Assembly: GCA_027923505.1 (NCBI GenBank)
Contig: BROI01000008.1
Coordinates: 1-64,000, forward strand
Direction: 5' to 3'
Length of the DNA: 64,000 nucleotides
Source: Mayamaea pseudoterrestris
Lineage: Eukaryota; Bacillariophyta; Bacillariophyceae; Sellaphorales; Sellaphoraceae
Both the position numbers and the translations under genes were made by a program. Below the pieces are notes generated by a model that made no database searches, had not been told where the DNA came from, and saw only the letters and a program-made list of their open reading frames with translations. The stretch's first letter is position 1; each line of letters starts with the position of its first letter. Of the stretch, positions 1 to 64,000 are shown piece after piece.

Positions 1-2839
1 ACGATACAGCGCTAGAAACGGATTTTCGAAGGCGTCGACGACAGAATTGGGCGTAGTTGACGGATACTTGCGGTTCGCCAAACCACTATCAATTACGTTA
101 TCGATACATGTAGCTACGTAGTTTGCGACTGTAAGGTAATTAGCACTTGTATACCATACGTTCGGTGCATGCTGTACGTATGCTGACGCGTACGCACGAC
201 AAGCGACATCCATCGTCGTCGAGGTACACAGACTTCATTATTCGTTCAAAACTGACCCAGAACAATCTTCCACAAACTCATCAGAGCGTAGAATGATTCG
301 AGGAGCACAAAATTTAATTGCCAGTGCATCACGGTTACTCGAGGTATAGCAGATGCCATTTGATCGTCCAGAAATGGTGCATGCAGTATTTTTAAAATAT
401 CAACAGCTGCTCCAGCCGTGTCGCTGCGGGCAAAGTCGTTGGGTGATAGATATCACACACATTTTTGGTAAAAAGATGGTTCGTTTAACTGATCCACTTG
501 AATGTTTTGGTCGCAAATATCAGCTGTTTGGTTATTCAATTGAATGTCCAAAAGACCAGGTACCAATACGGGCACAGCGCGGGCATGTCCATCGCCAGTG
601 TTCAAAAAGAAGGATCTCGAGGCGTTGCTCAAGGTGGTAGAACTGGCAAAGATTCAGATTGGTGAGCCGGAATTTAGTCGTTGCTGACGACTCATACTAC
701 AGATCACACGTGTGGAGTTACCAACGAAAAAGAACATCTTTACCGATCTTCAAAAGCAAGAGGGGTGAGAAGGGGCAGAGTTTATTTCACAGTGCACATT
801 CTCGACCAACTTATCGTAGCATGATGTTTGCAAAAAAGGGCCATGCGAATGTCGTCAAAGGACCGTTCAGTGATAAAAGCAAGGCGTGCTGCAAGTGAGA
901 CAAATGATAGATATTGACGAGGATGCAAAGTGCAGAAGTCGTCGATAGGTCCATGTCAGCTAAATTGAGATTGGTGGAGCTGAGATGTCAGGTCCAAGAA
1001 TGTTACAAGATCTTCTGGTGCGTTAAATGGTCCAGTGAAAATGACAAAGAGGAGGTGGGCAGATCCCTGACAAAGTGCTCTGGTTCTCCATCAAAACAGG
1101 AAGATCAAAGGCATTTTCGATTGTTGAGAATTGTGTGAGGCTTCATTCTACTTCCTGAAGTAATTCGGCCCATTTTCCGCGTCCCAGCGATAAGCTCGCT
1201 TCAACGGAATCCTGAAACCTTGCTAAAAACGCTGAGCAAGTTCTTTTCGTTGACTTCGAGGAGGGATGAAGAGAAAAGTGCTGGCCAACGTTCGATAGTT
1301 TGGTTGGAACATGTGTCTGGATTTATTGTTTGCAAATGCCAAAGTGAGCATGTCCACGCTGTATCGATTGCCAATATTGGGTATCCAGGCGCCGGAAAGT
1401 TAAAAAAACTTGGTTCCAAACAATCGTACAGCGTCAATGTCTTCAAGGTCGATGCAGGAGGTGTCGGTAAGCGGAGCGCAGAATGCCAAGCCGTTATCAG
1501 AAAGTCTACAGAGTTCCCTTACAGTGACTCCCATAGGCAGCGAGCAAAGTGCATCATACACATTACCTCCATTTCTAGCAGGTTTCGGTTTTAGCGCGCC
1601 AATCTGCACCGCTCCTCCCAGTGAGAAAAAGGTCGCTCTGGTCGGATTGCTGGCGCACTTGAAGTGTCAACAGCGCGTTAAAGTTGCTTGCGTATGACGA
1701 ATCAGCAGGGACGCCGACATCTTTGTCAACATGTTAGAGACTGTCCGACAAGACTGCTCTGGGCCAGAGAGCTCGCCGGCTATCATGTTAGGAAAAATCA
1801 TTCACGCTAAAAAGGCTATCACTTTTCTTAGTGGCCAAATGCAGTCACTCAGTCCATTGTCAGCCTTCGAAAGAGCTGAATTTTGGTTCTTTCGATGGGG
1901 GTTTCTTGGAGCGCGGCGCTATAATCGCTTTGCCTGCCTTCTTGCTGACACTAACAGTGCCTCTTGTCATCTTCACACCGGCCCGTACGGCAGATTTTTC
2001 CAACCTTTGGCGCCAGCATGGACTGTGCCCTTGGTCACTTTTGACGCTGGCATCAATTGTGCCCTTACCTACCCGGACGCCGACGAACGGCCGATTTCCC
2101 ACTGTGGCCACAACCGTTTTACCCGTTTGCGTTCGGAGAGTTTGCCTACCAACGGTGAGCGGTTCGTTTCACTCGGTTTGATCCGGCTTGAAGATCAGAC
2201 TGCGTTGCCATCGCCGATCCCTCGTCCTCGTCGTCAGAATCGGGAATCCATTCAGGCTGGATTCGCCCTCACCGACGGACACAGAAAACTGAGCCGACTC
2301 TGCCTCGTCGGCTTCGTTAAAACTTCTCCGTCAAAACTTATTCGAGCATCATCAAAGGATATGATAGAACGATCTAGCCCCTTGGCGACGAGGTCTCATC
2401 TTTTTGAGTCTGCGTTTCGGTAATCATGTTGACCTTCCGCGCCGATGAGACGCGGTTCCTCCATGTCAGACCAGCTCTCATGACTTGAGACAGCTCGCGA
2501 CCTGTACGAAGGCGCACGAACGGTTCTCGAAAGGTTCCTTCTTTGTCGTTCTGATTCAGCGATCCATCCTGAGGCGAAACGCGAATAACATACGATAGCT
2601 GACGGACTCGATCTGAACGATTCATCATCTCAACCCAAGCCGGCACATCCATGCGGTAGCCTTCACTAGAAAAATTCAACCAGGAGTAGTCGCGTGTCGA
2701 TCCTTCGCTAATAGCTCCGCAGTCCCTCGAGCGACTGCTGGAAGGGTCGGAATAGGTCCAGACGCTCGAAAATAACAGTGGCCGCAGCCATCCACTCTTC
2801 CTAGTGGCAGATCATCCCCTAAATATTCCTCCTCAATCA
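1..2839. other. No recognised gene; left-end spacer
   Basis: This stretch has only short open frames on both strands, none with a family motif I recognise. The longest are a plus-strand frame at 1731-2423 and minus-strand frames at 1201-1609 and 2374-2679. The frames overlap one another on opposite strands and lack clear splice context. It may hold decayed sequence or exons of a gene I cannot assemble. Confidence 0.4.
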
Positions 2840-5042
2840 TCACAACCGTCTGGTCATATGTTGTCTCGCACGAGGCGAATACAGACCGAGCAGTCGTCCT
2901 GTAATAACACGAGGTCAGCGACAAAACACACAGCCCTTGTAAATTTATGCTTGAGCTACACTTACCTCCGTATCGAGCTGATCCCGTTGGTGCAATACCC
3001 ACTTGATATTTTGGCCACTTCTTAGAAACTATGCGGAACGTTCCGCCGAACGGGCATAGTGAAGACTGCGTGTCCTTCGATCTCATTTCATCACCATCCT
3101 GGGCGCCAAAGTCGTCGCAAGTTTGAACGACAAAGTAGGCGCTTTTGGAAAGATGCGACCATTTCAACCACCAACCCTTGTGAACAGTCAAGTATCGCGT
3201 TTCATTACCATTTGACTTTGATTTTCCGTCATGCCGTCCAGGAAGTGCAGTTTGAATATGACAGTATCTCCATTTTTTTATGAGTGGCGAACCCACAGCC
3301 TTTGATCGAGCCTTGGCAATTTTTACTATTGTGATCGTAGCCGGTGACGAGGAAGAGCTCGCATCTTGTAGCACAACACACTCAGCTGCATACGTGATGA
3401 AGTCGCTCGGGTCATCCATCTCTTGGTTCAAAACAACCTCGCGCAGATTGACAGCGTCGCCACTGCGAACATATATCCCTTCGCCAAGTTCCGCCACGTC
3501 TTCCTCCTCAGCAATCTTTTCCTCGACTAGTTTTTCGTTCGCTTGATCTTCAGAAAACTGGCTAGTGATAAAGACTGGTAGATCAAGCTCGCTCTCTCGT
3601 CGCGCAAGTAGACTGCAACCCTGTTGTTGCTGCATCCACTGGTTAGCGGCAGGCCCTAAACCACTCTCAGCTGAGTTGCACATTTCAATCTCAACAATCT
3701 GTTTCGTCCGCTTCGTAATGCTTCTCTGTTCCGCGCTCTTCGGGAATCGTACAGCCGTCAATGTTATCGGCTGCAGTCAATACACGTTGCTGAGCTGAAA
3801 GGGTCGAATACCTGGAAGATTAATGCACCGCCAATCCAGAAAGTCCACATAAGCGCTCCACAGTGACAACGTATAAATGTGATCAAGCTTCCAGTCAATT
3901 TGCAGACCCTTGCGTCGCTGCTTGTAGAGCTCCAAATCCTCCACAATTTCTTCACCAAGTTTCGGAACAGGCTCTCCCAGTGGCGTCATGACGACGCGGT
4001 TCATACCCTCCTCGACGGGAAAGGCCATGTGCGGCTTTTCCTCCTTTTCATTGTCAGAAGATGACGCACCCTGCAAGCTGTAATGAAAATTGTTGTTCGT
4101 TGTTTTGATAAAGGCCATGGCCGCCCCAACAAAGGCGCGCTGAATGATTCCCATTTTGACTGGTTCACTCAGCTCGCAGGCAAAGTAGACGCGGCCCGTC
4201 GGAACCTTTTTCAGACGAATTTGAAACTGAAACTCAAAGCGACGCTGCTTGTCGCGCAAGTAATTGGATGTTGCCAGTGTTTCTGGAGTGGAAGCGGCGG
4301 ACGGATCATCGCAGTCGGGTGTTCGAACAAGAAGCATCATCTCACCAGTAAAGTAATCAGTTTCAAGTTTGTAGGAAGTGTTTGTATTAGGAATGATACG
4401 CTGCATGGGCCCGCAGTCAATGACAAAGAAATTTTCCAACGCCGGATGCGGCATGAACGGAATGGGTTCACTTTCAGGCGCCTCCAGGTCCAGGGTGGTG
4501 TCTGGCGTTTCTCCGTTATCTACTGGACTTTTGATTGCTGCTGGTAGTTTGTCAGGCTCTTGATCCTGTTCTTCGAGAGACTTCCGGTGATAGTAGTCGC
4601 CAATCACAAGGATGAAGATACTAGTCACCCACGCCACTGCTGTATACTCGAGCAATTTTTGCACAAGCCATGCATATTGGTTACTATATGTTCCAAATAG
4701 ATAAGCTGCGCCGATGAGTAACAGATATCGCAGACGTCCTTCCAATATGAAAACAATCCATGCGTAGCTGTTGGGTGGTGGATTGCTGGCCGTGAATCTT
4801 CTCGTCAAGATTCCAGTACACGAAGACGTACTTTTCCGTATTACTAATCCACTCGTATCGGTTGAATCTGATTCTGCATCCGAGTTTGCGTTAGGGAGGT
4901 GAGCATTGGTCCCAATTACTCCAAAGTGATTGGAATGGTTGCGCTTGAATCCCAATCGACGGCCGACGCCGCGTACTGGACGTCCAACGGCTGATAGAAC
5001 CTTGCGTGTCTTGCTCTTGGTTCGTTCAGGCATTTCGGGCAT
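2840..5042 (-). CDS. Duc1/DUF1769-family protein, three exons, one unexplained in-frame TGA
   Basis: The protein would be about 710 residues. It starts at ATG 5042 with a basic N-terminus, then two hydrophobic segments near residues 105-150 (LLLIGAAYLFGTY and AVAWVTSIFILVIG). It continues with the family-like blocks FEFQFQIRLKKVPTGRVYFA, LPGIRPF and, near the end, KKWPKYQVGIAPTGSARYGG. An intron at 2899-2965 (GTAAGT...TTACAG) joins YGG to RLLGLYSP, recreating the typical C-terminal YGGRLLGLY block and a stop at 2840-2842. The fission-yeast member Duc1 is a cortical PI(4,5)P2-binding protein, so a membrane or lipid role is plausible but inferred. A TGA at 3777-3779 separates SNVY from LQPITLTAV in the same frame. 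It could be a very short spliced segment, a sequence error, read-through or a broken allele. The gene is divergent from the folate gene at 6100. Confidence 0.7.
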
Positions 5043-5507
5043 GTTTTATTTAGTGTTACAGATGAGCAAGGGAGAGTCGTTGCGCCGATGCCTGCGACAA
5101 ATCGGAGACGCTTTCGTCATGGTGGAGAGAAGATTGCGATGGGCGAAGGTCATCGTGACGGTCATTGTGCGACTTGAAGTTCTACGGCACTATAGGATTG
5201 AAAGTTGATGATATCTTCAACATTCGTAGAATTGACAAGCTTCTTATTATGCCTTCTCCGATGCAAGCTGCGGGCAACGAACAGAAATTTGTTTGGGAAG
5301 GGCTGGTGGAACGCCGTTTCGTCCACGTCAAAATCGGTCTCATCTCCAAACAATCGAGGTGCGCTACCCGAGTGCGATACGGACAACCTCTGAATTGGAT
5401 CCGCTTCTTGTCCAAAGTTCCTTCATCGCCTGCTCGCCTCGCGGCAGAACTCGCTCGAAACTCGTGCCGACGAGTTGCATCAGCAGGTTCTGCGTACGTA
5501 ACCAGGC
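5043..5507. other. Intergenic, upstream of the Duc1-family gene
   Basis: Left half of the roughly 1.05-kb divergent region between the Duc1-family gene and the formate-THF ligase gene. It should contain the promoter of the minus-strand gene. Short overlapping frames on both strands have no family resemblance. I see no clear TATA box or other defined site. Confidence 0.4.
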
Positions 5508-5712
5508 AATAGTACGAAACAAGTGCCAGTGCTAACAACGTCATGAGGCAATACTGTGAAACGAGTGCCAGTGATAACTACGTCACGAGGCAATAATGTA
5601 AAACAAGTGCCAGTGATAACTACGTCACAAGGCAATACTGTAAAACGAGTGCCAGTGAAAACTACGTCATAAGGCAATACTATAAAACGAGTGCCAGTGA
5701 AAAGTACATCAC
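5508..5712. repeat. 42-bp minisatellite, locus A (5 units)
   Basis: Five units repeat every 42 bp, each built on AAACGAGTGCCAGTG, a variable tetranucleotide, then CTACGTCA or a variant, and a GGCAATA tail. The same unit recurs at 37739-38110, 49812-50183 and 63869-64000, so it is a dispersed minisatellite. On the minus strand each unit offers a TGACGT-type core, the half-site of many bZIP factors. Because 42 is a multiple of three, a repetitive minus-strand reading frame arises, but it looks incidental. This locus lies between two divergently transcribed genes. Confidence 0.9.
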
Positions 5713-6099
5713 GATCCTCTAGTGTCTGCTTTACTGTACTCGTCCTTTGACAATGCTTACAAGATCACCAGGCCGTTTGACAAGGAAGTAATCATCCCGT
5801 CTCCTTTCCCTATTATTTCTTGTGACAGTGACAATAGTGTGAACATGATGAAGGCACCTGAAGTGTAATTTCTAAGGAGATTCCCCGCGACTTTAATTAG
5901 AAACGGTGCGACTTTGACAGTCACGTTCCTCGTCGAAACGTCAGTCGGCGTGGAACGATCTTTGGTTCGACCATGGCCGACGAACATGTTAGATTTGGAG
6001 CGCATTCTATGGACATTCCAAGCAAATTGAATATTGTACGAATCAGTAATCCTGTCGCTTTCCAACTTTGCGAGAAAATTTCTCGGCATTAGGGGAAGA
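5713..6099. other. Upstream region of the formate-THF ligase gene
   Basis: Between the 42-bp array and the chosen ATG at 6100. A minus-strand frame at 5757-6170 overlaps coding exon 1 in antisense and has no recognisable motif, so I treat it as chance. The promoter and 5' UTR of the ligase gene should lie here. An earlier exon cannot be excluded. Confidence 0.4.
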
Positions 6100-8381
6100 A
6101 TGACGTCGGAGAAGATGAATGCCCTTGGATATGCACTGCTGCAACCCCAGACGCCAGTACCTTCCGACATTGACGTGAGTCAATCCATTGTTAAGGAAGT
6201 TGGACTATTGTCAATGGAAGATTTAGCAAAGCAGTAAGTGTGACGGTTTGATGTGTTGTGATGGCGTCGTTTGATGATCTGCGAACGTTTCAAAACTCAC
6301 AACGACATTGCCCCTTATGTTTCGAAAGAATCGGTTTAGAAGCGAACGAAATCATTCCATGGGGAACCGCCAAGGCCAAGATTCCTTTATCTGTCTTGTC
6401 CAAGCGTCAAGACAATCCAAGTGGTAATTATGTCGTCGTGACTGGTATTTCTCCGACCCCGTTGGGCGAAGGCAAGTCGACGACGACGATTGGATTGGCG
6501 CAGGCGCTTGGGGCTGTCTTAGGAAGAACCACGGTCGCATGCATTCGACAGCCATCCCAGGGACCAACCTTTGGCATCAAGGGAGGCGCGGCTGGGGGAG
6601 GATATAGTCAAGTGGTGCCCATGGAGGAGTTTAATCTACACTTGACTGGCGACATTCATGCCGTCACGGCTGCCAATAACTTGCTGGCGGCGGCGATTGA
6701 ATCGCGCATGTTTCATGAGTGCGGACAGTCGGACGAGTTGCTGTTCAAGCGACTCTGCCCCAAGAATGAATTTTCACCAGTCATGAAGCGGCGACTACTC
6801 AAGCTTGGCATTATTCACAGCTTGGACGATGACAAGACACCATCCGAGTTGACTTTGGAGGAGCGCGGTCGATTCGCTCGCCTTGACGTTGATCCATCCA
6901 GTGTCACGTGGCAACGCGTCTTGGATACTTGCGATCGACACTTAAGGGTCGTGGATGTTGGAGTTGGCCCGCAGGAGACGGTCAAGAGTAAGGACGATCC
7001 CACCCAGCGCGTGCAACACTCGCGACGAACTGGCTTTGACATTACAGTGGCATCCGAAGTCATGGCGGCACTGGCGCTCGCCAAGGATTTGCCGGATTTG
7101 CGAGAAAAGCTAGGAAGCGTTGTGATTGGATACTCGCGGGCGACGAAGGAGCCCATTACTGCCGACGATCTAGGAGTGGGTGGTGCCATGACGGTGCTCA
7201 TGAAGGATGCAATCATGCCAACATTGATGCAGACGGTGGAGCGGACTCCGGTTCTTGTGCATGCTGGACCCTTTGTAAGTATTACCAGGATGCATGTGTT
7301 GCCTGGATATTTGTATCGCATTGACAGTGTCTAGACACCTCAAGATCCCTCGCTCATCGCCTCATTGTGTATTATTGAACTAACTTTTTGCAGGCGAACA
7401 TTGCCATTGGCAACTCCTCCATAATCGCTGACGTGATTGCGCTCAAGACTGTCGGGCCGGACGGCTTTTGCGTCACGGAAGCAGGCTTTGGAGCTGACAT
7501 TGGAATGGAGTGAGTATTGTGGCAAAGCATGACTCATTAATTGATTCAAAATATGTCCGTAATCTTTGCTCACTAAGCATCTCTATTTTTGTTTCAGAAA
7601 ATTCTTCAACATCAAGTGCCGCGCCTCTGGTTTGAAACCAAAGTGCGCCGTGATTGTGGCGACTGTGCGAGCTTTGAAGATGCATGGCGGCGGACCACTG
7701 GTGGCAGCCGGCAAGCCACTAGCCCGCGAATATCGCGAAGAAAATGTCGACTTGGCTACTGCTGGCACCTGCAATTTGGTGCGCCACATTGAGAATGCCA
7801 AGAGGTTTGGAGTGAATGTTGTCGTAGCTGTGAACCAGTTCCAATCGGACACAATGGCAGAGATTGACGCTGTCAAGGCGGCGGCACTGGGAGCTGGTGC
7901 GTTTGACGCCGTTGTGTCAAATCACTGGGCGGAGGGTGGGGCGGGCGCCAAGAAACTCGCCGAGGCGGTGGTCAAGGCCTGCGAAGCGAATGATGCCGAC
8001 AATTTCCGATTTCTTTATGACACTGCAAGTCTGACGATTCAAGAGAAGATTGAATGCATCTGCAAGGAAATCTATCGAGCAGACGGAGTCGACTACTCGG
8101 AGGTGTCCTTGCAGCAGATCAAGCAGTACGATGACGCTGGCTTTGGCCATTTGCCAATTTGCATTGCCAAGACGCAGTATTCCTTTAGCTGTGATGCATC
8201 CGCCAAGGGCGCACCGACGGGATTTCGCGTGCCGGTCCGGGAGGTTCGACTCTGTGCAGGCGCCGGTTTCTTGTATCCACTTTGCGGCGAAATAATGACG
8301 GTTCCAGGTCTTTCAACGCGACCAGGCTTTTACGATGTGGATATCAATTTGGATACGGGTGACGTGATTGGACTGTTTTAA
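6100..8381 (+). CDS. FTHFS: Formate-tetrahydrofolate ligase (10-formyl-THF synthetase), four exons
   Basis: The enzyme makes 10-formyl-tetrahydrofolate from formate, THF and ATP, feeding purine and formyl-Met synthesis. Exons are 6100-6233, 6329-7274, 7394-7509 and 7598-8381. All three introns are GTAAGT/GTGAGT...AG, and joining them gives 659 residues, close to plant monofunctional enzymes. The N-terminal block [10 protein letters not shown] is typical. The ATP loop TPLGEGKST lies at residues 88-96, followed by the glycine-rich signature [12 protein letters not shown] and the second signature [13 protein letters not shown]. Splicing restores [14 protein letters not shown] and GADIGME-KFFNIK across introns 2 and 3. 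ATG 6100 is the first in-frame ATG; a second at 6115 is also possible. I see no clear targeting peptide, so a cytosolic location is likely. There is no fused dehydrogenase/cyclohydrolase domain. Confidence 0.96.
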
Positions 8382-8559
8382 ATCTTGCGCGGTGTAAAGT
8401 TACATCAAGCTATAATTGTTGTAGGCTAACACATTCGCTGGGCGGGGAGGTGGTAGGATCAATGGTTTTGCAAAGCCTACAACGATTTTTCGCGCTCCGC
8501 GCGCACAAACACTGCCAAACGTAAAGAAATAGATTCAATAGCTAACACGGTCATTGTGT
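8382..8559. other. 3' flank of the ligase gene, left edge of the satellite locus
   Basis: Short spacer holding the presumed 3' UTR of the folate gene. From about 8539 it begins to resemble, in inverted orientation, the DNA just beyond the right arm at 18593-18614 (ATAGCT and scattered further matches, roughly 14 of 22). This hints that the inverted repeats around the satellite are somewhat longer than the best-conserved 45 bp. Confidence 0.4.
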
Positions 8560-8598
8560 GGGGTCATTGCATGGGGTCATTGCATGGGGTCATTGCAT
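8560..8598. repeat. Three tandem 13-bp units GGGGTCATTGCAT
   Basis: The 13-mer GGGGTCATTGCAT occurs three times head-to-tail at 8560, 8573 and 8586. The last copy is the outer end of the left inverted-repeat arm. A single inverted copy occurs at the far side of the satellite, at 18580-18592. Confidence 0.9.
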
Positions 8599-8630
8599 GC
8601 GCCCAAAGCTTGACATCATCCGTGTCGCAG
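8586..8630. repeat. Left arm of imperfect inverted repeat bracketing the satellite
   Basis: This 45-bp segment matches the reverse complement of 18548-18592 at 35 of 45 positions without gaps. The outer 15 bases (GGGGTCATTGCATGC) are identical. It ends exactly where the 169-bp monomers begin. The arrangement is what a terminal inverted repeat of a non-autonomous element with an expanded internal satellite would look like. Confidence 0.65.
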
Positions 8631-11600
8631 TGCCACCAGTCTCAGCCCGCAGATGCCGACATTCAAACACGCCTACAGCAAGCCCTGTAGGTGTCCAAAT
8701 TACACCAGAATGGTGCCAACATCATTTTTCAGGCTGCGCTACATGATGGTAAGACTGGCTGATGTCTCAGGGGATGGCAATGTATTTGGTGACAACTTGT
8801 CACCAGTCTCAGCCCGCAGATGCCGTGACATTCAAACATCCCTAACACAAGCCCTGTAGGTGCCCAAATGACACCTGAATGGTGCCAATATCATTTTATA
8901 GGCTGCGCTACAAGATGGTAAGCTTGGATGGTGTCTCACAGGATGGCAATGTATTTGGTGACAACTTGTCACCAGTCTCAGCCCGCAGATGCCATGACAT
9001 TCGAACGCCCCTAATGCAAGCCCTGTAGGTGCCCAAATTACACCAGAATGGTGCCAACATCATTATTCAGGCTGCGCTACAAGATGGGAAGATTGGCTGG
9101 TGTCTCAGGGGATGGCAATGTATTTGGTGACAACTTGTCACCAGTCTCAGCCTGCAGATGCTGTGACATTCAAACACTCCTAACGCAAGCCCTGTAGGTG
9201 CCCAAATTACACCAGAATGGTGCCAACATCATTATTCAGTCTGAGTTACAAGATGATATTGCCTGGCTGGTGTCTCAGGGGATGGCAATGTATTTGGTGA
9301 CATCTTGTCACCAGTCTCAGCCCGCAGATGCCGTGACATTCAAACGCCCCGACAGCAAGCCCTGCAGGTGCCCAAATTACACTTGAATGGTGCCAACATC
9401 ACTATTCAGGCTGCGCTACAAGATACTATGCCTGGCTGGTGTCTCAGGGGATGGCAATGTATTTAGTGACAACTTGTCACCAATCCCAGCCCGCAGATGC
9501 CGTGACATTCAATCGTCCCTACAGCAGGCCCTGTAGGTGTCCAAATTACACCAGAATGGTGCCAACATCATTTGTTAGGATGCGCTACAAGATGATATGC
9601 CTGGCTGGTGTCTCACGGGATGGCAATGTATTTGGTGACAACCTGTCACCAATCTCAGCCCACAGATGTTGTGACATTCAAACGCCCCTACAGGAGGCCC
9701 TGTAGGTGCCCAAATTACACCAGAATGGTGACAACATCATTATGCAGTCTGAGCTACAAGATGATATGCCTGGCTGGTGTCTCAGGGGATGGCAATGTAT
9801 TTGGTGACAACTTGTCACCAATCTCAGCCCGCAGATGCTGTGACATCCAAACACACCTACAGCTGTAGGCCCTGTAGGTGCCCAAATTACACCAGAATGG
9901 TGCCAACATAATTTTTAATGCTACGCTACAAGATGATATGCATAGTTGGCGTCTCAGGGGATGGCAATGTATTTGGTGACAACTTGTCACCAGTCACAGC
10001 CCGCAGATGCCGTGACATTAAAACACTCCTAACGCAAGCCCTGTAGGTGCCCAAAATACACCAGAACGGTGCCAACATCATTATTCAGTCTCAGCTACAA
10101 GATGATATGCCTGGCTGGTGTCTCACGGGATGGCAATGTTTTGGTGACAACTTGTCACCAATCTCAGCCCACAGATGTTGTGACATTCAAACGCCCCTAC
10201 AGCAGGCCCTGTAGGTGCTCAAATTACACCAGAATGGTGCCAACATCATTTTTTGGGCTGCGCTACAAGATGATATGCATAGTGGGTGTCTTGAGGGATG
10301 GCAATGTATTTGGTGACAACTTGTCACCAGTCTCAGCCCGCAGATGCCGTGACATTCAAACGCTCCTAACGCAAGCCCTGTAGGTGCCCAAATTACACCA
10401 GAATGGTGCCAACATCATTATTCAGGCTGCGCTACAAGATGATATGCCTGGCTGGTGTCTCAGGGGATGGCAATGTATTTGGTGACAACTTGTCACCAAT
10501 CTCAGCCCGCAGATGTCGTGACATTCAAACACACCTACAGCAGGCCCTGTAGGTGCCCAAATTACACCAGAATGGTGCCAACATCATTATTCAGGCTGCG
10601 CTATAAGATGATATGCCTGGCTGGTGTCTCAGGGGATGGCAATGTATTTAGTGACAACTTGTCACCAATCCCAGCCCGCAGATGCCGTGACATTCAATCG
10701 TCCCTACAGCAGGCCCTGTAGGTGCCCAAATTACACCAGAATGGTGCCAACATCATTTGTTAGGATGCGCTACAAGATGATATGCATGGCTGGTGTCTCA
10801 GGGGATGGCAATGTATTTGGTGACAACTTGTCACCAATCTCAGCTCACAGATGTTGTGACATTCAAACGCCCCTACAGGAGGCCCTGTAGGTGCCCAAAT
10901 TACACCAGAATGGTGCAAACATCATTATGCAGTCTGAGCTACAAGATGATATGCCTGGCTGGTGTCTCAGGGGATGGCAATGTATTTGGTGACAACTTGT
11001 CACCAATCTCAGCCTGCAGATGCCGTGTCATCCAAACACACCTACAGCAGGCCCTGTAGGTGCCCAAATTACACCAGAATGGTGACAACATCATTATTTA
11101 GGCTGCGCTACAAGATGATATGCCTGGCCAGTGTCTCAGGGGATGGCAATGTATTTGGTGACAACTTGTCACCAGTCACAGCCAGCAGATGCCGTGACAT
11201 TAAAACGCTCCTAACGCAAGCCCTGTAGGTGCCCAAAATACACCAGAACGGTGCCAACATCATTATTCAGTCTCAGCTACAAGATGATATGCCTGGCTGG
11301 TGTCTCACGGGATGGCAATGTATTTGGTGACAACTTGTCACCAATCTCAGCCCACAGATGTTGTGACATTCAAACACACCTACAGCAGGCCCTGTAGATG
11401 CCCAAATTACACCAGAATGGTGCCAACATCATCTTTCCAGCTGCGCTACAAGATGATATGCCTGGCTGGTTTTTCAGGGGATGGCAATGTATTTGGTGAC
11501 AACTGGACACCAGTCTCAGCCCGTAGATGCCATGACATCCAAACACGCCTACAGCAGGCCCTGTAGGTGCCCAAATGACACCAGAATGGTGCCAACATCA

Positions 11601-14600
11601 TTTGTTAGGATGCGCTACAAGATGATATGCCTGGCTGGTGTCTCAGGGGATGGCAATGTATTTGGTGACAACTTGTCACCAATCTCAGCCCGCAGATGTT
11701 GTGACATTCAAACGCCCCTACAGGAGGCCCTGTAGGTGCCCAAATTACACCAGAATGGTGCCAACATCATTATGCAGTCTGAGCTACAAGATGATATGCC
11801 TGGCTGGTGTCTCAGGGGATGGCAATGTATTTGGTGACAACTTGTCACCAATCTCAGCCTGCAGATGCCGTGTCATCCAAACACACCTACAGCAGGCCCT
11901 GTAGGTGCCCAAATTACACCAGAATGGTGACAACATCATTATTCAGGCTGCGCTACAAGATGATATGCCTGGCCAGTGTCTCAGGGGATGGCAATGTATT
12001 TGGTGACAACTTGTCACCAGTCACAGCCAGCAGATGCCGTGACATTAAAACGCTCCTAACGCAAGCCCTGTAGGTGCCCAAAATACACCAGAACGGTGCC
12101 AACATCATTATTCAGTCTCAGCTACAAGATGATATGCCTGGCTGGTGTCTCACAGGATGGCAATGTATTTGGTGACAACTTGTCACCAATCTCAGCCCAC
12201 AGATGTTGTGACATTCAAACACACCTACAGCAGGCCCTGTAGATGCCCAAATTACACCAGAATGGTGCCAACATCATTTTTCCAGCTGCGCTACAAGATG
12301 ATATGCCTGGCTGGTTTTTCAGGGGATGGCAATGTATTTGGTGACAACTTGTCACCAGTCTCAGCCCGCAGATGACGTGACATCCAAACACGCCTACAGC
12401 AGGCCCTGTAGGTGCCCAAATTACACTTGAATGGTGCCAACATTATTTTTCAGGCTGAGCTACAAGATGATATGCCTGGCTGGTGTCTCAGGGGATGGCA
12501 ATGTATTTGGTGACAACTTGTCACCAGTCTCAGCCTGCAGATGCCGTGACATTCAAACGCCCCTACAGCAGGCCCTGTAGGTGCTCAAATTACACCAGAA
12601 TGCTGCCAACATCATTTTTCAGGCTGCGCTACAAGATGATATGCATAGTTGGCATTTTGAGGGATGGCAATGTATTTGGTGACAACTTGTCACCAGTCTC
12701 AGCCTGCAGATGCCGTGACATTTAAACGCTCCTAACGCAAGCCCTGTAGGTGCCCAAATTACACCAGAATGGTGCCAACATCATTATTCAGTCTGAGCTA
12801 CAAGGTGATATGCCTGGCTGGTGTCTCAGGGGATGGCAATGTATTTGGTGACAACTTGTCACCAGTCTCAGCCTGCAGATGCCATGACATTCAAACACGC
12901 CTACAGCAGGCCCTGTAGGTGCCCAAATGACACCTGAATGGTGCCAACATCATTATTCAGGCTGCGCTACTAGATGGTGGGCTTGGCTGGTGTCTCAGGG
13001 GATGGCAATGTATTTGGTGACAACTTGTCACCAATCTCAGCCCGCAGATGCCGTGACATTCAAACGCCCCTACAGCAGGCCCTGTAGGTGCCCAAATTAC
13101 ACCAGAATGGTGCCAACATCATTTTTTAATGCTACGCTACAAGATGATATGCATAGTTGGCGTCTTGAGGGATGGCTATGTTTTGGTGACAACTTGTCAC
13201 CAATCTCAGCCCGCAGATGCCGTGACATTCAAACACACCTACAGCAGGCCCTGTAGGTGCCCAAATTACACCAGAATGGTGCCAACATCATTTTTAATGC
13301 TACGCTACAAGATGATATGCATAGTTGGCGTCTTGAGGGATGGCAATGTTTTGGTGACAACTTGTCACCAATCTCAGCCCGCAGATGCCGTGACATTCAA
13401 ACACACCTACAGCAGGCCCTGTAGGTGCCCAAATTACACCAGAATGGTGTTACCATCATAATGCAGTCTGAGCTACAAGATGATATGCCTGGCTGGTTTC
13501 TCAGGATGGCAATGTATTTGGTGACAACTTGTCACCAATCTCAGCCCGCAGATGCCATGACATTCAAACGCCCCTACAGCAGGCCCTGTAGGTGCTCAAA
13601 TTACACCAGAATGGTGCCAACATCATTTTTTAGGCTGCGCTACAAGATGATATGCCTGGCTGGTGTCTCAGGGGATGGCAATGTATTTGGTGACAACTTG
13701 TCACCAATCTCAGCCCGCAGATGCTGTGACATCCAAACACACCTACAGCTGTAGGCCCTGTAGGTGCCCAAATTACACCAGAATGGTGCCAACATAATTT
13801 TTAATGCTACGCTACAAGATGATATGCATAGTTGGCGTCTTGAGGGATGGCAATGTTTTGGTGACAACTTGTCACCAATCTCAGCCCGCAGATGCCGTGA
13901 CATTCAAACACACCTACAGCAGGCCCTGTAGGTGCCCAAATTACACCAGAATGGTGTTACCATCATAATGCAGTCTGAGCTACAAGATGATATGCCTGGC
14001 TGGTTTCTCAGGATGGCAATGTATTTGGTGACAACTTGTCACCAATCTCAGCCCGCAGATGCCATGACATTCAAACGCCCCTACAGCAGGCCCTGTAGGT
14101 GCCCAAATTACACCAGAATGGTGCCAACATAATTTGTTAGGCTGCGCTACAAGATGATATGCCTGGCTGGTGTCTCAGGGGATGGCAATGTATTTGGTGA
14201 CAACTTGTCACCAATCTCAGCCCGCAGATGCCATGACATCCAAACACACCTACAGCAGGCCCTGGAGGTGCCCAAAATACACCAGATGCCAGAAACGCTG
14301 CTGGTGCCAACATCACTTGTCACCAATCTCCCAGTGTGCGCTACAAGACGCTGAGCTACAAGATGATATGCCCGGCTGGTGTCTCAGGGGATGGCAATGT
14401 ATTTATTGACAACTTGTCACCAATCTCAGCCCACAGATGCTGTGACATTCAAGCGCCCCTACAGGAGGCCCTGTAGGTTCTCAAATTACACCAGAATGGT
14501 GCCAACATAATTTTTTAGGCTGCGCTACAAGATGATATGCCTGGCTGGTGTCTCAGGGGATGGCAATGTATTCGGTGACAACTTGTCACCAATCTCAGCC

Positions 14601-17600
14601 TGCAGATACCGTGTCATCCAAACACACCTACAGCAGGCCCTGTAGGTGCCCAAATTACACCAGAATGGTGCCAACATCATTATTCAGTCTGAGCTACAAG
14701 ATGATATGCCTGGCTGGTGTCTCAGGGGATGGCAATGTATTTGGTGACAACTTGTCACCAATCTCAGCCCACAGATGCCATGACATTCAAACGCCCCTAC
14801 AGCAGGCCCTGTAGGTGCCCAAATTACACCAGAATGGTGCCAACATCATTTTTCAGGCTGCGCTACAAGATGATATGCCTGGCTGGTGTCTCAGGGGATG
14901 GCAATGTATTTGGTGACAACTTGTCACCAATCTCATCCCGCAGATGCCGTGACATCCAAACACACCTACAGCAGGTCCTGTAGGTGCCCGAATTACACCA
15001 GAATGGTGACAACATCATTCTTCCATCTGCGCTACAAGATGATATGCCTGGCTGGTGTCTCAGGGGATGGCAATGTATTTAGTGACAACTTGTCACCAAT
15101 CTCAGCCCGCAGATGCCGTGACATTCAAACGCCCCTCCAGCAGGCCCTGTAGGTGCCCAAATTACACCAGAATGGTGCCAACAATTTTTTTAGGCTGCGC
15201 TACAAGATGATATGCCTGGCTGGTGTCTCAGGGGATGGCAATGTATTTGGTGACAACTTGTCACCAATCTCAGCCCGCAGATGCCGTGACATCCAAACAC
15301 ACCTACAGCAGGCCCTGTAGGTGCCCAAATTACACCAGAATGGTGCCAACATCATTATTCAGTATGCGTTAAAAGACGATATGCCTGGCTGGTGTCTCAG
15401 GGGATGGCAATGTATTTGGTGACAACTTGTCACCAATCTCAGCCCGCAGATGCCGTGACATTCAAACACACCTACAGCAGGCCCTGTAGGTGCCCAAATT
15501 ACACCAGAATGGTGCCAACATCATTATTCAGGCTGCGCTACAAGATGATATGCCTGGCTGGTGTCTCAGGGGATGGCAATGTATTTGGTGACAACTTGTC
15601 ACCAATCTCAGCCCACAGATGTTGTGACATTCAAACACACCTACAGCAGGCCCTGTAGGTGCCCAAATTACACCAGAATGGTGCCAACATCATTTTTAAA
15701 GCTGCGCTACAAGATGATATGCATAGTTGGCGTCTTGAGGAATGGCAATGTATTTGGTGACAATATCGTGATTCAAGCCCCTCAGGGGCACTTGCCTCAA
15801 CCAGTCTGCGCTACAGCCTGGCAGGGGATGGCAATGTATTTGGTGACAACTTGTCACCAATCTCAGCCAGCCGATGCCGTGACATTCAAACGCCCTACAG
15901 CAGGCCCTGTAGGTGCCCCAATTACACTAGAATGGTGCCAACATCATTATCCAGTCTGAGCTACAAGATGATATGCCTGGCTGGTGTCTCAGGGGATGGC
16001 AATGTATTTGGTGACAACTTGTCACCAATCTCAGCCAGCCGATGCCATGACATTCAAACGCCCCTCCAGCAGGCCCTGTAGGTGCCCAAATTACACCAGA
16101 ATGGTGCCAACAATTTTTTTAGGCTGCGCTACAAGATGATATGCCTGGCTGGTGTCTCAGGGGATGGCAATGTATTTGGTGACAACTTGTCACCAATCTC
16201 ATCCCGCAGATGCCGTGACATCCAAACACACCTACAGCAGGTCCTGTAGGTGCCCGAATTACACCAGAATGGTGACAACATTATTCTTCCAGCTGTGCTA
16301 CAAGATGATATGCCTGGCTAGTGTCGCAGGGGATGGCAATGTATTTGGTGACAACTTGTCACCAATCTCAGCCCGCAGATGCCGTGACATTCAAACACAC
16401 CTACAGCAGGCCCTGTAGGTGCCCAAATTACACCAGAATGGTGCCAACATCATTTTTAAAGCTGCGCTACAAGATGATATGCATAGTTGGCGTCTTGAGG
16501 GATGGCAATGTATTTGGTGACAACTTGTCACCAATCTCAGCCCGCAGATGCCGTGACATTCAAATGCCCCTACAGCAGGCCCTGTAGGTGCCCAAATTAC
16601 ACCAGAATGGTGCCAACATCATTATTCAGGCTGCGCTACAAGATGATATGCCTGGCTGGTGTCTCAGGGGATGGCAATGTATTTGGTGACAACTTGTCAC
16701 CAGTCTCAGCCCGCTGATGCCATGACATCCAAACACGCCTACAGCAGGCCCTGTAGGTGCCCAAATTACACCAGAATGGTGCCAACATCATTATTCAGGC
16801 TGCGCTACAAGATGATATGCCTGGCTGGTGTCTCAGGGGATGGCAATGTATTTGGTGACAACTTGTCACCAGTCTCAGCCCGCTGATGCCATGACATCCA
16901 AACACGCCTACAGCAGGCCCTGTAGGTGCCCAAATTACACCAGAATGGTGCCAACATCATTATTCAGGCTGCGCTACAAGATGATATGCCTGGATGGTGT
17001 CTCAGGGGATGGCAATGTATTTGGTGACAACTTGTCACCAGTCTCAGCCCGCAGATGCCGTGACATCCAAACACAGCAGGCCCTGTAGGTGCCCAAATTA
17101 CACCAGAATGGAGCCAACATCATTATTCAGGCTGCGCTACAAGATGATATGCCTGGCTGGTGTCTCAGGGGATGGCAATGTATTTGGTGACAACTTGTCA
17201 CCAATCTCAGCCCGCAGATGCCGTGACATTCAAACGCCCCTACAGCAGGCCCTGTAGGTGCCCAAATTACACCAGAATGGTGCCAACATCATTATTCAGG
17301 CTGCGCTACAAGATGATATGCCTGGCTGGTGTCTCAGGGGATGGCAATGTATTTGGTGACAACTTGTCACCAGTCTCAGCCCGCAGATGCCGTGACATCC
17401 AAACACACCTACAGCAGGCCCTGTAGGTGCCCAAATTACACCAGAATGGTGCCAACATCATTATTCAGGCTGCGCTACAAGATGATATGCCTGGCTAGTG
17501 TCTCAGGGTTGGCAATGTATTTGGTGACAACTTGTCACCAATCTCAGCCCGCAGATGTCGTGACATTCAAACGCCCCTACAGCAGGCCCTGTAGGTGCTC

Positions 17601-18257
17601 AAATTACACCAGAATGGTGCCAACATCATTTTTTAGGCTGCGCTACAAGATGATATGCCTGGCTGGTGTCTCAGGGGATGGCAATGTATTTGGTGACAAG
17701 CTTTTCACCAATCTCAGCCCGCAGATGCCGTGACATTCAAACACACCTACAGCAGGCCCTGTAGGTGCCCAAATTACACCAGACTGGTGCCAACATCTTT
17801 TTTTAGGCTGCGCTACAAGATGATATGCCTGGCTGGTGTCTCAGGGGATGGCAATGTATTTGGTGACAACTTGTCACCAATCTCGGCCAGCAGATGCCGT
17901 GACATTCAAACACACCTACAGCAGGCCCTGTAGGTGCCCAAAATACACCAGAACGGTGCCAACATCATTATTCAGTCTCAGCTACAAGATGATATGCCTG
18001 GCTGGTGTCTCACGGGATGGCAATGTATTTGGTGACAACTTGTCACCAATCTCAGCCCACAGATGCCGTGTCATCCAAACACACCTACAGCAGGCCCTGT
18101 AGGTGCCCAAATTACACCAGAATGGTGCCAACATCATTTTTAAAGCTGCGCTACAAGATGATATGCATAGTTGGCATCTTGAGGGATGGCAATGTATTGG
18201 TGACAACTTGTCACCAGTCTCAGCCCGCAGATGCCGTGACATTCAAACGCTCCTACT
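8631..18257. repeat. 169-bp palindrome-bearing satellite array, about 57 monomers
   Basis: About 9.6 kb of head-to-tail monomers, period 169 bp. Typical landmarks in order are CAGATGCCGTGACATTCAAA, CCTACAGCAGGCCCTGTAGG, CCAAATTACACCAGAATGG, CTGCGCTACAAGATGATATG, CAGGGGATGGCAATGTAT, then the dyad TTGGTGACAA-C-TTGTCACCAA. There are thus two dyad symmetries per unit: 10-bp arms with a 1-nt centre (perfect at 9801-9821), and CCTACAG/CTGTAGG arms 6 nt apart. Subfamilies differ at TACAGCAGGC versus TAACGCAAGC and at CTGGCTGGTGTCTCAGGGG versus CATAGTTGGCGTCTTGAGGG. The many 70-130-residue frames recur because 169 is not a multiple of three, so they are frame artefacts rather than genes. Unit length is near a nucleosome repeat, as in many centromeric satellites. 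Confidence 0.95.
9801..9821. other. Representative perfect dyad of the satellite monomer
   Basis: TTGGTGACAA at 9801-9810, one C, then TTGTCACCAA at 9812-9821. The arms are exact reverse complements. The same dyad, perfect or with the outer pair changed (CACCAG instead of CACCAA), recurs in nearly every monomer. It could extrude as a hairpin or bind a dimeric protein recognising TGACA/TGTCA half-sites; neither is shown. Confidence 0.85.
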
Positions 18258-18281
18258 GCATACGTGTTGTGTGTCCTCATG

Positions 18282-18501
18282 CATAGCCAGATCAGAATTT
18301 ATGGAACAAGACTATTGGGGGTAGTCTTTGAAGGCCACACACTGTAGCACCATGGAGCTGGTTACTGTGTGGAATTATGCCCTCCTAAACAACTGATGCT
18401 ACATGTGAGCTGGGAGTGACTGTTTCGCATCAATCTCACCGCATACATGACCCCAAGTATAGCCAGAACAGAATTCATGGAACAGGACTATCGGGGGTAG
18501 T
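18282..18501. repeat. Pair of 44-bp direct repeats in the right flank
   Basis: 18282-18325 and 18458-18501 share 39 of 44 positions (core AGCCAG..CAGAATT.ATGGAACA). They lie inside the right inverted-repeat arm, between it and the last monomer. They are not part of the 169-bp unit and have no counterpart that I found on the left side. Confidence 0.8.
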
Positions 18502-18547
18502 AGGATATATCCGGACATGTCTTGTGACATTACTTGGAATACTGCAG

Positions 18548-18592
18548 CTGTGACGTAGATTATGTCATGGTTGTGGTGCATGCAATGACCCC
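18548..18592. repeat. Right arm of imperfect inverted repeat bracketing the satellite
   Basis: Reverse complement of the left arm 8586-8630 at 35 of 45 positions, with the outer 15 bases identical. It lies about 290 bp beyond the last recognisable monomer, so the right side carries extra non-satellite DNA that the left side lacks. Confidence 0.65.
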
Positions 18593-19357
18593 TAAGGATA
18601 AACATGTAAGCTATCCCAAACACATTACTTTACTTTAGGAGTATGCTCTCAGAGAGCCATCAATTACCACTCAATTGCTGCAATCTCTAGCCTCTCCTTC
18701 TGTTTCATATAGACTAAAATTGTTGGCATCAACCCATTATATGGTTTCTTTGAAGGCCAGTGTTGTTCTTTGTGTGTCTACTGTTTGACAGTCTTTTGTG
18801 TGCGCAGAGCGCATAAAAGTCCATTCAGGCTTTGTGAAACCATTGATCCTGCCATCTCCCCACCCCGCGAATGTGTTTATTTGGTAGTCGACTGTATCAT
18901 GCAAAATACAGATGTAGCAGTTAGTTGGCATAGCTAGCCAGGCAAAAGGAGAGATTCTTGTCGTGTGATAGATTCTATCGCATCGGAACCCAATTTCTCC
19001 GCTGACGCCACGCTCTACTCTTTCGTCCACAGTGCCAAAAGGTCCGACGTAACGCGAGTCTTCCGGCCGATCCATCAATCGAAGCGAGCGTCGTCCTTCT
19101 CTGGGCACGAGCCCATGGTCGACTTGCTGTTATTCCTACTATAGAAATTAATTACGTGAATCGAATTGCTGGTGCTGAGTCGAGAAGCTTGAGAGTAGAG
19201 TTGATTGAGCGAGGCGGAACTATCTCCAATCGTCTTCCACCTTTGAAGATCAGTCGACTCGAGACTCGAGGGTCAGTCATTCTGCTGCGACTTCGAATAC
19301 AGCAATTTACGATAACAAATTCGAGGCTCTACATACTCTCATTACTATTTGAATAGC

Positions 19358-22300
19358 ATGGGATGCTCTCAGTCGAAACTTCTATCGACCGAATCGAGTC
19401 AGATTCCACTTGGAGCGGCTCGAGCAAAACCACGAGGCACCACGAGCAGCGCTGCTCCCATGACTCGCGATCGCATTGATTCTTGGGCTGTCAGTAATGG
19501 AGATGTTGCAGCAGGAGGATCAGGGGGATCGCCCCAGTCAAGTCCAATTCAGCAATTAGCAGTTACGCCGTCGGCGCCGCCAGTGCTTGCAAAGAAATCC
19601 TTTCCTCCTTCAGCTGCAGCTGCGCCGTCGGCATCTCCTCGAAAGCAGCAGCAGCAACTTCCGTTACCACAATCGCAGGCAACTGCTACAGTCATGCCAA
19701 CAGTTGAATCACAATGGAAGTTTCTGTGGGAGACGCATTCGCCTCATTTGCTTGATCCAGCCGATGTTCATTCCGTCTTGGATGCCCTGCAGTGTCGAAC
19801 CATCAACAAACTTTCCGTCGTTGACTTGACGCTACTGCAGCGACGCGTGCGCATGATTGTCAGAAACTTGACTAATACTGCCAAGCCAACGAGAGCCGTT
19901 ACATCTGTATTTGCAAATACGACAAAGACGGAAACGGAGAGTCTTTCCGTCGTGGAGAAGCATCACTTGCTTACCGAATCATTGATTGCAAAGATTCTTC
20001 CAACGAGTTTCATTACGCATAATGCTTACCAACTAATGCTGCACATGTCGGAATCACTATGGGACCGAGTCGCAAACGTGGCAGTGCTGACGGCAACCAA
20101 GGCCAAGCTCGAAATGGACGTTAACGTGAGAGCGCCCAAGCTACGCATGCCCAAGCCAAGCGTGGTGCCAGAAGTTTCGCCTCTCGCGGATCTTCCACCT
20201 GGAGTGACGCTGCAAAGTTTAACGTTCATGGTCGCCATGGCCCAGCATGGAACGCGGCAGCAAAAATTACTCTTGTTGTTTTACCTGCTGGTCGACAAGC
20301 TTGGGGAATTTCTCGACTCGCATCCAGCTGGCGGCGTTCCTACATGGTTGCTGGAAGCTGATCATGAAACTGTCATTAGTTTGGCATCGCTCACGCACTA
20401 CCACTACTACGGGCATGGAAATTACTTGCCCGTGTCGAATCTGCAAGCGCCGCCATTTTGTGCGAGCAGTTCGAGGCAGCCATTGACGATACAAAAGAGC
20501 AAGTTACGGGAATTGATACAATCTACAATATTGCCGCAGCCCTCGTCTTCGTCGTCGGTCACAGTTGTAGCAGCCGGGGTCCCGGTAGTGGATGGGCATG
20601 CCGAAATAGAAGTAAACGGCGGCTCAAGTGTATCTCCGTCTCGACGAAACTCAAAAACGTCGCAGGGAAGGGCGATGAGACGAAGCTCGGATAGTAGCAC
20701 GGTTCATGCGGAAGCTGTCGAGCCACCATCGGAACCTCAACTCTATCCCAATTCATTGCTTATGAAGCGATTGGCGGCTGTACGAGAGTTAAATGCGAAC
20801 GGAAGTTGTATTCCTGGTGCTGAAACCCTGGATGAGCATGTTTCAATTACGTCAGCCATGCTCGACAAACTCGTTCCGCCAGCTGCTGTGGCAACCAGTG
20901 ACGCATTGGAGCAACAATATGACGACAATAACCAGTCGCCGCAGCAACGAAAGCGAAGCAGCAGCAAGTTAAGCGTGCCACCAGCAAATTGCATGACGCT
21001 CCAGCAGTTTGCCACGTGGGCGGAAGAAGCGCTGGACAATGCCACACTGGCAAAACTCATGCATCAATTATTTACGACTGGCATTCTGCCAACGGCTGCA
21101 CTAGAGAAAGATATGGTGCAGGAGCAATGGCACGAATGGCAAATATGGTTTGACTACATGACGAAGCAGGACAATGTCGACAATAATAACGCGCTGGACG
21201 TTTTGACGCGAAACGTTACGGCATCACTACAAAACTCGGACTCCAGCGCTGCGTTCGGTAATGATGGAGATAAGAAGATAATTGCTCTTTTTCAAGCGCC
21301 CTGGGGAGGTATTGGAGGACTTGACGGTGGTGGTGCTTTGGGATACGGTGTAATGTACTGTATTGACAAGCACTGGTGGGACGAGTGGACCAGTTACGTT
21401 GGCTGGAGCATACTTGGGGAACGACCAAGTCACGCCTCCGGAGGGAACCGACCTGGAACTCTTTTGACGGAGCGATTGCTTTTGAACCAAGATCCATTTA
21501 TTCCTCGTGGGTCGTTGGGATCGTATGAGCACATGAGATATGGGCTACAACTGAATATCGACTACGTTGTGGTGCCGTCATGTGTGTGGGACGTACTGTA
21601 CGAGCTTTACGGCGGCGGACCACCACTGCCTCGGATTGTCAAGGCGGTAACTAACAATACGGCGGAAACTACAACGACAAGCAGCTACACAGCTGATTCT
21701 AACAACAAAGGAACGCCACGCAGTGACGAGCTCGACTCAATTATCCACGGGCTTGATTCGTCTGGCGGACGGCGAGTCACGCGATTGCCTGACACATTGA
21801 CCGTCGCAGTGCATCCTTGGATCATCCACGTGTATCTTTGTGATCCATCGCAACCATACCGGCGTGGAGTTATCGGGCTGAACTCCATTCGGGTCATGAC
21901 ACTTCCGAATTCATCACTTTGGCGGCTACTGGCAGAAGTTGTTGTCCGCTTTCCTCTGCATGCCTACAAAGCGTTTGGCGCTGATAATCGCGGAAAGGGT
22001 CGGCTGTGGAGGAAATGCGAACAGAAGGACGTCCCTGCGACACGATACGGGCCATGGAACCTTGTGTCAAAGGGCCGGCATGCGAGTATACCTTTTTCGT
22101 TGGATTTACGAGAACAGTCAGAGCAGTTTTCGGAATTAGTGTCCAACTGGAAGGAATATGCCGAAGAAGCTACGGTAGAGAGTGCTGGCTTTGTTGATGG
22201 TGACCATGTCATGTTCGAATTTGCGGTATTTCGGAACGCAGAGCTTGTATGGCCGAGAGAAGCGGCGGCCAAGGCTGGAAAAGCCCGACGTCTAGCGGAA

Positions 22301-25300
22301 GAAGATGCAAGTTTTCGCGCCATGCTTCAGGGTCTAGACGAAAAAGGATCGTTGTTACTTAAACCGGCAAAGCTGCGTGGTTTAACTTTGGATGCTATGG
22401 ATTCAGCCGGCCGATGGTACGCTGTCACTATCTTGGAGGTTGATATCATTGATGAGGAAGTAGATCATGATGGATTGGAAGGAGATGACTCTCCGTTAAG
22501 GAGACGCAACCCAACAATGGTTGCCAAGAAGAAAGTAAGTGTCGATTTCACCGAACATGGCGGCCATCAAGAGTGGATTGACGTAGAATCAGATCGTCTC
22601 GCCATGCTTGGTCGTTTTACGGCTGTCGCGGACGACCACCATACAACGACGGCTGATACGAAACTTAATGGATCAAATGTTGCAGCACTTGTTGACGTGA
22701 AATCAAAATCTGCGCCGCCAGTGAAAAAGGCACTTAATGAACCTGCAGCTGAGGTCGGAAAGGTTTGCCTCTGGCCAGGCTTTGGAGCCTGTGGACTGAC
22801 AAACCTTGGCAACACTTGTTACAGTAATGCATCAATTCAATGCATGAGTTACTTACCGGTCTTGCGCTCGTATCTGCTGAGCGGGCAGTACAAGACAGCT
22901 GGTGATCTGAACAAGGATAATCCTATCGGGACCGGAGGAAAGCTATTGGAGGAGTTTGCCGATCTTGTGCGAATGTTGTGGAGCGGCAGAGGCGGAGAGA
23001 AGTCGCCGTCAAAGTTTCGTGCTCAACTCGGAAAGTTGAAAGCTCAATTTGCCGGCGCTGATCAGCAAGACACGCAGGAGTTTTTGATCTACATACTGGA
23101 TATGTTGCACGAAGACAGCAACAAGGTTCGAAAAAAACCTATGGTAGAAGGTGTCGAGGATGATTGGGTCAAAAGCACAGGTCTATCCCGTGTTGGCGAC
23201 GAAGCGCTGCGGAGATTTTTACGACGAAGCCGCTCCATCATGACGGATGTTGCCATGGGACAAGAACTTAATACAGTGACGTGCCCAGTTTGCTCGTTCA
23301 CGAGCAAAAAATTTGAATCTTTTAATCTACTTTCTGTCCCGATCCCCACCGTGGCGGAAGTCATCTTCAAGTGTACTGTATTTCGAAGAGCAACGGCAAT
23401 GAACTGTCCGTGGGTTCTTGATAGGCCGCGCCGAGGCAACAACGACTCGAGACGATTAGCTCGGAAGGCAAATCATCGTTCAGAGACATGCGTTGCGGAA
23501 GAATACATACTTGCGATGTCCAGGCTAGCGGATCTGGGGGACATCCGATTAAAACTGCAAAATGCTTGTGGGATCCCTGCACATCTATTGCGTCTTTGCC
23601 GAGTGGAGGAACATGAAGGAGAGACGGATGCCACCCAAGACCGTCGAATGAAGATAACTCTATTGGTTGACAAGGATGCTCCCTGCAGCCAGCTCGCGAG
23701 GAAGCTCGCACCTGGCGAGAAAGGTCCAGTACCTCCCACAAATATCGTGGCATTCGAATCTACTTTAAGATCACGTCCAATTCTCCCAGCGGAGTCGAAA
23801 GACGAAGCTCTTGAGGATACAGCGGACGAGGATGAGGAACAAGAGACTGATGAATTTCAACATCACCTAACACCCTCTCTCAGAGAACAAGCCGAGATCG
23901 AGACGTACATTAAAGTATATGGCGACGATGTGGAATGCCGCCTGGTCGATACAAATCCACTCGTTATCGCTAAGGCTGTGTCGCGCAGCCTATGGCCACA
24001 ATTGGAATGCGAGCTTAAAGTTGGTCTTCGAGTTGATGCTAAAGATCAGCGAGGCAACTGGTTTCCTGGCGCCGTGATTGAGCTTCTTAGCGGCGACACC
24101 AACGCGTCAAAGGCTGGCAACGTAGCCGGACAGCCAACGAGAGTACGCGTACATTTTGATAATTTTGGTTCAAAATGGGACGAGCATTATAAAGTCGAAG
24201 ACTTCAACGAAGGGAGAGTACGGCCTTTGTATGCGCACTCCATTCCACGGCCGAAACCGACCGAGTTTTTGGTATATCACCGCCGGATGGATCGAATAAC
24301 AGGAGAACCCATCAGTTTTGGACATCCTTTCTATGTGCAGTGTCACAATGATTGGAGCAACGCCAGAGCTGGAGCGCATATTCTTGCGCAGGCCTCTAGG
24401 TTTCTTTGCCAGCAAAACTATCCGAAAGGTCCGATAGATCTCGACGTTAACACGTCGGCTGACACCGAAGGAAAAGTGCGCCGCGCATACGAACGGACTC
24501 AGTCAGTCGTTTCGGATATGATCGATCTTCTAATTGCCTGCGATCGAGAGTATATTCGCCTCGCATTGGGAATCTCAGAGCATAACACAGATGTTGAAAA
24601 GGACAGCCCTTTCCGGAATCCCTCGTTCGATCCGATAACACTCTCCGGTGTGTTAGGGAAGAAACTCGAGGTGATGCAACACAAGCTACCTTTTGAATTA
24701 CGAGTGGGTACACTTGACGGAGGTAACGGGGACACAAAGGAATTTGGGCCAGTGGATGAAGTACCCTATCCTTTCACTCTAGTAAGAACCATAGGCAACT
24801 ACCTCAATGCAAAGCATCATGTCATCCTTCAGTGGCGCGAGCCTCCCGTTGATAGGAAGGCAGGAACATCTCGGACCTTTTTCAGCTCGCCAGTGATGTA
24901 CAGTGAACCCATTATTTTCATTGATCAAGCTAGCGCGAGGGATCACCAGGAGAGAATAAAGTCAAGTCAAGAACTTGAGGCCTTTGGCGGACTTGGTCAA
25001 GCTGGCATTGATCTGGGCGTATGCTTGACTCAATTTTGCAAGGTCCAAAGCCTCCCTATCACCGAGAACTGGCGCTGTCCTCGTTGCAAAGAGTATCGGG
25101 AGGGGCAGCAGTCCATGAACATATGGCGATTTCCAGACCTTTTAACTATTCACATCAAGAGGTTCAACATGTCGGCGCGATGGCGAGAGAAAATTACGAC
25201 TAAGGTGAACTTTCCCTTAACTGGTTTGGATATGAGCAAATGGTTCCATACGGAGTCACCACTTGCGCAAATCAAGTCCGATGATTCCAACATTTTTGAC

Positions 25301-25696
25301 TTAATTGGCGTCGTGAATCACTACGGCAGCATGACCGGCGGACATTACGTGGCCACTTGCAAGGCAACTGCTTGCGGGCGAGAAGGACAGGAAGAAGTAG
25401 CGTACAGCTTTAACGGGGCAGGAGCGTTAGCAATGGAAGAAGAAGACGACACTGATGCACCTAGCGGATGGCGGATAGGTCGTTCAAAGGCTGAAGTAAA
25501 CCAAGGCAAAGTGTCTGCTTCGATAGCTTCACGAGCAGCTGCAGAATCGGCCGAACCGCTATGGCTGCAGTTCGACGATGAACTAGTCGAGCCCATTGCA
25601 CCTGAACATGTCGTTTCAGATTCGGCATACGTTCTATTCTATCGACGTCGGCGATTAACAACATCAAATGTAGCCAAATACAGCACACTTAATTGA
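19358..25696 (+). CDS. USP32-like ubiquitin-specific protease, 2112 residues, single exon
   Basis: A cysteine protease that removes ubiquitin from proteins. The first ATG (19358) gives MGCSQSK, a textbook N-myristoylation site (Gly2) with an adjacent Cys3 for palmitoylation, predicting membrane attachment. Low-complexity stretches follow. A DUSP-like domain lies near residues 640-770 (WWDEWTSYVGW, IDYVVVPSCVWDVLYELYG). The Cys box NLGNTCYSNASIQC has catalytic Cys1154, and the His box HYGSMTGGHYVATC has His1996. Two CxxC pairs (CPVC near 1308, CPRC near 1906) form the usual zinc site of the finger region. Between the catalytic halves, about residues 1550-1610, a Tudor/agenet-like segment (GLRVDAKDQRGNWFPGAVIE ... 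VHFDNFGSKWDEHY) is inserted. The order resembles animal USP32, which is also N-terminally MG and membrane-bound. EF-hands are not obvious. The final FDDELV and SDSAYVLFYRR are typical USP C-terminal elements. Confidence 0.93.
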   Translation: MGCSQSKLLSTESSQIPLGAARAKPRGTTSSAAPMTRDRIDSWAVSNGDVAAGGSGGSPQSSPIQQLAVTPSAPPVLAKKSFPPSAAAAPSASPRKQQQQLPLPQSQATATVMPTVESQWKFLWETHSPHLLDPADVHSVLDALQCRTINKLSVVDLTLLQRRVRMIVRNLTNTAKPTRAVTSVFANTTKTETESLSVVEKHHLLTESLIAKILPTSFITHNAYQLMLHMSESLWDRVANVAVLTATKAKLEMDVNVRAPKLRMPKPSVVPEVSPLADLPPGVTLQSLTFMVAMAQHGTRQQKLLLLFYLLVDKLGEFLDSHPAGGVPTWLLEADHETVISLASLTHYHYYGHGNYLPVSNLQAPPFCASSSRQPLTIQKSKLRELIQSTILPQPSSSSSVTVVAAGVPVVDGHAEIEVNGGSSVSPSRRNSKTSQGRAMRRSSDSSTVHAEAVEPPSEPQLYPNSLLMKRLAAVRELNANGSCIPGAETLDEHVSITSAMLDKLVPPAAVATSDALEQQYDDNNQSPQQRKRSSSKLSVPPANCMTLQQFATWAEEALDNATLAKLMHQLFTTGILPTAALEKDMVQEQWHEWQIWFDYMTKQDNVDNNNALDVLTRNVTASLQNSDSSAAFGNDGDKKIIALFQAPWGGIGGLDGGGALGYGVMYCIDKHWWDEWTSYVGWSILGERPSHASGGNRPGTLLTERLLLNQDPFIPRGSLGSYEHMRYGLQLNIDYVVVPSCVWDVLYELYGGGPPLPRIVKAVTNNTAETTTTSSYTADSNNKGTPRSDELDSIIHGLDSSGGRRVTRLPDTLTVAVHPWIIHVYLCDPSQPYRRGVIGLNSIRVMTLPNSSLWRLLAEVVVRFPLHAYKAFGADNRGKGRLWRKCEQKDVPATRYGPWNLVSKGRHASIPFSLDLREQSEQFSELVSNWKEYAEEATVESAGFVDGDHVMFEFAVFRNAELVWPREAAAKAGKARRLAEEDASFRAMLQGLDEKGSLLLKPAKLRGLTLDAMDSAGRWYAVTILEVDIIDEEVDHDGLEGDDSPLRRRNPTMVAKKKVSVDFTEHGGHQEWIDVESDRLAMLGRFTAVADDHHTTTADTKLNGSNVAALVDVKSKSAPPVKKALNEPAAEVGKVCLWPGFGACGLTNLGNTCYSNASIQCMSYLPVLRSYLLSGQYKTAGDLNKDNPIGTGGKLLEEFADLVRMLWSGRGGEKSPSKFRAQLGKLKAQFAGADQQDTQEFLIYILDMLHEDSNKVRKKPMVEGVEDDWVKSTGLSRVGDEALRRFLRRSRSIMTDVAMGQELNTVTCPVCSFTSKKFESFNLLSVPIPTVAEVIFKCTVFRRATAMNCPWVLDRPRRGNNDSRRLARKANHRSETCVAEEYILAMSRLADLGDIRLKLQNACGIPAHLLRLCRVEEHEGETDATQDRRMKITLLVDKDAPCSQLARKLAPGEKGPVPPTNIVAFESTLRSRPILPAESKDEALEDTADEDEEQETDEFQHHLTPSLREQAEIETYIKVYGDDVECRLVDTNPLVIAKAVSRSLWPQLECELKVGLRVDAKDQRGNWFPGAVIELLSGDTNASKAGNVAGQPTRVRVHFDNFGSKWDEHYKVEDFNEGRVRPLYAHSIPRPKPTEFLVYHRRMDRITGEPISFGHPFYVQCHNDWSNARAGAHILAQASRFLCQQNYPKGPIDLDVNTSADTEGKVRRAYERTQSVVSDMIDLLIACDREYIRLALGISEHNTDVEKDSPFRNPSFDPITLSGVLGKKLEVMQHKLPFELRVGTLDGGNGDTKEFGPVDEVPYPFTLVRTIGNYLNAKHHVILQWREPPVDRKAGTSRTFFSSPVMYSEPIIFIDQASARDHQERIKSSQELEAFGGLGQAGIDLGVCLTQFCKVQSLPITENWRCPRCKEYREGQQSMNIWRFPDLLTIHIKRFNMSARWREKITTKVNFPLTGLDMSKWFHTESPLAQIKSDDSNIFDLIGVVNHYGSMTGGHYVATCKATACGREGQEEVAYSFNGAGALAMEEEDDTDAPSGWRIGRSKAEVNQGKVSASIASRAAAESAEPLWLQFDDELVEPIAPEHVVSDSAYVLFYRRRRLTTSNVAKYSTLN

Positions 25697-25906
25697 TAGT
25701 AAGGATGTTACGAATTGTAGCTATGTACAAGTTTAGGCGTCGCAATTCTCCACACAAAACTTAAACTCAGCACTTCCTAGGCAACCGGGTGTACTTCGCA
25801 GAGGAATGATGCAGCATTGCAAGTAGCTGCCATTTACGACTGACCTTCTTAAAGCGGCAGTCGCTGGACGTCGGTCGACAATAGTCTAAAGCCAAAAAGT
25901 ATGAAA

Positions 25907-27855
25907 TCAAGACGAACAAATGGCGACAATCAAATTCAGTGCCATCCCAACGAGCGCCGCAAACGCTTTCTTTGCAGTAGCACGGCTGGAACTCGTCCCC
26001 ATCGTATCTCCTTCACCTCCGTCACTCGCAGCATTGGATGAAGTAAAAGTCTTGATTTGGTTCAAGAGAGCATCGCTCGAAGCAATTTCAACCGCCATGG
26101 CAGCAAGCGGCGCCACGTAGGCAGCGACGGTGAGAGGTCCAACTAGGACGGTGGGAATGGCAGCATTCAAGTCGATGAGCATAATCTCGACATGTTGGCC
26201 AGCAAAGACGCCGTACGCCTCGTTGTCGATAGTCATCGCCTTCACGACGCCTGTCATTAATGTGGTACCTTTGATCGGCTGCAATTGCTTATAAAGCGAG
26301 TCGTAGTCTAACTCTTCTCCAAAGATTTGCAGCGATGGCATAGGAATCGAGTCTGGTGGCCAATAGTACATACCAGGCTCCACCTTGGCATTGCCTGGAT
26401 TCGAAAAGTATGGCAGGATAGGATGGCTATCCGTTTCGTTGCTGACTTCGTTTGTATTTGTTAGTATAACCTTAAGCGTCTTGTCCAAGTTGCCACCATT
26501 TTGGTGATATTGGCCAAGGGCGAGTGCCAAACTACCGGGATCAGTGTAGCCACCGTCAATAAACCTACCATCCAAGTCTGTAGACGACAAAGTAAGGGGT
26601 GAGACGATACTCGAGCGAGAGTGACACAACAATTGAATGCCCACAATCAAGACTCACCAGTGCAAGGCTTTGGCCACTGAGAGCATACGGCCACATCGTA
26701 CGCCAACTCCGAATTATACAATTGCGATAATCCTTTACGATAAACATTCAGAATAAATTGCTTGGCGGATGTGCCAGTTTCATTGTCGGTACGAATGGCA
26801 TGGAGCGCCACCGAGTTAAGTTGCGCCATGACGGAAGGGACAAGACCCGAGAAGGCCCCAACGGCAGCCGAACTGGGCGCCGCTAGTTGATTCAAAGTGG
26901 GAGCGTCGCCACCAAAAAACGCTCGCATCTGGCCTGCAAGTGTTGGAGTTTGTTGTAACGTCGATGTTGATACTGTGACTGATGCATTGGCTGGTGGCGG
27001 ATACAAGTAAAAGGGACGATAGGCCGAGAGTGTTGCATTGACTATTGCCGGCCCGTTGTAGACGTTTGTGATTTCATCCGGCGCCGCCTTGAAGTAGTCG
27101 GCGGAATCATCCGTGACAGTGTATTGCAGAGTGATGGGGGCCGTGTAAATAGTATTGTCTTGCGAGGCTGGACCAAGGTAAGCCATGGTGCCTCCTGCTG
27201 CGTTCGTTCCATTCTGCTTGGGAGGAACCCTCGAGTTGGCTGCCAGCACCATTTGGATCATCAAATTCGTAGACTGTAGGGCCGAAACGCGATCCTCCGA
27301 TGTAGCTAATCGATCAGCCAATCCCTCGTCGCCATAGCCTGCAGAGACTGCTTGAAACATGGTCTGCGTAAAGTTGGCCCAGTCGCCTTGAAAGTAAACA
27401 AATAAATCGCACTCTTCACCAAACAATTGCTGCAGTAAATTGTCGGCGCCGAATCCGCAATTTGGATCGTTTGGAACATCTTTAAATATTCTTTGATATG
27501 CAAGCATCCATTGCGTCACGAAAATTCCTAACTCGATGGATGAGCTTGCCAGTGTCTTGTCGAAGAAAATGGGCGAGTAAAAGAATTGCAGCGCGAACCA
27601 CGAAGCCCCAGAGTTTGTTGAAATCGATTGAAAGGCTGAAGAAGTTGCATTGATCAAGCCAGCCCTTCCAAATACATTTGCAAAGCCCATGTCAGCCACC
27701 ATGGACCTCCATCCGCCTCCAGTGCTTGACCAAAAGAGCGTATCGAAGTCTGTGAATGCTTGTTGCTGCTGCTGCTGCTGCTGACTCGTGGCAATGAAGA
27801 CATGACTAAACAGTAGCATCAATTGAACTACTCTTCTAGTTGATGAGAGCTTCAT
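25907..27855 (-). CDS. Secreted cPLA2-like lysophospholipase/phospholipase, two exons
   Basis: Exon 1 is 26658-27855 and exon 2 is 25907-26577, joined across a GTGAGT...TACAG intron (26578-26657) to give 622 residues. The N-terminus is a signal peptide followed by eight consecutive Gln. The oxyanion loop STGGGWRSM (GGG at 46-48) is followed by NSGASWF with candidate nucleophile Ser82. FIDGGYTDPGSLALAL in exon 2 supplies candidate Asp407. The Ser-Asp spacing (325 residues) is close to that of cytosolic PLA2, in line with the GGGxR / xSGxxW / DGG catalytic set of that superfamily. The C-terminus is Ser-rich, then hydrophobic (AFAALVGMALNLIVAICSS), suggesting a GPI-anchor signal. It probably hydrolyses (lyso)phospholipids at the cell surface or in the endomembrane system. 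It is convergent with the USP gene, 210 bp apart. Confidence 0.82.
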
Positions 27856-28093
27856 GATGGTTATTGTTTAAGAAACGAGCCTGCGAATTCGAGGACGTCG
27901 TTCGAAAGATGATTGCCATGGTCAAAATCAAAAATCTTGAAATGGATGTCGCACTGTGATTGTTAGAGCTATCATGCGCTGACCAAGGAGCTTCTGGCGT
28001 TTGCGACTCATTTGATACCTACTGCACTGATAGATAGATTCAATACCTGATGCATCATTCAGATATATTATAGTAAGCATACAATTGAAAAGT

Positions 28094-29542
28094 TTATGTC
28101 TGAGATACTCTTGTATTTGCGCGTCCCATGACAATGTCAAAGGTGGAATTCTTCAGGAAACGTTTGCCTTCAAACGGCTTGCCTTGCACTCGAGCCATCT
28201 CGCGAGCCCAAATGCGTTTCCACCGCGGCTCGCCCTTGACAGGGTGCTCCCAAAATCGTTGGTTACGTCCAACGACCACCAACTTGACTGGATCTGGACT
28301 ATGAAATGCCATGGCGGAAATGTCGTGATCCTCATGGCCCTCGCAGTAGCTGCACTTGTTGGCCAGTGCTTCCTTTCCAATGAAACGTGCCAAGTCGGTA
28401 GAAACAATGTACATTTGACCAGCCACATATAGATGCACACCTTCGAAATTGTTACCAAAATAAGACTCATATTTGATTCGTTCCGCCTCTGTCGCATGTG
28501 TTGGCCAGTAGGCCTTGTCGCGGAGGGCTCCAACGTAGACATTCTTGTTGTAGGGCGCTGGAGGCAATTGGCGGTAGGCAAACCGAAAGAACTCGTGCAA
28601 ATGGAGAATGCTGTCGGCGTCACACTTGACAACGTAGTCCAAGTCATATTCGCTAGCAATCATGGCACCGGCCTTCATCCAGGTCTGACTCTTGCCTAGG
28701 ACGAGGAGAAGGTAAATGATTAAAGTTTGGACATTGATGAGCCACCGATGTCATTTACGCTAGTATCAAGTAATGAAGAAACAGAAACGAAAGACGCACC
28801 TTCGTTCATGGACTCGCGTATGTTGAGCTGTGAAAGTGATTATGGAACAACGAGCATGTTAGCAACACATTCGTCGGTCAATGATGCAGCTCCATCAATC
28901 TTCCTTCATGCTTCCACTAAAGCTGCCAACACTGTCCGTACGTACCAACGTGACATCGGGATCATTCAAATCAGAACTGATTCCCTTGATTGGTTTCGTG
29001 ACAAACATTGGTCGCGAGTCGTCGACTAGCTCAGGCGATGCATTTGGATTGCCACCCATGACAAAGGTGTAAATAATTTCGCATCGATACCTTTCATCCA
29101 GCGGCAACGCTTTAAAATCTGGTAGACTGCATACTCGAGGATCGTTCCAAAGCTTGAATAGACTGCGATGTCGCTTGCGATAGGCTTGGTCGTTGTAAAA
29201 GTCGGCAGTGAGAATTCCAAACAAGACACGCAGTCGACCATTGTGCGGTGGTGGACCAAAAGCCAAGTGGTCTGGTAATTCGTCATCATTACTGTCTTTT
29301 GTTAGTTGTCGTCGAAAATGAGTTTGAGAGTCGGATGCGTCCAGCAGATTTCCAGCATGAAGAGAGTTTGCACCACTGCTCCACGACGCCAGGCACGCAA
29401 AGAGTTGCACGACGAAGGAGGCGACACACGTCAAGACAAAGATGCGACTAATTTGACCACCAAGTCGACTACCTTGCCTGTTACTCGGAGCCGTCGGCAG
29501 TGAGATTCGCATGGAGCCAGACGACGGAGGAGTCATCGTCAT
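28094..29542 (-). CDS. GT31-like (galactosyltransferase fold) type II membrane glycosyltransferase
   Basis: Exons are 28946-29542, a 28-nt microexon at 28800-28827, and 28094-28695, giving 408 residues. Introns are GTACGT...TTTCACAG and GTGCGT...CCTAG. Splicing restores DVTL-LNIRESMNEG-KSQTWMKAG, the GT31-style block that precedes the metal-binding site. A short cytosolic N-terminus is followed by one membrane anchor (IFVLTCVASFVVQLFACL, about residues 34-51), then a lumenal domain with LLFG-like LRVLFGILTADF and VVKCDADS, whose DAD (234-236) is the DxD nucleotide-sugar motif. EGHEDHDISAM resembles the family's ED motif. It probably adds Gal or GlcNAc in the Golgi; the exact donor cannot be told. 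The open frame extends upstream to a GTG at 29623, but ATG 29542 is the first in-frame ATG. Confidence 0.85.
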
Positions 29543-29962
29543 GGTGCGCGAGGTCGAAACGAAAATGAGTGAGGAGATCGATCGGCTTGTCGAAACGTTG
29601 TCGTTAAGCGTGACATGAAACACGTTTTGTACTTAGCTACTTTGAATTGTGCGTAATCAGGTGCTCGCGCTGATGGAATCATCGCAACGCGACTCGATAC
29701 CGCGTTACTAAAACGACAATGGACAACGCTGCCGCGATGTGCATCCAGAGCGTCGTTGTTGTTGCACTACTAGACCAATAGAACGAAAATGTACGTTCGA
29801 ATTGCTGCATTGATGTGCATGATTAAATAGCGATGCTTCTTTTGGTTGCTTCGTTTCAATGTGCGGATGAAGCGGCGGCTGTCAGAGCACCTGTGAACCT
29901 TTGCCGTCATGCACGTTTAATTCTCTTTCTCATCCTCTACCGTTATATCTGTTACAGAAATC
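29543..29962. promoter_or_regulatory. Divergent promoter region of the GT31-like gene and RPS26, with probable 5' UTR intron
   Basis: These two genes start back to back. Just before the RPS26 ATG is a pyrimidine-rich tract ending in CTGTTACAG, a strong 3' splice site with no upstream coding sequence in frame. A 5' UTR intron ending at about 29957 is therefore likely, as is common for ribosomal protein genes. The donor is not certain (GTGAAC near 29893 is a candidate). Confidence 0.45.
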
Positions 29963-30280
29963 ATGACTGTGAAACGCCGCAACCACGGCCGCAACAAGAA
30001 GGGCCGCGGACATGTCAAGCGTGTCCGATGTGTCTCGACCGGAAAGGCCATCCCCAAGGACAAGGCCATCAAGCGCTTCATTGTCCGCAACATTGTCGAT
30101 GCGTCGTCCCTCCGAGACATCAAGGAGGCCAGCGCCTATCAGGAATACCAGTTGCCAAAATTGTATTTGAAAATGTATTACTGCGTCGAAGCTGCCGTCC
30201 ATCAGCGCATTGTCCGCGGACGATCCAGAGAGGCCCGCAAGATCCGAACGCCGCCACCACGATTTGGTGGACGTAGTTAG
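29963..30280 (+). CDS. RPS26: 40S ribosomal protein S26 (eS26)
   Basis: A 105-residue small-subunit protein of the mRNA exit region. It matches eS26 throughout: [70 protein letters not shown]. Yeast and human S26 bind zinc through Cys23, Cys26, Cys74 and Cys77. Here Cys23 and Cys74 remain, but position 26 is Thr (RCVSTGK) and 77 is Ala (YYCVEAA), so the zinc site as known cannot form. The C-terminal extension of the yeast protein is absent. ATG 29963 immediately follows a probable 3' splice site. Confidence 0.97.
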
Positions 30281-30764
30281 ACTGTCGTTTTCTGCTGCCG
30301 CGACTATTAATCTATAACACAAATTGAAATTAGCCTATAGTTAGTATTAAATTGGATAATTGTTTTGAAAGGTCCCGGATGATTTCCAGCAGCCAAATGC
30401 TCCTCCCGAAGTCCAGGATGAATTGAGCCGCCCTGGCAAGTCCAGCACTCTGCATTTATAGAATGCACGTTCAGAAGTGTACAATACCTCTAGACATGAA
30501 ATTAAAAGTAACGGTCGTATAGGTCGCTGGATGTCAATTCGATCCTATGAGTGAATTGTGACTTGGTCACAGCAAACCGAATGATAGCTAACGCAGGATT
30601 TTTATCTCCATCCTTAACCGTTGTCGGCGAGACCACCATTCGACCATCGCGAGAAAACGAAGCCCTCCGTTTAAACTTTGAACAAGTCATAGTTGCTACT
30701 TATGCATACTGACGCGTGAAAGCAGAGCTAGAAGACGAGACGACTTTAAGTAAAATTAAGTAGA
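30281..30764. other. Spacer between RPS26 and the TBC gene
   Basis: Holds the RPS26 3' UTR and the upstream region of the TBC gene. A 62-codon minus-strand frame at 30502-30690 starts with ATG and reads MTCSKFKRRASF..., but I recognise no family and cannot say that it is expressed. No tRNA or repeat seen. Confidence 0.4.
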
Positions 30765-32840
30765 ATGTCAAGTACGAGCGAGAGCCTTTCGTCGTCGTCG
30801 AACGAACCTCCGGTTGCAACGCATGAGGCTGCGTCTTTCATTTCAACAACAGACGATGCAATAGGATCTGCAGAAGCATCTCAATCAGCTGATCAAGTCT
30901 CAACGATAGCAAATGAATCAGAGCAATCTGCTATAAAAGCGACGCCAGTACCTGAAGCGATTCTTTATCCGCATACGGCGACACTGGAGGAATGCTTGTT
31001 CCAATCGGATACAGTGTCACTCGCCGCTCTTCGTCGCCTTTCATCGTCTGGAATTCACGACTTGGTTGGACAGGAGCAGCATCAACAGTATTCATGGAGA
31101 GGATTAACGTGGAGACTTTTGCTTGGATACTTGCCAGGCGCCATTGAAACGTCAACGACGCAGAGTGATGAACGTTGCGATTGGAGAGCGGAACTGCAAG
31201 CCAAGCGTCAAGAGTATTTTGACTTGGTGCAGACGCTGTTCCAAAGTAACTACGACGCGACGCATGGAATAGAGCTACTGGATGACTACGATGCGACTAG
31301 CAGCGATGATGCCGTGGATTATCTTGTCAGTTCGCTCTCAAACCTTTCGACTGATTCCAATGAGTGCCAAGAAGACAGCAAAAGCAGCAACAGCAACATT
31401 ACTCCAGCCGCCAAGGAGATTTGGAAAAAGACGGGTCGCGACGTTCACATACTGGAAGCTCTCACGCGAGGTTTAAATGCTATCGTTATTTCCAATCCAC
31501 TCACCTGTCCAGAAACTGATAATGCCGATTCTACCAGTGACGACAATGATGCACCACCTGCCATGATTCGTTCCGCGCTTCTACTCGACGAGATTCGCAA
31601 GGACGTTGTCCGAACACACCCCGATTTGGCATTCTTTCTACATCCAAGACTTGGCAGACGACGATATGCGGCGCTCGAGCGCATCCTGGTGTGTGCCTGC
31701 TGGCCGCAACCCTCCACAATACAACAAGCGACGCCATATGTGCAAGGAATGAACGAAATTGCCGCGACACTCTACTACGTATTGGCTACCACGACAACGA
31801 CAAGAGTCACGAGAGAAAATACTACGACAGACACGTTTTCTTCATTGGCGCAGGAAGACTGGGCGGCCAACGCCGAGGCGGATACTTACTGGCTGTTCCG
31901 CATACTACTGGAGGAGATTCACGCCGTCTACAATAGAAACATGGACCATGACGAGTCTGGTATTCGAGGTCGACTCGCTGCCATGGAGAATCTGCTGACA
32001 AAGCATGATCCGCAAGTCATGGAACATTTAATGGAACATGGTTTGGATGCCAGCTTTTTTGCCATTCGCTGGTGGACCACGTTATTGTCGCGAGAGTTTC
32101 TTCTTCCAGATACCATGCGGTTATGGGACTCCATGTTTGCGTCGACGCACAAGGACAATTTCTTGCGCTACGCTTGCGTCACCATGGTCATGACGGTGCG
32201 TGATCGACTCTTGAAGGGCGACTTTTCCACTTGTTTGCGACTGCTTCAATCGTTTCCTTCGACGCACATGGACCAGTTGCTTCAATCGACACGTGCCTTG
32301 TGGATTTACGAGTCGCAAATTACAGTCGCTTGCCACAAGGGTGGAATCGGTTTACACCAGGCGCTGGAAACGATTGCGCCGCCACCAGCAATCATCATGG
32401 CGTTTGGATTAAAGGCTGGATCGGTCCAGCAGCACAATCAAATGCAGCATCAGCAACCAACTGTCCAAGACATTGCAGCCGAAAAGGTTCGCGATGTTGC
32501 CGCCCACGCCAACGTTTGGCTGGGACGAGCCAAGAACTCATTGGTGCAGTGGAACAAGAATCGGAGCAGGTCGACTGGTGAGCTTGGCCAACCAACAACG
32601 CCACTGCAGAAAGCATCGACTCACATTGACTCGACGCAAAGCTTGGATAGAACGACCGGCAAGGCCCTCGCCGCACAGGCACTGAGCTTGCGACGGAATC
32701 GATCCGCCTCGGCCGTGCCAGCAGCGATTCCGGAAAGCGGGTCTTTCGAGGACACCATTGACGATGTTTACCTGCAGGCGATACAGAATCCGCCACCCAT
32801 TCCTAGTTCAGAGACGTTAGTTAATACAAGTTTAGAGTGA
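30765..32840 (+). CDS. TBC-domain Rab GTPase-activating protein, TBC1D13-like
   Basis: 691 residues, no intron, starting at ATG 30765. TBC proteins speed GTP hydrolysis by Rab GTPases and so end membrane-traffic signals. The N-terminal 75 residues are Ser/Thr-rich. The domain begins with YSWRGLTWRLLLGYLPG, followed by an acidic insertion. Then comes the IxxDxxR motif EIRKDVVRTHPD with arginine finger Arg283, and YVQGMNEIAA with glutamine finger Gln327. TFS-rich and acidic insertions separate the blocks. SFFAIRWWTTLLSREF and TMRLWDSMFAS are typical late TBC helices. Both catalytic fingers are present, so it should be an active GAP. The C-terminal tail (about residue 540 on) is Gln/Ser-rich with no known domain. 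TBC1D13 acts on Rab35 in animals; the target here is unknown. Confidence 0.93.
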   Translation: MSSTSESLSSSSNEPPVATHEAASFISTTDDAIGSAEASQSADQVSTIANESEQSAIKATPVPEAILYPHTATLEECLFQSDTVSLAALRRLSSSGIHDLVGQEQHQQYSWRGLTWRLLLGYLPGAIETSTTQSDERCDWRAELQAKRQEYFDLVQTLFQSNYDATHGIELLDDYDATSSDDAVDYLVSSLSNLSTDSNECQEDSKSSNSNITPAAKEIWKKTGRDVHILEALTRGLNAIVISNPLTCPETDNADSTSDDNDAPPAMIRSALLLDEIRKDVVRTHPDLAFFLHPRLGRRRYAALERILVCACWPQPSTIQQATPYVQGMNEIAATLYYVLATTTTTRVTRENTTTDTFSSLAQEDWAANAEADTYWLFRILLEEIHAVYNRNMDHDESGIRGRLAAMENLLTKHDPQVMEHLMEHGLDASFFAIRWWTTLLSREFLLPDTMRLWDSMFASTHKDNFLRYACVTMVMTVRDRLLKGDFSTCLRLLQSFPSTHMDQLLQSTRALWIYESQITVACHKGGIGLHQALETIAPPPAIIMAFGLKAGSVQQHNQMQHQQPTVQDIAAEKVRDVAAHANVWLGRAKNSLVQWNKNRSRSTGELGQPTTPLQKASTHIDSTQSLDRTTGKALAAQALSLRRNRSASAVPAAIPESGSFEDTIDDVYLQAIQNPPPIPSSETLVNTSLE

Positions 32841-33164
32841 TCAACTCGCGTCGTCTTGATTATTGGTCTACGTGCGTACAAGCAGATGGAGGAGATTGGA
32901 TCGTTTCGCCAAAGGCCCATACGTCTACCAAGTGCTCTCTGAGATGCCACGATACGATGGCAATACAATGCATACCTACATCCGCACTACGTCATATTTT
33001 ATAATCTACATTTGGTACAGGCTTTGTTTGATAAATGTATACTCTAGTTTAAGTGACAACTACTACCGTACGTGTGGTTGCGAACGCATAGGACAACCCA
33101 CAAAAACATGCCCCAGATATGCAACCCCACAAAATTAATAAACACACACGCTTGAGAAACTTAC
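32841..33164. other. Convergent spacer, probably containing the 3' end of the C2H2 gene
   Basis: The C2H2 gene's second exon ends in a good donor (CCG|GTAAGT) at 33165/33164, so a terminal exon on the minus strand is expected here. Several AG acceptors exist and I cannot choose among them; one frame would overlap the 3' end of the TBC gene. No other gene is seen. Confidence 0.35.
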
Positions 33165-34397
33165 CGGAGACGACATCATCCTAGTGGAATGCAGCAACTT
33201 GAATTCTTCGTCGAGGTCATTTAGGTAATCTTCAAAGGCCGAAGGCAGCGGATTGCCTAGAATGTCCGCAAGCAAAGACTCCGCACTTTCCAACTCGCTT
33301 TCCTTGCCAGCTGGCGCTGCCAACACTTGCGCGTCATCCTCGCTGTCTGTCACTGTAGCAAGTTCCTTCGCTGCTGCAACAGCGTGGCTTCCGCCTTTGG
33401 CAGAACCGTCGGATGCGTCATCATCTCTATGCTTGTTGCGCATGTGCGTCTTGAGGTATCCGTTTGAAACGACCGCATTGCACTTGGGACAATTGACCCG
33501 TCGGGCGCGACGCGCTGCGTAGCCCTCCACCTGTCGTGTTGGCAAAGGAGGCCGACATGAGCGACTCGTTGCGCTACTGTCCACCTTGCGTAATAGCAGC
33601 TGCTGCGAGTCGGGCGTTGCAAAGTCTTCCTCCTCATCGTCATCCGTCACTTCAATAAGAATTTCGGCAGTACCGCTGGATTGTAGGTAATTCTCGTCGT
33701 GAGCCTGAATGGGAGAATAGAAAAAGTGTGAGTTGTTGCGCCGCTCGCCGCGCGCGTTGGAAGCTGCATCCGATGACGCCGAAACTTCCTCTCAAACGCG
33801 AGGAACGTCCGGAACCAAAAGCTCCTCCTCCTTTTGGATTTTTCCCTGAGTCGCCGCTGCCGCCATTAGCTCAATTTGGTACTGGGCATGCAAGTACAAG
33901 ACGTATTGGAAAAAGACGCGGTCGTCGCCAACCAGCTTTCCAGCGGCTTGCATCTTGATGATGGTTTTGAAATCAACCTCCCAGTCCGGAACGACAATGG
34001 CAGCATCGGCAGGCTCCTCTGCCGGCTTGAGCGTCTCCTCGACTGGCTCAGTAACGTTTTGCGCCAACGTTTCAGCCGCCTCGTCAACCGCCGCTGCAGT
34101 CGATTCCACCGTAATTCCAAATTCGGCCTCCAGCTCGACGGGATCCAAATCCAACTCGAAATCAAGCTCGTCCAAGTCCTTCTCTTGACAGGAACAAAGG
34201 AAATTAATAAATCTGTCGTCGTCCAAGCCCGTGGTAGCTGGCAATGGAGTCGATGAATATTCCAATCGTACGGCAAAACTTCCATCGTCCAAAACAAGCT
34301 TGTTTTCCGGTCGATTTTCGTCGGCTCTTTCGCGGGACGCCTCCCTTGCAATACTCTCGCCAGAGCATGCTTTGATAGTGTTAATATTATAATGCAT
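33165..34397 (-). CDS. C2H2 zinc-finger protein with acidic segments (3' end unresolved)
   Basis: Exon 1 runs from ATG 34397 to about 33795. It encodes an acidic segment (DLDELDFELDLDPVELE, WEVDFKTIIKMQAAGK, FFQYVLYLHAQYQIELMAAA). Exon 2 (33165-33704, preceded by CATTCAG) carries HDENYLQSSG, an acidic run, a basic stretch RRARR and one C2H2 finger, CPKCNAVVSNGYLKTHMRNKH. A donor GTAAGT follows SPV. The splice between exons 1 and 2 needs a weak donor near 33795-33810 in phase 0, so that junction is tentative. One finger flanked by acidic regions suggests a nuclear nucleic-acid-binding protein or cofactor, but I recognise no specific family. The frame is open upstream of ATG 34397, so an earlier start is possible. 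Confidence 0.55.
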
Positions 34398-34752
34398 TTT
34401 GGTAATAATCAAAGTGATTAAATAGCATAAACAATTCAATTGAAACGAGAATTGTGAGACCATGCCGCGCTGCAGCGGCGGCGGCGGGTCCGTTTCTTTT
34501 TTTGAGAAAAGCGGGACCGGAATACGACTGCACCTCTGCTCGTCATGGCTCTCTCCATGGCTGCGGGACCTCCTCAAACAGCTTGTTTGGATGCTTTAGA
34601 AGCATGGAGGAGACTATTTCAAGTCGAATGACTACCATGATGCATGCAAAGATCCAAAATGCAAATCCATCCGAATGGAAGGCGAGCCAGGCTTCAAGTT
34701 GAAGCGGTACTGATGGCGTAGTCACTAAACGAGTACTATGGCTGGAAGAGTA
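34398..34752. other. Spacer upstream of the C2H2 gene
   Basis: No gene recognised. It should contain the promoter of the C2H2 gene. Short frames on both strands lack motifs. It runs directly into the 52-bp minisatellite. Confidence 0.4.
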
Positions 34753-35116
34753 GTGCCAAACCTTTGATTCTCAACGGCTGTCAATGATACACTCCGATCC
34801 AGTGTGCCAAAAACTTTGATTTTCAACGGCTGTTAATGCTACTCTCCGAGCTAGTGTGCCAAAAACTTTGATTTTCAACGGCTATCAACGCGATCACTCC
34901 GGAGCACAGTGCCAAAAACTTTGATTTTCAACGGATGTCAATGGAACACTCTGAACCAGTGTGCCAAAAACTTTGATTTTCAACGGCTAACAACAGTACA
35001 CTCTGGATCACAGGGCCAAAAACTGTGATTTTCAACGGCTGACAATTGTACACTCTGGAGTACAGTGTTAAAAACATTGTTTTCAACGGCTGTCAATGCT
35101 ACACTCCGAGCCAGTG
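34753..35116. repeat. 52-bp minisatellite (7 units)
   Basis: Units start at 34753, 34804, 34856, 34909, 34961, 35013 and 35065, so spacing is 51-53 bp. The core is GTGCCAAAAACTTTGATTTT followed by CAACGGCTGTCAATG and CACTCCG. The last three units are repeated at the start of the second segmental copy (47034, 47086, 47138). The first base shared by both 12-kb copies is one base before the fifth unit. Confidence 0.92.
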
Positions 35117-35347
35117 TTGTTCAATGTTCAAAGAGTACGGTAGTCAGAACTGTATTGCGACGCCCCCACAATGGCCGACCAAGAGACCTTCTCGACGATC
35201 TTGTTCACATTATAGCAATAATGGACGACACATCATCTTCTGCATGTCGTATATAGCAGCTGTGCTGCAAGCGGTGGCTTTGAATTGGGCCTCGTAGCTA
35301 CTAGTCTTTACTCGTAGTGAATTCTTCCATCGCCTCGGCTCCGTTCC
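35117..35347. other. Upstream region of the N6-MTase gene, copy 1
   Basis: Short spacer between the minisatellite and ATG 35348. The methyltransferase start is uncertain and an upstream exon could lie here. Identical in copy 2 (47190-47420). Confidence 0.35.
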
Positions 35348-36613
35348 ATGATCCGCCAAGCAACAAAGGTGGACGATTATAGCGGCAAAAATGCGGAAAG
35401 AACGTTTCATCAACAACGACATGATATCAATACGTATCCATGCATTGTCGCTTGTGGGTACCGTCACGTCTTGATTCGTAAAACGCGTCGAACCTTTCCG
35501 GCATGGTTGATTGCCTTTGACGACTCGCAACGAAATATCGCCTGGCGAACCAAGCACGACTTTTTGATCCTACAGCGATCCATCAAGTCGACAAGCATTC
35601 AATTATCAAAGACAAGTCTCAGCAAGCTTGCGGATGCAGCCCCGTGGGTGGCGCCATCAATGGAAGTTACGGCAGCAGTCTTCGTCGACGCAGTCGACGG
35701 CGAAGCAGCAATCATCAACAACTGGGAACGAAAGATGCAAAAGAATTTGCTGCAGATCAATCAGTTCATGCAAAAATGCTGCGCGAGTAAAGTAGAACCA
35801 GTTTCATCTGCTTGGAAAATCTTTGCTCGACCTGGTAATTCCGAGCATGTCATGGATCCGCGCTCTTGCAGTATAATAAACACTTGCAACGAACAAGACG
35901 AACAACAAAGCCATGAGCTGGGCCAGTACTTTTGCAGCTCCGAGAATGCTTCATTCCTGATTGACAAGTGTTTCGAACAGATTCGTAGCCGGTTTGGTGC
36001 GGGTGACGACAGCGTCAGCAACAAGCCCGACATTGTTTTCGTTGAGCCAAGTGTGGGGCGAGGTGATATCGTTGCGGCGTTGTGCAGCAGGCTACAACAA
36101 GATGGTCATTCAATTAGCAATCAAACGATACAGATCCTTGGCTTTGACTTGGACGCATCGGCTGTGGATCATTGCCGACAGCAGGAGTTTGCGGGCACAA
36201 CGAACGGCAAGCTCGCGTTTGCCACTGCCGATTTTTTGCAGACGCACCGCCGGGACCATGTTTCCAGCGATAATGCCATTGTCGTCTTTGTCGGGAATCC
36301 ACCCTTTGTCGCACACGGCGAGATTAATGGCATGCCGCAATCACAACAGCAGCCAGAGAGAAACATTTGCTTACGGTTCATCCAGCACGCGCTGCTGGAA
36401 TGGAACGCGCAGTTGGTCGCATTCATCATGCCACAACGATTCCGTTGCTGTGACTATTCCGCAGTCTCATTGATGTCAAGCATGACGCTCCAATGGGAAA
36501 CGTTGGAACTCCCGTCGAAACGCTTCTTCTTCCAGGGCAATGTTGCCGTGCAGCAGCCAGCCATTTTGCAATGCTTTTGGTCGGAGAATAAGGCTCTCAA
36601 ACGCCATGCATGA
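35348..36613 (+). CDS. N6-adenine-type class I methyltransferase, copy 1
   Basis: 421 residues. The C-terminal half has the ordered motifs of S-adenosylmethionine-dependent N6-adenine methyltransferases. These are a GQYF block (LGQYFCSSENASFLID, residues 191-206) like motif X, motif I FVEPSVGRGDI (231-241), motif II LGFDLDASAV (264-273), and the catalytic NPPF (317-320) in VFVGNPPFVAHGEI. The same set occurs in bacterial adenine DNA methyltransferases and in some RNA and protein-glutamine enzymes, so the substrate (DNA, RNA or protein) is open. The motif X-like block argues mildly for DNA. The N-terminal 150 residues are not recognised and the start ATG is only the first in frame. No intron is needed. 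It ends about 1.1 kb before a 42-bp array. Confidence 0.72.
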   Translation: MIRQATKVDDYSGKNAERTFHQQRHDINTYPCIVACGYRHVLIRKTRRTFPAWLIAFDDSQRNIAWRTKHDFLILQRSIKSTSIQLSKTSLSKLADAAPWVAPSMEVTAAVFVDAVDGEAAIINNWERKMQKNLLQINQFMQKCCASKVEPVSSAWKIFARPGNSEHVMDPRSCSIINTCNEQDEQQSHELGQYFCSSENASFLIDKCFEQIRSRFGAGDDSVSNKPDIVFVEPSVGRGDIVAALCSRLQQDGHSISNQTIQILGFDLDASAVDHCRQQEFAGTTNGKLAFATADFLQTHRRDHVSSDNAIVVFVGNPPFVAHGEINGMPQSQQQPERNICLRFIQHALLEWNAQLVAFIMPQRFRCCDYSAVSLMSSMTLQWETLELPSKRFFFQGNVAVQQPAILQCFWSENKALKRHA

Positions 36614-37738
36614 TGACAAAGTGTATAGCTGTCAATCCTAGGATAAACTGGAATGTTTGACGCAATAATTCACGGCGTTGTTGAAATAGAATGGAACAAG
36701 CTGATTCTTCTTTACAACAGTGATCACTAACGCGCGACAAGTAGAATACCAGTAATAAAAGGAAAGCATTACACTTGAAAGCAAAGACTTGCTAATTCTC
36801 TTTAAGTGACGCGAAACAAACCCCTGCACGAATTGTGACGAAAGAACAATTGCAAATGCATTCCGCCGAGCCGATACGTGCAAGCGACAAGCACGCCAAC
36901 ACTTGCCGCACATCCCAAAGTGCACAGCGCCTGAACAGTATTGTTTTAATGTGAGTCTTCAGGAAAGCAAGCGAACTTTGGAAGCACTGTGGACTTTCGA
37001 GTTTCTTGACATCTTCCGCCAGTGACGTCGAGGTGTGCGGCTTGGGAAGTCAATGGAAGCAGCAGCAGCCATGCACCATCCATACCGACATCAAAAAAGC
37101 GAAATCTAGTGTATCGCAGCTGATCGAACCGCGATCCTGTAACTCGCCCTCCATCTCGCAACGGACACACCGACAGATGCTTTGTTGGTATCGAGTGATT
37201 GAGTGCGCAGTCACGCGCAGCGGGGTGTCAGAGTGACGCTATTTCAGCGCACCTGCACAAGCTGTGACGAAGGAGCATATTGTTGTCAATACAGCCATTG
37301 CCGTCATAGAAACAGTACCGGTATGAAGTATATATCAAATAGTTCGCATATTGCATGCCATCAATATTATTTGTCGGCAGGCTTGGGCACCACTTTCATT
37401 CATACCGGTAAGTCAACCGGCAATTGGGCCATAGAGCTCTCTCTATATCAGCCAATTTACTGCAGCAAAGCGTCTTGTCGAGATCGTCATATTTTAATGA
37501 TGAATTGGCCTTTCGTTAGTCAATGGCGGTGACGAAGACGACTCGAATGATTGTCACGAGCCACCGCCGCCAAATGCTTCGCGCTGGGACAGCTCATGCC
37601 TTGTATACTTTATCGTTAGCGTTGTTAGCGTCATTAACGTGCAATAAAATCTTTGACAGAGTCACCATCCATTAGTAAACAACAGCAGGAGTCGGAGACA
37701 GCATGGACGAATGCCGACGGCTTGAACACGCAGTGAAG
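36614..37738. other. Spacer between the N6-MTase gene and the 42-bp array, copy 1
   Basis: About 1.1 kb with only short, motif-free frames on both strands. Perhaps the 3' UTR of the methyltransferase and neutral spacer. No RNA gene seen. Confidence 0.4.
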
Positions 37739-38110
37739 AAACGAGTGTCAGTGAAAACTGCGTCATGAGGCAATACTACGAAACGAGTGCCAGTGTCAAA
37801 TACGTCATTAGGCAATAGTGCGAAACAAATGCCAGTGAAAACTACGTCATCAGGCAATAGTGTGAAACGAGTGCCAGTGAAAACTGCGTCACATTGTATT
37901 GGTGCGAAACGAGTGCCAGTGATAACAGCGTCACAAGGCAATAATACGAAACGAGTGCCAGTGAAAACTGCGTCATAAGGCAATAATGCGAAACGAGTGC
38001 CAGTGTCAATTACGTCATTAAGGCAATAGTGCGAAACGAGTGCCAATGTCAATTACGTCATCAAGGCAATATTGCGAAACGAGTGCCAGTGTCAATTACG
38101 TCACTACCGG
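37739..38110. repeat. 42-bp minisatellite, locus B (9 units)
   Basis: Nine units with starts of the GTGCCAGTG core at about 37745, 37786, 37828, 37870, 37912, 37954, 37996, 38039 and 38082; two intervals are 43 bp. Each carries CTGCGTCA, TTACGTCA or a close variant. A repetitive 14-residue-periodic minus-strand frame (TGTRF..LP) runs through it but breaks at the 43-bp units. Confidence 0.92.
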
Positions 38111-39002
38111 TCATCACCACGCGATTCACCGCATTTGCGACCTTTCGGCCACTGAAAATGGCCATCGCTCTCTCTCATCCTTGACTTTTGGATTGAATAA
38201 GCAGCTGTCCTGCATTCAGTATGATAAGATGGGTCAATTGATCTTAATTACTGGCGCAACACATGGAAACAGTCGTGGCCTTCGGTATAAAGGCTCGGCG
38301 ATATTGACGCTTGCTCGATGCTCGATGCTCAATGACCGATCAAGCAGTTGAAATGCCGTAGTTGACGGGTTTGAAGTGAAACTGCCAATAAGAGTTTCGC
38401 GTGTGTATTTGGTGCCTTTCAGTAATCATTTGCGTCAGTGGCGTCAGCTGAAAAGCTTTACGTGCTCTACGTTGGACGCTGGGACGCGTCTATTATGGAC
38501 CGAAGCCACACTGCATTCACGTGGAGCTCTTGAAATGCTTTTTTGATGAATCATGCTCGGCACAAGAGAAAGAAACTGGTGTGTAAGACTCGTTCATGAT
38601 TGAAATATGGAGCAATTCGAGCGTGGCATCAACGTTTCCGCCAATCAGCCGCCGTCAATACTTCATGCGTCGTCGCTCAATCTATTCGATATCTTCATGT
38701 AAAACATTTACGCAAGCTCCAAAACGAGAGTTGCAACGATTGGGATACAGTTATTTATCTGTATGTTATCAAGCTCTCAATGACACTGTTGTCCATCATG
38801 GCGTGAACTTCCGCATTTGGAAGCAACCTTGGTTGAGCGACTTCAATAACTTTCTATACACAATCACCCGTAGTCAAGCATACGTTTCTAATGCTAATAT
38901 TAATACTTTCATTCGATTTCGTTAACATGTCCTAGGCAAATAAACCGCTATGACCATGCGCAGCGCATAGAGTTGACGACAAAACGGTTCAGGTTCACGT
39001 CA
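38111..39002. other. Spacer between the 42-bp array and the Deg protease gene, copy 1
   Basis: No gene recognised; a 109-codon plus-strand frame at 38596-38925 has no motif. It contains the three internal substitutions that distinguish the two 12-kb copies (38345, 38401, 38404). It is the convergent 3' side of the Deg gene. Confidence 0.45.
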
Positions 39003-40418
39003 TTAGCGTCCATCCAATGATACGTAAACAACACTTCTCTCGCCCGTCATCCAGTCTTCAACCGTCAATTGCAACTGTTCGCCAGGCTTTCGTCGGTCCA
39101 TCTCCTTTTGCAGCGCCCGATAGTCTGTGACATTGTTTCCGCCCACGACGACAATGGCTTGACCCGCAACGACACTCGCCGTAAGCTCATCCACCCGGAT
39201 ACCAAGCAGGTTGGCACGTTCAGCGGCTGAATTGGGCTCGATGCTTGCGATCCAGTTTTTGGATAGCAACTTGCTACGCTCTGGTCGCAAAGTACTCCCA
39301 AAACCTGTTCGCTCTGTAGCAGCATCATCATAATCGCGTCGCTGCTTGACAATTTTGACCCCCAGTCTTGCGACTCCGCGTGCCGTCTTGGCCACATCAA
39401 CGCGAATCATGTCCATAACGACGGGTCGTACTTGGTCGGACGGAACGGCGAAACCAACACCGGCGCTCGATCCTGACGTTGTCACAATGGCTGTATTGAC
39501 ACCGACGACTTGACCCTTGGCGTTCAGGAGCGGCCCACCCGAGTTGCCCGGATTAATGGCGCAGTCAGTTTGAATGCAGTTGCGAATTGGTGTGGTTGCA
39601 ATGGGCATGTTGCGGCTGCGACTGGTATAAATGTCGCGATTCAAGGCAGACACAACACCAGTCGTGACGGTTGTATCTAGTCCAAAGGGATTGCCAATCG
39701 CAATGAGATTCTGTCCGACGAGTAGATCCGACGAAGACCCAAAAGAAAGCGGCTCGCCAAATGATGTTGCGATGTTTGTTTCGTTACTACTTGATTCCAA
39801 GCGCAAGACGGCAATGTCAATGTCAGGATTCGTATCGACAATCCTAGCCTTGTAGTACTGCTTTGAACCTTGCAGCCGCACAAAGACTTGAGCTGCTACT
39901 GCTGCTGCATCTTGCGACGATGATGCTAGACATGGAAACCTCAGCTTTTGTCGAAATGATTGCATTCGCTCCTCCGCCCGTTGAATCAACCATGCTTGCT
40001 CAACGACGTGAAAGTTTGTCACCAAGTAGCCTCGAGCATCAACAACGAAGGCCGAACCGGATCCAAGCGGACGACCCATGGGTAGATTATCATTCCTTCT
40101 GGAGTTGTCGCGTCGATGATTGCGTCGCCTTGCATTCGGCGTCGTCGGCATGGGTGCGACGGATGTGACAAACGCAACGAGAGGACTAGCCTTTCGGACG
40201 ACTCTTACGACAGACTTTTCATCCCTCGACAAATCCTGTTCCAGTTCCTCTGCAGATACTTTGAAAGCTGACATCTGTAGCTTACTACTCTTTGACATTG
40301 ATGTAAATTGTGATCGTTTTGGCAGTCTTGGAAATGTTTCGGTCGAAAAGTTGCTTCCAACGATGACGAGGCTGAAAATGATAGCCAGCAGCAAGATCTT
40401 TTCCCATTGACGCTTCAT
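39003..40418 (-). CDS. Deg/HtrA-type serine protease with PDZ domain, copy 1
   Basis: 471 residues from ATG 40418, no intron. HtrA/Deg enzymes degrade misfolded proteins without ATP. The N-terminus is a signal peptide or anchor (ILLLAIIFSLVIVGS). The trypsin-like domain shows GSGSAFVVDARGYLVTNFHV with His137, PDIDIAVLRL with Asp201, and INPGNSGGPLLNAKGQVVGV with Ser293, so the triad is complete. AGVGFAVPSDQV is the usual end of the protease domain. One PDZ domain follows (IEPNSAAERANLLGIRVDEL ... VVGGNNVTDYRALQKEMD). The layout matches plant Deg1-like enzymes. In an alga, a secretory or plastid-lumen location would fit, but no ASAFAP-type motif is obvious. It is divergent from the AAAP gene with 260 bp between ATGs. 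Confidence 0.93.
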   Translation of the reverse strand: MKRQWEKILLLAIIFSLVIVGSNFSTETFPRLPKRSQFTSMSKSSKLQMSAFKVSAEELEQDLSRDEKSVVRVVRKASPLVAFVTSVAPMPTTPNARRRNHRRDNSRRNDNLPMGRPLGSGSAFVVDARGYLVTNFHVVEQAWLIQRAEERMQSFRQKLRFPCLASSSQDAAAVAAQVFVRLQGSKQYYKARIVDTNPDIDIAVLRLESSSNETNIATSFGEPLSFGSSSDLLVGQNLIAIGNPFGLDTTVTTGVVSALNRDIYTSRSRNMPIATTPIRNCIQTDCAINPGNSGGPLLNAKGQVVGVNTAIVTTSGSSAGVGFAVPSDQVRPVVMDMIRVDVAKTARGVARLGVKIVKQRRDYDDAATERTGFGSTLRPERSKLLSKNWIASIEPNSAAERANLLGIRVDELTASVVAGQAIVVVGGNNVTDYRALQKEMDRRKPGEQLQLTVEDWMTGERSVVYVSLDGR

Positions 40419-40678
40419 GTTGCCACACTGAAATGTTCATTTACTGCTACCGTCCGAACGTGCCTGCATCTCTCGCGCATGAGAGGACGGGAGCTGACTC
40501 GTTCACCATGGCGAATGGCGACGAAAGAATTCACTGCCAAAACCGATGCGCTGGTGAAAATAAGAATGGTATCTTATAATCACACCGGTTATGGATGGGT
40601 TGAGCATGGCCTCATTTTTCTTGTCGACGATGCGCCAATGTCAAGCAATTAGATAGATTGAATCAAGCAGTCTGGGCA
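40419..40678. promoter_or_regulatory. Shared upstream region of the Deg and AAAP genes, copy 1
   Basis: The two genes start head to head 260 bp apart, so their promoters must share this space. I see no clear TATA box. Repeated exactly at 52492-52751. Confidence 0.4.
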
Positions 40679-42718
40679 ATGAGAATGAAGCAAATAATAA
40701 CAAATCGAGCAAGACGCTGTCGCTCATTCATACTCTTGCTACTGCTAATAGTTTCAACTAGTATTTGTGTTGCTGCACGTGATTCTAGCAAAGCCAGCAG
40801 AAGTAAGGATGCAGCAGCAGCAGCATCTAGCACTAGCAACAATTCATTCACCAAGGCTCGACTGTCGACCATGCCAGGCGCCTCCAGACTACCGCTACAG
40901 CCGCCGCTCATGGTCCAGCGCCACTACGTTCATCACAAGGGTCACACTGAAACAACGGCGAGTCCTATCATGCAGGAGGCGCATGACGAGCCAATTGAAC
41001 AACAACAAGTCTTGGAGCAGCAGCAGCAGCAGCAAGTAGTACAAAAAGAACAAGAAAAGCGAAAATTGCAATTGGAGTCAGCTATAGCACAAAAACTGAA
41101 CCACGAACGGAGAGAAGCAAGCAACTTTGCCGCTGAAAGTAGCCATCATGACGTTCCAAGCCATGACAGCCATTACTTTACAGCAGCGTTACCAATCACC
41201 AATCCACTTTCTTCCTCCTCCTCGGCATCTTCATCTGCTACATTGGAACTACCTATGCAGGAAAGGCTTGTTCCTCGAGGAGGCCGACGATCGAGTCACC
41301 AGGAAAATGAGATTGTTGCCACTCGAGTTGCTCCTCCGATGCATCATGACGAAATGTCCATTGCCTCGTCACCACCACCAACTCCTGGTACCGCCTCGAT
41401 TCTGTCGGAAGTCATGACGCTCACCAAGGCCATTGTAGGAGCTGGCGTCTTGGGACTTCCGGCTGGTTTGGCAACCTTTTACACGCTGGCAGCAACACAT
41501 GACATGCAGATGGGAACGGAAGGAACGAGTGCTACGTTTGCTACTGCATCATCATCATATTCACTTGGTCACACCATTTTTGGACCAACGCTACTACTCA
41601 TTACCGCCATTGGAAGCGCCAGCGCCATTGGTTTTGACTGCATTGCCAGTGTTTGCGACACCAGTCACTCCGTTTCGTATAGAGAAGCATGGGCACGTAC
41701 CGTGTCGCCAAAAACCTCATACATTCCAGCCATTGCCTGTCTACTCGTCACAACATGCACAACGGTGACTTGCAGCATGATTCTCAAGTCCAACCTTGGC
41801 ACAGTAACGTTTCTATTTACGACACTTTGCGTCTTGTTGCCACTCTGTTTGCAGCAGTCGCTCCAAAAGCTGGCACCATTCTCCGTTGTCGGAACCATTG
41901 GCATGATTTACACGGCAGTCGTCATGCTGCTGCGATACGTTTCGGGTGCGTATACCGCAGCAAGCAAGTTTGCATTCTTGAACGACATGGAGGAGTCCGT
42001 CAAGCCAGTACTGGGAAAGTTGGTCAAGAGTGGAGGATCGGCATCAACAGCGGCTGCAGCAGTCGCCAATCCATGGCTGAGTTTGCTCAACCTACCAAAA
42101 GCTGCCATTTTGATCAGTATGCTATCCACCTCCTTCATGGCACACTACAATGCACCAAAACTTTACTGGGAGTTGCGCGACACCAGTCCCCAGCGATTCC
42201 GCAAGGTGATATTGGGTGGATTTGGGCTAGCCGTTGCACTCATGTCAACCATTGCACTGAGCGGCTTTCTCACCTTTGGGAGCGCATCAGCCGGCATGAT
42301 TTTGCGCAACTACGCGTCAACGGATGGACTTGCCGTGCTCGCCAAGGCGGCCGTGACAATGTCGGTCATTTTCACCGTGCCATTGGCTTTTTGCGGCGTG
42401 CGCAACGGTGCGCTCGACTTGCTCATGGTGGCTCCCGAGCAACGGCAGGGTCGAGTGACAACCATGGCAACCGTGGCTGGACTAGCGCTTGTAACGTGCT
42501 TGGCACTAGTGTTGAAGGATGTTCGCCTCGTCTTGGCGCTGGGTGGTTCAACGTGGGGCATGTGCGTCATTTACTTGTTTCCGGCGCTCATGGTCATCCA
42601 CGGAGCTGAAACATATCCAGTGCTCAAGCCAAAGGTACAAATGGCAAAGATACTCGGAGGAGTTGGTCTCGTGGTGGGGACAATGGGTATTTATCGAACA
42701 CTTACAACGCTAATATAA
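40679..42718 (+). CDS. AAAP-family amino-acid transporter with long N-terminal extension, copy 1
   Basis: 679 residues from ATG 40679. The open frame reaches a TTG at 40658, but the ATG is the first proper start. Residues 15-35 are a signal-like hydrophobic stretch (SFILLLLLIVSTSICVAA). About 200 low-complexity residues follow, with a Gln run and a charged heptad-like stretch. The transporter core starts at EVMTLTKAIVGAGVLGLPAG, the characteristic first helix of the amino acid/auxin permease superfamily. It has about ten further hydrophobic segments, including SFMAHYNAPKLYWELRD, typical of the SLC36/38 and plant AAAP mid-region. Substrate and membrane are unknown. The cleavable-looking N-terminus is unusual for the family and may reflect targeting to an internal or plastid membrane. 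It is convergent with the GT60-like gene, 67 bp apart. Confidence 0.85.
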   Translation: MRMKQIITNRARRCRSFILLLLLIVSTSICVAARDSSKASRSKDAAAAASSTSNNSFTKARLSTMPGASRLPLQPPLMVQRHYVHHKGHTETTASPIMQEAHDEPIEQQQVLEQQQQQQVVQKEQEKRKLQLESAIAQKLNHERREASNFAAESSHHDVPSHDSHYFTAALPITNPLSSSSSASSSATLELPMQERLVPRGGRRSSHQENEIVATRVAPPMHHDEMSIASSPPPTPGTASILSEVMTLTKAIVGAGVLGLPAGLATFYTLAATHDMQMGTEGTSATFATASSSYSLGHTIFGPTLLLITAIGSASAIGFDCIASVCDTSHSVSYREAWARTVSPKTSYIPAIACLLVTTCTTVTCSMILKSNLGTVTFLFTTLCVLLPLCLQQSLQKLAPFSVVGTIGMIYTAVVMLLRYVSGAYTAASKFAFLNDMEESVKPVLGKLVKSGGSASTAAAAVANPWLSLLNLPKAAILISMLSTSFMAHYNAPKLYWELRDTSPQRFRKVILGGFGLAVALMSTIALSGFLTFGSASAGMILRNYASTDGLAVLAKAAVTMSVIFTVPLAFCGVRNGALDLLMVAPEQRQGRVTTMATVAGLALVTCLALVLKDVRLVLALGGSTWGMCVIYLFPALMVIHGAETYPVLKPKVQMAKILGGVGLVVGTMGIYRTLTTLI

Positions 42719-42785
42719 TGTTGCGACAATGTCAATACAATAGTCTTGCTATCATCCAAAATAGTTATCAAACCTTGTAAAAGTT

Positions 42786-44450
42786 TTACTCAAATCGCGA
42801 CTTTTGCTTTTGCTGGCGCATCCTCCATGTAGCTAGTTTCACAAGAATGGCAACGACTACAAACGCACCAAGTCCAATCTCCAAGGTGGAAGTTTGACTA
42901 ACTGGCGGCAAGGCAGCTAGCGCGTGCGCTTCCAACGAGCGGGCAGCTTTCAGCAAACCTACTTTTCCGCCCGACGCTGTGGCTTCTTCTCCTACATTCG
43001 ACTCAATCACAAAGGGTTGTATTACTTCACCCGCCATGCCGCGCGACAGCGTTTCCGCCACCCCGTAGTTGGCAGCAATTTCCTCAAACGGCACCCACTC
43101 CAAGTTGCCGCACTTGTTCACCTCCATGCGCCGCTCGCGCAAGTTGATTCCGGTAAAGTCACGTATTTGCGTCAAATTGCGCTTATTGCCGAGTCCGTAG
43201 CGCGAGTTGCGAATGAGGTTTATGGTTGCTTGCTGTGCCGGTGTTAAATGAACAGGTTCGTCAATGCCTAGTAAAAGATTGACTCGCTTGGTTCCTGTGG
43301 ATGATACTTTGGATCGTTGGTCTTCACTCTCCTTTAGAAACAGTGGCATGTTTTTGTCAAATATAAGTCTTCGTTCTCCGGACGCGCCCCAGGTGTGCAC
43401 GACTGGATTACTTTGATGTCCATGATAGTCATGCGTCACAAGCACCTTGTCGGGCGTGTAAACGTCGTAGCCATGCGAAAAGAAGCGAATGCCCCGACTT
43501 CCCTCCTCTCCGTCAAACACGTTGGTCGTATAGGGATCGACGGGAACGTTGAGTTCGGCGTGGCAGCGATGAAAGGATAGACCAGCGCCCCACATGGCGT
43601 TGGTCAACTTTGGTCGACGCAACCACTTGCATTCCTTGGTGCCCCAGTTGCGAATCGTTGTGGTGAATTGCACCATGCACAAGTTTGGAACGAGAGGTGG
43701 GTCCTTGTTGTTTTCGCTAATGTCAGTCACGTAGGTGGATAGAACGGCGTAGTCGTTCTTGGCGCGATGAAACATGCTCATCAAGCCTATGTCCCAGTCA
43801 TCTGAAAAGTCCATGTGAGAATCTGTTTGCATGCAAAAGTCTTGTAGGTGGACTGGAGTGAGGAGTAGCAGTGAGCTGCTGCTGCTGTCTGTGGCTGCAT
43901 GTTGGGCGTAGCGATAGTCGTGCGAAATCATGGCGCTGAGTTTGCTTCTCGCATCCGTCGGTCCCTTGCTTTCCGAGGCATCCATGGAGTAAACGTAAAT
44001 ATTCTTTCCGAATTCTGCTTGACAGTTTGGATTGTACGTTTCGCAATATTTCTTCCAGCAGGGAGCATCGTCTATAATGTCCGAGTCGGCAATGTTTTGA
44101 TCCACGAGGCGAATATAGATTCGCTCTGGATGCTTGGCCTTGCTCCAAGCATTATGAAGCGTTCGAGGGCAAAGGCGATCGCGAAAGGAAGCAATCAGCA
44201 AGTGAATGGGAGTCTTGGCAGCAGTGTCAGGATGCAGAGTTGGATCATCGTCCTTGTAGTGATAGTGTGGGCATTGTTGATTCTCGTTCTCGTCGCAATC
44301 TTCGGGTGGCTCAACAATGTCAACGTAACCCAAGCCATCGGCGCCCCACGTGGCTCGATTCTCGGGAGTATCGCGGGCAAGGAGAGAAATGCCGTAGGGA
44401 TGCTTGGGGTTCGTCTTCATACTGTCGTCGTCTCCAGAGTTGCGGCTCAT
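42786..44450 (-). CDS. GT60-type GlcNAc-transferase-like protein, C-terminal membrane anchor, copy 1
   Basis: 554 residues, single exon. It matches the PF11397-type family (Dictyostelium Skp1 GlcNAc-transferase Gnt1 and relatives), which transfers GlcNAc to protein hydroxyls. Visible blocks are PIHLLIASFRDRLCPRTLHN (81-100), IYIRLVDQN, the nucleotide-sugar/metal motif CMQTDSHMDFSDDWD (206-220), WGAGLSFHRCHAE and VTHDYHGHQ. Unlike typical Golgi enzymes it has no N-terminal anchor in this frame. Instead a single hydrophobic helix lies at the C-terminus (LEIGLGAFVVVAILVKLATW), suggesting a tail anchor. The acidic, His-rich N-terminus (residues 45-80) is unusual; an upstream exon with a signal anchor cannot be excluded. 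It is divergent from the copper transporter gene. Confidence 0.8.
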   Translation of the reverse strand: MSRNSGDDDSMKTNPKHPYGISLLARDTPENRATWGADGLGYVDIVEPPEDCDENENQQCPHYHYKDDDPTLHPDTAAKTPIHLLIASFRDRLCPRTLHNAWSKAKHPERIYIRLVDQNIADSDIIDDAPCWKKYCETYNPNCQAEFGKNIYVYSMDASESKGPTDARSKLSAMISHDYRYAQHAATDSSSSSLLLLTPVHLQDFCMQTDSHMDFSDDWDIGLMSMFHRAKNDYAVLSTYVTDISENNKDPPLVPNLCMVQFTTTIRNWGTKECKWLRRPKLTNAMWGAGLSFHRCHAELNVPVDPYTTNVFDGEEGSRGIRFFSHGYDVYTPDKVLVTHDYHGHQSNPVVHTWGASGERRLIFDKNMPLFLKESEDQRSKVSSTGTKRVNLLLGIDEPVHLTPAQQATINLIRNSRYGLGNKRNLTQIRDFTGINLRERRMEVNKCGNLEWVPFEEIAANYGVAETLSRGMAGEVIQPFVIESNVGEEATASGGKVGLLKAARSLEAHALAALPPVSQTSTLEIGLGAFVVVAILVKLATWRMRQQKQKSRFE

Positions 44451-44578
44451 GAGAGGCGTTATTAGTGTTGGACGGAGGAAGCAGCGTCATGGTCATTATT
44501 TTCAAAGTCATCACCTTTTGAAAAGTCGCTGCGGGACCGAATGGCGCGTCGCAGCGGTGAAGAACTCGAGCAGCGACG
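44451..44578. promoter_or_regulatory. Compact divergent promoter between the GT60-like and Ctr genes, copy 1
   Basis: Only 128 bp separate the two ATGs, so a shared bidirectional promoter is likely. No clear core elements recognised. Duplicated exactly at 56524-56651. Confidence 0.4.
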
Positions 44579-45462
44579 ATGAGCAACATCCAGCAATCTG
44601 CTCCACCAAAATCCCATGTCGGCGCATCCCATACATTACATCCTGAACATGCCGAGACGATGATCATGAGCCCTGACGAGGTATCATCGCTGCATATGCA
44701 TCATGATCCACTCACAGTCAATACAACTATCAATAATGAGTCGTCCTTTTGTCAAGCCGGCCACATGGGTGGAATGATCATGTACATGGATGGTACGAAT
44801 TGCAGAAACGAACATTAGCATCATGATCGACTCGATTATGATTCTCGCCAATGTTATACCAGACTTACTTAATCTGTCTCATCAATCACTTTACAGGGTT
44901 CCATTTCGGACTCGCTGGAAACCAGCCATGCTTGAACCTGTTCCTTGCGTCATGGACGCTTGACACTCGATTCAAGTTTATGGCTGCCATTCTTGCCGTA
45001 TTTTGCTTGGCAATGCTTGTCGCAGCAAGCAGCAGGATACGAGAGAAATTGACGAGAAGATTATCGCAAATGCAAGCGTCAAGGGTACGACGAAACGCTC
45101 GCATCATTTTCATACTGCATCGCATGGCTGGACCGACGATGCATGCAACGCAAGCCTTGCTGGGATACCTGTTGATGCTTGCCACCATGACCTTTAGCGT
45201 CGAGCTCTTGCTGGCTGTCGTCATTGGACTTGGTGCTGGTCATGCCATGTTCGTTCCGGTAGAGCATGGCGCGAACGACGGAATGTATGCTGCGCAAGTG
45301 GCGTCCGATCCATGCTGTCAGTTTCTAAACCATCGAAACGATTCCGGTGAAGAACATGAGATCCCTGGCACGTCTCGCGGGGAGGCCTCCATGCTGCTGA
45401 CGGAGCGTCTATCCGACGTGGATCCGCTTCTGCCGCGCGGCGGCTCGGACCGTGGACTCTGA
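44579..45462 (+). CDS. Ctr-family copper transporter, two exons, copy 1
   Basis: Exon 1 is 44579-44792 and exon 2 is 44897-45462; the intron GTACGA...TTTACAG is 104 nt. Joining them gives 259 residues and recreates MGGMIMYMDG-FHFGLAG at the junction. Ctr proteins are trimeric high-affinity Cu(I) importers. The N-terminus is rich in Met and His (HTLHPEHAETMIM, HMHHD) as expected for copper capture. PCLNLFLASWTLDTRFKF leads into TM1. MLATM (165-169) is the MxxxM of TM2 and GLGAG (182-186) the GxxxG of TM3. A basic loop lies between TM1 and TM2. The C-terminus has an LLTERL dileucine-like stretch (DVDPLLPR follows), possibly for sorting. The separate open frames on each side of the intron look like two small genes if splicing is ignored. 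Confidence 0.92.
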
Positions 45463-45556
45463 CGCTCGCTTGCAACGACGGAGAAATGTTTATGCATATG
45501 GGTGTAATCTCTATTATAATGATACATGTTAGTATTCTAATGTCTTTGATGATTGT

Positions 45557-46903
45557 CTACTGCACCTGCATGCTGGTTCGTGTACCCTGCCATGGCAATC
45601 CTCCGATATAGTCGAGTAACTGCTTGCGCAAGTGTTTATTGTCGTTCACGTTCCCAGTGGCAGTAAGCGCGCTAATAGTCGACTGATCCACCGTTCTTCT
45701 ACCGCTAATAGTCCTCGCCAACACTGGCGACGTGGATCGTAATTCATACATGTCAAAGCCGTCGTGCAAATGCACCAAAAGAATTGACAAGGCAAGTTCC
45801 GAAGCCGCCCACGAAAATGCCGTCAACTGATGCAATTCGCCCAAGACTGGATGGTTCAGCAAACAGAGAGAGTCGCGATGAAATATTAGTCCGTTCATGT
45901 CAAATACAAAGAAACTGCCCTGCGCCGTCGTTGCCGAGTGATTGTCCATTGTCGTCTTGGAAAAGGAAACCATACTCATATGCAAGTCGTTATCATCTGT
46001 TGGCTTCGTTCCACTGCACCACCAAGGCTGTGAATTGGACATTGGCAGTGCATGATACATCCATCCATGCGACGCATACAAAATGGACGAATCCAAGTCG
46101 GCATGGTTTCTCTGTCGAAACAAGTCGGTGGCAATTTCCATTTCCGCGCGTGTTTCAACCCATGGCTCGTCGGCATTTCTCCAGGAGATGATTGTTGCAT
46201 TACAAGCAGCTGCATTCACAAGTGCAATGCCCTGCCATAAATTGTCCGCGAATACTAGTTTGACAGGGTGATTGGCCATATCGTTCCAATGCAAGAGTCG
46301 CGATCCATATTCCTCATCGTTTCGCAATCCGTCGTAATGTTCCATTTGAACGAGTATCCAAATCTGCTGGACGTTTGCATCGAGCAACCACTTGAGACAG
46401 TTGACAAGGACTGTGCGAGGATTGAACAATCTCGTAGTTGCAATTATTTCGTATTCATGTAATACATCTAGTTGACGTGAATCGCGAACTGTTCTTTGGC
46501 AGCGAAACTGATTCGAAGAAGCCGTGTATTGCTGCAGGCGACGGAGAAGGGTTGGCGCACCGCGGAGCGACAAGCCACGGCAATGACTTGTCGCTTGCTC
46601 CAAATTCGTCTTTAGTCTTTCCAGAGCGAAACCGTCGTCAAGGCCAAGACGTCGTTGAGCAGTATCGTTATCGTTTGCTAGCGATGGAAGTCTGTCCATG
46701 CCGAGAGTCGGCCGATTCATCGTCATGGATGCGTTCGCCAGCGAATGATGCACATAGAGGTTCAAAAATAAGCCAACAATGCATCCAATCATCAGGATGC
46801 GAGCCAGGATGAGATGAAATGCAGTAAATCTTGTTCGCTTGTTTGAATTGCTGGCTGCTCCTTTTGCTGATCGCGAAATGGTCGTCGTCGTCGACGACAG
46901 CAT
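45557..46903 (-). CDS. Unknown type II membrane protein, possibly a glycosyltransferase, copy 1
   Basis: 448 residues from ATG 46903, no intron. A Ser/Thr-rich and basic cytosolic tail (to about residue 28) precedes one membrane segment (FHLILARILMIGCIVGLFLN). A lumenal domain follows, with DVLHEYEIIATTRLFNPRTV, NCLKWLLDANVQQIWILVQM, NATIISWRNADEPWV and FFVFDMNGLIFHRDSL. There are several N-glycosylation sequons. The topology and the EYEIIATTRL...WILVQ pattern recall a GT-A fold, but there is no clear DxD and I do not recognise the family. Its neighbours include two other glycosyltransferase-like genes in the window. It is convergent with the copper transporter, 94 bp apart. Confidence 0.7.
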   Translation of the reverse strand: MLSSTTTTISRSAKGAASNSNKRTRFTAFHLILARILMIGCIVGLFLNLYVHHSLANASMTMNRPTLGMDRLPSLANDNDTAQRRLGLDDGFALERLKTNLEQATSHCRGLSLRGAPTLLRRLQQYTASSNQFRCQRTVRDSRQLDVLHEYEIIATTRLFNPRTVLVNCLKWLLDANVQQIWILVQMEHYDGLRNDEEYGSRLLHWNDMANHPVKLVFADNLWQGIALVNAAACNATIISWRNADEPWVETRAEMEIATDLFRQRNHADLDSSILYASHGWMYHALPMSNSQPWWCSGTKPTDDNDLHMSMVSFSKTTMDNHSATTAQGSFFVFDMNGLIFHRDSLCLLNHPVLGELHQLTAFSWAASELALSILLVHLHDGFDMYELRSTSPVLARTISGRRTVDQSTISALTATGNVNDNKHLRKQLLDYIGGLPWQGTRTSMQVQ

Positions 46904-47420
46904 GAGAATGACTTATGCTGTCTATTGCATTCAATACCCAATTGATCGATGATCATGAATGAGACATAATAAGAGATTCAAGGTATGCAGTACCTGCTAT
47001 AAGGTGCAAATGACTGCGATTGCAGCTGCTGATGTGCCAAAAACTTTGATTTTCAACGGCTAACAACAGTACACTCTGGATCACAGGGCCAAAAACTGTG
47101 ATTTTCAACGGCTGACAATTGTACACTCTGGAGTACAGTGTTAAAAACATTGTTTTCAACGGCTGTCAATGCTACACTCCGAGCCAGTGTTGTTCAATGT
47201 TCAAAGAGTACGGTAGTCAGAACTGTATTGCGACGCCCCCACAATGGCCGACCAAGAGACCTTCTCGACGATCTTGTTCACATTATAGCAATAATGGACG
47301 ACACATCATCTTCTGCATGTCGTATATAGCAGCTGTGCTGCAAGCGGTGGCTTTGAATTGGGCCTCGTAGCTACTAGTCTTTACTCGTAGTGAATTCTTC
47401 CATCGCCTCGGCTCCGTTCC

Positions 47421-48686
47421 ATGATCCGCCAAGCAACAAAGGTGGACGATTATAGCGGCAAAAATGCGGAAAGAACGTTTCATCAACAACGACATGATAT
47501 CAATACGTATCCATGCATTGTCGCTTGTGGGTACCGTCACGTCTTGATTCGTAAAACGCGTCGAACCTTTCCGGCATGGTTGATTGCCTTTGACGACTCG
47601 CAACGAAATATCGCCTGGCGAACCAAGCACGACTTTTTGATCCTACAGCGATCCATCAAGTCGACAAGCATTCAATTATCAAAGACAAGTCTCAGCAAGC
47701 TTGCGGATGCAGCCCCGTGGGTGGCGCCATCAATGGAAGTTACGGCAGCAGTCTTCGTCGACGCAGTCGACGGCGAAGCAGCAATCATCAACAACTGGGA
47801 ACGAAAGATGCAAAAGAATTTGCTGCAGATCAATCAGTTCATGCAAAAATGCTGCGCGAGTAAAGTAGAACCAGTTTCATCTGCTTGGAAAATCTTTGCT
47901 CGACCTGGTAATTCCGAGCATGTCATGGATCCGCGCTCTTGCAGTATAATAAACACTTGCAACGAACAAGACGAACAACAAAGCCATGAGCTGGGCCAGT
48001 ACTTTTGCAGCTCCGAGAATGCTTCATTCCTGATTGACAAGTGTTTCGAACAGATTCGTAGCCGGTTTGGTGCGGGTGACGACAGCGTCAGCAACAAGCC
48101 CGACATTGTTTTCGTTGAGCCAAGTGTGGGGCGAGGTGATATCGTTGCGGCGTTGTGCAGCAGGCTACAACAAGATGGTCATTCAATTAGCAATCAAACG
48201 ATACAGATCCTTGGCTTTGACTTGGACGCATCGGCTGTGGATCATTGCCGACAGCAGGAGTTTGCGGGCACAACGAACGGCAAGCTCGCGTTTGCCACTG
48301 CCGATTTTTTGCAGACGCACCGCCGGGACCATGTTTCCAGCGATAATGCCATTGTCGTCTTTGTCGGGAATCCACCCTTTGTCGCACACGGCGAGATTAA
48401 TGGCATGCCGCAATCACAACAGCAGCCAGAGAGAAACATTTGCTTACGGTTCATCCAGCACGCGCTGCTGGAATGGAACGCGCAGTTGGTCGCATTCATC
48501 ATGCCACAACGATTCCGTTGCTGTGACTATTCCGCAGTCTCATTGATGTCAAGCATGACGCTCCAATGGGAAACGTTGGAACTCCCGTCGAAACGCTTCT
48601 TCTTCCAGGGCAATGTTGCCGTGCAGCAGCCAGCCATTTTGCAATGCTTTTGGTCGGAGAATAAGGCTCTCAAACGCCATGCATGA
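47421..48686 (+). CDS. N6-adenine-type class I methyltransferase, copy 2
   Basis: Same 421-residue product as 35348-36613, with motif I FVEPSVGRGDI and catalytic NPPF intact. Here the upstream DNA differs after about 390 bp: the gene is preceded by only three 52-bp units and then by the end of copy 1. Any distal regulatory input is therefore changed while the proximal promoter is preserved. Confidence 0.72.
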   Translation: MIRQATKVDDYSGKNAERTFHQQRHDINTYPCIVACGYRHVLIRKTRRTFPAWLIAFDDSQRNIAWRTKHDFLILQRSIKSTSIQLSKTSLSKLADAAPWVAPSMEVTAAVFVDAVDGEAAIINNWERKMQKNLLQINQFMQKCCASKVEPVSSAWKIFARPGNSEHVMDPRSCSIINTCNEQDEQQSHELGQYFCSSENASFLIDKCFEQIRSRFGAGDDSVSNKPDIVFVEPSVGRGDIVAALCSRLQQDGHSISNQTIQILGFDLDASAVDHCRQQEFAGTTNGKLAFATADFLQTHRRDHVSSDNAIVVFVGNPPFVAHGEINGMPQSQQQPERNICLRFIQHALLEWNAQLVAFIMPQRFRCCDYSAVSLMSSMTLQWETLELPSKRFFFQGNVAVQQPAILQCFWSENKALKRHA

Positions 48687-49811
48687 TGACAAAGTGTATA
48701 GCTGTCAATCCTAGGATAAACTGGAATGTTTGACGCAATAATTCACGGCGTTGTTGAAATAGAATGGAACAAGCTGATTCTTCTTTACAACAGTGATCAC
48801 TAACGCGCGACAAGTAGAATACCAGTAATAAAAGGAAAGCATTACACTTGAAAGCAAAGACTTGCTAATTCTCTTTAAGTGACGCGAAACAAACCCCTGC
48901 ACGAATTGTGACGAAAGAACAATTGCAAATGCATTCCGCCGAGCCGATACGTGCAAGCGACAAGCACGCCAACACTTGCCGCACATCCCAAAGTGCACAG
49001 CGCCTGAACAGTATTGTTTTAATGTGAGTCTTCAGGAAAGCAAGCGAACTTTGGAAGCACTGTGGACTTTCGAGTTTCTTGACATCTTCCGCCAGTGACG
49101 TCGAGGTGTGCGGCTTGGGAAGTCAATGGAAGCAGCAGCAGCCATGCACCATCCATACCGACATCAAAAAAGCGAAATCTAGTGTATCGCAGCTGATCGA
49201 ACCGCGATCCTGTAACTCGCCCTCCATCTCGCAACGGACACACCGACAGATGCTTTGTTGGTATCGAGTGATTGAGTGCGCAGTCACGCGCAGCGGGGTG
49301 TCAGAGTGACGCTATTTCAGCGCACCTGCACAAGCTGTGACGAAGGAGCATATTGTTGTCAATACAGCCATTGCCGTCATAGAAACAGTACCGGTATGAA
49401 GTATATATCAAATAGTTCGCATATTGCATGCCATCAATATTATTTGTCGGCAGGCTTGGGCACCACTTTCATTCATACCGGTAAGTCAACCGGCAATTGG
49501 GCCATAGAGCTCTCTCTATATCAGCCAATTTACTGCAGCAAAGCGTCTTGTCGAGATCGTCATATTTTAATGATGAATTGGCCTTTCGTTAGTCAATGGC
49601 GGTGACGAAGACGACTCGAATGATTGTCACGAGCCACCGCCGCCAAATGCTTCGCGCTGGGACAGCTCATGCCTTGTATACTTTATCGTTAGCGTTGTTA
49701 GCGTCATTAACGTGCAATAAAATCTTTGACAGAGTCACCATCCATTAGTAAACAACAGCAGGAGTCGGAGACAGCATGGACGAATGCCGACGGCTTGAAC
49801 ACGCAGTGAAG
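48687..49811. other. Spacer between the N6-MTase gene and the 42-bp array, copy 2
   Basis: Duplicate of 36614-37738; nothing recognised. Confidence 0.4.
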
Positions 49812-50183
49812 AAACGAGTGTCAGTGAAAACTGCGTCATGAGGCAATACTACGAAACGAGTGCCAGTGTCAAATACGTCATTAGGCAATAGTGCGAAACA
49901 AATGCCAGTGAAAACTACGTCATCAGGCAATAGTGTGAAACGAGTGCCAGTGAAAACTGCGTCACATTGTATTGGTGCGAAACGAGTGCCAGTGATAACA
50001 GCGTCACAAGGCAATAATACGAAACGAGTGCCAGTGAAAACTGCGTCATAAGGCAATAATGCGAAACGAGTGCCAGTGTCAATTACGTCATTAAGGCAAT
50101 AGTGCGAAACGAGTGCCAATGTCAATTACGTCATCAAGGCAATATTGCGAAACGAGTGCCAGTGTCAATTACGTCACTACCGG
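49812..50183. repeat. 42-bp minisatellite, locus C (9 units)
   Basis: Duplicate of locus B, with the same nine units and the same two 43-bp intervals. A fast-evolving minisatellite with unchanged copy number is further evidence that the duplication is very young, or an assembly artefact. Confidence 0.92.
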
Positions 50184-51075
50184 TCATCACCACGCGATTC
50201 ACCGCATTTGCGACCTTTCGGCCACTGAAAATGGCCATCGCTCTCTCTCATCCTTGACTTTTGGATTGAATAAGCAGCTGTCCTGCATTCAGTATGATAA
50301 GATGGGTCAATTGATCTTAATTACTGGCGCAACACATGGAAACAGTCGTGGCCTTCGGTATAAAGGCTCGGCGATATTGACGCTTGCTCGATGCTCGATG
50401 CTCAATGACCGATCAAGTAGTTGAAATGCCGTAGTTGACGGGTTTGAAGTGAAACTGCCAATAAGAGTTTCGCATGAGTATTTGGTGCCTTTCAGTAATC
50501 ATTTGCGTCAGTGGCGTCAGCTGAAAAGCTTTACGTGCTCTACGTTGGACGCTGGGACGCGTCTATTATGGACCGAAGCCACACTGCATTCACGTGGAGC
50601 TCTTGAAATGCTTTTTTGATGAATCATGCTCGGCACAAGAGAAAGAAACTGGTGTGTAAGACTCGTTCATGATTGAAATATGGAGCAATTCGAGCGTGGC
50701 ATCAACGTTTCCGCCAATCAGCCGCCGTCAATACTTCATGCGTCGTCGCTCAATCTATTCGATATCTTCATGTAAAACATTTACGCAAGCTCCAAAACGA
50801 GAGTTGCAACGATTGGGATACAGTTATTTATCTGTATGTTATCAAGCTCTCAATGACACTGTTGTCCATCATGGCGTGAACTTCCGCATTTGGAAGCAAC
50901 CTTGGTTGAGCGACTTCAATAACTTTCTATACACAATCACCCGTAGTCAAGCATACGTTTCTAATGCTAATATTAATACTTTCATTCGATTTCGTTAACA
51001 TGTCCTAGGCAAATAAACCGCTATGACCATGCGCAGCGCATAGAGTTGACGACAAAACGGTTCAGGTTCACGTCA
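50184..51075. other. Spacer before the Deg protease gene, copy 2
   Basis: Duplicate of 38111-39002 with the substitutions at 50418, 50474 and 50477. No gene recognised. Confidence 0.45.
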
Positions 51076-52491
51076 TTAGCGTCCATCCAATGATACGTAA
51101 ACAACACTTCTCTCGCCCGTCATCCAGTCTTCAACCGTCAATTGCAACTGTTCGCCAGGCTTTCGTCGGTCCATCTCCTTTTGCAGCGCCCGATAGTCTG
51201 TGACATTGTTTCCGCCCACGACGACAATGGCTTGACCCGCAACGACACTCGCCGTAAGCTCATCCACCCGGATACCAAGCAGGTTGGCACGTTCAGCGGC
51301 TGAATTGGGCTCGATGCTTGCGATCCAGTTTTTGGATAGCAACTTGCTACGCTCTGGTCGCAAAGTACTCCCAAAACCTGTTCGCTCTGTAGCAGCATCA
51401 TCATAATCGCGTCGCTGCTTGACAATTTTGACCCCCAGTCTTGCGACTCCGCGTGCCGTCTTGGCCACATCAACGCGAATCATGTCCATAACGACGGGTC
51501 GTACTTGGTCGGACGGAACGGCGAAACCAACACCGGCGCTCGATCCTGACGTTGTCACAATGGCTGTATTGACACCGACGACTTGACCCTTGGCGTTCAG
51601 GAGCGGCCCACCCGAGTTGCCCGGATTAATGGCGCAGTCAGTTTGAATGCAGTTGCGAATTGGTGTGGTTGCAATGGGCATGTTGCGGCTGCGACTGGTA
51701 TAAATGTCGCGATTCAAGGCAGACACAACACCAGTCGTGACGGTTGTATCTAGTCCAAAGGGATTGCCAATCGCAATGAGATTCTGTCCGACGAGTAGAT
51801 CCGACGAAGACCCAAAAGAAAGCGGCTCGCCAAATGATGTTGCGATGTTTGTTTCGTTACTACTTGATTCCAAGCGCAAGACGGCAATGTCAATGTCAGG
51901 ATTCGTATCGACAATCCTAGCCTTGTAGTACTGCTTTGAACCTTGCAGCCGCACAAAGACTTGAGCTGCTACTGCTGCTGCATCTTGCGACGATGATGCT
52001 AGACATGGAAACCTCAGCTTTTGTCGAAATGATTGCATTCGCTCCTCCGCCCGTTGAATCAACCATGCTTGCTCAACGACGTGAAAGTTTGTCACCAAGT
52101 AGCCTCGAGCATCAACAACGAAGGCCGAACCGGATCCAAGCGGACGACCCATGGGTAGATTATCATTCCTTCTGGAGTTGTCGCGTCGATGATTGCGTCG
52201 CCTTGCATTCGGCGTCGTCGGCATGGGTGCGACGGATGTGACAAACGCAACGAGAGGACTAGCCTTTCGGACGACTCTTACGACAGACTTTTCATCCCTC
52301 GACAAATCCTGTTCCAGTTCCTCTGCAGATACTTTGAAAGCTGACATCTGTAGCTTACTACTCTTTGACATTGATGTAAATTGTGATCGTTTTGGCAGTC
52401 TTGGAAATGTTTCGGTCGAAAAGTTGCTTCCAACGATGACGAGGCTGAAAATGATAGCCAGCAGCAAGATCTTTTCCCATTGACGCTTCAT
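51076..52491 (-). CDS. Deg/HtrA-type serine protease with PDZ domain, copy 2
   Basis: Identical 471-residue product to 39003-40418, with the His137, Asp201 and Ser293 triad and C-terminal PDZ domain intact. It again shares a 260-bp divergent upstream region with the AAAP gene. Confidence 0.93.
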   Translation of the reverse strand: MKRQWEKILLLAIIFSLVIVGSNFSTETFPRLPKRSQFTSMSKSSKLQMSAFKVSAEELEQDLSRDEKSVVRVVRKASPLVAFVTSVAPMPTTPNARRRNHRRDNSRRNDNLPMGRPLGSGSAFVVDARGYLVTNFHVVEQAWLIQRAEERMQSFRQKLRFPCLASSSQDAAAVAAQVFVRLQGSKQYYKARIVDTNPDIDIAVLRLESSSNETNIATSFGEPLSFGSSSDLLVGQNLIAIGNPFGLDTTVTTGVVSALNRDIYTSRSRNMPIATTPIRNCIQTDCAINPGNSGGPLLNAKGQVVGVNTAIVTTSGSSAGVGFAVPSDQVRPVVMDMIRVDVAKTARGVARLGVKIVKQRRDYDDAATERTGFGSTLRPERSKLLSKNWIASIEPNSAAERANLLGIRVDELTASVVAGQAIVVVGGNNVTDYRALQKEMDRRKPGEQLQLTVEDWMTGERSVVYVSLDGR

Positions 52492-52751
52492 GTTGCCACA
52501 CTGAAATGTTCATTTACTGCTACCGTCCGAACGTGCCTGCATCTCTCGCGCATGAGAGGACGGGAGCTGACTCGTTCACCATGGCGAATGGCGACGAAAG
52601 AATTCACTGCCAAAACCGATGCGCTGGTGAAAATAAGAATGGTATCTTATAATCACACCGGTTATGGATGGGTTGAGCATGGCCTCATTTTTCTTGTCGA
52701 CGATGCGCCAATGTCAAGCAATTAGATAGATTGAATCAAGCAGTCTGGGCA

Positions 52752-54791
52752 ATGAGAATGAAGCAAATAATAACAAATCGAGCAAGACGCTGTCGCTCAT
52801 TCATACTCTTGCTACTGCTAATAGTTTCAACTAGTATTTGTGTTGCTGCACGTGATTCTAGCAAAGCCAGCAGAAGTAAGGATGCAGCAGCAGCAGCATC
52901 TAGCACTAGCAACAATTCATTCACCAAGGCTCGACTGTCGACCATGCCAGGCGCCTCCAGACTACCGCTACAGCCGCCGCTCATGGTCCAGCGCCACTAC
53001 GTTCATCACAAGGGTCACACTGAAACAACGGCGAGTCCTATCATGCAGGAGGCGCATGACGAGCCAATTGAACAACAACAAGTCTTGGAGCAGCAGCAGC
53101 AGCAGCAAGTAGTACAAAAAGAACAAGAAAAGCGAAAATTGCAATTGGAGTCAGCTATAGCACAAAAACTGAACCACGAACGGAGAGAAGCAAGCAACTT
53201 TGCCGCTGAAAGTAGCCATCATGACGTTCCAAGCCATGACAGCCATTACTTTACAGCAGCGTTACCAATCACCAATCCACTTTCTTCCTCCTCCTCGGCA
53301 TCTTCATCTGCTACATTGGAACTACCTATGCAGGAAAGGCTTGTTCCTCGAGGAGGCCGACGATCGAGTCACCAGGAAAATGAGATTGTTGCCACTCGAG
53401 TTGCTCCTCCGATGCATCATGACGAAATGTCCATTGCCTCGTCACCACCACCAACTCCTGGTACCGCCTCGATTCTGTCGGAAGTCATGACGCTCACCAA
53501 GGCCATTGTAGGAGCTGGCGTCTTGGGACTTCCGGCTGGTTTGGCAACCTTTTACACGCTGGCAGCAACACATGACATGCAGATGGGAACGGAAGGAACG
53601 AGTGCTACGTTTGCTACTGCATCATCATCATATTCACTTGGTCACACCATTTTTGGACCAACGCTACTACTCATTACCGCCATTGGAAGCGCCAGCGCCA
53701 TTGGTTTTGACTGCATTGCCAGTGTTTGCGACACCAGTCACTCCGTTTCGTATAGAGAAGCATGGGCACGTACCGTGTCGCCAAAAACCTCATACATTCC
53801 AGCCATTGCCTGTCTACTCGTCACAACATGCACAACGGTGACTTGCAGCATGATTCTCAAGTCCAACCTTGGCACAGTAACGTTTCTATTTACGACACTT
53901 TGCGTCTTGTTGCCACTCTGTTTGCAGCAGTCGCTCCAAAAGCTGGCACCATTCTCCGTTGTCGGAACCATTGGCATGATTTACACGGCAGTCGTCATGC
54001 TGCTGCGATACGTTTCGGGTGCGTATACCGCAGCAAGCAAGTTTGCATTCTTGAACGACATGGAGGAGTCCGTCAAGCCAGTACTGGGAAAGTTGGTCAA
54101 GAGTGGAGGATCGGCATCAACAGCGGCTGCAGCAGTCGCCAATCCATGGCTGAGTTTGCTCAACCTACCAAAAGCTGCCATTTTGATCAGTATGCTATCC
54201 ACCTCCTTCATGGCACACTACAATGCACCAAAACTTTACTGGGAGTTGCGCGACACCAGTCCCCAGCGATTCCGCAAGGTGATATTGGGTGGATTTGGGC
54301 TAGCCGTTGCACTCATGTCAACCATTGCACTGAGCGGCTTTCTCACCTTTGGGAGCGCATCAGCCGGCATGATTTTGCGCAACTACGCGTCAACGGATGG
54401 ACTTGCCGTGCTCGCCAAGGCGGCCGTGACAATGTCGGTCATTTTCACCGTGCCATTGGCTTTTTGCGGCGTGCGCAACGGTGCGCTCGACTTGCTCATG
54501 GTGGCTCCCGAGCAACGGCAGGGTCGAGTGACAACCATGGCAACCGTGGCTGGACTAGCGCTTGTAACGTGCTTGGCACTAGTGTTGAAGGATGTTCGCC
54601 TCGTCTTGGCGCTGGGTGGTTCAACGTGGGGCATGTGCGTCATTTACTTGTTTCCGGCGCTCATGGTCATCCACGGAGCTGAAACATATCCAGTGCTCAA
54701 GCCAAAGGTACAAATGGCAAAGATACTCGGAGGAGTTGGTCTCGTGGTGGGGACAATGGGTATTTATCGAACACTTACAACGCTAATATAA
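52752..54791 (+). CDS. AAAP-family amino-acid transporter, copy 2
   Basis: Identical 679-residue product to 40679-42718, including the signal-like N-terminus, Gln run and first transporter helix EVMTLTKAIVGAGVLGLPAG. Start taken at ATG 52752 for the same reason as in copy 1. Confidence 0.85.
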   Translation: MRMKQIITNRARRCRSFILLLLLIVSTSICVAARDSSKASRSKDAAAAASSTSNNSFTKARLSTMPGASRLPLQPPLMVQRHYVHHKGHTETTASPIMQEAHDEPIEQQQVLEQQQQQQVVQKEQEKRKLQLESAIAQKLNHERREASNFAAESSHHDVPSHDSHYFTAALPITNPLSSSSSASSSATLELPMQERLVPRGGRRSSHQENEIVATRVAPPMHHDEMSIASSPPPTPGTASILSEVMTLTKAIVGAGVLGLPAGLATFYTLAATHDMQMGTEGTSATFATASSSYSLGHTIFGPTLLLITAIGSASAIGFDCIASVCDTSHSVSYREAWARTVSPKTSYIPAIACLLVTTCTTVTCSMILKSNLGTVTFLFTTLCVLLPLCLQQSLQKLAPFSVVGTIGMIYTAVVMLLRYVSGAYTAASKFAFLNDMEESVKPVLGKLVKSGGSASTAAAAVANPWLSLLNLPKAAILISMLSTSFMAHYNAPKLYWELRDTSPQRFRKVILGGFGLAVALMSTIALSGFLTFGSASAGMILRNYASTDGLAVLAKAAVTMSVIFTVPLAFCGVRNGALDLLMVAPEQRQGRVTTMATVAGLALVTCLALVLKDVRLVLALGGSTWGMCVIYLFPALMVIHGAETYPVLKPKVQMAKILGGVGLVVGTMGIYRTLTTLI

Positions 54792-54858
54792 TGTTGCGAC
54801 AATGTCAATACAATAGTCTTGCTATCATCCAAAATAGTTATCAAACCTTGTAAAAGTT

Positions 54859-56523
54859 TTACTCAAATCGCGACTTTTGCTTTTGCTGGCGCATCCTCCA
54901 TGTAGCTAGTTTCACAAGAATGGCAACGACTACAAACGCACCAAGTCCAATCTCCAAGGTGGAAGTTTGACTAACTGGCGGCAAGGCAGCTAGCGCGTGC
55001 GCTTCCAACGAGCGGGCAGCTTTCAGCAAACCTACTTTTCCGCCCGACGCTGTGGCTTCTTCTCCTACATTCGACTCAATCACAAAGGGTTGTATTACTT
55101 CACCCGCCATGCCGCGCGACAGCGTTTCCGCCACCCCGTAGTTGGCAGCAATTTCCTCAAACGGCACCCACTCCAAGTTGCCGCACTTGTTCACCTCCAT
55201 GCGCCGCTCGCGCAAGTTGATTCCGGTAAAGTCACGTATTTGCGTCAAATTGCGCTTATTGCCGAGTCCGTAGCGCGAGTTGCGAATGAGGTTTATGGTT
55301 GCTTGCTGTGCCGGTGTTAAATGAACAGGTTCGTCAATGCCTAGTAAAAGATTGACTCGCTTGGTTCCTGTGGATGATACTTTGGATCGTTGGTCTTCAC
55401 TCTCCTTTAGAAACAGTGGCATGTTTTTGTCAAATATAAGTCTTCGTTCTCCGGACGCGCCCCAGGTGTGCACGACTGGATTACTTTGATGTCCATGATA
55501 GTCATGCGTCACAAGCACCTTGTCGGGCGTGTAAACGTCGTAGCCATGCGAAAAGAAGCGAATGCCCCGACTTCCCTCCTCTCCGTCAAACACGTTGGTC
55601 GTATAGGGATCGACGGGAACGTTGAGTTCGGCGTGGCAGCGATGAAAGGATAGACCAGCGCCCCACATGGCGTTGGTCAACTTTGGTCGACGCAACCACT
55701 TGCATTCCTTGGTGCCCCAGTTGCGAATCGTTGTGGTGAATTGCACCATGCACAAGTTTGGAACGAGAGGTGGGTCCTTGTTGTTTTCGCTAATGTCAGT
55801 CACGTAGGTGGATAGAACGGCGTAGTCGTTCTTGGCGCGATGAAACATGCTCATCAAGCCTATGTCCCAGTCATCTGAAAAGTCCATGTGAGAATCTGTT
55901 TGCATGCAAAAGTCTTGTAGGTGGACTGGAGTGAGGAGTAGCAGTGAGCTGCTGCTGCTGTCTGTGGCTGCATGTTGGGCGTAGCGATAGTCGTGCGAAA
56001 TCATGGCGCTGAGTTTGCTTCTCGCATCCGTCGGTCCCTTGCTTTCCGAGGCATCCATGGAGTAAACGTAAATATTCTTTCCGAATTCTGCTTGACAGTT
56101 TGGATTGTACGTTTCGCAATATTTCTTCCAGCAGGGAGCATCGTCTATAATGTCCGAGTCGGCAATGTTTTGATCCACGAGGCGAATATAGATTCGCTCT
56201 GGATGCTTGGCCTTGCTCCAAGCATTATGAAGCGTTCGAGGGCAAAGGCGATCGCGAAAGGAAGCAATCAGCAAGTGAATGGGAGTCTTGGCAGCAGTGT
56301 CAGGATGCAGAGTTGGATCATCGTCCTTGTAGTGATAGTGTGGGCATTGTTGATTCTCGTTCTCGTCGCAATCTTCGGGTGGCTCAACAATGTCAACGTA
56401 ACCCAAGCCATCGGCGCCCCACGTGGCTCGATTCTCGGGAGTATCGCGGGCAAGGAGAGAAATGCCGTAGGGATGCTTGGGGTTCGTCTTCATACTGTCG
56501 TCGTCTCCAGAGTTGCGGCTCAT
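54859..56523 (-). CDS. GT60-type GlcNAc-transferase-like protein, copy 2
   Basis: Identical 554-residue product to 42786-44450, with the CMQTDSHMDF motif and C-terminal membrane helix. Confidence 0.8.
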   Translation of the reverse strand: MSRNSGDDDSMKTNPKHPYGISLLARDTPENRATWGADGLGYVDIVEPPEDCDENENQQCPHYHYKDDDPTLHPDTAAKTPIHLLIASFRDRLCPRTLHNAWSKAKHPERIYIRLVDQNIADSDIIDDAPCWKKYCETYNPNCQAEFGKNIYVYSMDASESKGPTDARSKLSAMISHDYRYAQHAATDSSSSSLLLLTPVHLQDFCMQTDSHMDFSDDWDIGLMSMFHRAKNDYAVLSTYVTDISENNKDPPLVPNLCMVQFTTTIRNWGTKECKWLRRPKLTNAMWGAGLSFHRCHAELNVPVDPYTTNVFDGEEGSRGIRFFSHGYDVYTPDKVLVTHDYHGHQSNPVVHTWGASGERRLIFDKNMPLFLKESEDQRSKVSSTGTKRVNLLLGIDEPVHLTPAQQATINLIRNSRYGLGNKRNLTQIRDFTGINLRERRMEVNKCGNLEWVPFEEIAANYGVAETLSRGMAGEVIQPFVIESNVGEEATASGGKVGLLKAARSLEAHALAALPPVSQTSTLEIGLGAFVVVAILVKLATWRMRQQKQKSRFE

Positions 56524-56651
56524 GAGAGGCGTTATTAGTGTTGGACGGAGGAAGCAGCGTCATGGTCATTATTTTCAAAGTCATCACCTTTTGAAAAGTC
56601 GCTGCGGGACCGAATGGCGCGTCGCAGCGGTGAAGAACTCGAGCAGCGACG

Positions 56652-57535
56652 ATGAGCAACATCCAGCAATCTGCTCCACCAAAATCCCATGTCGGCGCAT
56701 CCCATACATTACATCCTGAACATGCCGAGACGATGATCATGAGCCCTGACGAGGTATCATCGCTGCATATGCATCATGATCCACTCACAGTCAATACAAC
56801 TATCAATAATGAGTCGTCCTTTTGTCAAGCCGGCCACATGGGTGGAATGATCATGTACATGGATGGTACGAATTGCAGAAACGAACATTAGCATCATGAT
56901 CGACTCGATTATGATTCTCGCCAATGTTATACCAGACTTACTTAATCTGTCTCATCAATCACTTTACAGGGTTCCATTTCGGACTCGCTGGAAACCAGCC
57001 ATGCTTGAACCTGTTCCTTGCGTCATGGACGCTTGACACTCGATTCAAGTTTATGGCTGCCATTCTTGCCGTATTTTGCTTGGCAATGCTTGTCGCAGCA
57101 AGCAGCAGGATACGAGAGAAATTGACGAGAAGATTATCGCAAATGCAAGCGTCAAGGGTACGACGAAACGCTCGCATCATTTTCATACTGCATCGCATGG
57201 CTGGACCGACGATGCATGCAACGCAAGCCTTGCTGGGATACCTGTTGATGCTTGCCACCATGACCTTTAGCGTCGAGCTCTTGCTGGCTGTCGTCATTGG
57301 ACTTGGTGCTGGTCATGCCATGTTCGTTCCGGTAGAGCATGGCGCGAACGACGGAATGTATGCTGCGCAAGTGGCGTCCGATCCATGCTGTCAGTTTCTA
57401 AACCATCGAAACGATTCCGGTGAAGAACATGAGATCCCTGGCACGTCTCGCGGGGAGGCCTCCATGCTGCTGACGGAGCGTCTATCCGACGTGGATCCGC
57501 TTCTGCCGCGCGGCGGCTCGGACCGTGGACTCTGA
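56652..57535 (+). CDS. Ctr-family copper transporter, two exons, copy 2
   Basis: Exons 56652-56865 and 56970-57535 with the same 104-nt intron; product identical to the 259-residue protein of copy 1. If both are expressed, copper uptake gene dosage would be doubled. Confidence 0.92.
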
Positions 57536-57629
57536 CGCTCGCTTGCAACGACGGAGAAATGTTTATGCATATGGGTGTAATCTCTATTATAATGATACAT
57601 GTTAGTATTCTAATGTCTTTGATGATTGT

Positions 57630-58976
57630 CTACTGCACCTGCATGCTGGTTCGTGTACCCTGCCATGGCAATCCTCCGATATAGTCGAGTAACTGCTTGC
57701 GCAAGTGTTTATTGTCGTTCACGTTCCCAGTGGCAGTAAGCGCGCTAATAGTCGACTGATCCACCGTTCTTCTACCGCTAATAGTCCTCGCCAACACTGG
57801 CGACGTGGATCGTAATTCATACATGTCAAAGCCGTCGTGCAAATGCACCAAAAGAATTGACAAGGCAAGTTCCGAAGCCGCCCACGAAAATGCCGTCAAC
57901 TGATGCAATTCGCCCAAGACTGGATGGTTCAGCAAACAGAGAGAGTCGCGATGAAATATTAGTCCGTTCATGTCAAATACAAAGAAACTGCCCTGCGCCG
58001 TCGTTGCCGAGTGATTGTCCATTGTCGTCTTGGAAAAGGAAACCATACTCATATGCAAGTCGTTATCATCTGTTGGCTTCGTTCCACTGCACCACCAAGG
58101 CTGTGAATTGGACATTGGCAGTGCATGATACATCCATCCATGCGACGCATACAAAATGGACGAATCCAAGTCGGCATGGTTTCTCTGTCGAAACAAGTCG
58201 GTGGCAATTTCCATTTCCGCGCGTGTTTCAACCCATGGCTCGTCGGCATTTCTCCAGGAGATGATTGTTGCATTACAAGCAGCTGCATTCACAAGTGCAA
58301 TGCCCTGCCATAAATTGTCCGCGAATACTAGTTTGACAGGGTGATTGGCCATATCGTTCCAATGCAAGAGTCGCGATCCATATTCCTCATCGTTTCGCAA
58401 TCCGTCGTAATGTTCCATTTGAACGAGTATCCAAATCTGCTGGACGTTTGCATCGAGCAACCACTTGAGACAGTTGACAAGGACTGTGCGAGGATTGAAC
58501 AATCTCGTAGTTGCAATTATTTCGTATTCATGTAATACATCTAGTTGACGTGAATCGCGAACTGTTCTTTGGCAGCGAAACTGATTCGAAGAAGCCGTGT
58601 ATTGCTGCAGGCGACGGAGAAGGGTTGGCGCACCGCGGAGCGACAAGCCACGGCAATGACTTGTCGCTTGCTCCAAATTCGTCTTTAGTCTTTCCAGAGC
58701 GAAACCGTCGTCAAGGCCAAGACGTCGTTGAGCAGTATCGTTATCGTTTGCTAGCGATGGAAGTCTGTCCATGCCGAGAGTCGGCCGATTCATCGTCATG
58801 GATGCGTTCGCCAGCGAATGATGCACATAGAGGTTCAAAAATAAGCCAACAATGCATCCAATCATCAGGATGCGAGCCAGGATGAGATGAAATGCAGTAA
58901 ATCTTGTTCGCTTGTTTGAATTGCTGGCTGCTCCTTTTGCTGATCGCGAAATGGTCGTCGTCGTCGACGACAGCAT
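57630..58976 (-). CDS. Unknown type II membrane protein, copy 2
   Basis: Identical 448-residue product to 45557-46903. Its start codon lies only 40 bp from the diverged 90-bp tail (59016-59107), so the two copies may differ in their proximal promoters. This is the only gene in the unit for which that is so. Confidence 0.7.
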   Translation of the reverse strand: MLSSTTTTISRSAKGAASNSNKRTRFTAFHLILARILMIGCIVGLFLNLYVHHSLANASMTMNRPTLGMDRLPSLANDNDTAQRRLGLDDGFALERLKTNLEQATSHCRGLSLRGAPTLLRRLQQYTASSNQFRCQRTVRDSRQLDVLHEYEIIATTRLFNPRTVLVNCLKWLLDANVQQIWILVQMEHYDGLRNDEEYGSRLLHWNDMANHPVKLVFADNLWQGIALVNAAACNATIISWRNADEPWVETRAEMEIATDLFRQRNHADLDSSILYASHGWMYHALPMSNSQPWWCSGTKPTDDNDLHMSMVSFSKTTMDNHSATTAQGSFFVFDMNGLIFHRDSLCLLNHPVLGELHQLTAFSWAASELALSILLVHLHDGFDMYELRSTSPVLARTISGRRTVDQSTISALTATGNVNDNKHLRKQLLDYIGGLPWQGTRTSMQVQ

Positions 58977-59343
58977 GAGAATGACTTATGCTGTCTATTG
59001 CATTCAATACCCAATGTTTCGATTATCATGAATGAGACATAATAAGAGATTCAAGGTATGCAGTACCTCTGCTATAAGGTGCAACTGACTGGGATTGTAG
59101 CTGCTGATAATTGATGGTGAAGCCAGCCGCGAAAACGGATCGCGATGGAGACGAGCAAGTTTTGAAACCGCTAAGACATCTTGCCAAAGACGAGTAACGA
59201 TGTGACACTCACCGTTTGGCTTCACATGCTCGACGACACACCATGGCCACGCTCGGGTTGCGTCCAAAGTGAGTCGCGTACAGTTAGACTCAACCTCGTC
59301 TTTATTGTATTACGTCTTTGTCTGCTTATCAATATCCGCGATC
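58977..59343. promoter_or_regulatory. Outer end of copy 2 and divergent upstream region of the kinase-like gene
   Basis: The first 130 bp is the end of the duplicated segment, including the diverged 90-bp tail. From 59108 the DNA is unique. It separates the divergent unknown membrane-protein gene and the kinase-like gene. The kinase frame is open upstream to a GTG at 59269, but ATG 59344 is the first in-frame ATG. Confidence 0.45.
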
Positions 59344-62260
59344 ATGGTGACGACGCGTGCAGCAAAAGCCGCTATTGACAACGCGGCCGCCGCCGTCGCA
59401 ACAATGTCGACCAAGCAACATCCGCTGCCTCCTACTGATGCGACAGCAATTTTTGATTCAAGCGTTGACGTCGAAGAAGATGGAAATCTTTCGGATGAAA
59501 CGAATGAAGAGGAAGAGGAAGAACGTCAGCCTCCGCTTCTGCCTTCTACTGCTGTTGACCAGCGATTAGTCCACGACGAAAGTGATGACATCAATTGTCA
59601 TTGCTACAATTGTTTGAAAACATCAGCCGAGACCCTCGAACACAATTGCAAGGATCTCATGAAATGCAATTCTAGTTTGAAAAACGATGTTGCTGTGCTT
59701 CAAGCCACGATTGCTGAGTTGGAGACGCAGCAATTACCAGTCGTTGCTGCAAGCGCCGAAGAGCATGCTTTGCAGCAATCCTCTACGGACGAAACAACAG
59801 CACTAAAGGCTGAGATACAACTGCTAAAGCGCGCAAAACACTTCTCAGACCTACGGAAAAAAGACATGGAAGCAAAAATTAACAAAATGAGAATCAAGAT
59901 TTGTGATTTGGAGGAGCAGGTAAACGCTCGAGCGAAATGGCCTAGCAAAACCAACGTATACATTGATGATGACGTACTTGACATCCCTTGGAAAGAAGTT
60001 ACATTGGCCCGCGGAAATCCGACTCGACAGATCTCATCGCCAGCCGCTCGTCCAAGAGTCGATACGAGTCCAAGCCCATTGAAAAAAGTGGTTCTACATT
60101 TCATTCAAGCTTACTTGCATGTAAAAAACAGTCGTTTTAGTCGGCTGGATTTGGCGCGAATTCAACCAATGACTCACGAAAACTTCCGTCGATTTGGGGT
60201 GGATTATTTTAAAGCGACATTGAATTCCGACATACCAGAAGCTTGCACAGCGCAGCGGTTGATTCATTACCTGACTAGCCTACTGGCCGACGCTATACGC
60301 AAAAGCGCGCTGCCGGCCCAGCCTGCAATGAAAGCAATGGAAGCGATGGATGCTTGCACGTTCTTTGACGAGGATCAAGTACACGACTTTTTCAAAGTCA
60401 TGCAAGCGTCAAAAGAAGGTGCAGGTATACCTTGGCGTCAAGCGTTGGAAGATGAGCAAGCACCGGCTTCAGATGAAGCCTGGGGCGAGTACGTCGCTCA
60501 CCTATTCCTTTGCTGTTTTCCGCTTTGCGAGATGTGCCAGAACCAGTCTTATGATAGAATCTCGATCTGCCAAGCGTGCACAGCTGAACGACGGATGAAA
60601 GCCAGTTGGGAGTTGAGTCGTTATGGTACAGCAGTCCGATCAATCTTACAAAACAAGAATTTTAGATCCGGAGAGGATACAGTTTTTCGAACCATGCATG
60701 ACGTGGTCATTCCTGGATCGGATGAGGATCTAGTATTTAAAGCTGTCGTTGAGGTGATTGCTGCGATTCAACTGACAAATCTCAAGCGTCTTTTCACTGT
60801 GGCGAAGGGATTTGCGCCAGACATTCCACCAAAACAACAGATGGGCCAACTGTTTCCATCTGTAGGCGAGAAAAAGCTGAAGAATCGTTTGTTAGAGGTG
60901 CGGGGTGCACGTGCGAAGGTCGATGAGCCTACCGTCGAAACTGACCAGACACTTTTCGCATTATACAAGGAAGCCAAAAATGGCAAAACGCTTGGATATA
61001 ATAGTAATAAATCGGTCTTTCGCATTTCCGATGGAGACGACTCGTGCGTCGTGGCAATTTTGTAAGTATGCTAGCGAGTGTTTTATGGTCATTTTCGTTG
61101 GCTCGCTAATCGAGCCCAATCAATTCGAATGTCGCAGCGAGAAACCGACTTTTATGCCTTCAACCGATGATTGGGTTGAAAAGGCGGAAACGGAAGTGCG
61201 TCTTGCTGTGCGGGCGAGCGACGCTCTCGAGGACGCTGGCCATGTAGATGCATGCCTTGACAAGTTAGGATCCTGCGGCGCCAAGGTGACCAGATATGGC
61301 CGTTGTACCGATGAAACGTAAGTTTGGAATGCTTGTATGCAGCTGTAACTATATCAACTGATGACTTCTTTATTTTGCAGGACTGGCCAGGAAGTGGTCA
61401 TAATGGCCATGGAGGCTGGGCATCCATTGGACGATTGGTTTGACATGGTCCTGCGAAAATTAACTGACGACGAAGCGATATTGGCTGCTTACAATCTTTT
61501 CACAGGGCTTTGCTCAGTGGCGTTTTTTCTAGAAACTGTCATCGGTGAGATCCATAATGACCTCAAACCTGAGAACATTATTATGACGGTTGTCAAGGGC
61601 ACTGAGCTTTGGTTGACCAATAAGGGGACGCTGGATTGTATCCCAGCCGGTGCTGCCACGCAGCCCAAAATTATTGACTTTGGTTCATCCGTTCCGGACG
61701 GTATTTACACGGGTCTGCCGCTGAGTTCGCCTGAATTTGACGGTATCGAGAAGCTACTTGGCATGTCTACATTGTGGGCGTCTGCATATGATAGATTCTC
61801 ATTAGGTCGCATTCTTGTGATTGTTGCCAACCAAGGAGTTGACCCGTGGCAATTGTCAGTTGGAGACACCATGCACTGCCCGCCAGAACTGCGAGAGTTT
61901 TTCTATAAAGCAATTGACTTCGATCGCATTAACGGAAAGGATGTGGAGGTATTAGTCATCAACCTCGTTTACCGTTACATTGTTTTCATGGACACTGATG
62001 ATCATTGGGTTGCAAAGCAGCTGATCAAGGACTCTCCGAATCTCTCTGGTTTGGACAAGGAACTAGCGACGAACGAGACCTTCAAGAACCATGTCGACCT
62101 CATGTCGCTGACAAAGGGCAGCTTCACGCAGTGCGTCCGCTACAGCCCAATTTTCAAATGCAAGGAGGCTGCTATCATGGCATTCTTTGGCCTCATGGAT
62201 CCGTCGCCATCGAATCGATTGCCTCCGGAGGAAGTCATGAAGTTTTTGAAAGACCGTTAG
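59344..62260 (+). CDS. Coiled-coil protein with divergent C-terminal protein-kinase domain, three exons
   Basis: Exons are 59344-61061, 61138-61317 and 61381-62260 (GTAAGT...CGCAG and GTAAGT...TTGCAG), giving 925 residues. After an Ala-rich and acidic N-terminus comes a Cys cluster (CHCYNCLK near residue 85), then a coiled coil to about residue 200. A middle region carries a second Cys cluster (CEMCQ...CQACTAERR, about 394-416). The kinase-like domain starts near 550: GYNSNKSVFRI stands in place of the glycine loop and VVAIFEK in place of VAIK, so the usual beta-3 lysine is Phe573 (Lys575 is two residues on). IHNDLKPENII has Asp693 with Asn replacing the Arg of HRD, IIDFGSS keeps DFG (732-734), and SSPE resembles APE. 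Catalytic Asp, Asn and DFG remain, so it could be an atypical active kinase or a pseudokinase. No known family recognised. Confidence 0.78.
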
Positions 62261-63868
62261 TGCTTGGTCACTAAACAAATATTTACTTGTTGCTGAAAAC
62301 ATGTCGGTACGCGTCAACGAGCGACGATGCCAGTAAGTGTTGGCGCGCTATCGTATACTTTCAAGTAATAACGTTTATATGTGCATGATTTGAGTGATTT
62401 TGTAGGTAGACCCCACCTCATTAGCCGAGTAATCTGGGCGACGAGCAGTCACCTACTACTTAGCACCAGCCTACCTGTACCAGTGGTCTTGACCCGGCTT
62501 CTCAAGATGCATATTTATTCTTAAGCTCAGTCAAATACATTGGTATGTTTAGAAGCAACAAAGCATGCCTCAACCATTCCACGCCCAACGTCACTCACCG
62601 ATTCACCATTCACTGCTCGATTGACGCCTCTTCGTTGGATTGATGTTCAAATGATCGGTAATTCAGCAAGCCAATTGACGTGCATGGCGACTCAAGTGAC
62701 CATCCTATACTTGATTTGCCATCGTCATCGCGTTAAGCGTGTATTCTTTTGCTCGTTGCAATTTGTGACGGTGAAAAGACCGTAGCGGTCGACACACACG
62801 GTGTGCCGTACGTTGGGATTTGCAACATCCCAATTGCGGCACTTTTAGTCCCGAATCAGTACAACGGCCAGAAAATGCTTTGTGTACATGCAGCATCGGC
62901 CTGCGCCGCGATACAACAATAGAACGTGATTTTTAAAGTCCATCAAAGAATCAGCGGCAGCTGCAGGAAGAAGCGTTTTGTGAAGCACAGAGCGACGATG
63001 ATGCGCTGGGTATGATCGAAACCTCCCATCAACAGCTACAGGAGCTGCATGCATGCAGCTGCCGTCCCCAGCGGTTGACATTCGTTTTGCGCCGATACGG
63101 TGCAGAGGCTTTACCATGTGCACGCGCTTGATATGAGAGAACGACCCGATCCGAGACATGTCGCTCGAGACGCCATTGCTGCGTCTTGGATGTTTGATGG
63201 CGCCAGTTGACGCAAATGTCTTGCTGCCCAACGCCAAAGCAAAGAGAGACATGGCAAAAGACGTGTGTGGAGTGTAGTAGAGTCCGATGATTCGTGTATC
63301 CTCCTCGTGAGTGATAGCAATTTAGGAACCTGAATGCTTTCGGTCGTCCAATCTTCATCTAATTCAAGGTTTCACAAGCAGGTAGTCACACGAAACACAG
63401 AGATTCCAATCATTGCAAAAGTACTTGTAAATTCCGACGAATGTAGCATGCCGTTCCATCCTCCATCCTCGTCCCTCGTCCCTCATCGCCATCCGTCGCT
63501 CAGAGGCTGCCACGTAAACTTGTTTTGAAAATAAAGCCTTTATTCTGTTGAGACGGTTCGCTCAGTAGCCAATATATGCACCTATGGAGAATTACTGGAA
63601 CTTGGAAAACGTAGATGAAAGTGGCTGACGAAAAATGCTGCTCGCCCGATCGTGCGCGTTGCGTCGAAACAAACCATCTGGCGCCATGGACCAGCTTCCG
63701 TCTTGCTGCTATAGACAGAGAGTACATACATATGGAATCTCCCAGCCAATATAACGAGATGGCGAGTTCATGGTTAGTCTCGAGACATACGGTATGAAAG
63801 GTCGAAAGGACGACAAAAGATGAGGTGAGTGCTCGCCATCATTTTGGTACACTTTCATCTATAGTAGT
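62261..63868. other. Gene-poor right end
   Basis: About 1.6 kb with only short frames on both strands. The longest are minus-strand frames at 62845-63252 and 63029-63358, which overlap each other and show no family motif. A short ATG frame near 62300 ends in CAGTAAGTG, which could be a first exon, but I cannot find a convincing continuation. No RNA gene seen. Confidence 0.35.
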
Positions 63869-64000
63869 GTGATTGAAACGAGTGCCAGTGAAAACTGCGT
63901 CATGAGACAATAGTACGAAACGAGTGCCAGTGTCAATTACGTCACACGGCAATAGTACGAAACGAGTGCCAGTGTCAATAACGTCAACAGGCAATAGTGT
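63869..64000. repeat. 42-bp minisatellite, locus D (at least 3 units, cut by window end)
   Basis: Three units of the same sequence as loci A-C (GAAACGAGTGCCAGTG... CTGCGTCA, TTACGTCA, TAACGTCA with GGCAATAGT tails). The array continues past the last base of the window. Confidence 0.9.

Follow-up and report, generated by a model that had tools for sequence, protein, structure and literature searches.

The window analysed here, a 64,000-nucleotide stretch, contains a 169-bp satellite array flanked on either side by 3′ ends, inverted to each other, of a non-autonomous rolling-circle transposon family, and the satellite family to which the array belongs is dispersed through the genome, not confined to one centromere. 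Placed between such ends, the array looks like a transposon-linked satellite, and we posit, with a probability of roughly 0.5, that it represents a Helitron-linked dispersed satellite in which a palindrome within the monomer is a putative site for a dimeric protein. Mechanistically, rolling-circle transposition would have scattered repeat seeds through the genome, unequal exchange would then have expanded these seeds into arrays, and a putative sequence-specific dimeric DNA-binding protein on each monomer may keep the palindrome, with sites spaced at about one per nucleosome repeat; the palindrome would thus have stayed because it is bound.

The window is the initial 64 kb of contig C8, in an assembly of 30.6 Mb and 41 contigs; its genes have a eukaryotic look, and the style of the proteins may hint at a stramenopile-like alga. 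TRF reports the array at 8634-18260 with a period of 169, divided into three rows (8634-14286, 14350-15763 and 15822-18260) with gaps of 63 and 58 bp between them, and the array has two irregular stretches, at ~14.3 and ~15.8 kb. Its 9,627 bp correspond to 57 monomers of 169 bp, 54 of which could be aligned over at least 150 of the 169 columns, all on the + strand and with a mean pairwise identity of 91.6%, so that the satellite of ~57 monomers proposed in an earlier, sequence-only reading is borne out by both TRF and monomer alignment. Higher-order repeats were considered and rejected, with a 338-bp TRF row left unsupported and identity flat (0.911-0.925) at lags 1-12. The array sits in an 11-kb gap between a formate-tetrahydrofolate ligase (FTHFS) frame and a ubiquitin-hydrolase frame (Table 1).

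Table 1. Positions of the satellite array, its internal dyads and the neighbouring features in the window.
Feature	Position	Strand	Remarks
Formate-tetrahydrofolate ligase gene	6258-8381		two frames; left of array
Left 3′-terminal module, non-autonomous rolling-circle element	8428..8523	-	3′ end AACACATTCG.. outward at 8428
Shortened internal remnant of left module	8524..8630	-	~4 copies of a 13-bp repeat, 8549-8599 (TRF)
169-bp satellite array	8631..18257	+	~57 monomers; TRF, monomer alignment, spacings
Dyad 1, example	15416..15436	.	monomer 15398-15566, identical to consensus; conserved core 15417-15435
Dyad 2, example	15469..15492	.	monomer 15398-15566; dyad not kept
R175, second tandem repeat, 175 bp	18263..18501	+	~1.4 copies; longer arrays elsewhere
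Internal module of rolling-circle element	18501..18778	+	
Right 3′-terminal module	18779..18877	+	element 3′ end at 18877
Ubiquitin-hydrolase frame	from 19349		right of array

The transposon ends flanking the array are new, being absent from the sequence-only reading. The left 3′-terminal module is an inverted copy of the right one (81% identity, E 1e-13), and the remnant next to it retains brief stretches that match the right-hand module in inverted orientation; both ends in the window are 3′ ends, and the left side of the array lacks a clear 5′ end. Genome-wide, 76 such 3′ ends were found at up to three mismatches (36 of them exact), and the other (5′) end, ...GGATATATCCTACCACAA, occurs 70 times at up to two mismatches. 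The element end starts at the same base in 39 of the 41 copies listed (AACAC or a near form), and, apart from tandem copies and some duplicates, the listed ends have different flanks. The 21 solo copies that have both ends and lie in unrelated flanks measure 212-480 bp; in the reverse direction, the element reads T^TGTGGTAGGAT...ATCCTACCAC-(22 nt)^. In element orientation, a T stands just outside the 5′ end in all 21 solo copies and just outside the 3′ end in 13 of them, and no direct duplication longer than 2 bp was found at their ends (0/21, with 5/21 sharing 2 bp). Structurally, an asymmetric inverted repeat, GTGGTAGGAT, adjoins the 5′ end and lies 22 nt inside the 3′ end, near which there is also a 7-bp GC hairpin. 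Sharp ends, the lack of a target-site duplication, a T-rich target, asymmetric sub-terminal inverted repeats and a 3′ palindrome are features that the flanking module shares with Helentrons and HINEs. A canonical Helitron (5′-TC...CTRR-3′, A^T target) was rejected, the ends here being TGTGGTAGGAT...GAATGTGTT, and so was a simple TIR transposon, MITE or foldback element, since the solo copies have two different ends without target duplication, the inverted repeat is asymmetric, and a frame with Rep and PIF1 is enclosed by matching ends.

That frame lies in a candidate complete partner on contig C25 (84147-92795, 8.65 kb), which has the same termini as the non-autonomous family and, by combining these ends with a Rep and a PIF1-type helicase, adds a further Helentron/HINE feature. 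The Rep (HUH) contains a Helitron_like_N domain (90197-90913, E 8.6e-11) and shares one 2,373-codon frame, on the same strand, with the PIF1 helicase (87389-87973, E 3.3e-24). The 3′ end of the family is found at 84147 (35/35 matches) and the 5′ end at 92778-92795 (one mismatch), both in fitting orientation and with tandem short copies immediately beyond, and from this placement and orientation we infer that a single element carries both. A fragment of the C25 Rep matches PF14214 at 9.8e-12 and carries the motif EPQKEGRLHFH, which includes HFH; none of 14 control genomes gave a match to PF14214. Close to the C25 3′ end, a 221-aa frame matched nothing in Pfam at E values up to 1. Helitron_like_N was also found at three further places, on C5, C12 and C8; the C5 frame likewise contains PIF1, and no ends of the family described here lie near it among the matches listed.

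Longer copies of the element carry a second tandem repeat, R175, beside the module. Of 32 R175 clusters, a count that includes the window, 10 have a listed 169-bp place within 5 kb (1.5 expected, 0/5000 simulations) and 12 have one within 15 kb (3.7 expected, 0/5000), more often than chance would give. For all 3′ ends, the corresponding figures are 8/58 within 5 kb (2.7 expected, 23/5000) and 11/58 within 15 kb (6.7 expected, 326/5000), and for 3′ ends without R175 they are 5/49 (2.3 expected, 392/5000) and 8/49 (5.6 expected, 941/5000), so that the module without R175 is not clearly associated with the satellite. At three loci picked by the satellite (L009, L010 and L023), no module was present within the 0.5-1.2 kb examined at the array edges. 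Satellite/R175 junctions differ in phase and occur in both orientations, with one junction common to C18 and C3. The association with R175 thus argues for a link, yet the variable junctions and module-free edges, together with the two 3′ ends in the window, do not support the satellite as a fixed central repeat of a HINE.

Related systems are compared here through parts of the published accounts. A review describes rolling-circle elements as able to carry tandem repeats along and to multiply them. Helitron-tied satellites are described in oysters, flies and sedges; among the titles listed on diatom, protist Helitron and holocentric-stramenopile satellites, none names the 169-bp family, and a literature search for a 169-bp diatom satellite found no paper. 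In the Pacific oyster, Cg_HINE elements are non-autonomous Helentrons with satDNA-like central repeats, and the part of that account used here describes, as in our genome, dispersed satDNA-like arrays adjoining rolling-circle ends, sub-terminal inverted repeats, a palindrome at the 3′ end, TT-type insertion that leaves no duplication, at times two types of repeat in succession, and a short tandem repeat in the flank (PMC7492417). Unlike in Cg_HINE, several 169-bp arrays lack an element end in the short flank examined, the arrays meet R175 or the module at many different phases and either way round, array length reaches at least 17.7 kb (on C1), and the window array is flanked by a pair of 3′ ends in inverted orientation (PMC7492417). 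With DINE-1/HINE elements and Helentrons, as partly described, the family has in common sub-terminal inverted repeats at unequal distances from the two ends, a 3′ palindrome, T-rich insertion, a Rep/helicase partner and tandem repeats in some copies, but the C25 Rep motif carries R at a position reported as S or L, and the inverted repeat lies 22 nt from the 3′ end compared with 38-60 in mite families (PMC4067079).

The palindrome, dyad 1, was evaluated in a wider sample of 28 array pieces with 394 monomers, picked by similarity to the monomer, to R175 or to an element end, in which three pairs of pieces (on C17, on C8 near 1.0 Mb and on C6 near 0.92 Mb) are probably one array each. In the window, the consensus dyad is TTGGTGACAA-C-TTGTCACCAA, with 31 exact 21-mers and 47 exact 20-mers. 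The 10+1+10 form given by the sequence-only reading therefore holds as the window consensus, but its outermost pair is nearly restricted to this array, column 39 being A in 2 of the 28 sample consensuses and G in 26, so that elsewhere the dyad is mostly 9+1+9, with a 19-bp core of TGGTGACAA-C-TTGTCACCA. Across the 25 pieces that contain six or more monomers, none of the other placements among the 169 is as little polymorphic within arrays as this core (1.1% versus 4.2% over all columns), and intact copies of the dyad make up 84%, against a median of 46%, ranking second behind the same stretch shifted by one; since the monomers are related and the pieces were picked by similarity, these ranks are not probabilities. 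Between array consensuses the dyad ranks 8th, with a stretch from column 107 more constant, and three divergent pieces, taken by themselves, place it 11th (0.92 versus 0.83 elsewhere). The proposal that dyad 1 is kept while its surroundings vary thus stands within arrays, but not for the window alone, where the 21-column stretch is 30th of 169 for low entropy and the strong signal depends on the other arrays. Constraint in the two arms shows no mirror pattern (Spearman 0.21, p 0.59). A putative dimeric protein site, as suggested earlier, fits a dyad that is conserved beyond most of its surroundings, and the palindrome offers a ready bait for such a protein. The CENP-B box of alphoid satellites is a short protein site inside a faster changing monomer, which is the arrangement proposed here for the putative site; unlike the 19-bp core, it is not known to be a perfect palindrome of this kind. 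Dyad symmetries are also described, in the part of the literature drawn on here, for Tribolium satellites.

Evolutionarily, a second copy of the left flank on C6 (L032), which is either a duplicate or an unmerged haplotype, allows the array to be compared with its surroundings. The gene and flank differ between the two copies in 10 of 1,528 columns (0.65% divergence, 99.35% identity) and the left transposon module in 5 of 162 columns, with 41 more being gaps. Within the array, by comparison, differing columns number 163 of 1,353 outside the dyad and 4 of 152 inside it (Fisher p 1e-4). The eight monomers of the C6 copy have best partners scattered across the window array (identity 0.899-0.976), so the array interior seems to have turned over with hardly any change in the flank. 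This one near-identical flank copy suggests that the array interior may turn over much faster than its flank, and that the palindrome stays.

The same turnover beside a 99.35% identical flank would also suit a selfish satellite without any bound protein, in which the way the repeat amplifies (by hairpin-templated repair, by extrusion or from a favoured start of replication), not a host function, keeps the palindrome. Consistent with this alternative, dyad 1 forms a perfect hairpin (-8.4 kcal/mol, z-score -5.2), and edges fall inside the dyad in 6 of 33 edge rows (L023, L031, L066, L069, L072 and L073), these rows including some breaks inside divergent blocks. Among the 394 monomers, 68 dyad 1 pairs had one side changed, and where both sides had changed, pairing was kept in 4 pairs and lost in 3; the 4 are one variant, C-to-G with G-to-C, in two C8 samples. 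Genome-wide, this variant, which was picked after being seen, occurs in symmetric form at 58 places versus 24 for its one-sided forms together, as palindrome-templated correction could give. However, C-to-T changes at the same pair are found in 101 one-sided versus 2 symmetric copies, so such correction is not general, and the simplest reading of the 58 symmetric copies is the spread of one old variant from which they may all descend. Neither this disproportion nor that of 68 one-sided to 4 compensated pairs supports a hairpin generally maintained by compensatory changes, which the sequence-only reading had offered beside the protein site. Conservation covers the sequence, beyond its symmetry. 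A sequence-specific site fits dyad 1 better than a compensating hairpin, and we regard the purely selfish satellite as rather doubtful, if still a serious contender to the Helitron-linked satellite with a putative bound protein.

The extent of dispersal bears on whether the satellite could be centromeric. The exact dyad 20-mer has 7,420 copies in the whole genome (3,803 forward and 3,617 reverse), against 0 for its reversed control, and is present in 328 of the 394 sampled monomers, a fraction that extrapolates to ~8,900 monomers, 1.5 Mb or ~4.9% of the assembly. Satellite places (clusters >20 kb apart) number at least 103 on at least 34 of the 41 contigs, a lower bound in which some places are possibly single monomers, not arrays; among the places listed, 27 of the 34 satellite-bearing contigs have two or more, with up to 7 per contig. 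The concern that the array might be a one-off therefore falls away, many others having been found, with arrays of ~10 kb on C17 and C8 as well as in the window. Identity between arrays (0.912) is close to that within arrays (0.928) when three divergent samples are set aside, which fits recent genome-wide spread. A compact 30-Mb genome that holds the satellite, the transposon ends and a candidate active partner could make the seeding of arrays, their turnover and the role of the palindrome traceable.

Such dispersal recalls Tyba, a 172-bp satellite in ~20-kb domains of Rhynchospora (beaksedges), which, in the parts of the reports used here, resembles our family in unit length, array size class, the many dispersed arrays per chromosome and the link of some repeats with a Helitron; the likeness is one of description, and the spacing in our genome, among the places listed, is not even (PMC11538461, PMC10048060). 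By analogy, the genome could have a repeat-based holocentromere or polycentromere, in which at least 100 dispersed, Helitron-spread arrays would form many small centromeric units per chromosome and the palindrome would be bound by a putative centromere or chromosome-architecture protein. The 169-bp monomer, the ~10-kb arrays, the presence of at least two places on most listed contigs, the conserved dyad, the Helitron link and the published parallels would all suit this reading. Against it, clusters are spaced no more evenly than at random among the places listed (CV 1.13 versus a random mean of 0.99; CV at or below the observed value in 1794 of 2000 simulations), though Luzula units are likewise non-uniform in spacing in the account drawn on here. 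We consider it improbable; if true, it would be an independent parallel to Tyba of the beaksedges, and were the putative bound protein centromeric, the path from dispersed satellites to centromeres would become testable in a new lineage.

An ordinary pericentromeric or centromeric satellite, with one domain per chromosome and scattered remnants, appears very unlikely as well. Its monomer would be of nucleosome size, as here, some of the 103 or more places may be single monomers, and contig C28 terminates within an array, so larger arrays may be absent from the assembly. Nonetheless, the many separate places on so many contigs, the position of the window array in a short gap between two gene frames, and the near-equal identity between and within arrays speak against it, and a single centromere per chromosome, toward which the suggestion of a centromeric satellite had pointed, was rejected because of the distribution, at least two places being listed on 27 of the 34 contigs that have any. 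That the arrays are a source of structured repeat RNA is highly improbable, since, for all the hairpin potential of dyad 1, compensatory change is not general and an Rfam search of 8300-19400 gave no match to a known structured RNA.

The second dyad of the monomer (CCTACAG/CTGTAGG), originally listed as conserved alongside the first, was rejected as such on its pairing counts, its variable left arm and its loss of fold. All 9 of its pairs are present in only 53 of 380 scorable monomers and at least 8 in 250, and its predicted fold weakens from -8.2 to -3.5 kcal/mol given the left-arm variant. The right arm is altered in the three divergent samples; in the window, it is the left arm that varies (majority frequency 0.886), while the right arm is conserved (0.992).

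At the sampled loci L023, L069, L072 and L073, the edge of the satellite array falls in the interior of the dyad, with the edge monomers of L072 carrying it in the symmetric GAGAA-TTCTC form, and those of the other three carrying damaged versions of that form. A second copy of the left flank of the window array was found on another contig (L032, C6:1159k), where, relative to window 6900-10139, the formate-tetrahydrofolate ligase gene, the left transposon module and the array start are all present again. Gene and flank together differ by 0.65%, and this copy represents either an unmerged haplotype or a duplicate. On contig C25, the short non-autonomous element is repeated in tandem, head-to-tail, at 82.3-84.1 kb (L039, L043 and L049), directly adjoining the candidate complete element.

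The window also contains a tandem duplication of 12.07 kb (34960-47033 and 47033-59108), whose copies are 99.9% identical and encode, among others, a trypsin-like protease, an amino-acid transporter and a GlcNAc-transferase; it is either an assembly effect or a very recent event. Two of its borders coincide with a 52-bp tandem repeat, where unequal exchange may have taken place. Separately, a 42-bp tandem repeat occurs at four places that are 80-90% alike, two of them being copies inside the duplication.

Tandem repeats in the window, with the start of each unit
Repeat	Unit	Window positions
52-bp	GTGCCAAAAACTTTGATTTTCAACGGCTG...	34753-35117, 47036-47179
42-bp	GAAACGAGTGCCAGTG...	5495-5712, 37738-38103, 49811-50176, 63875-63998
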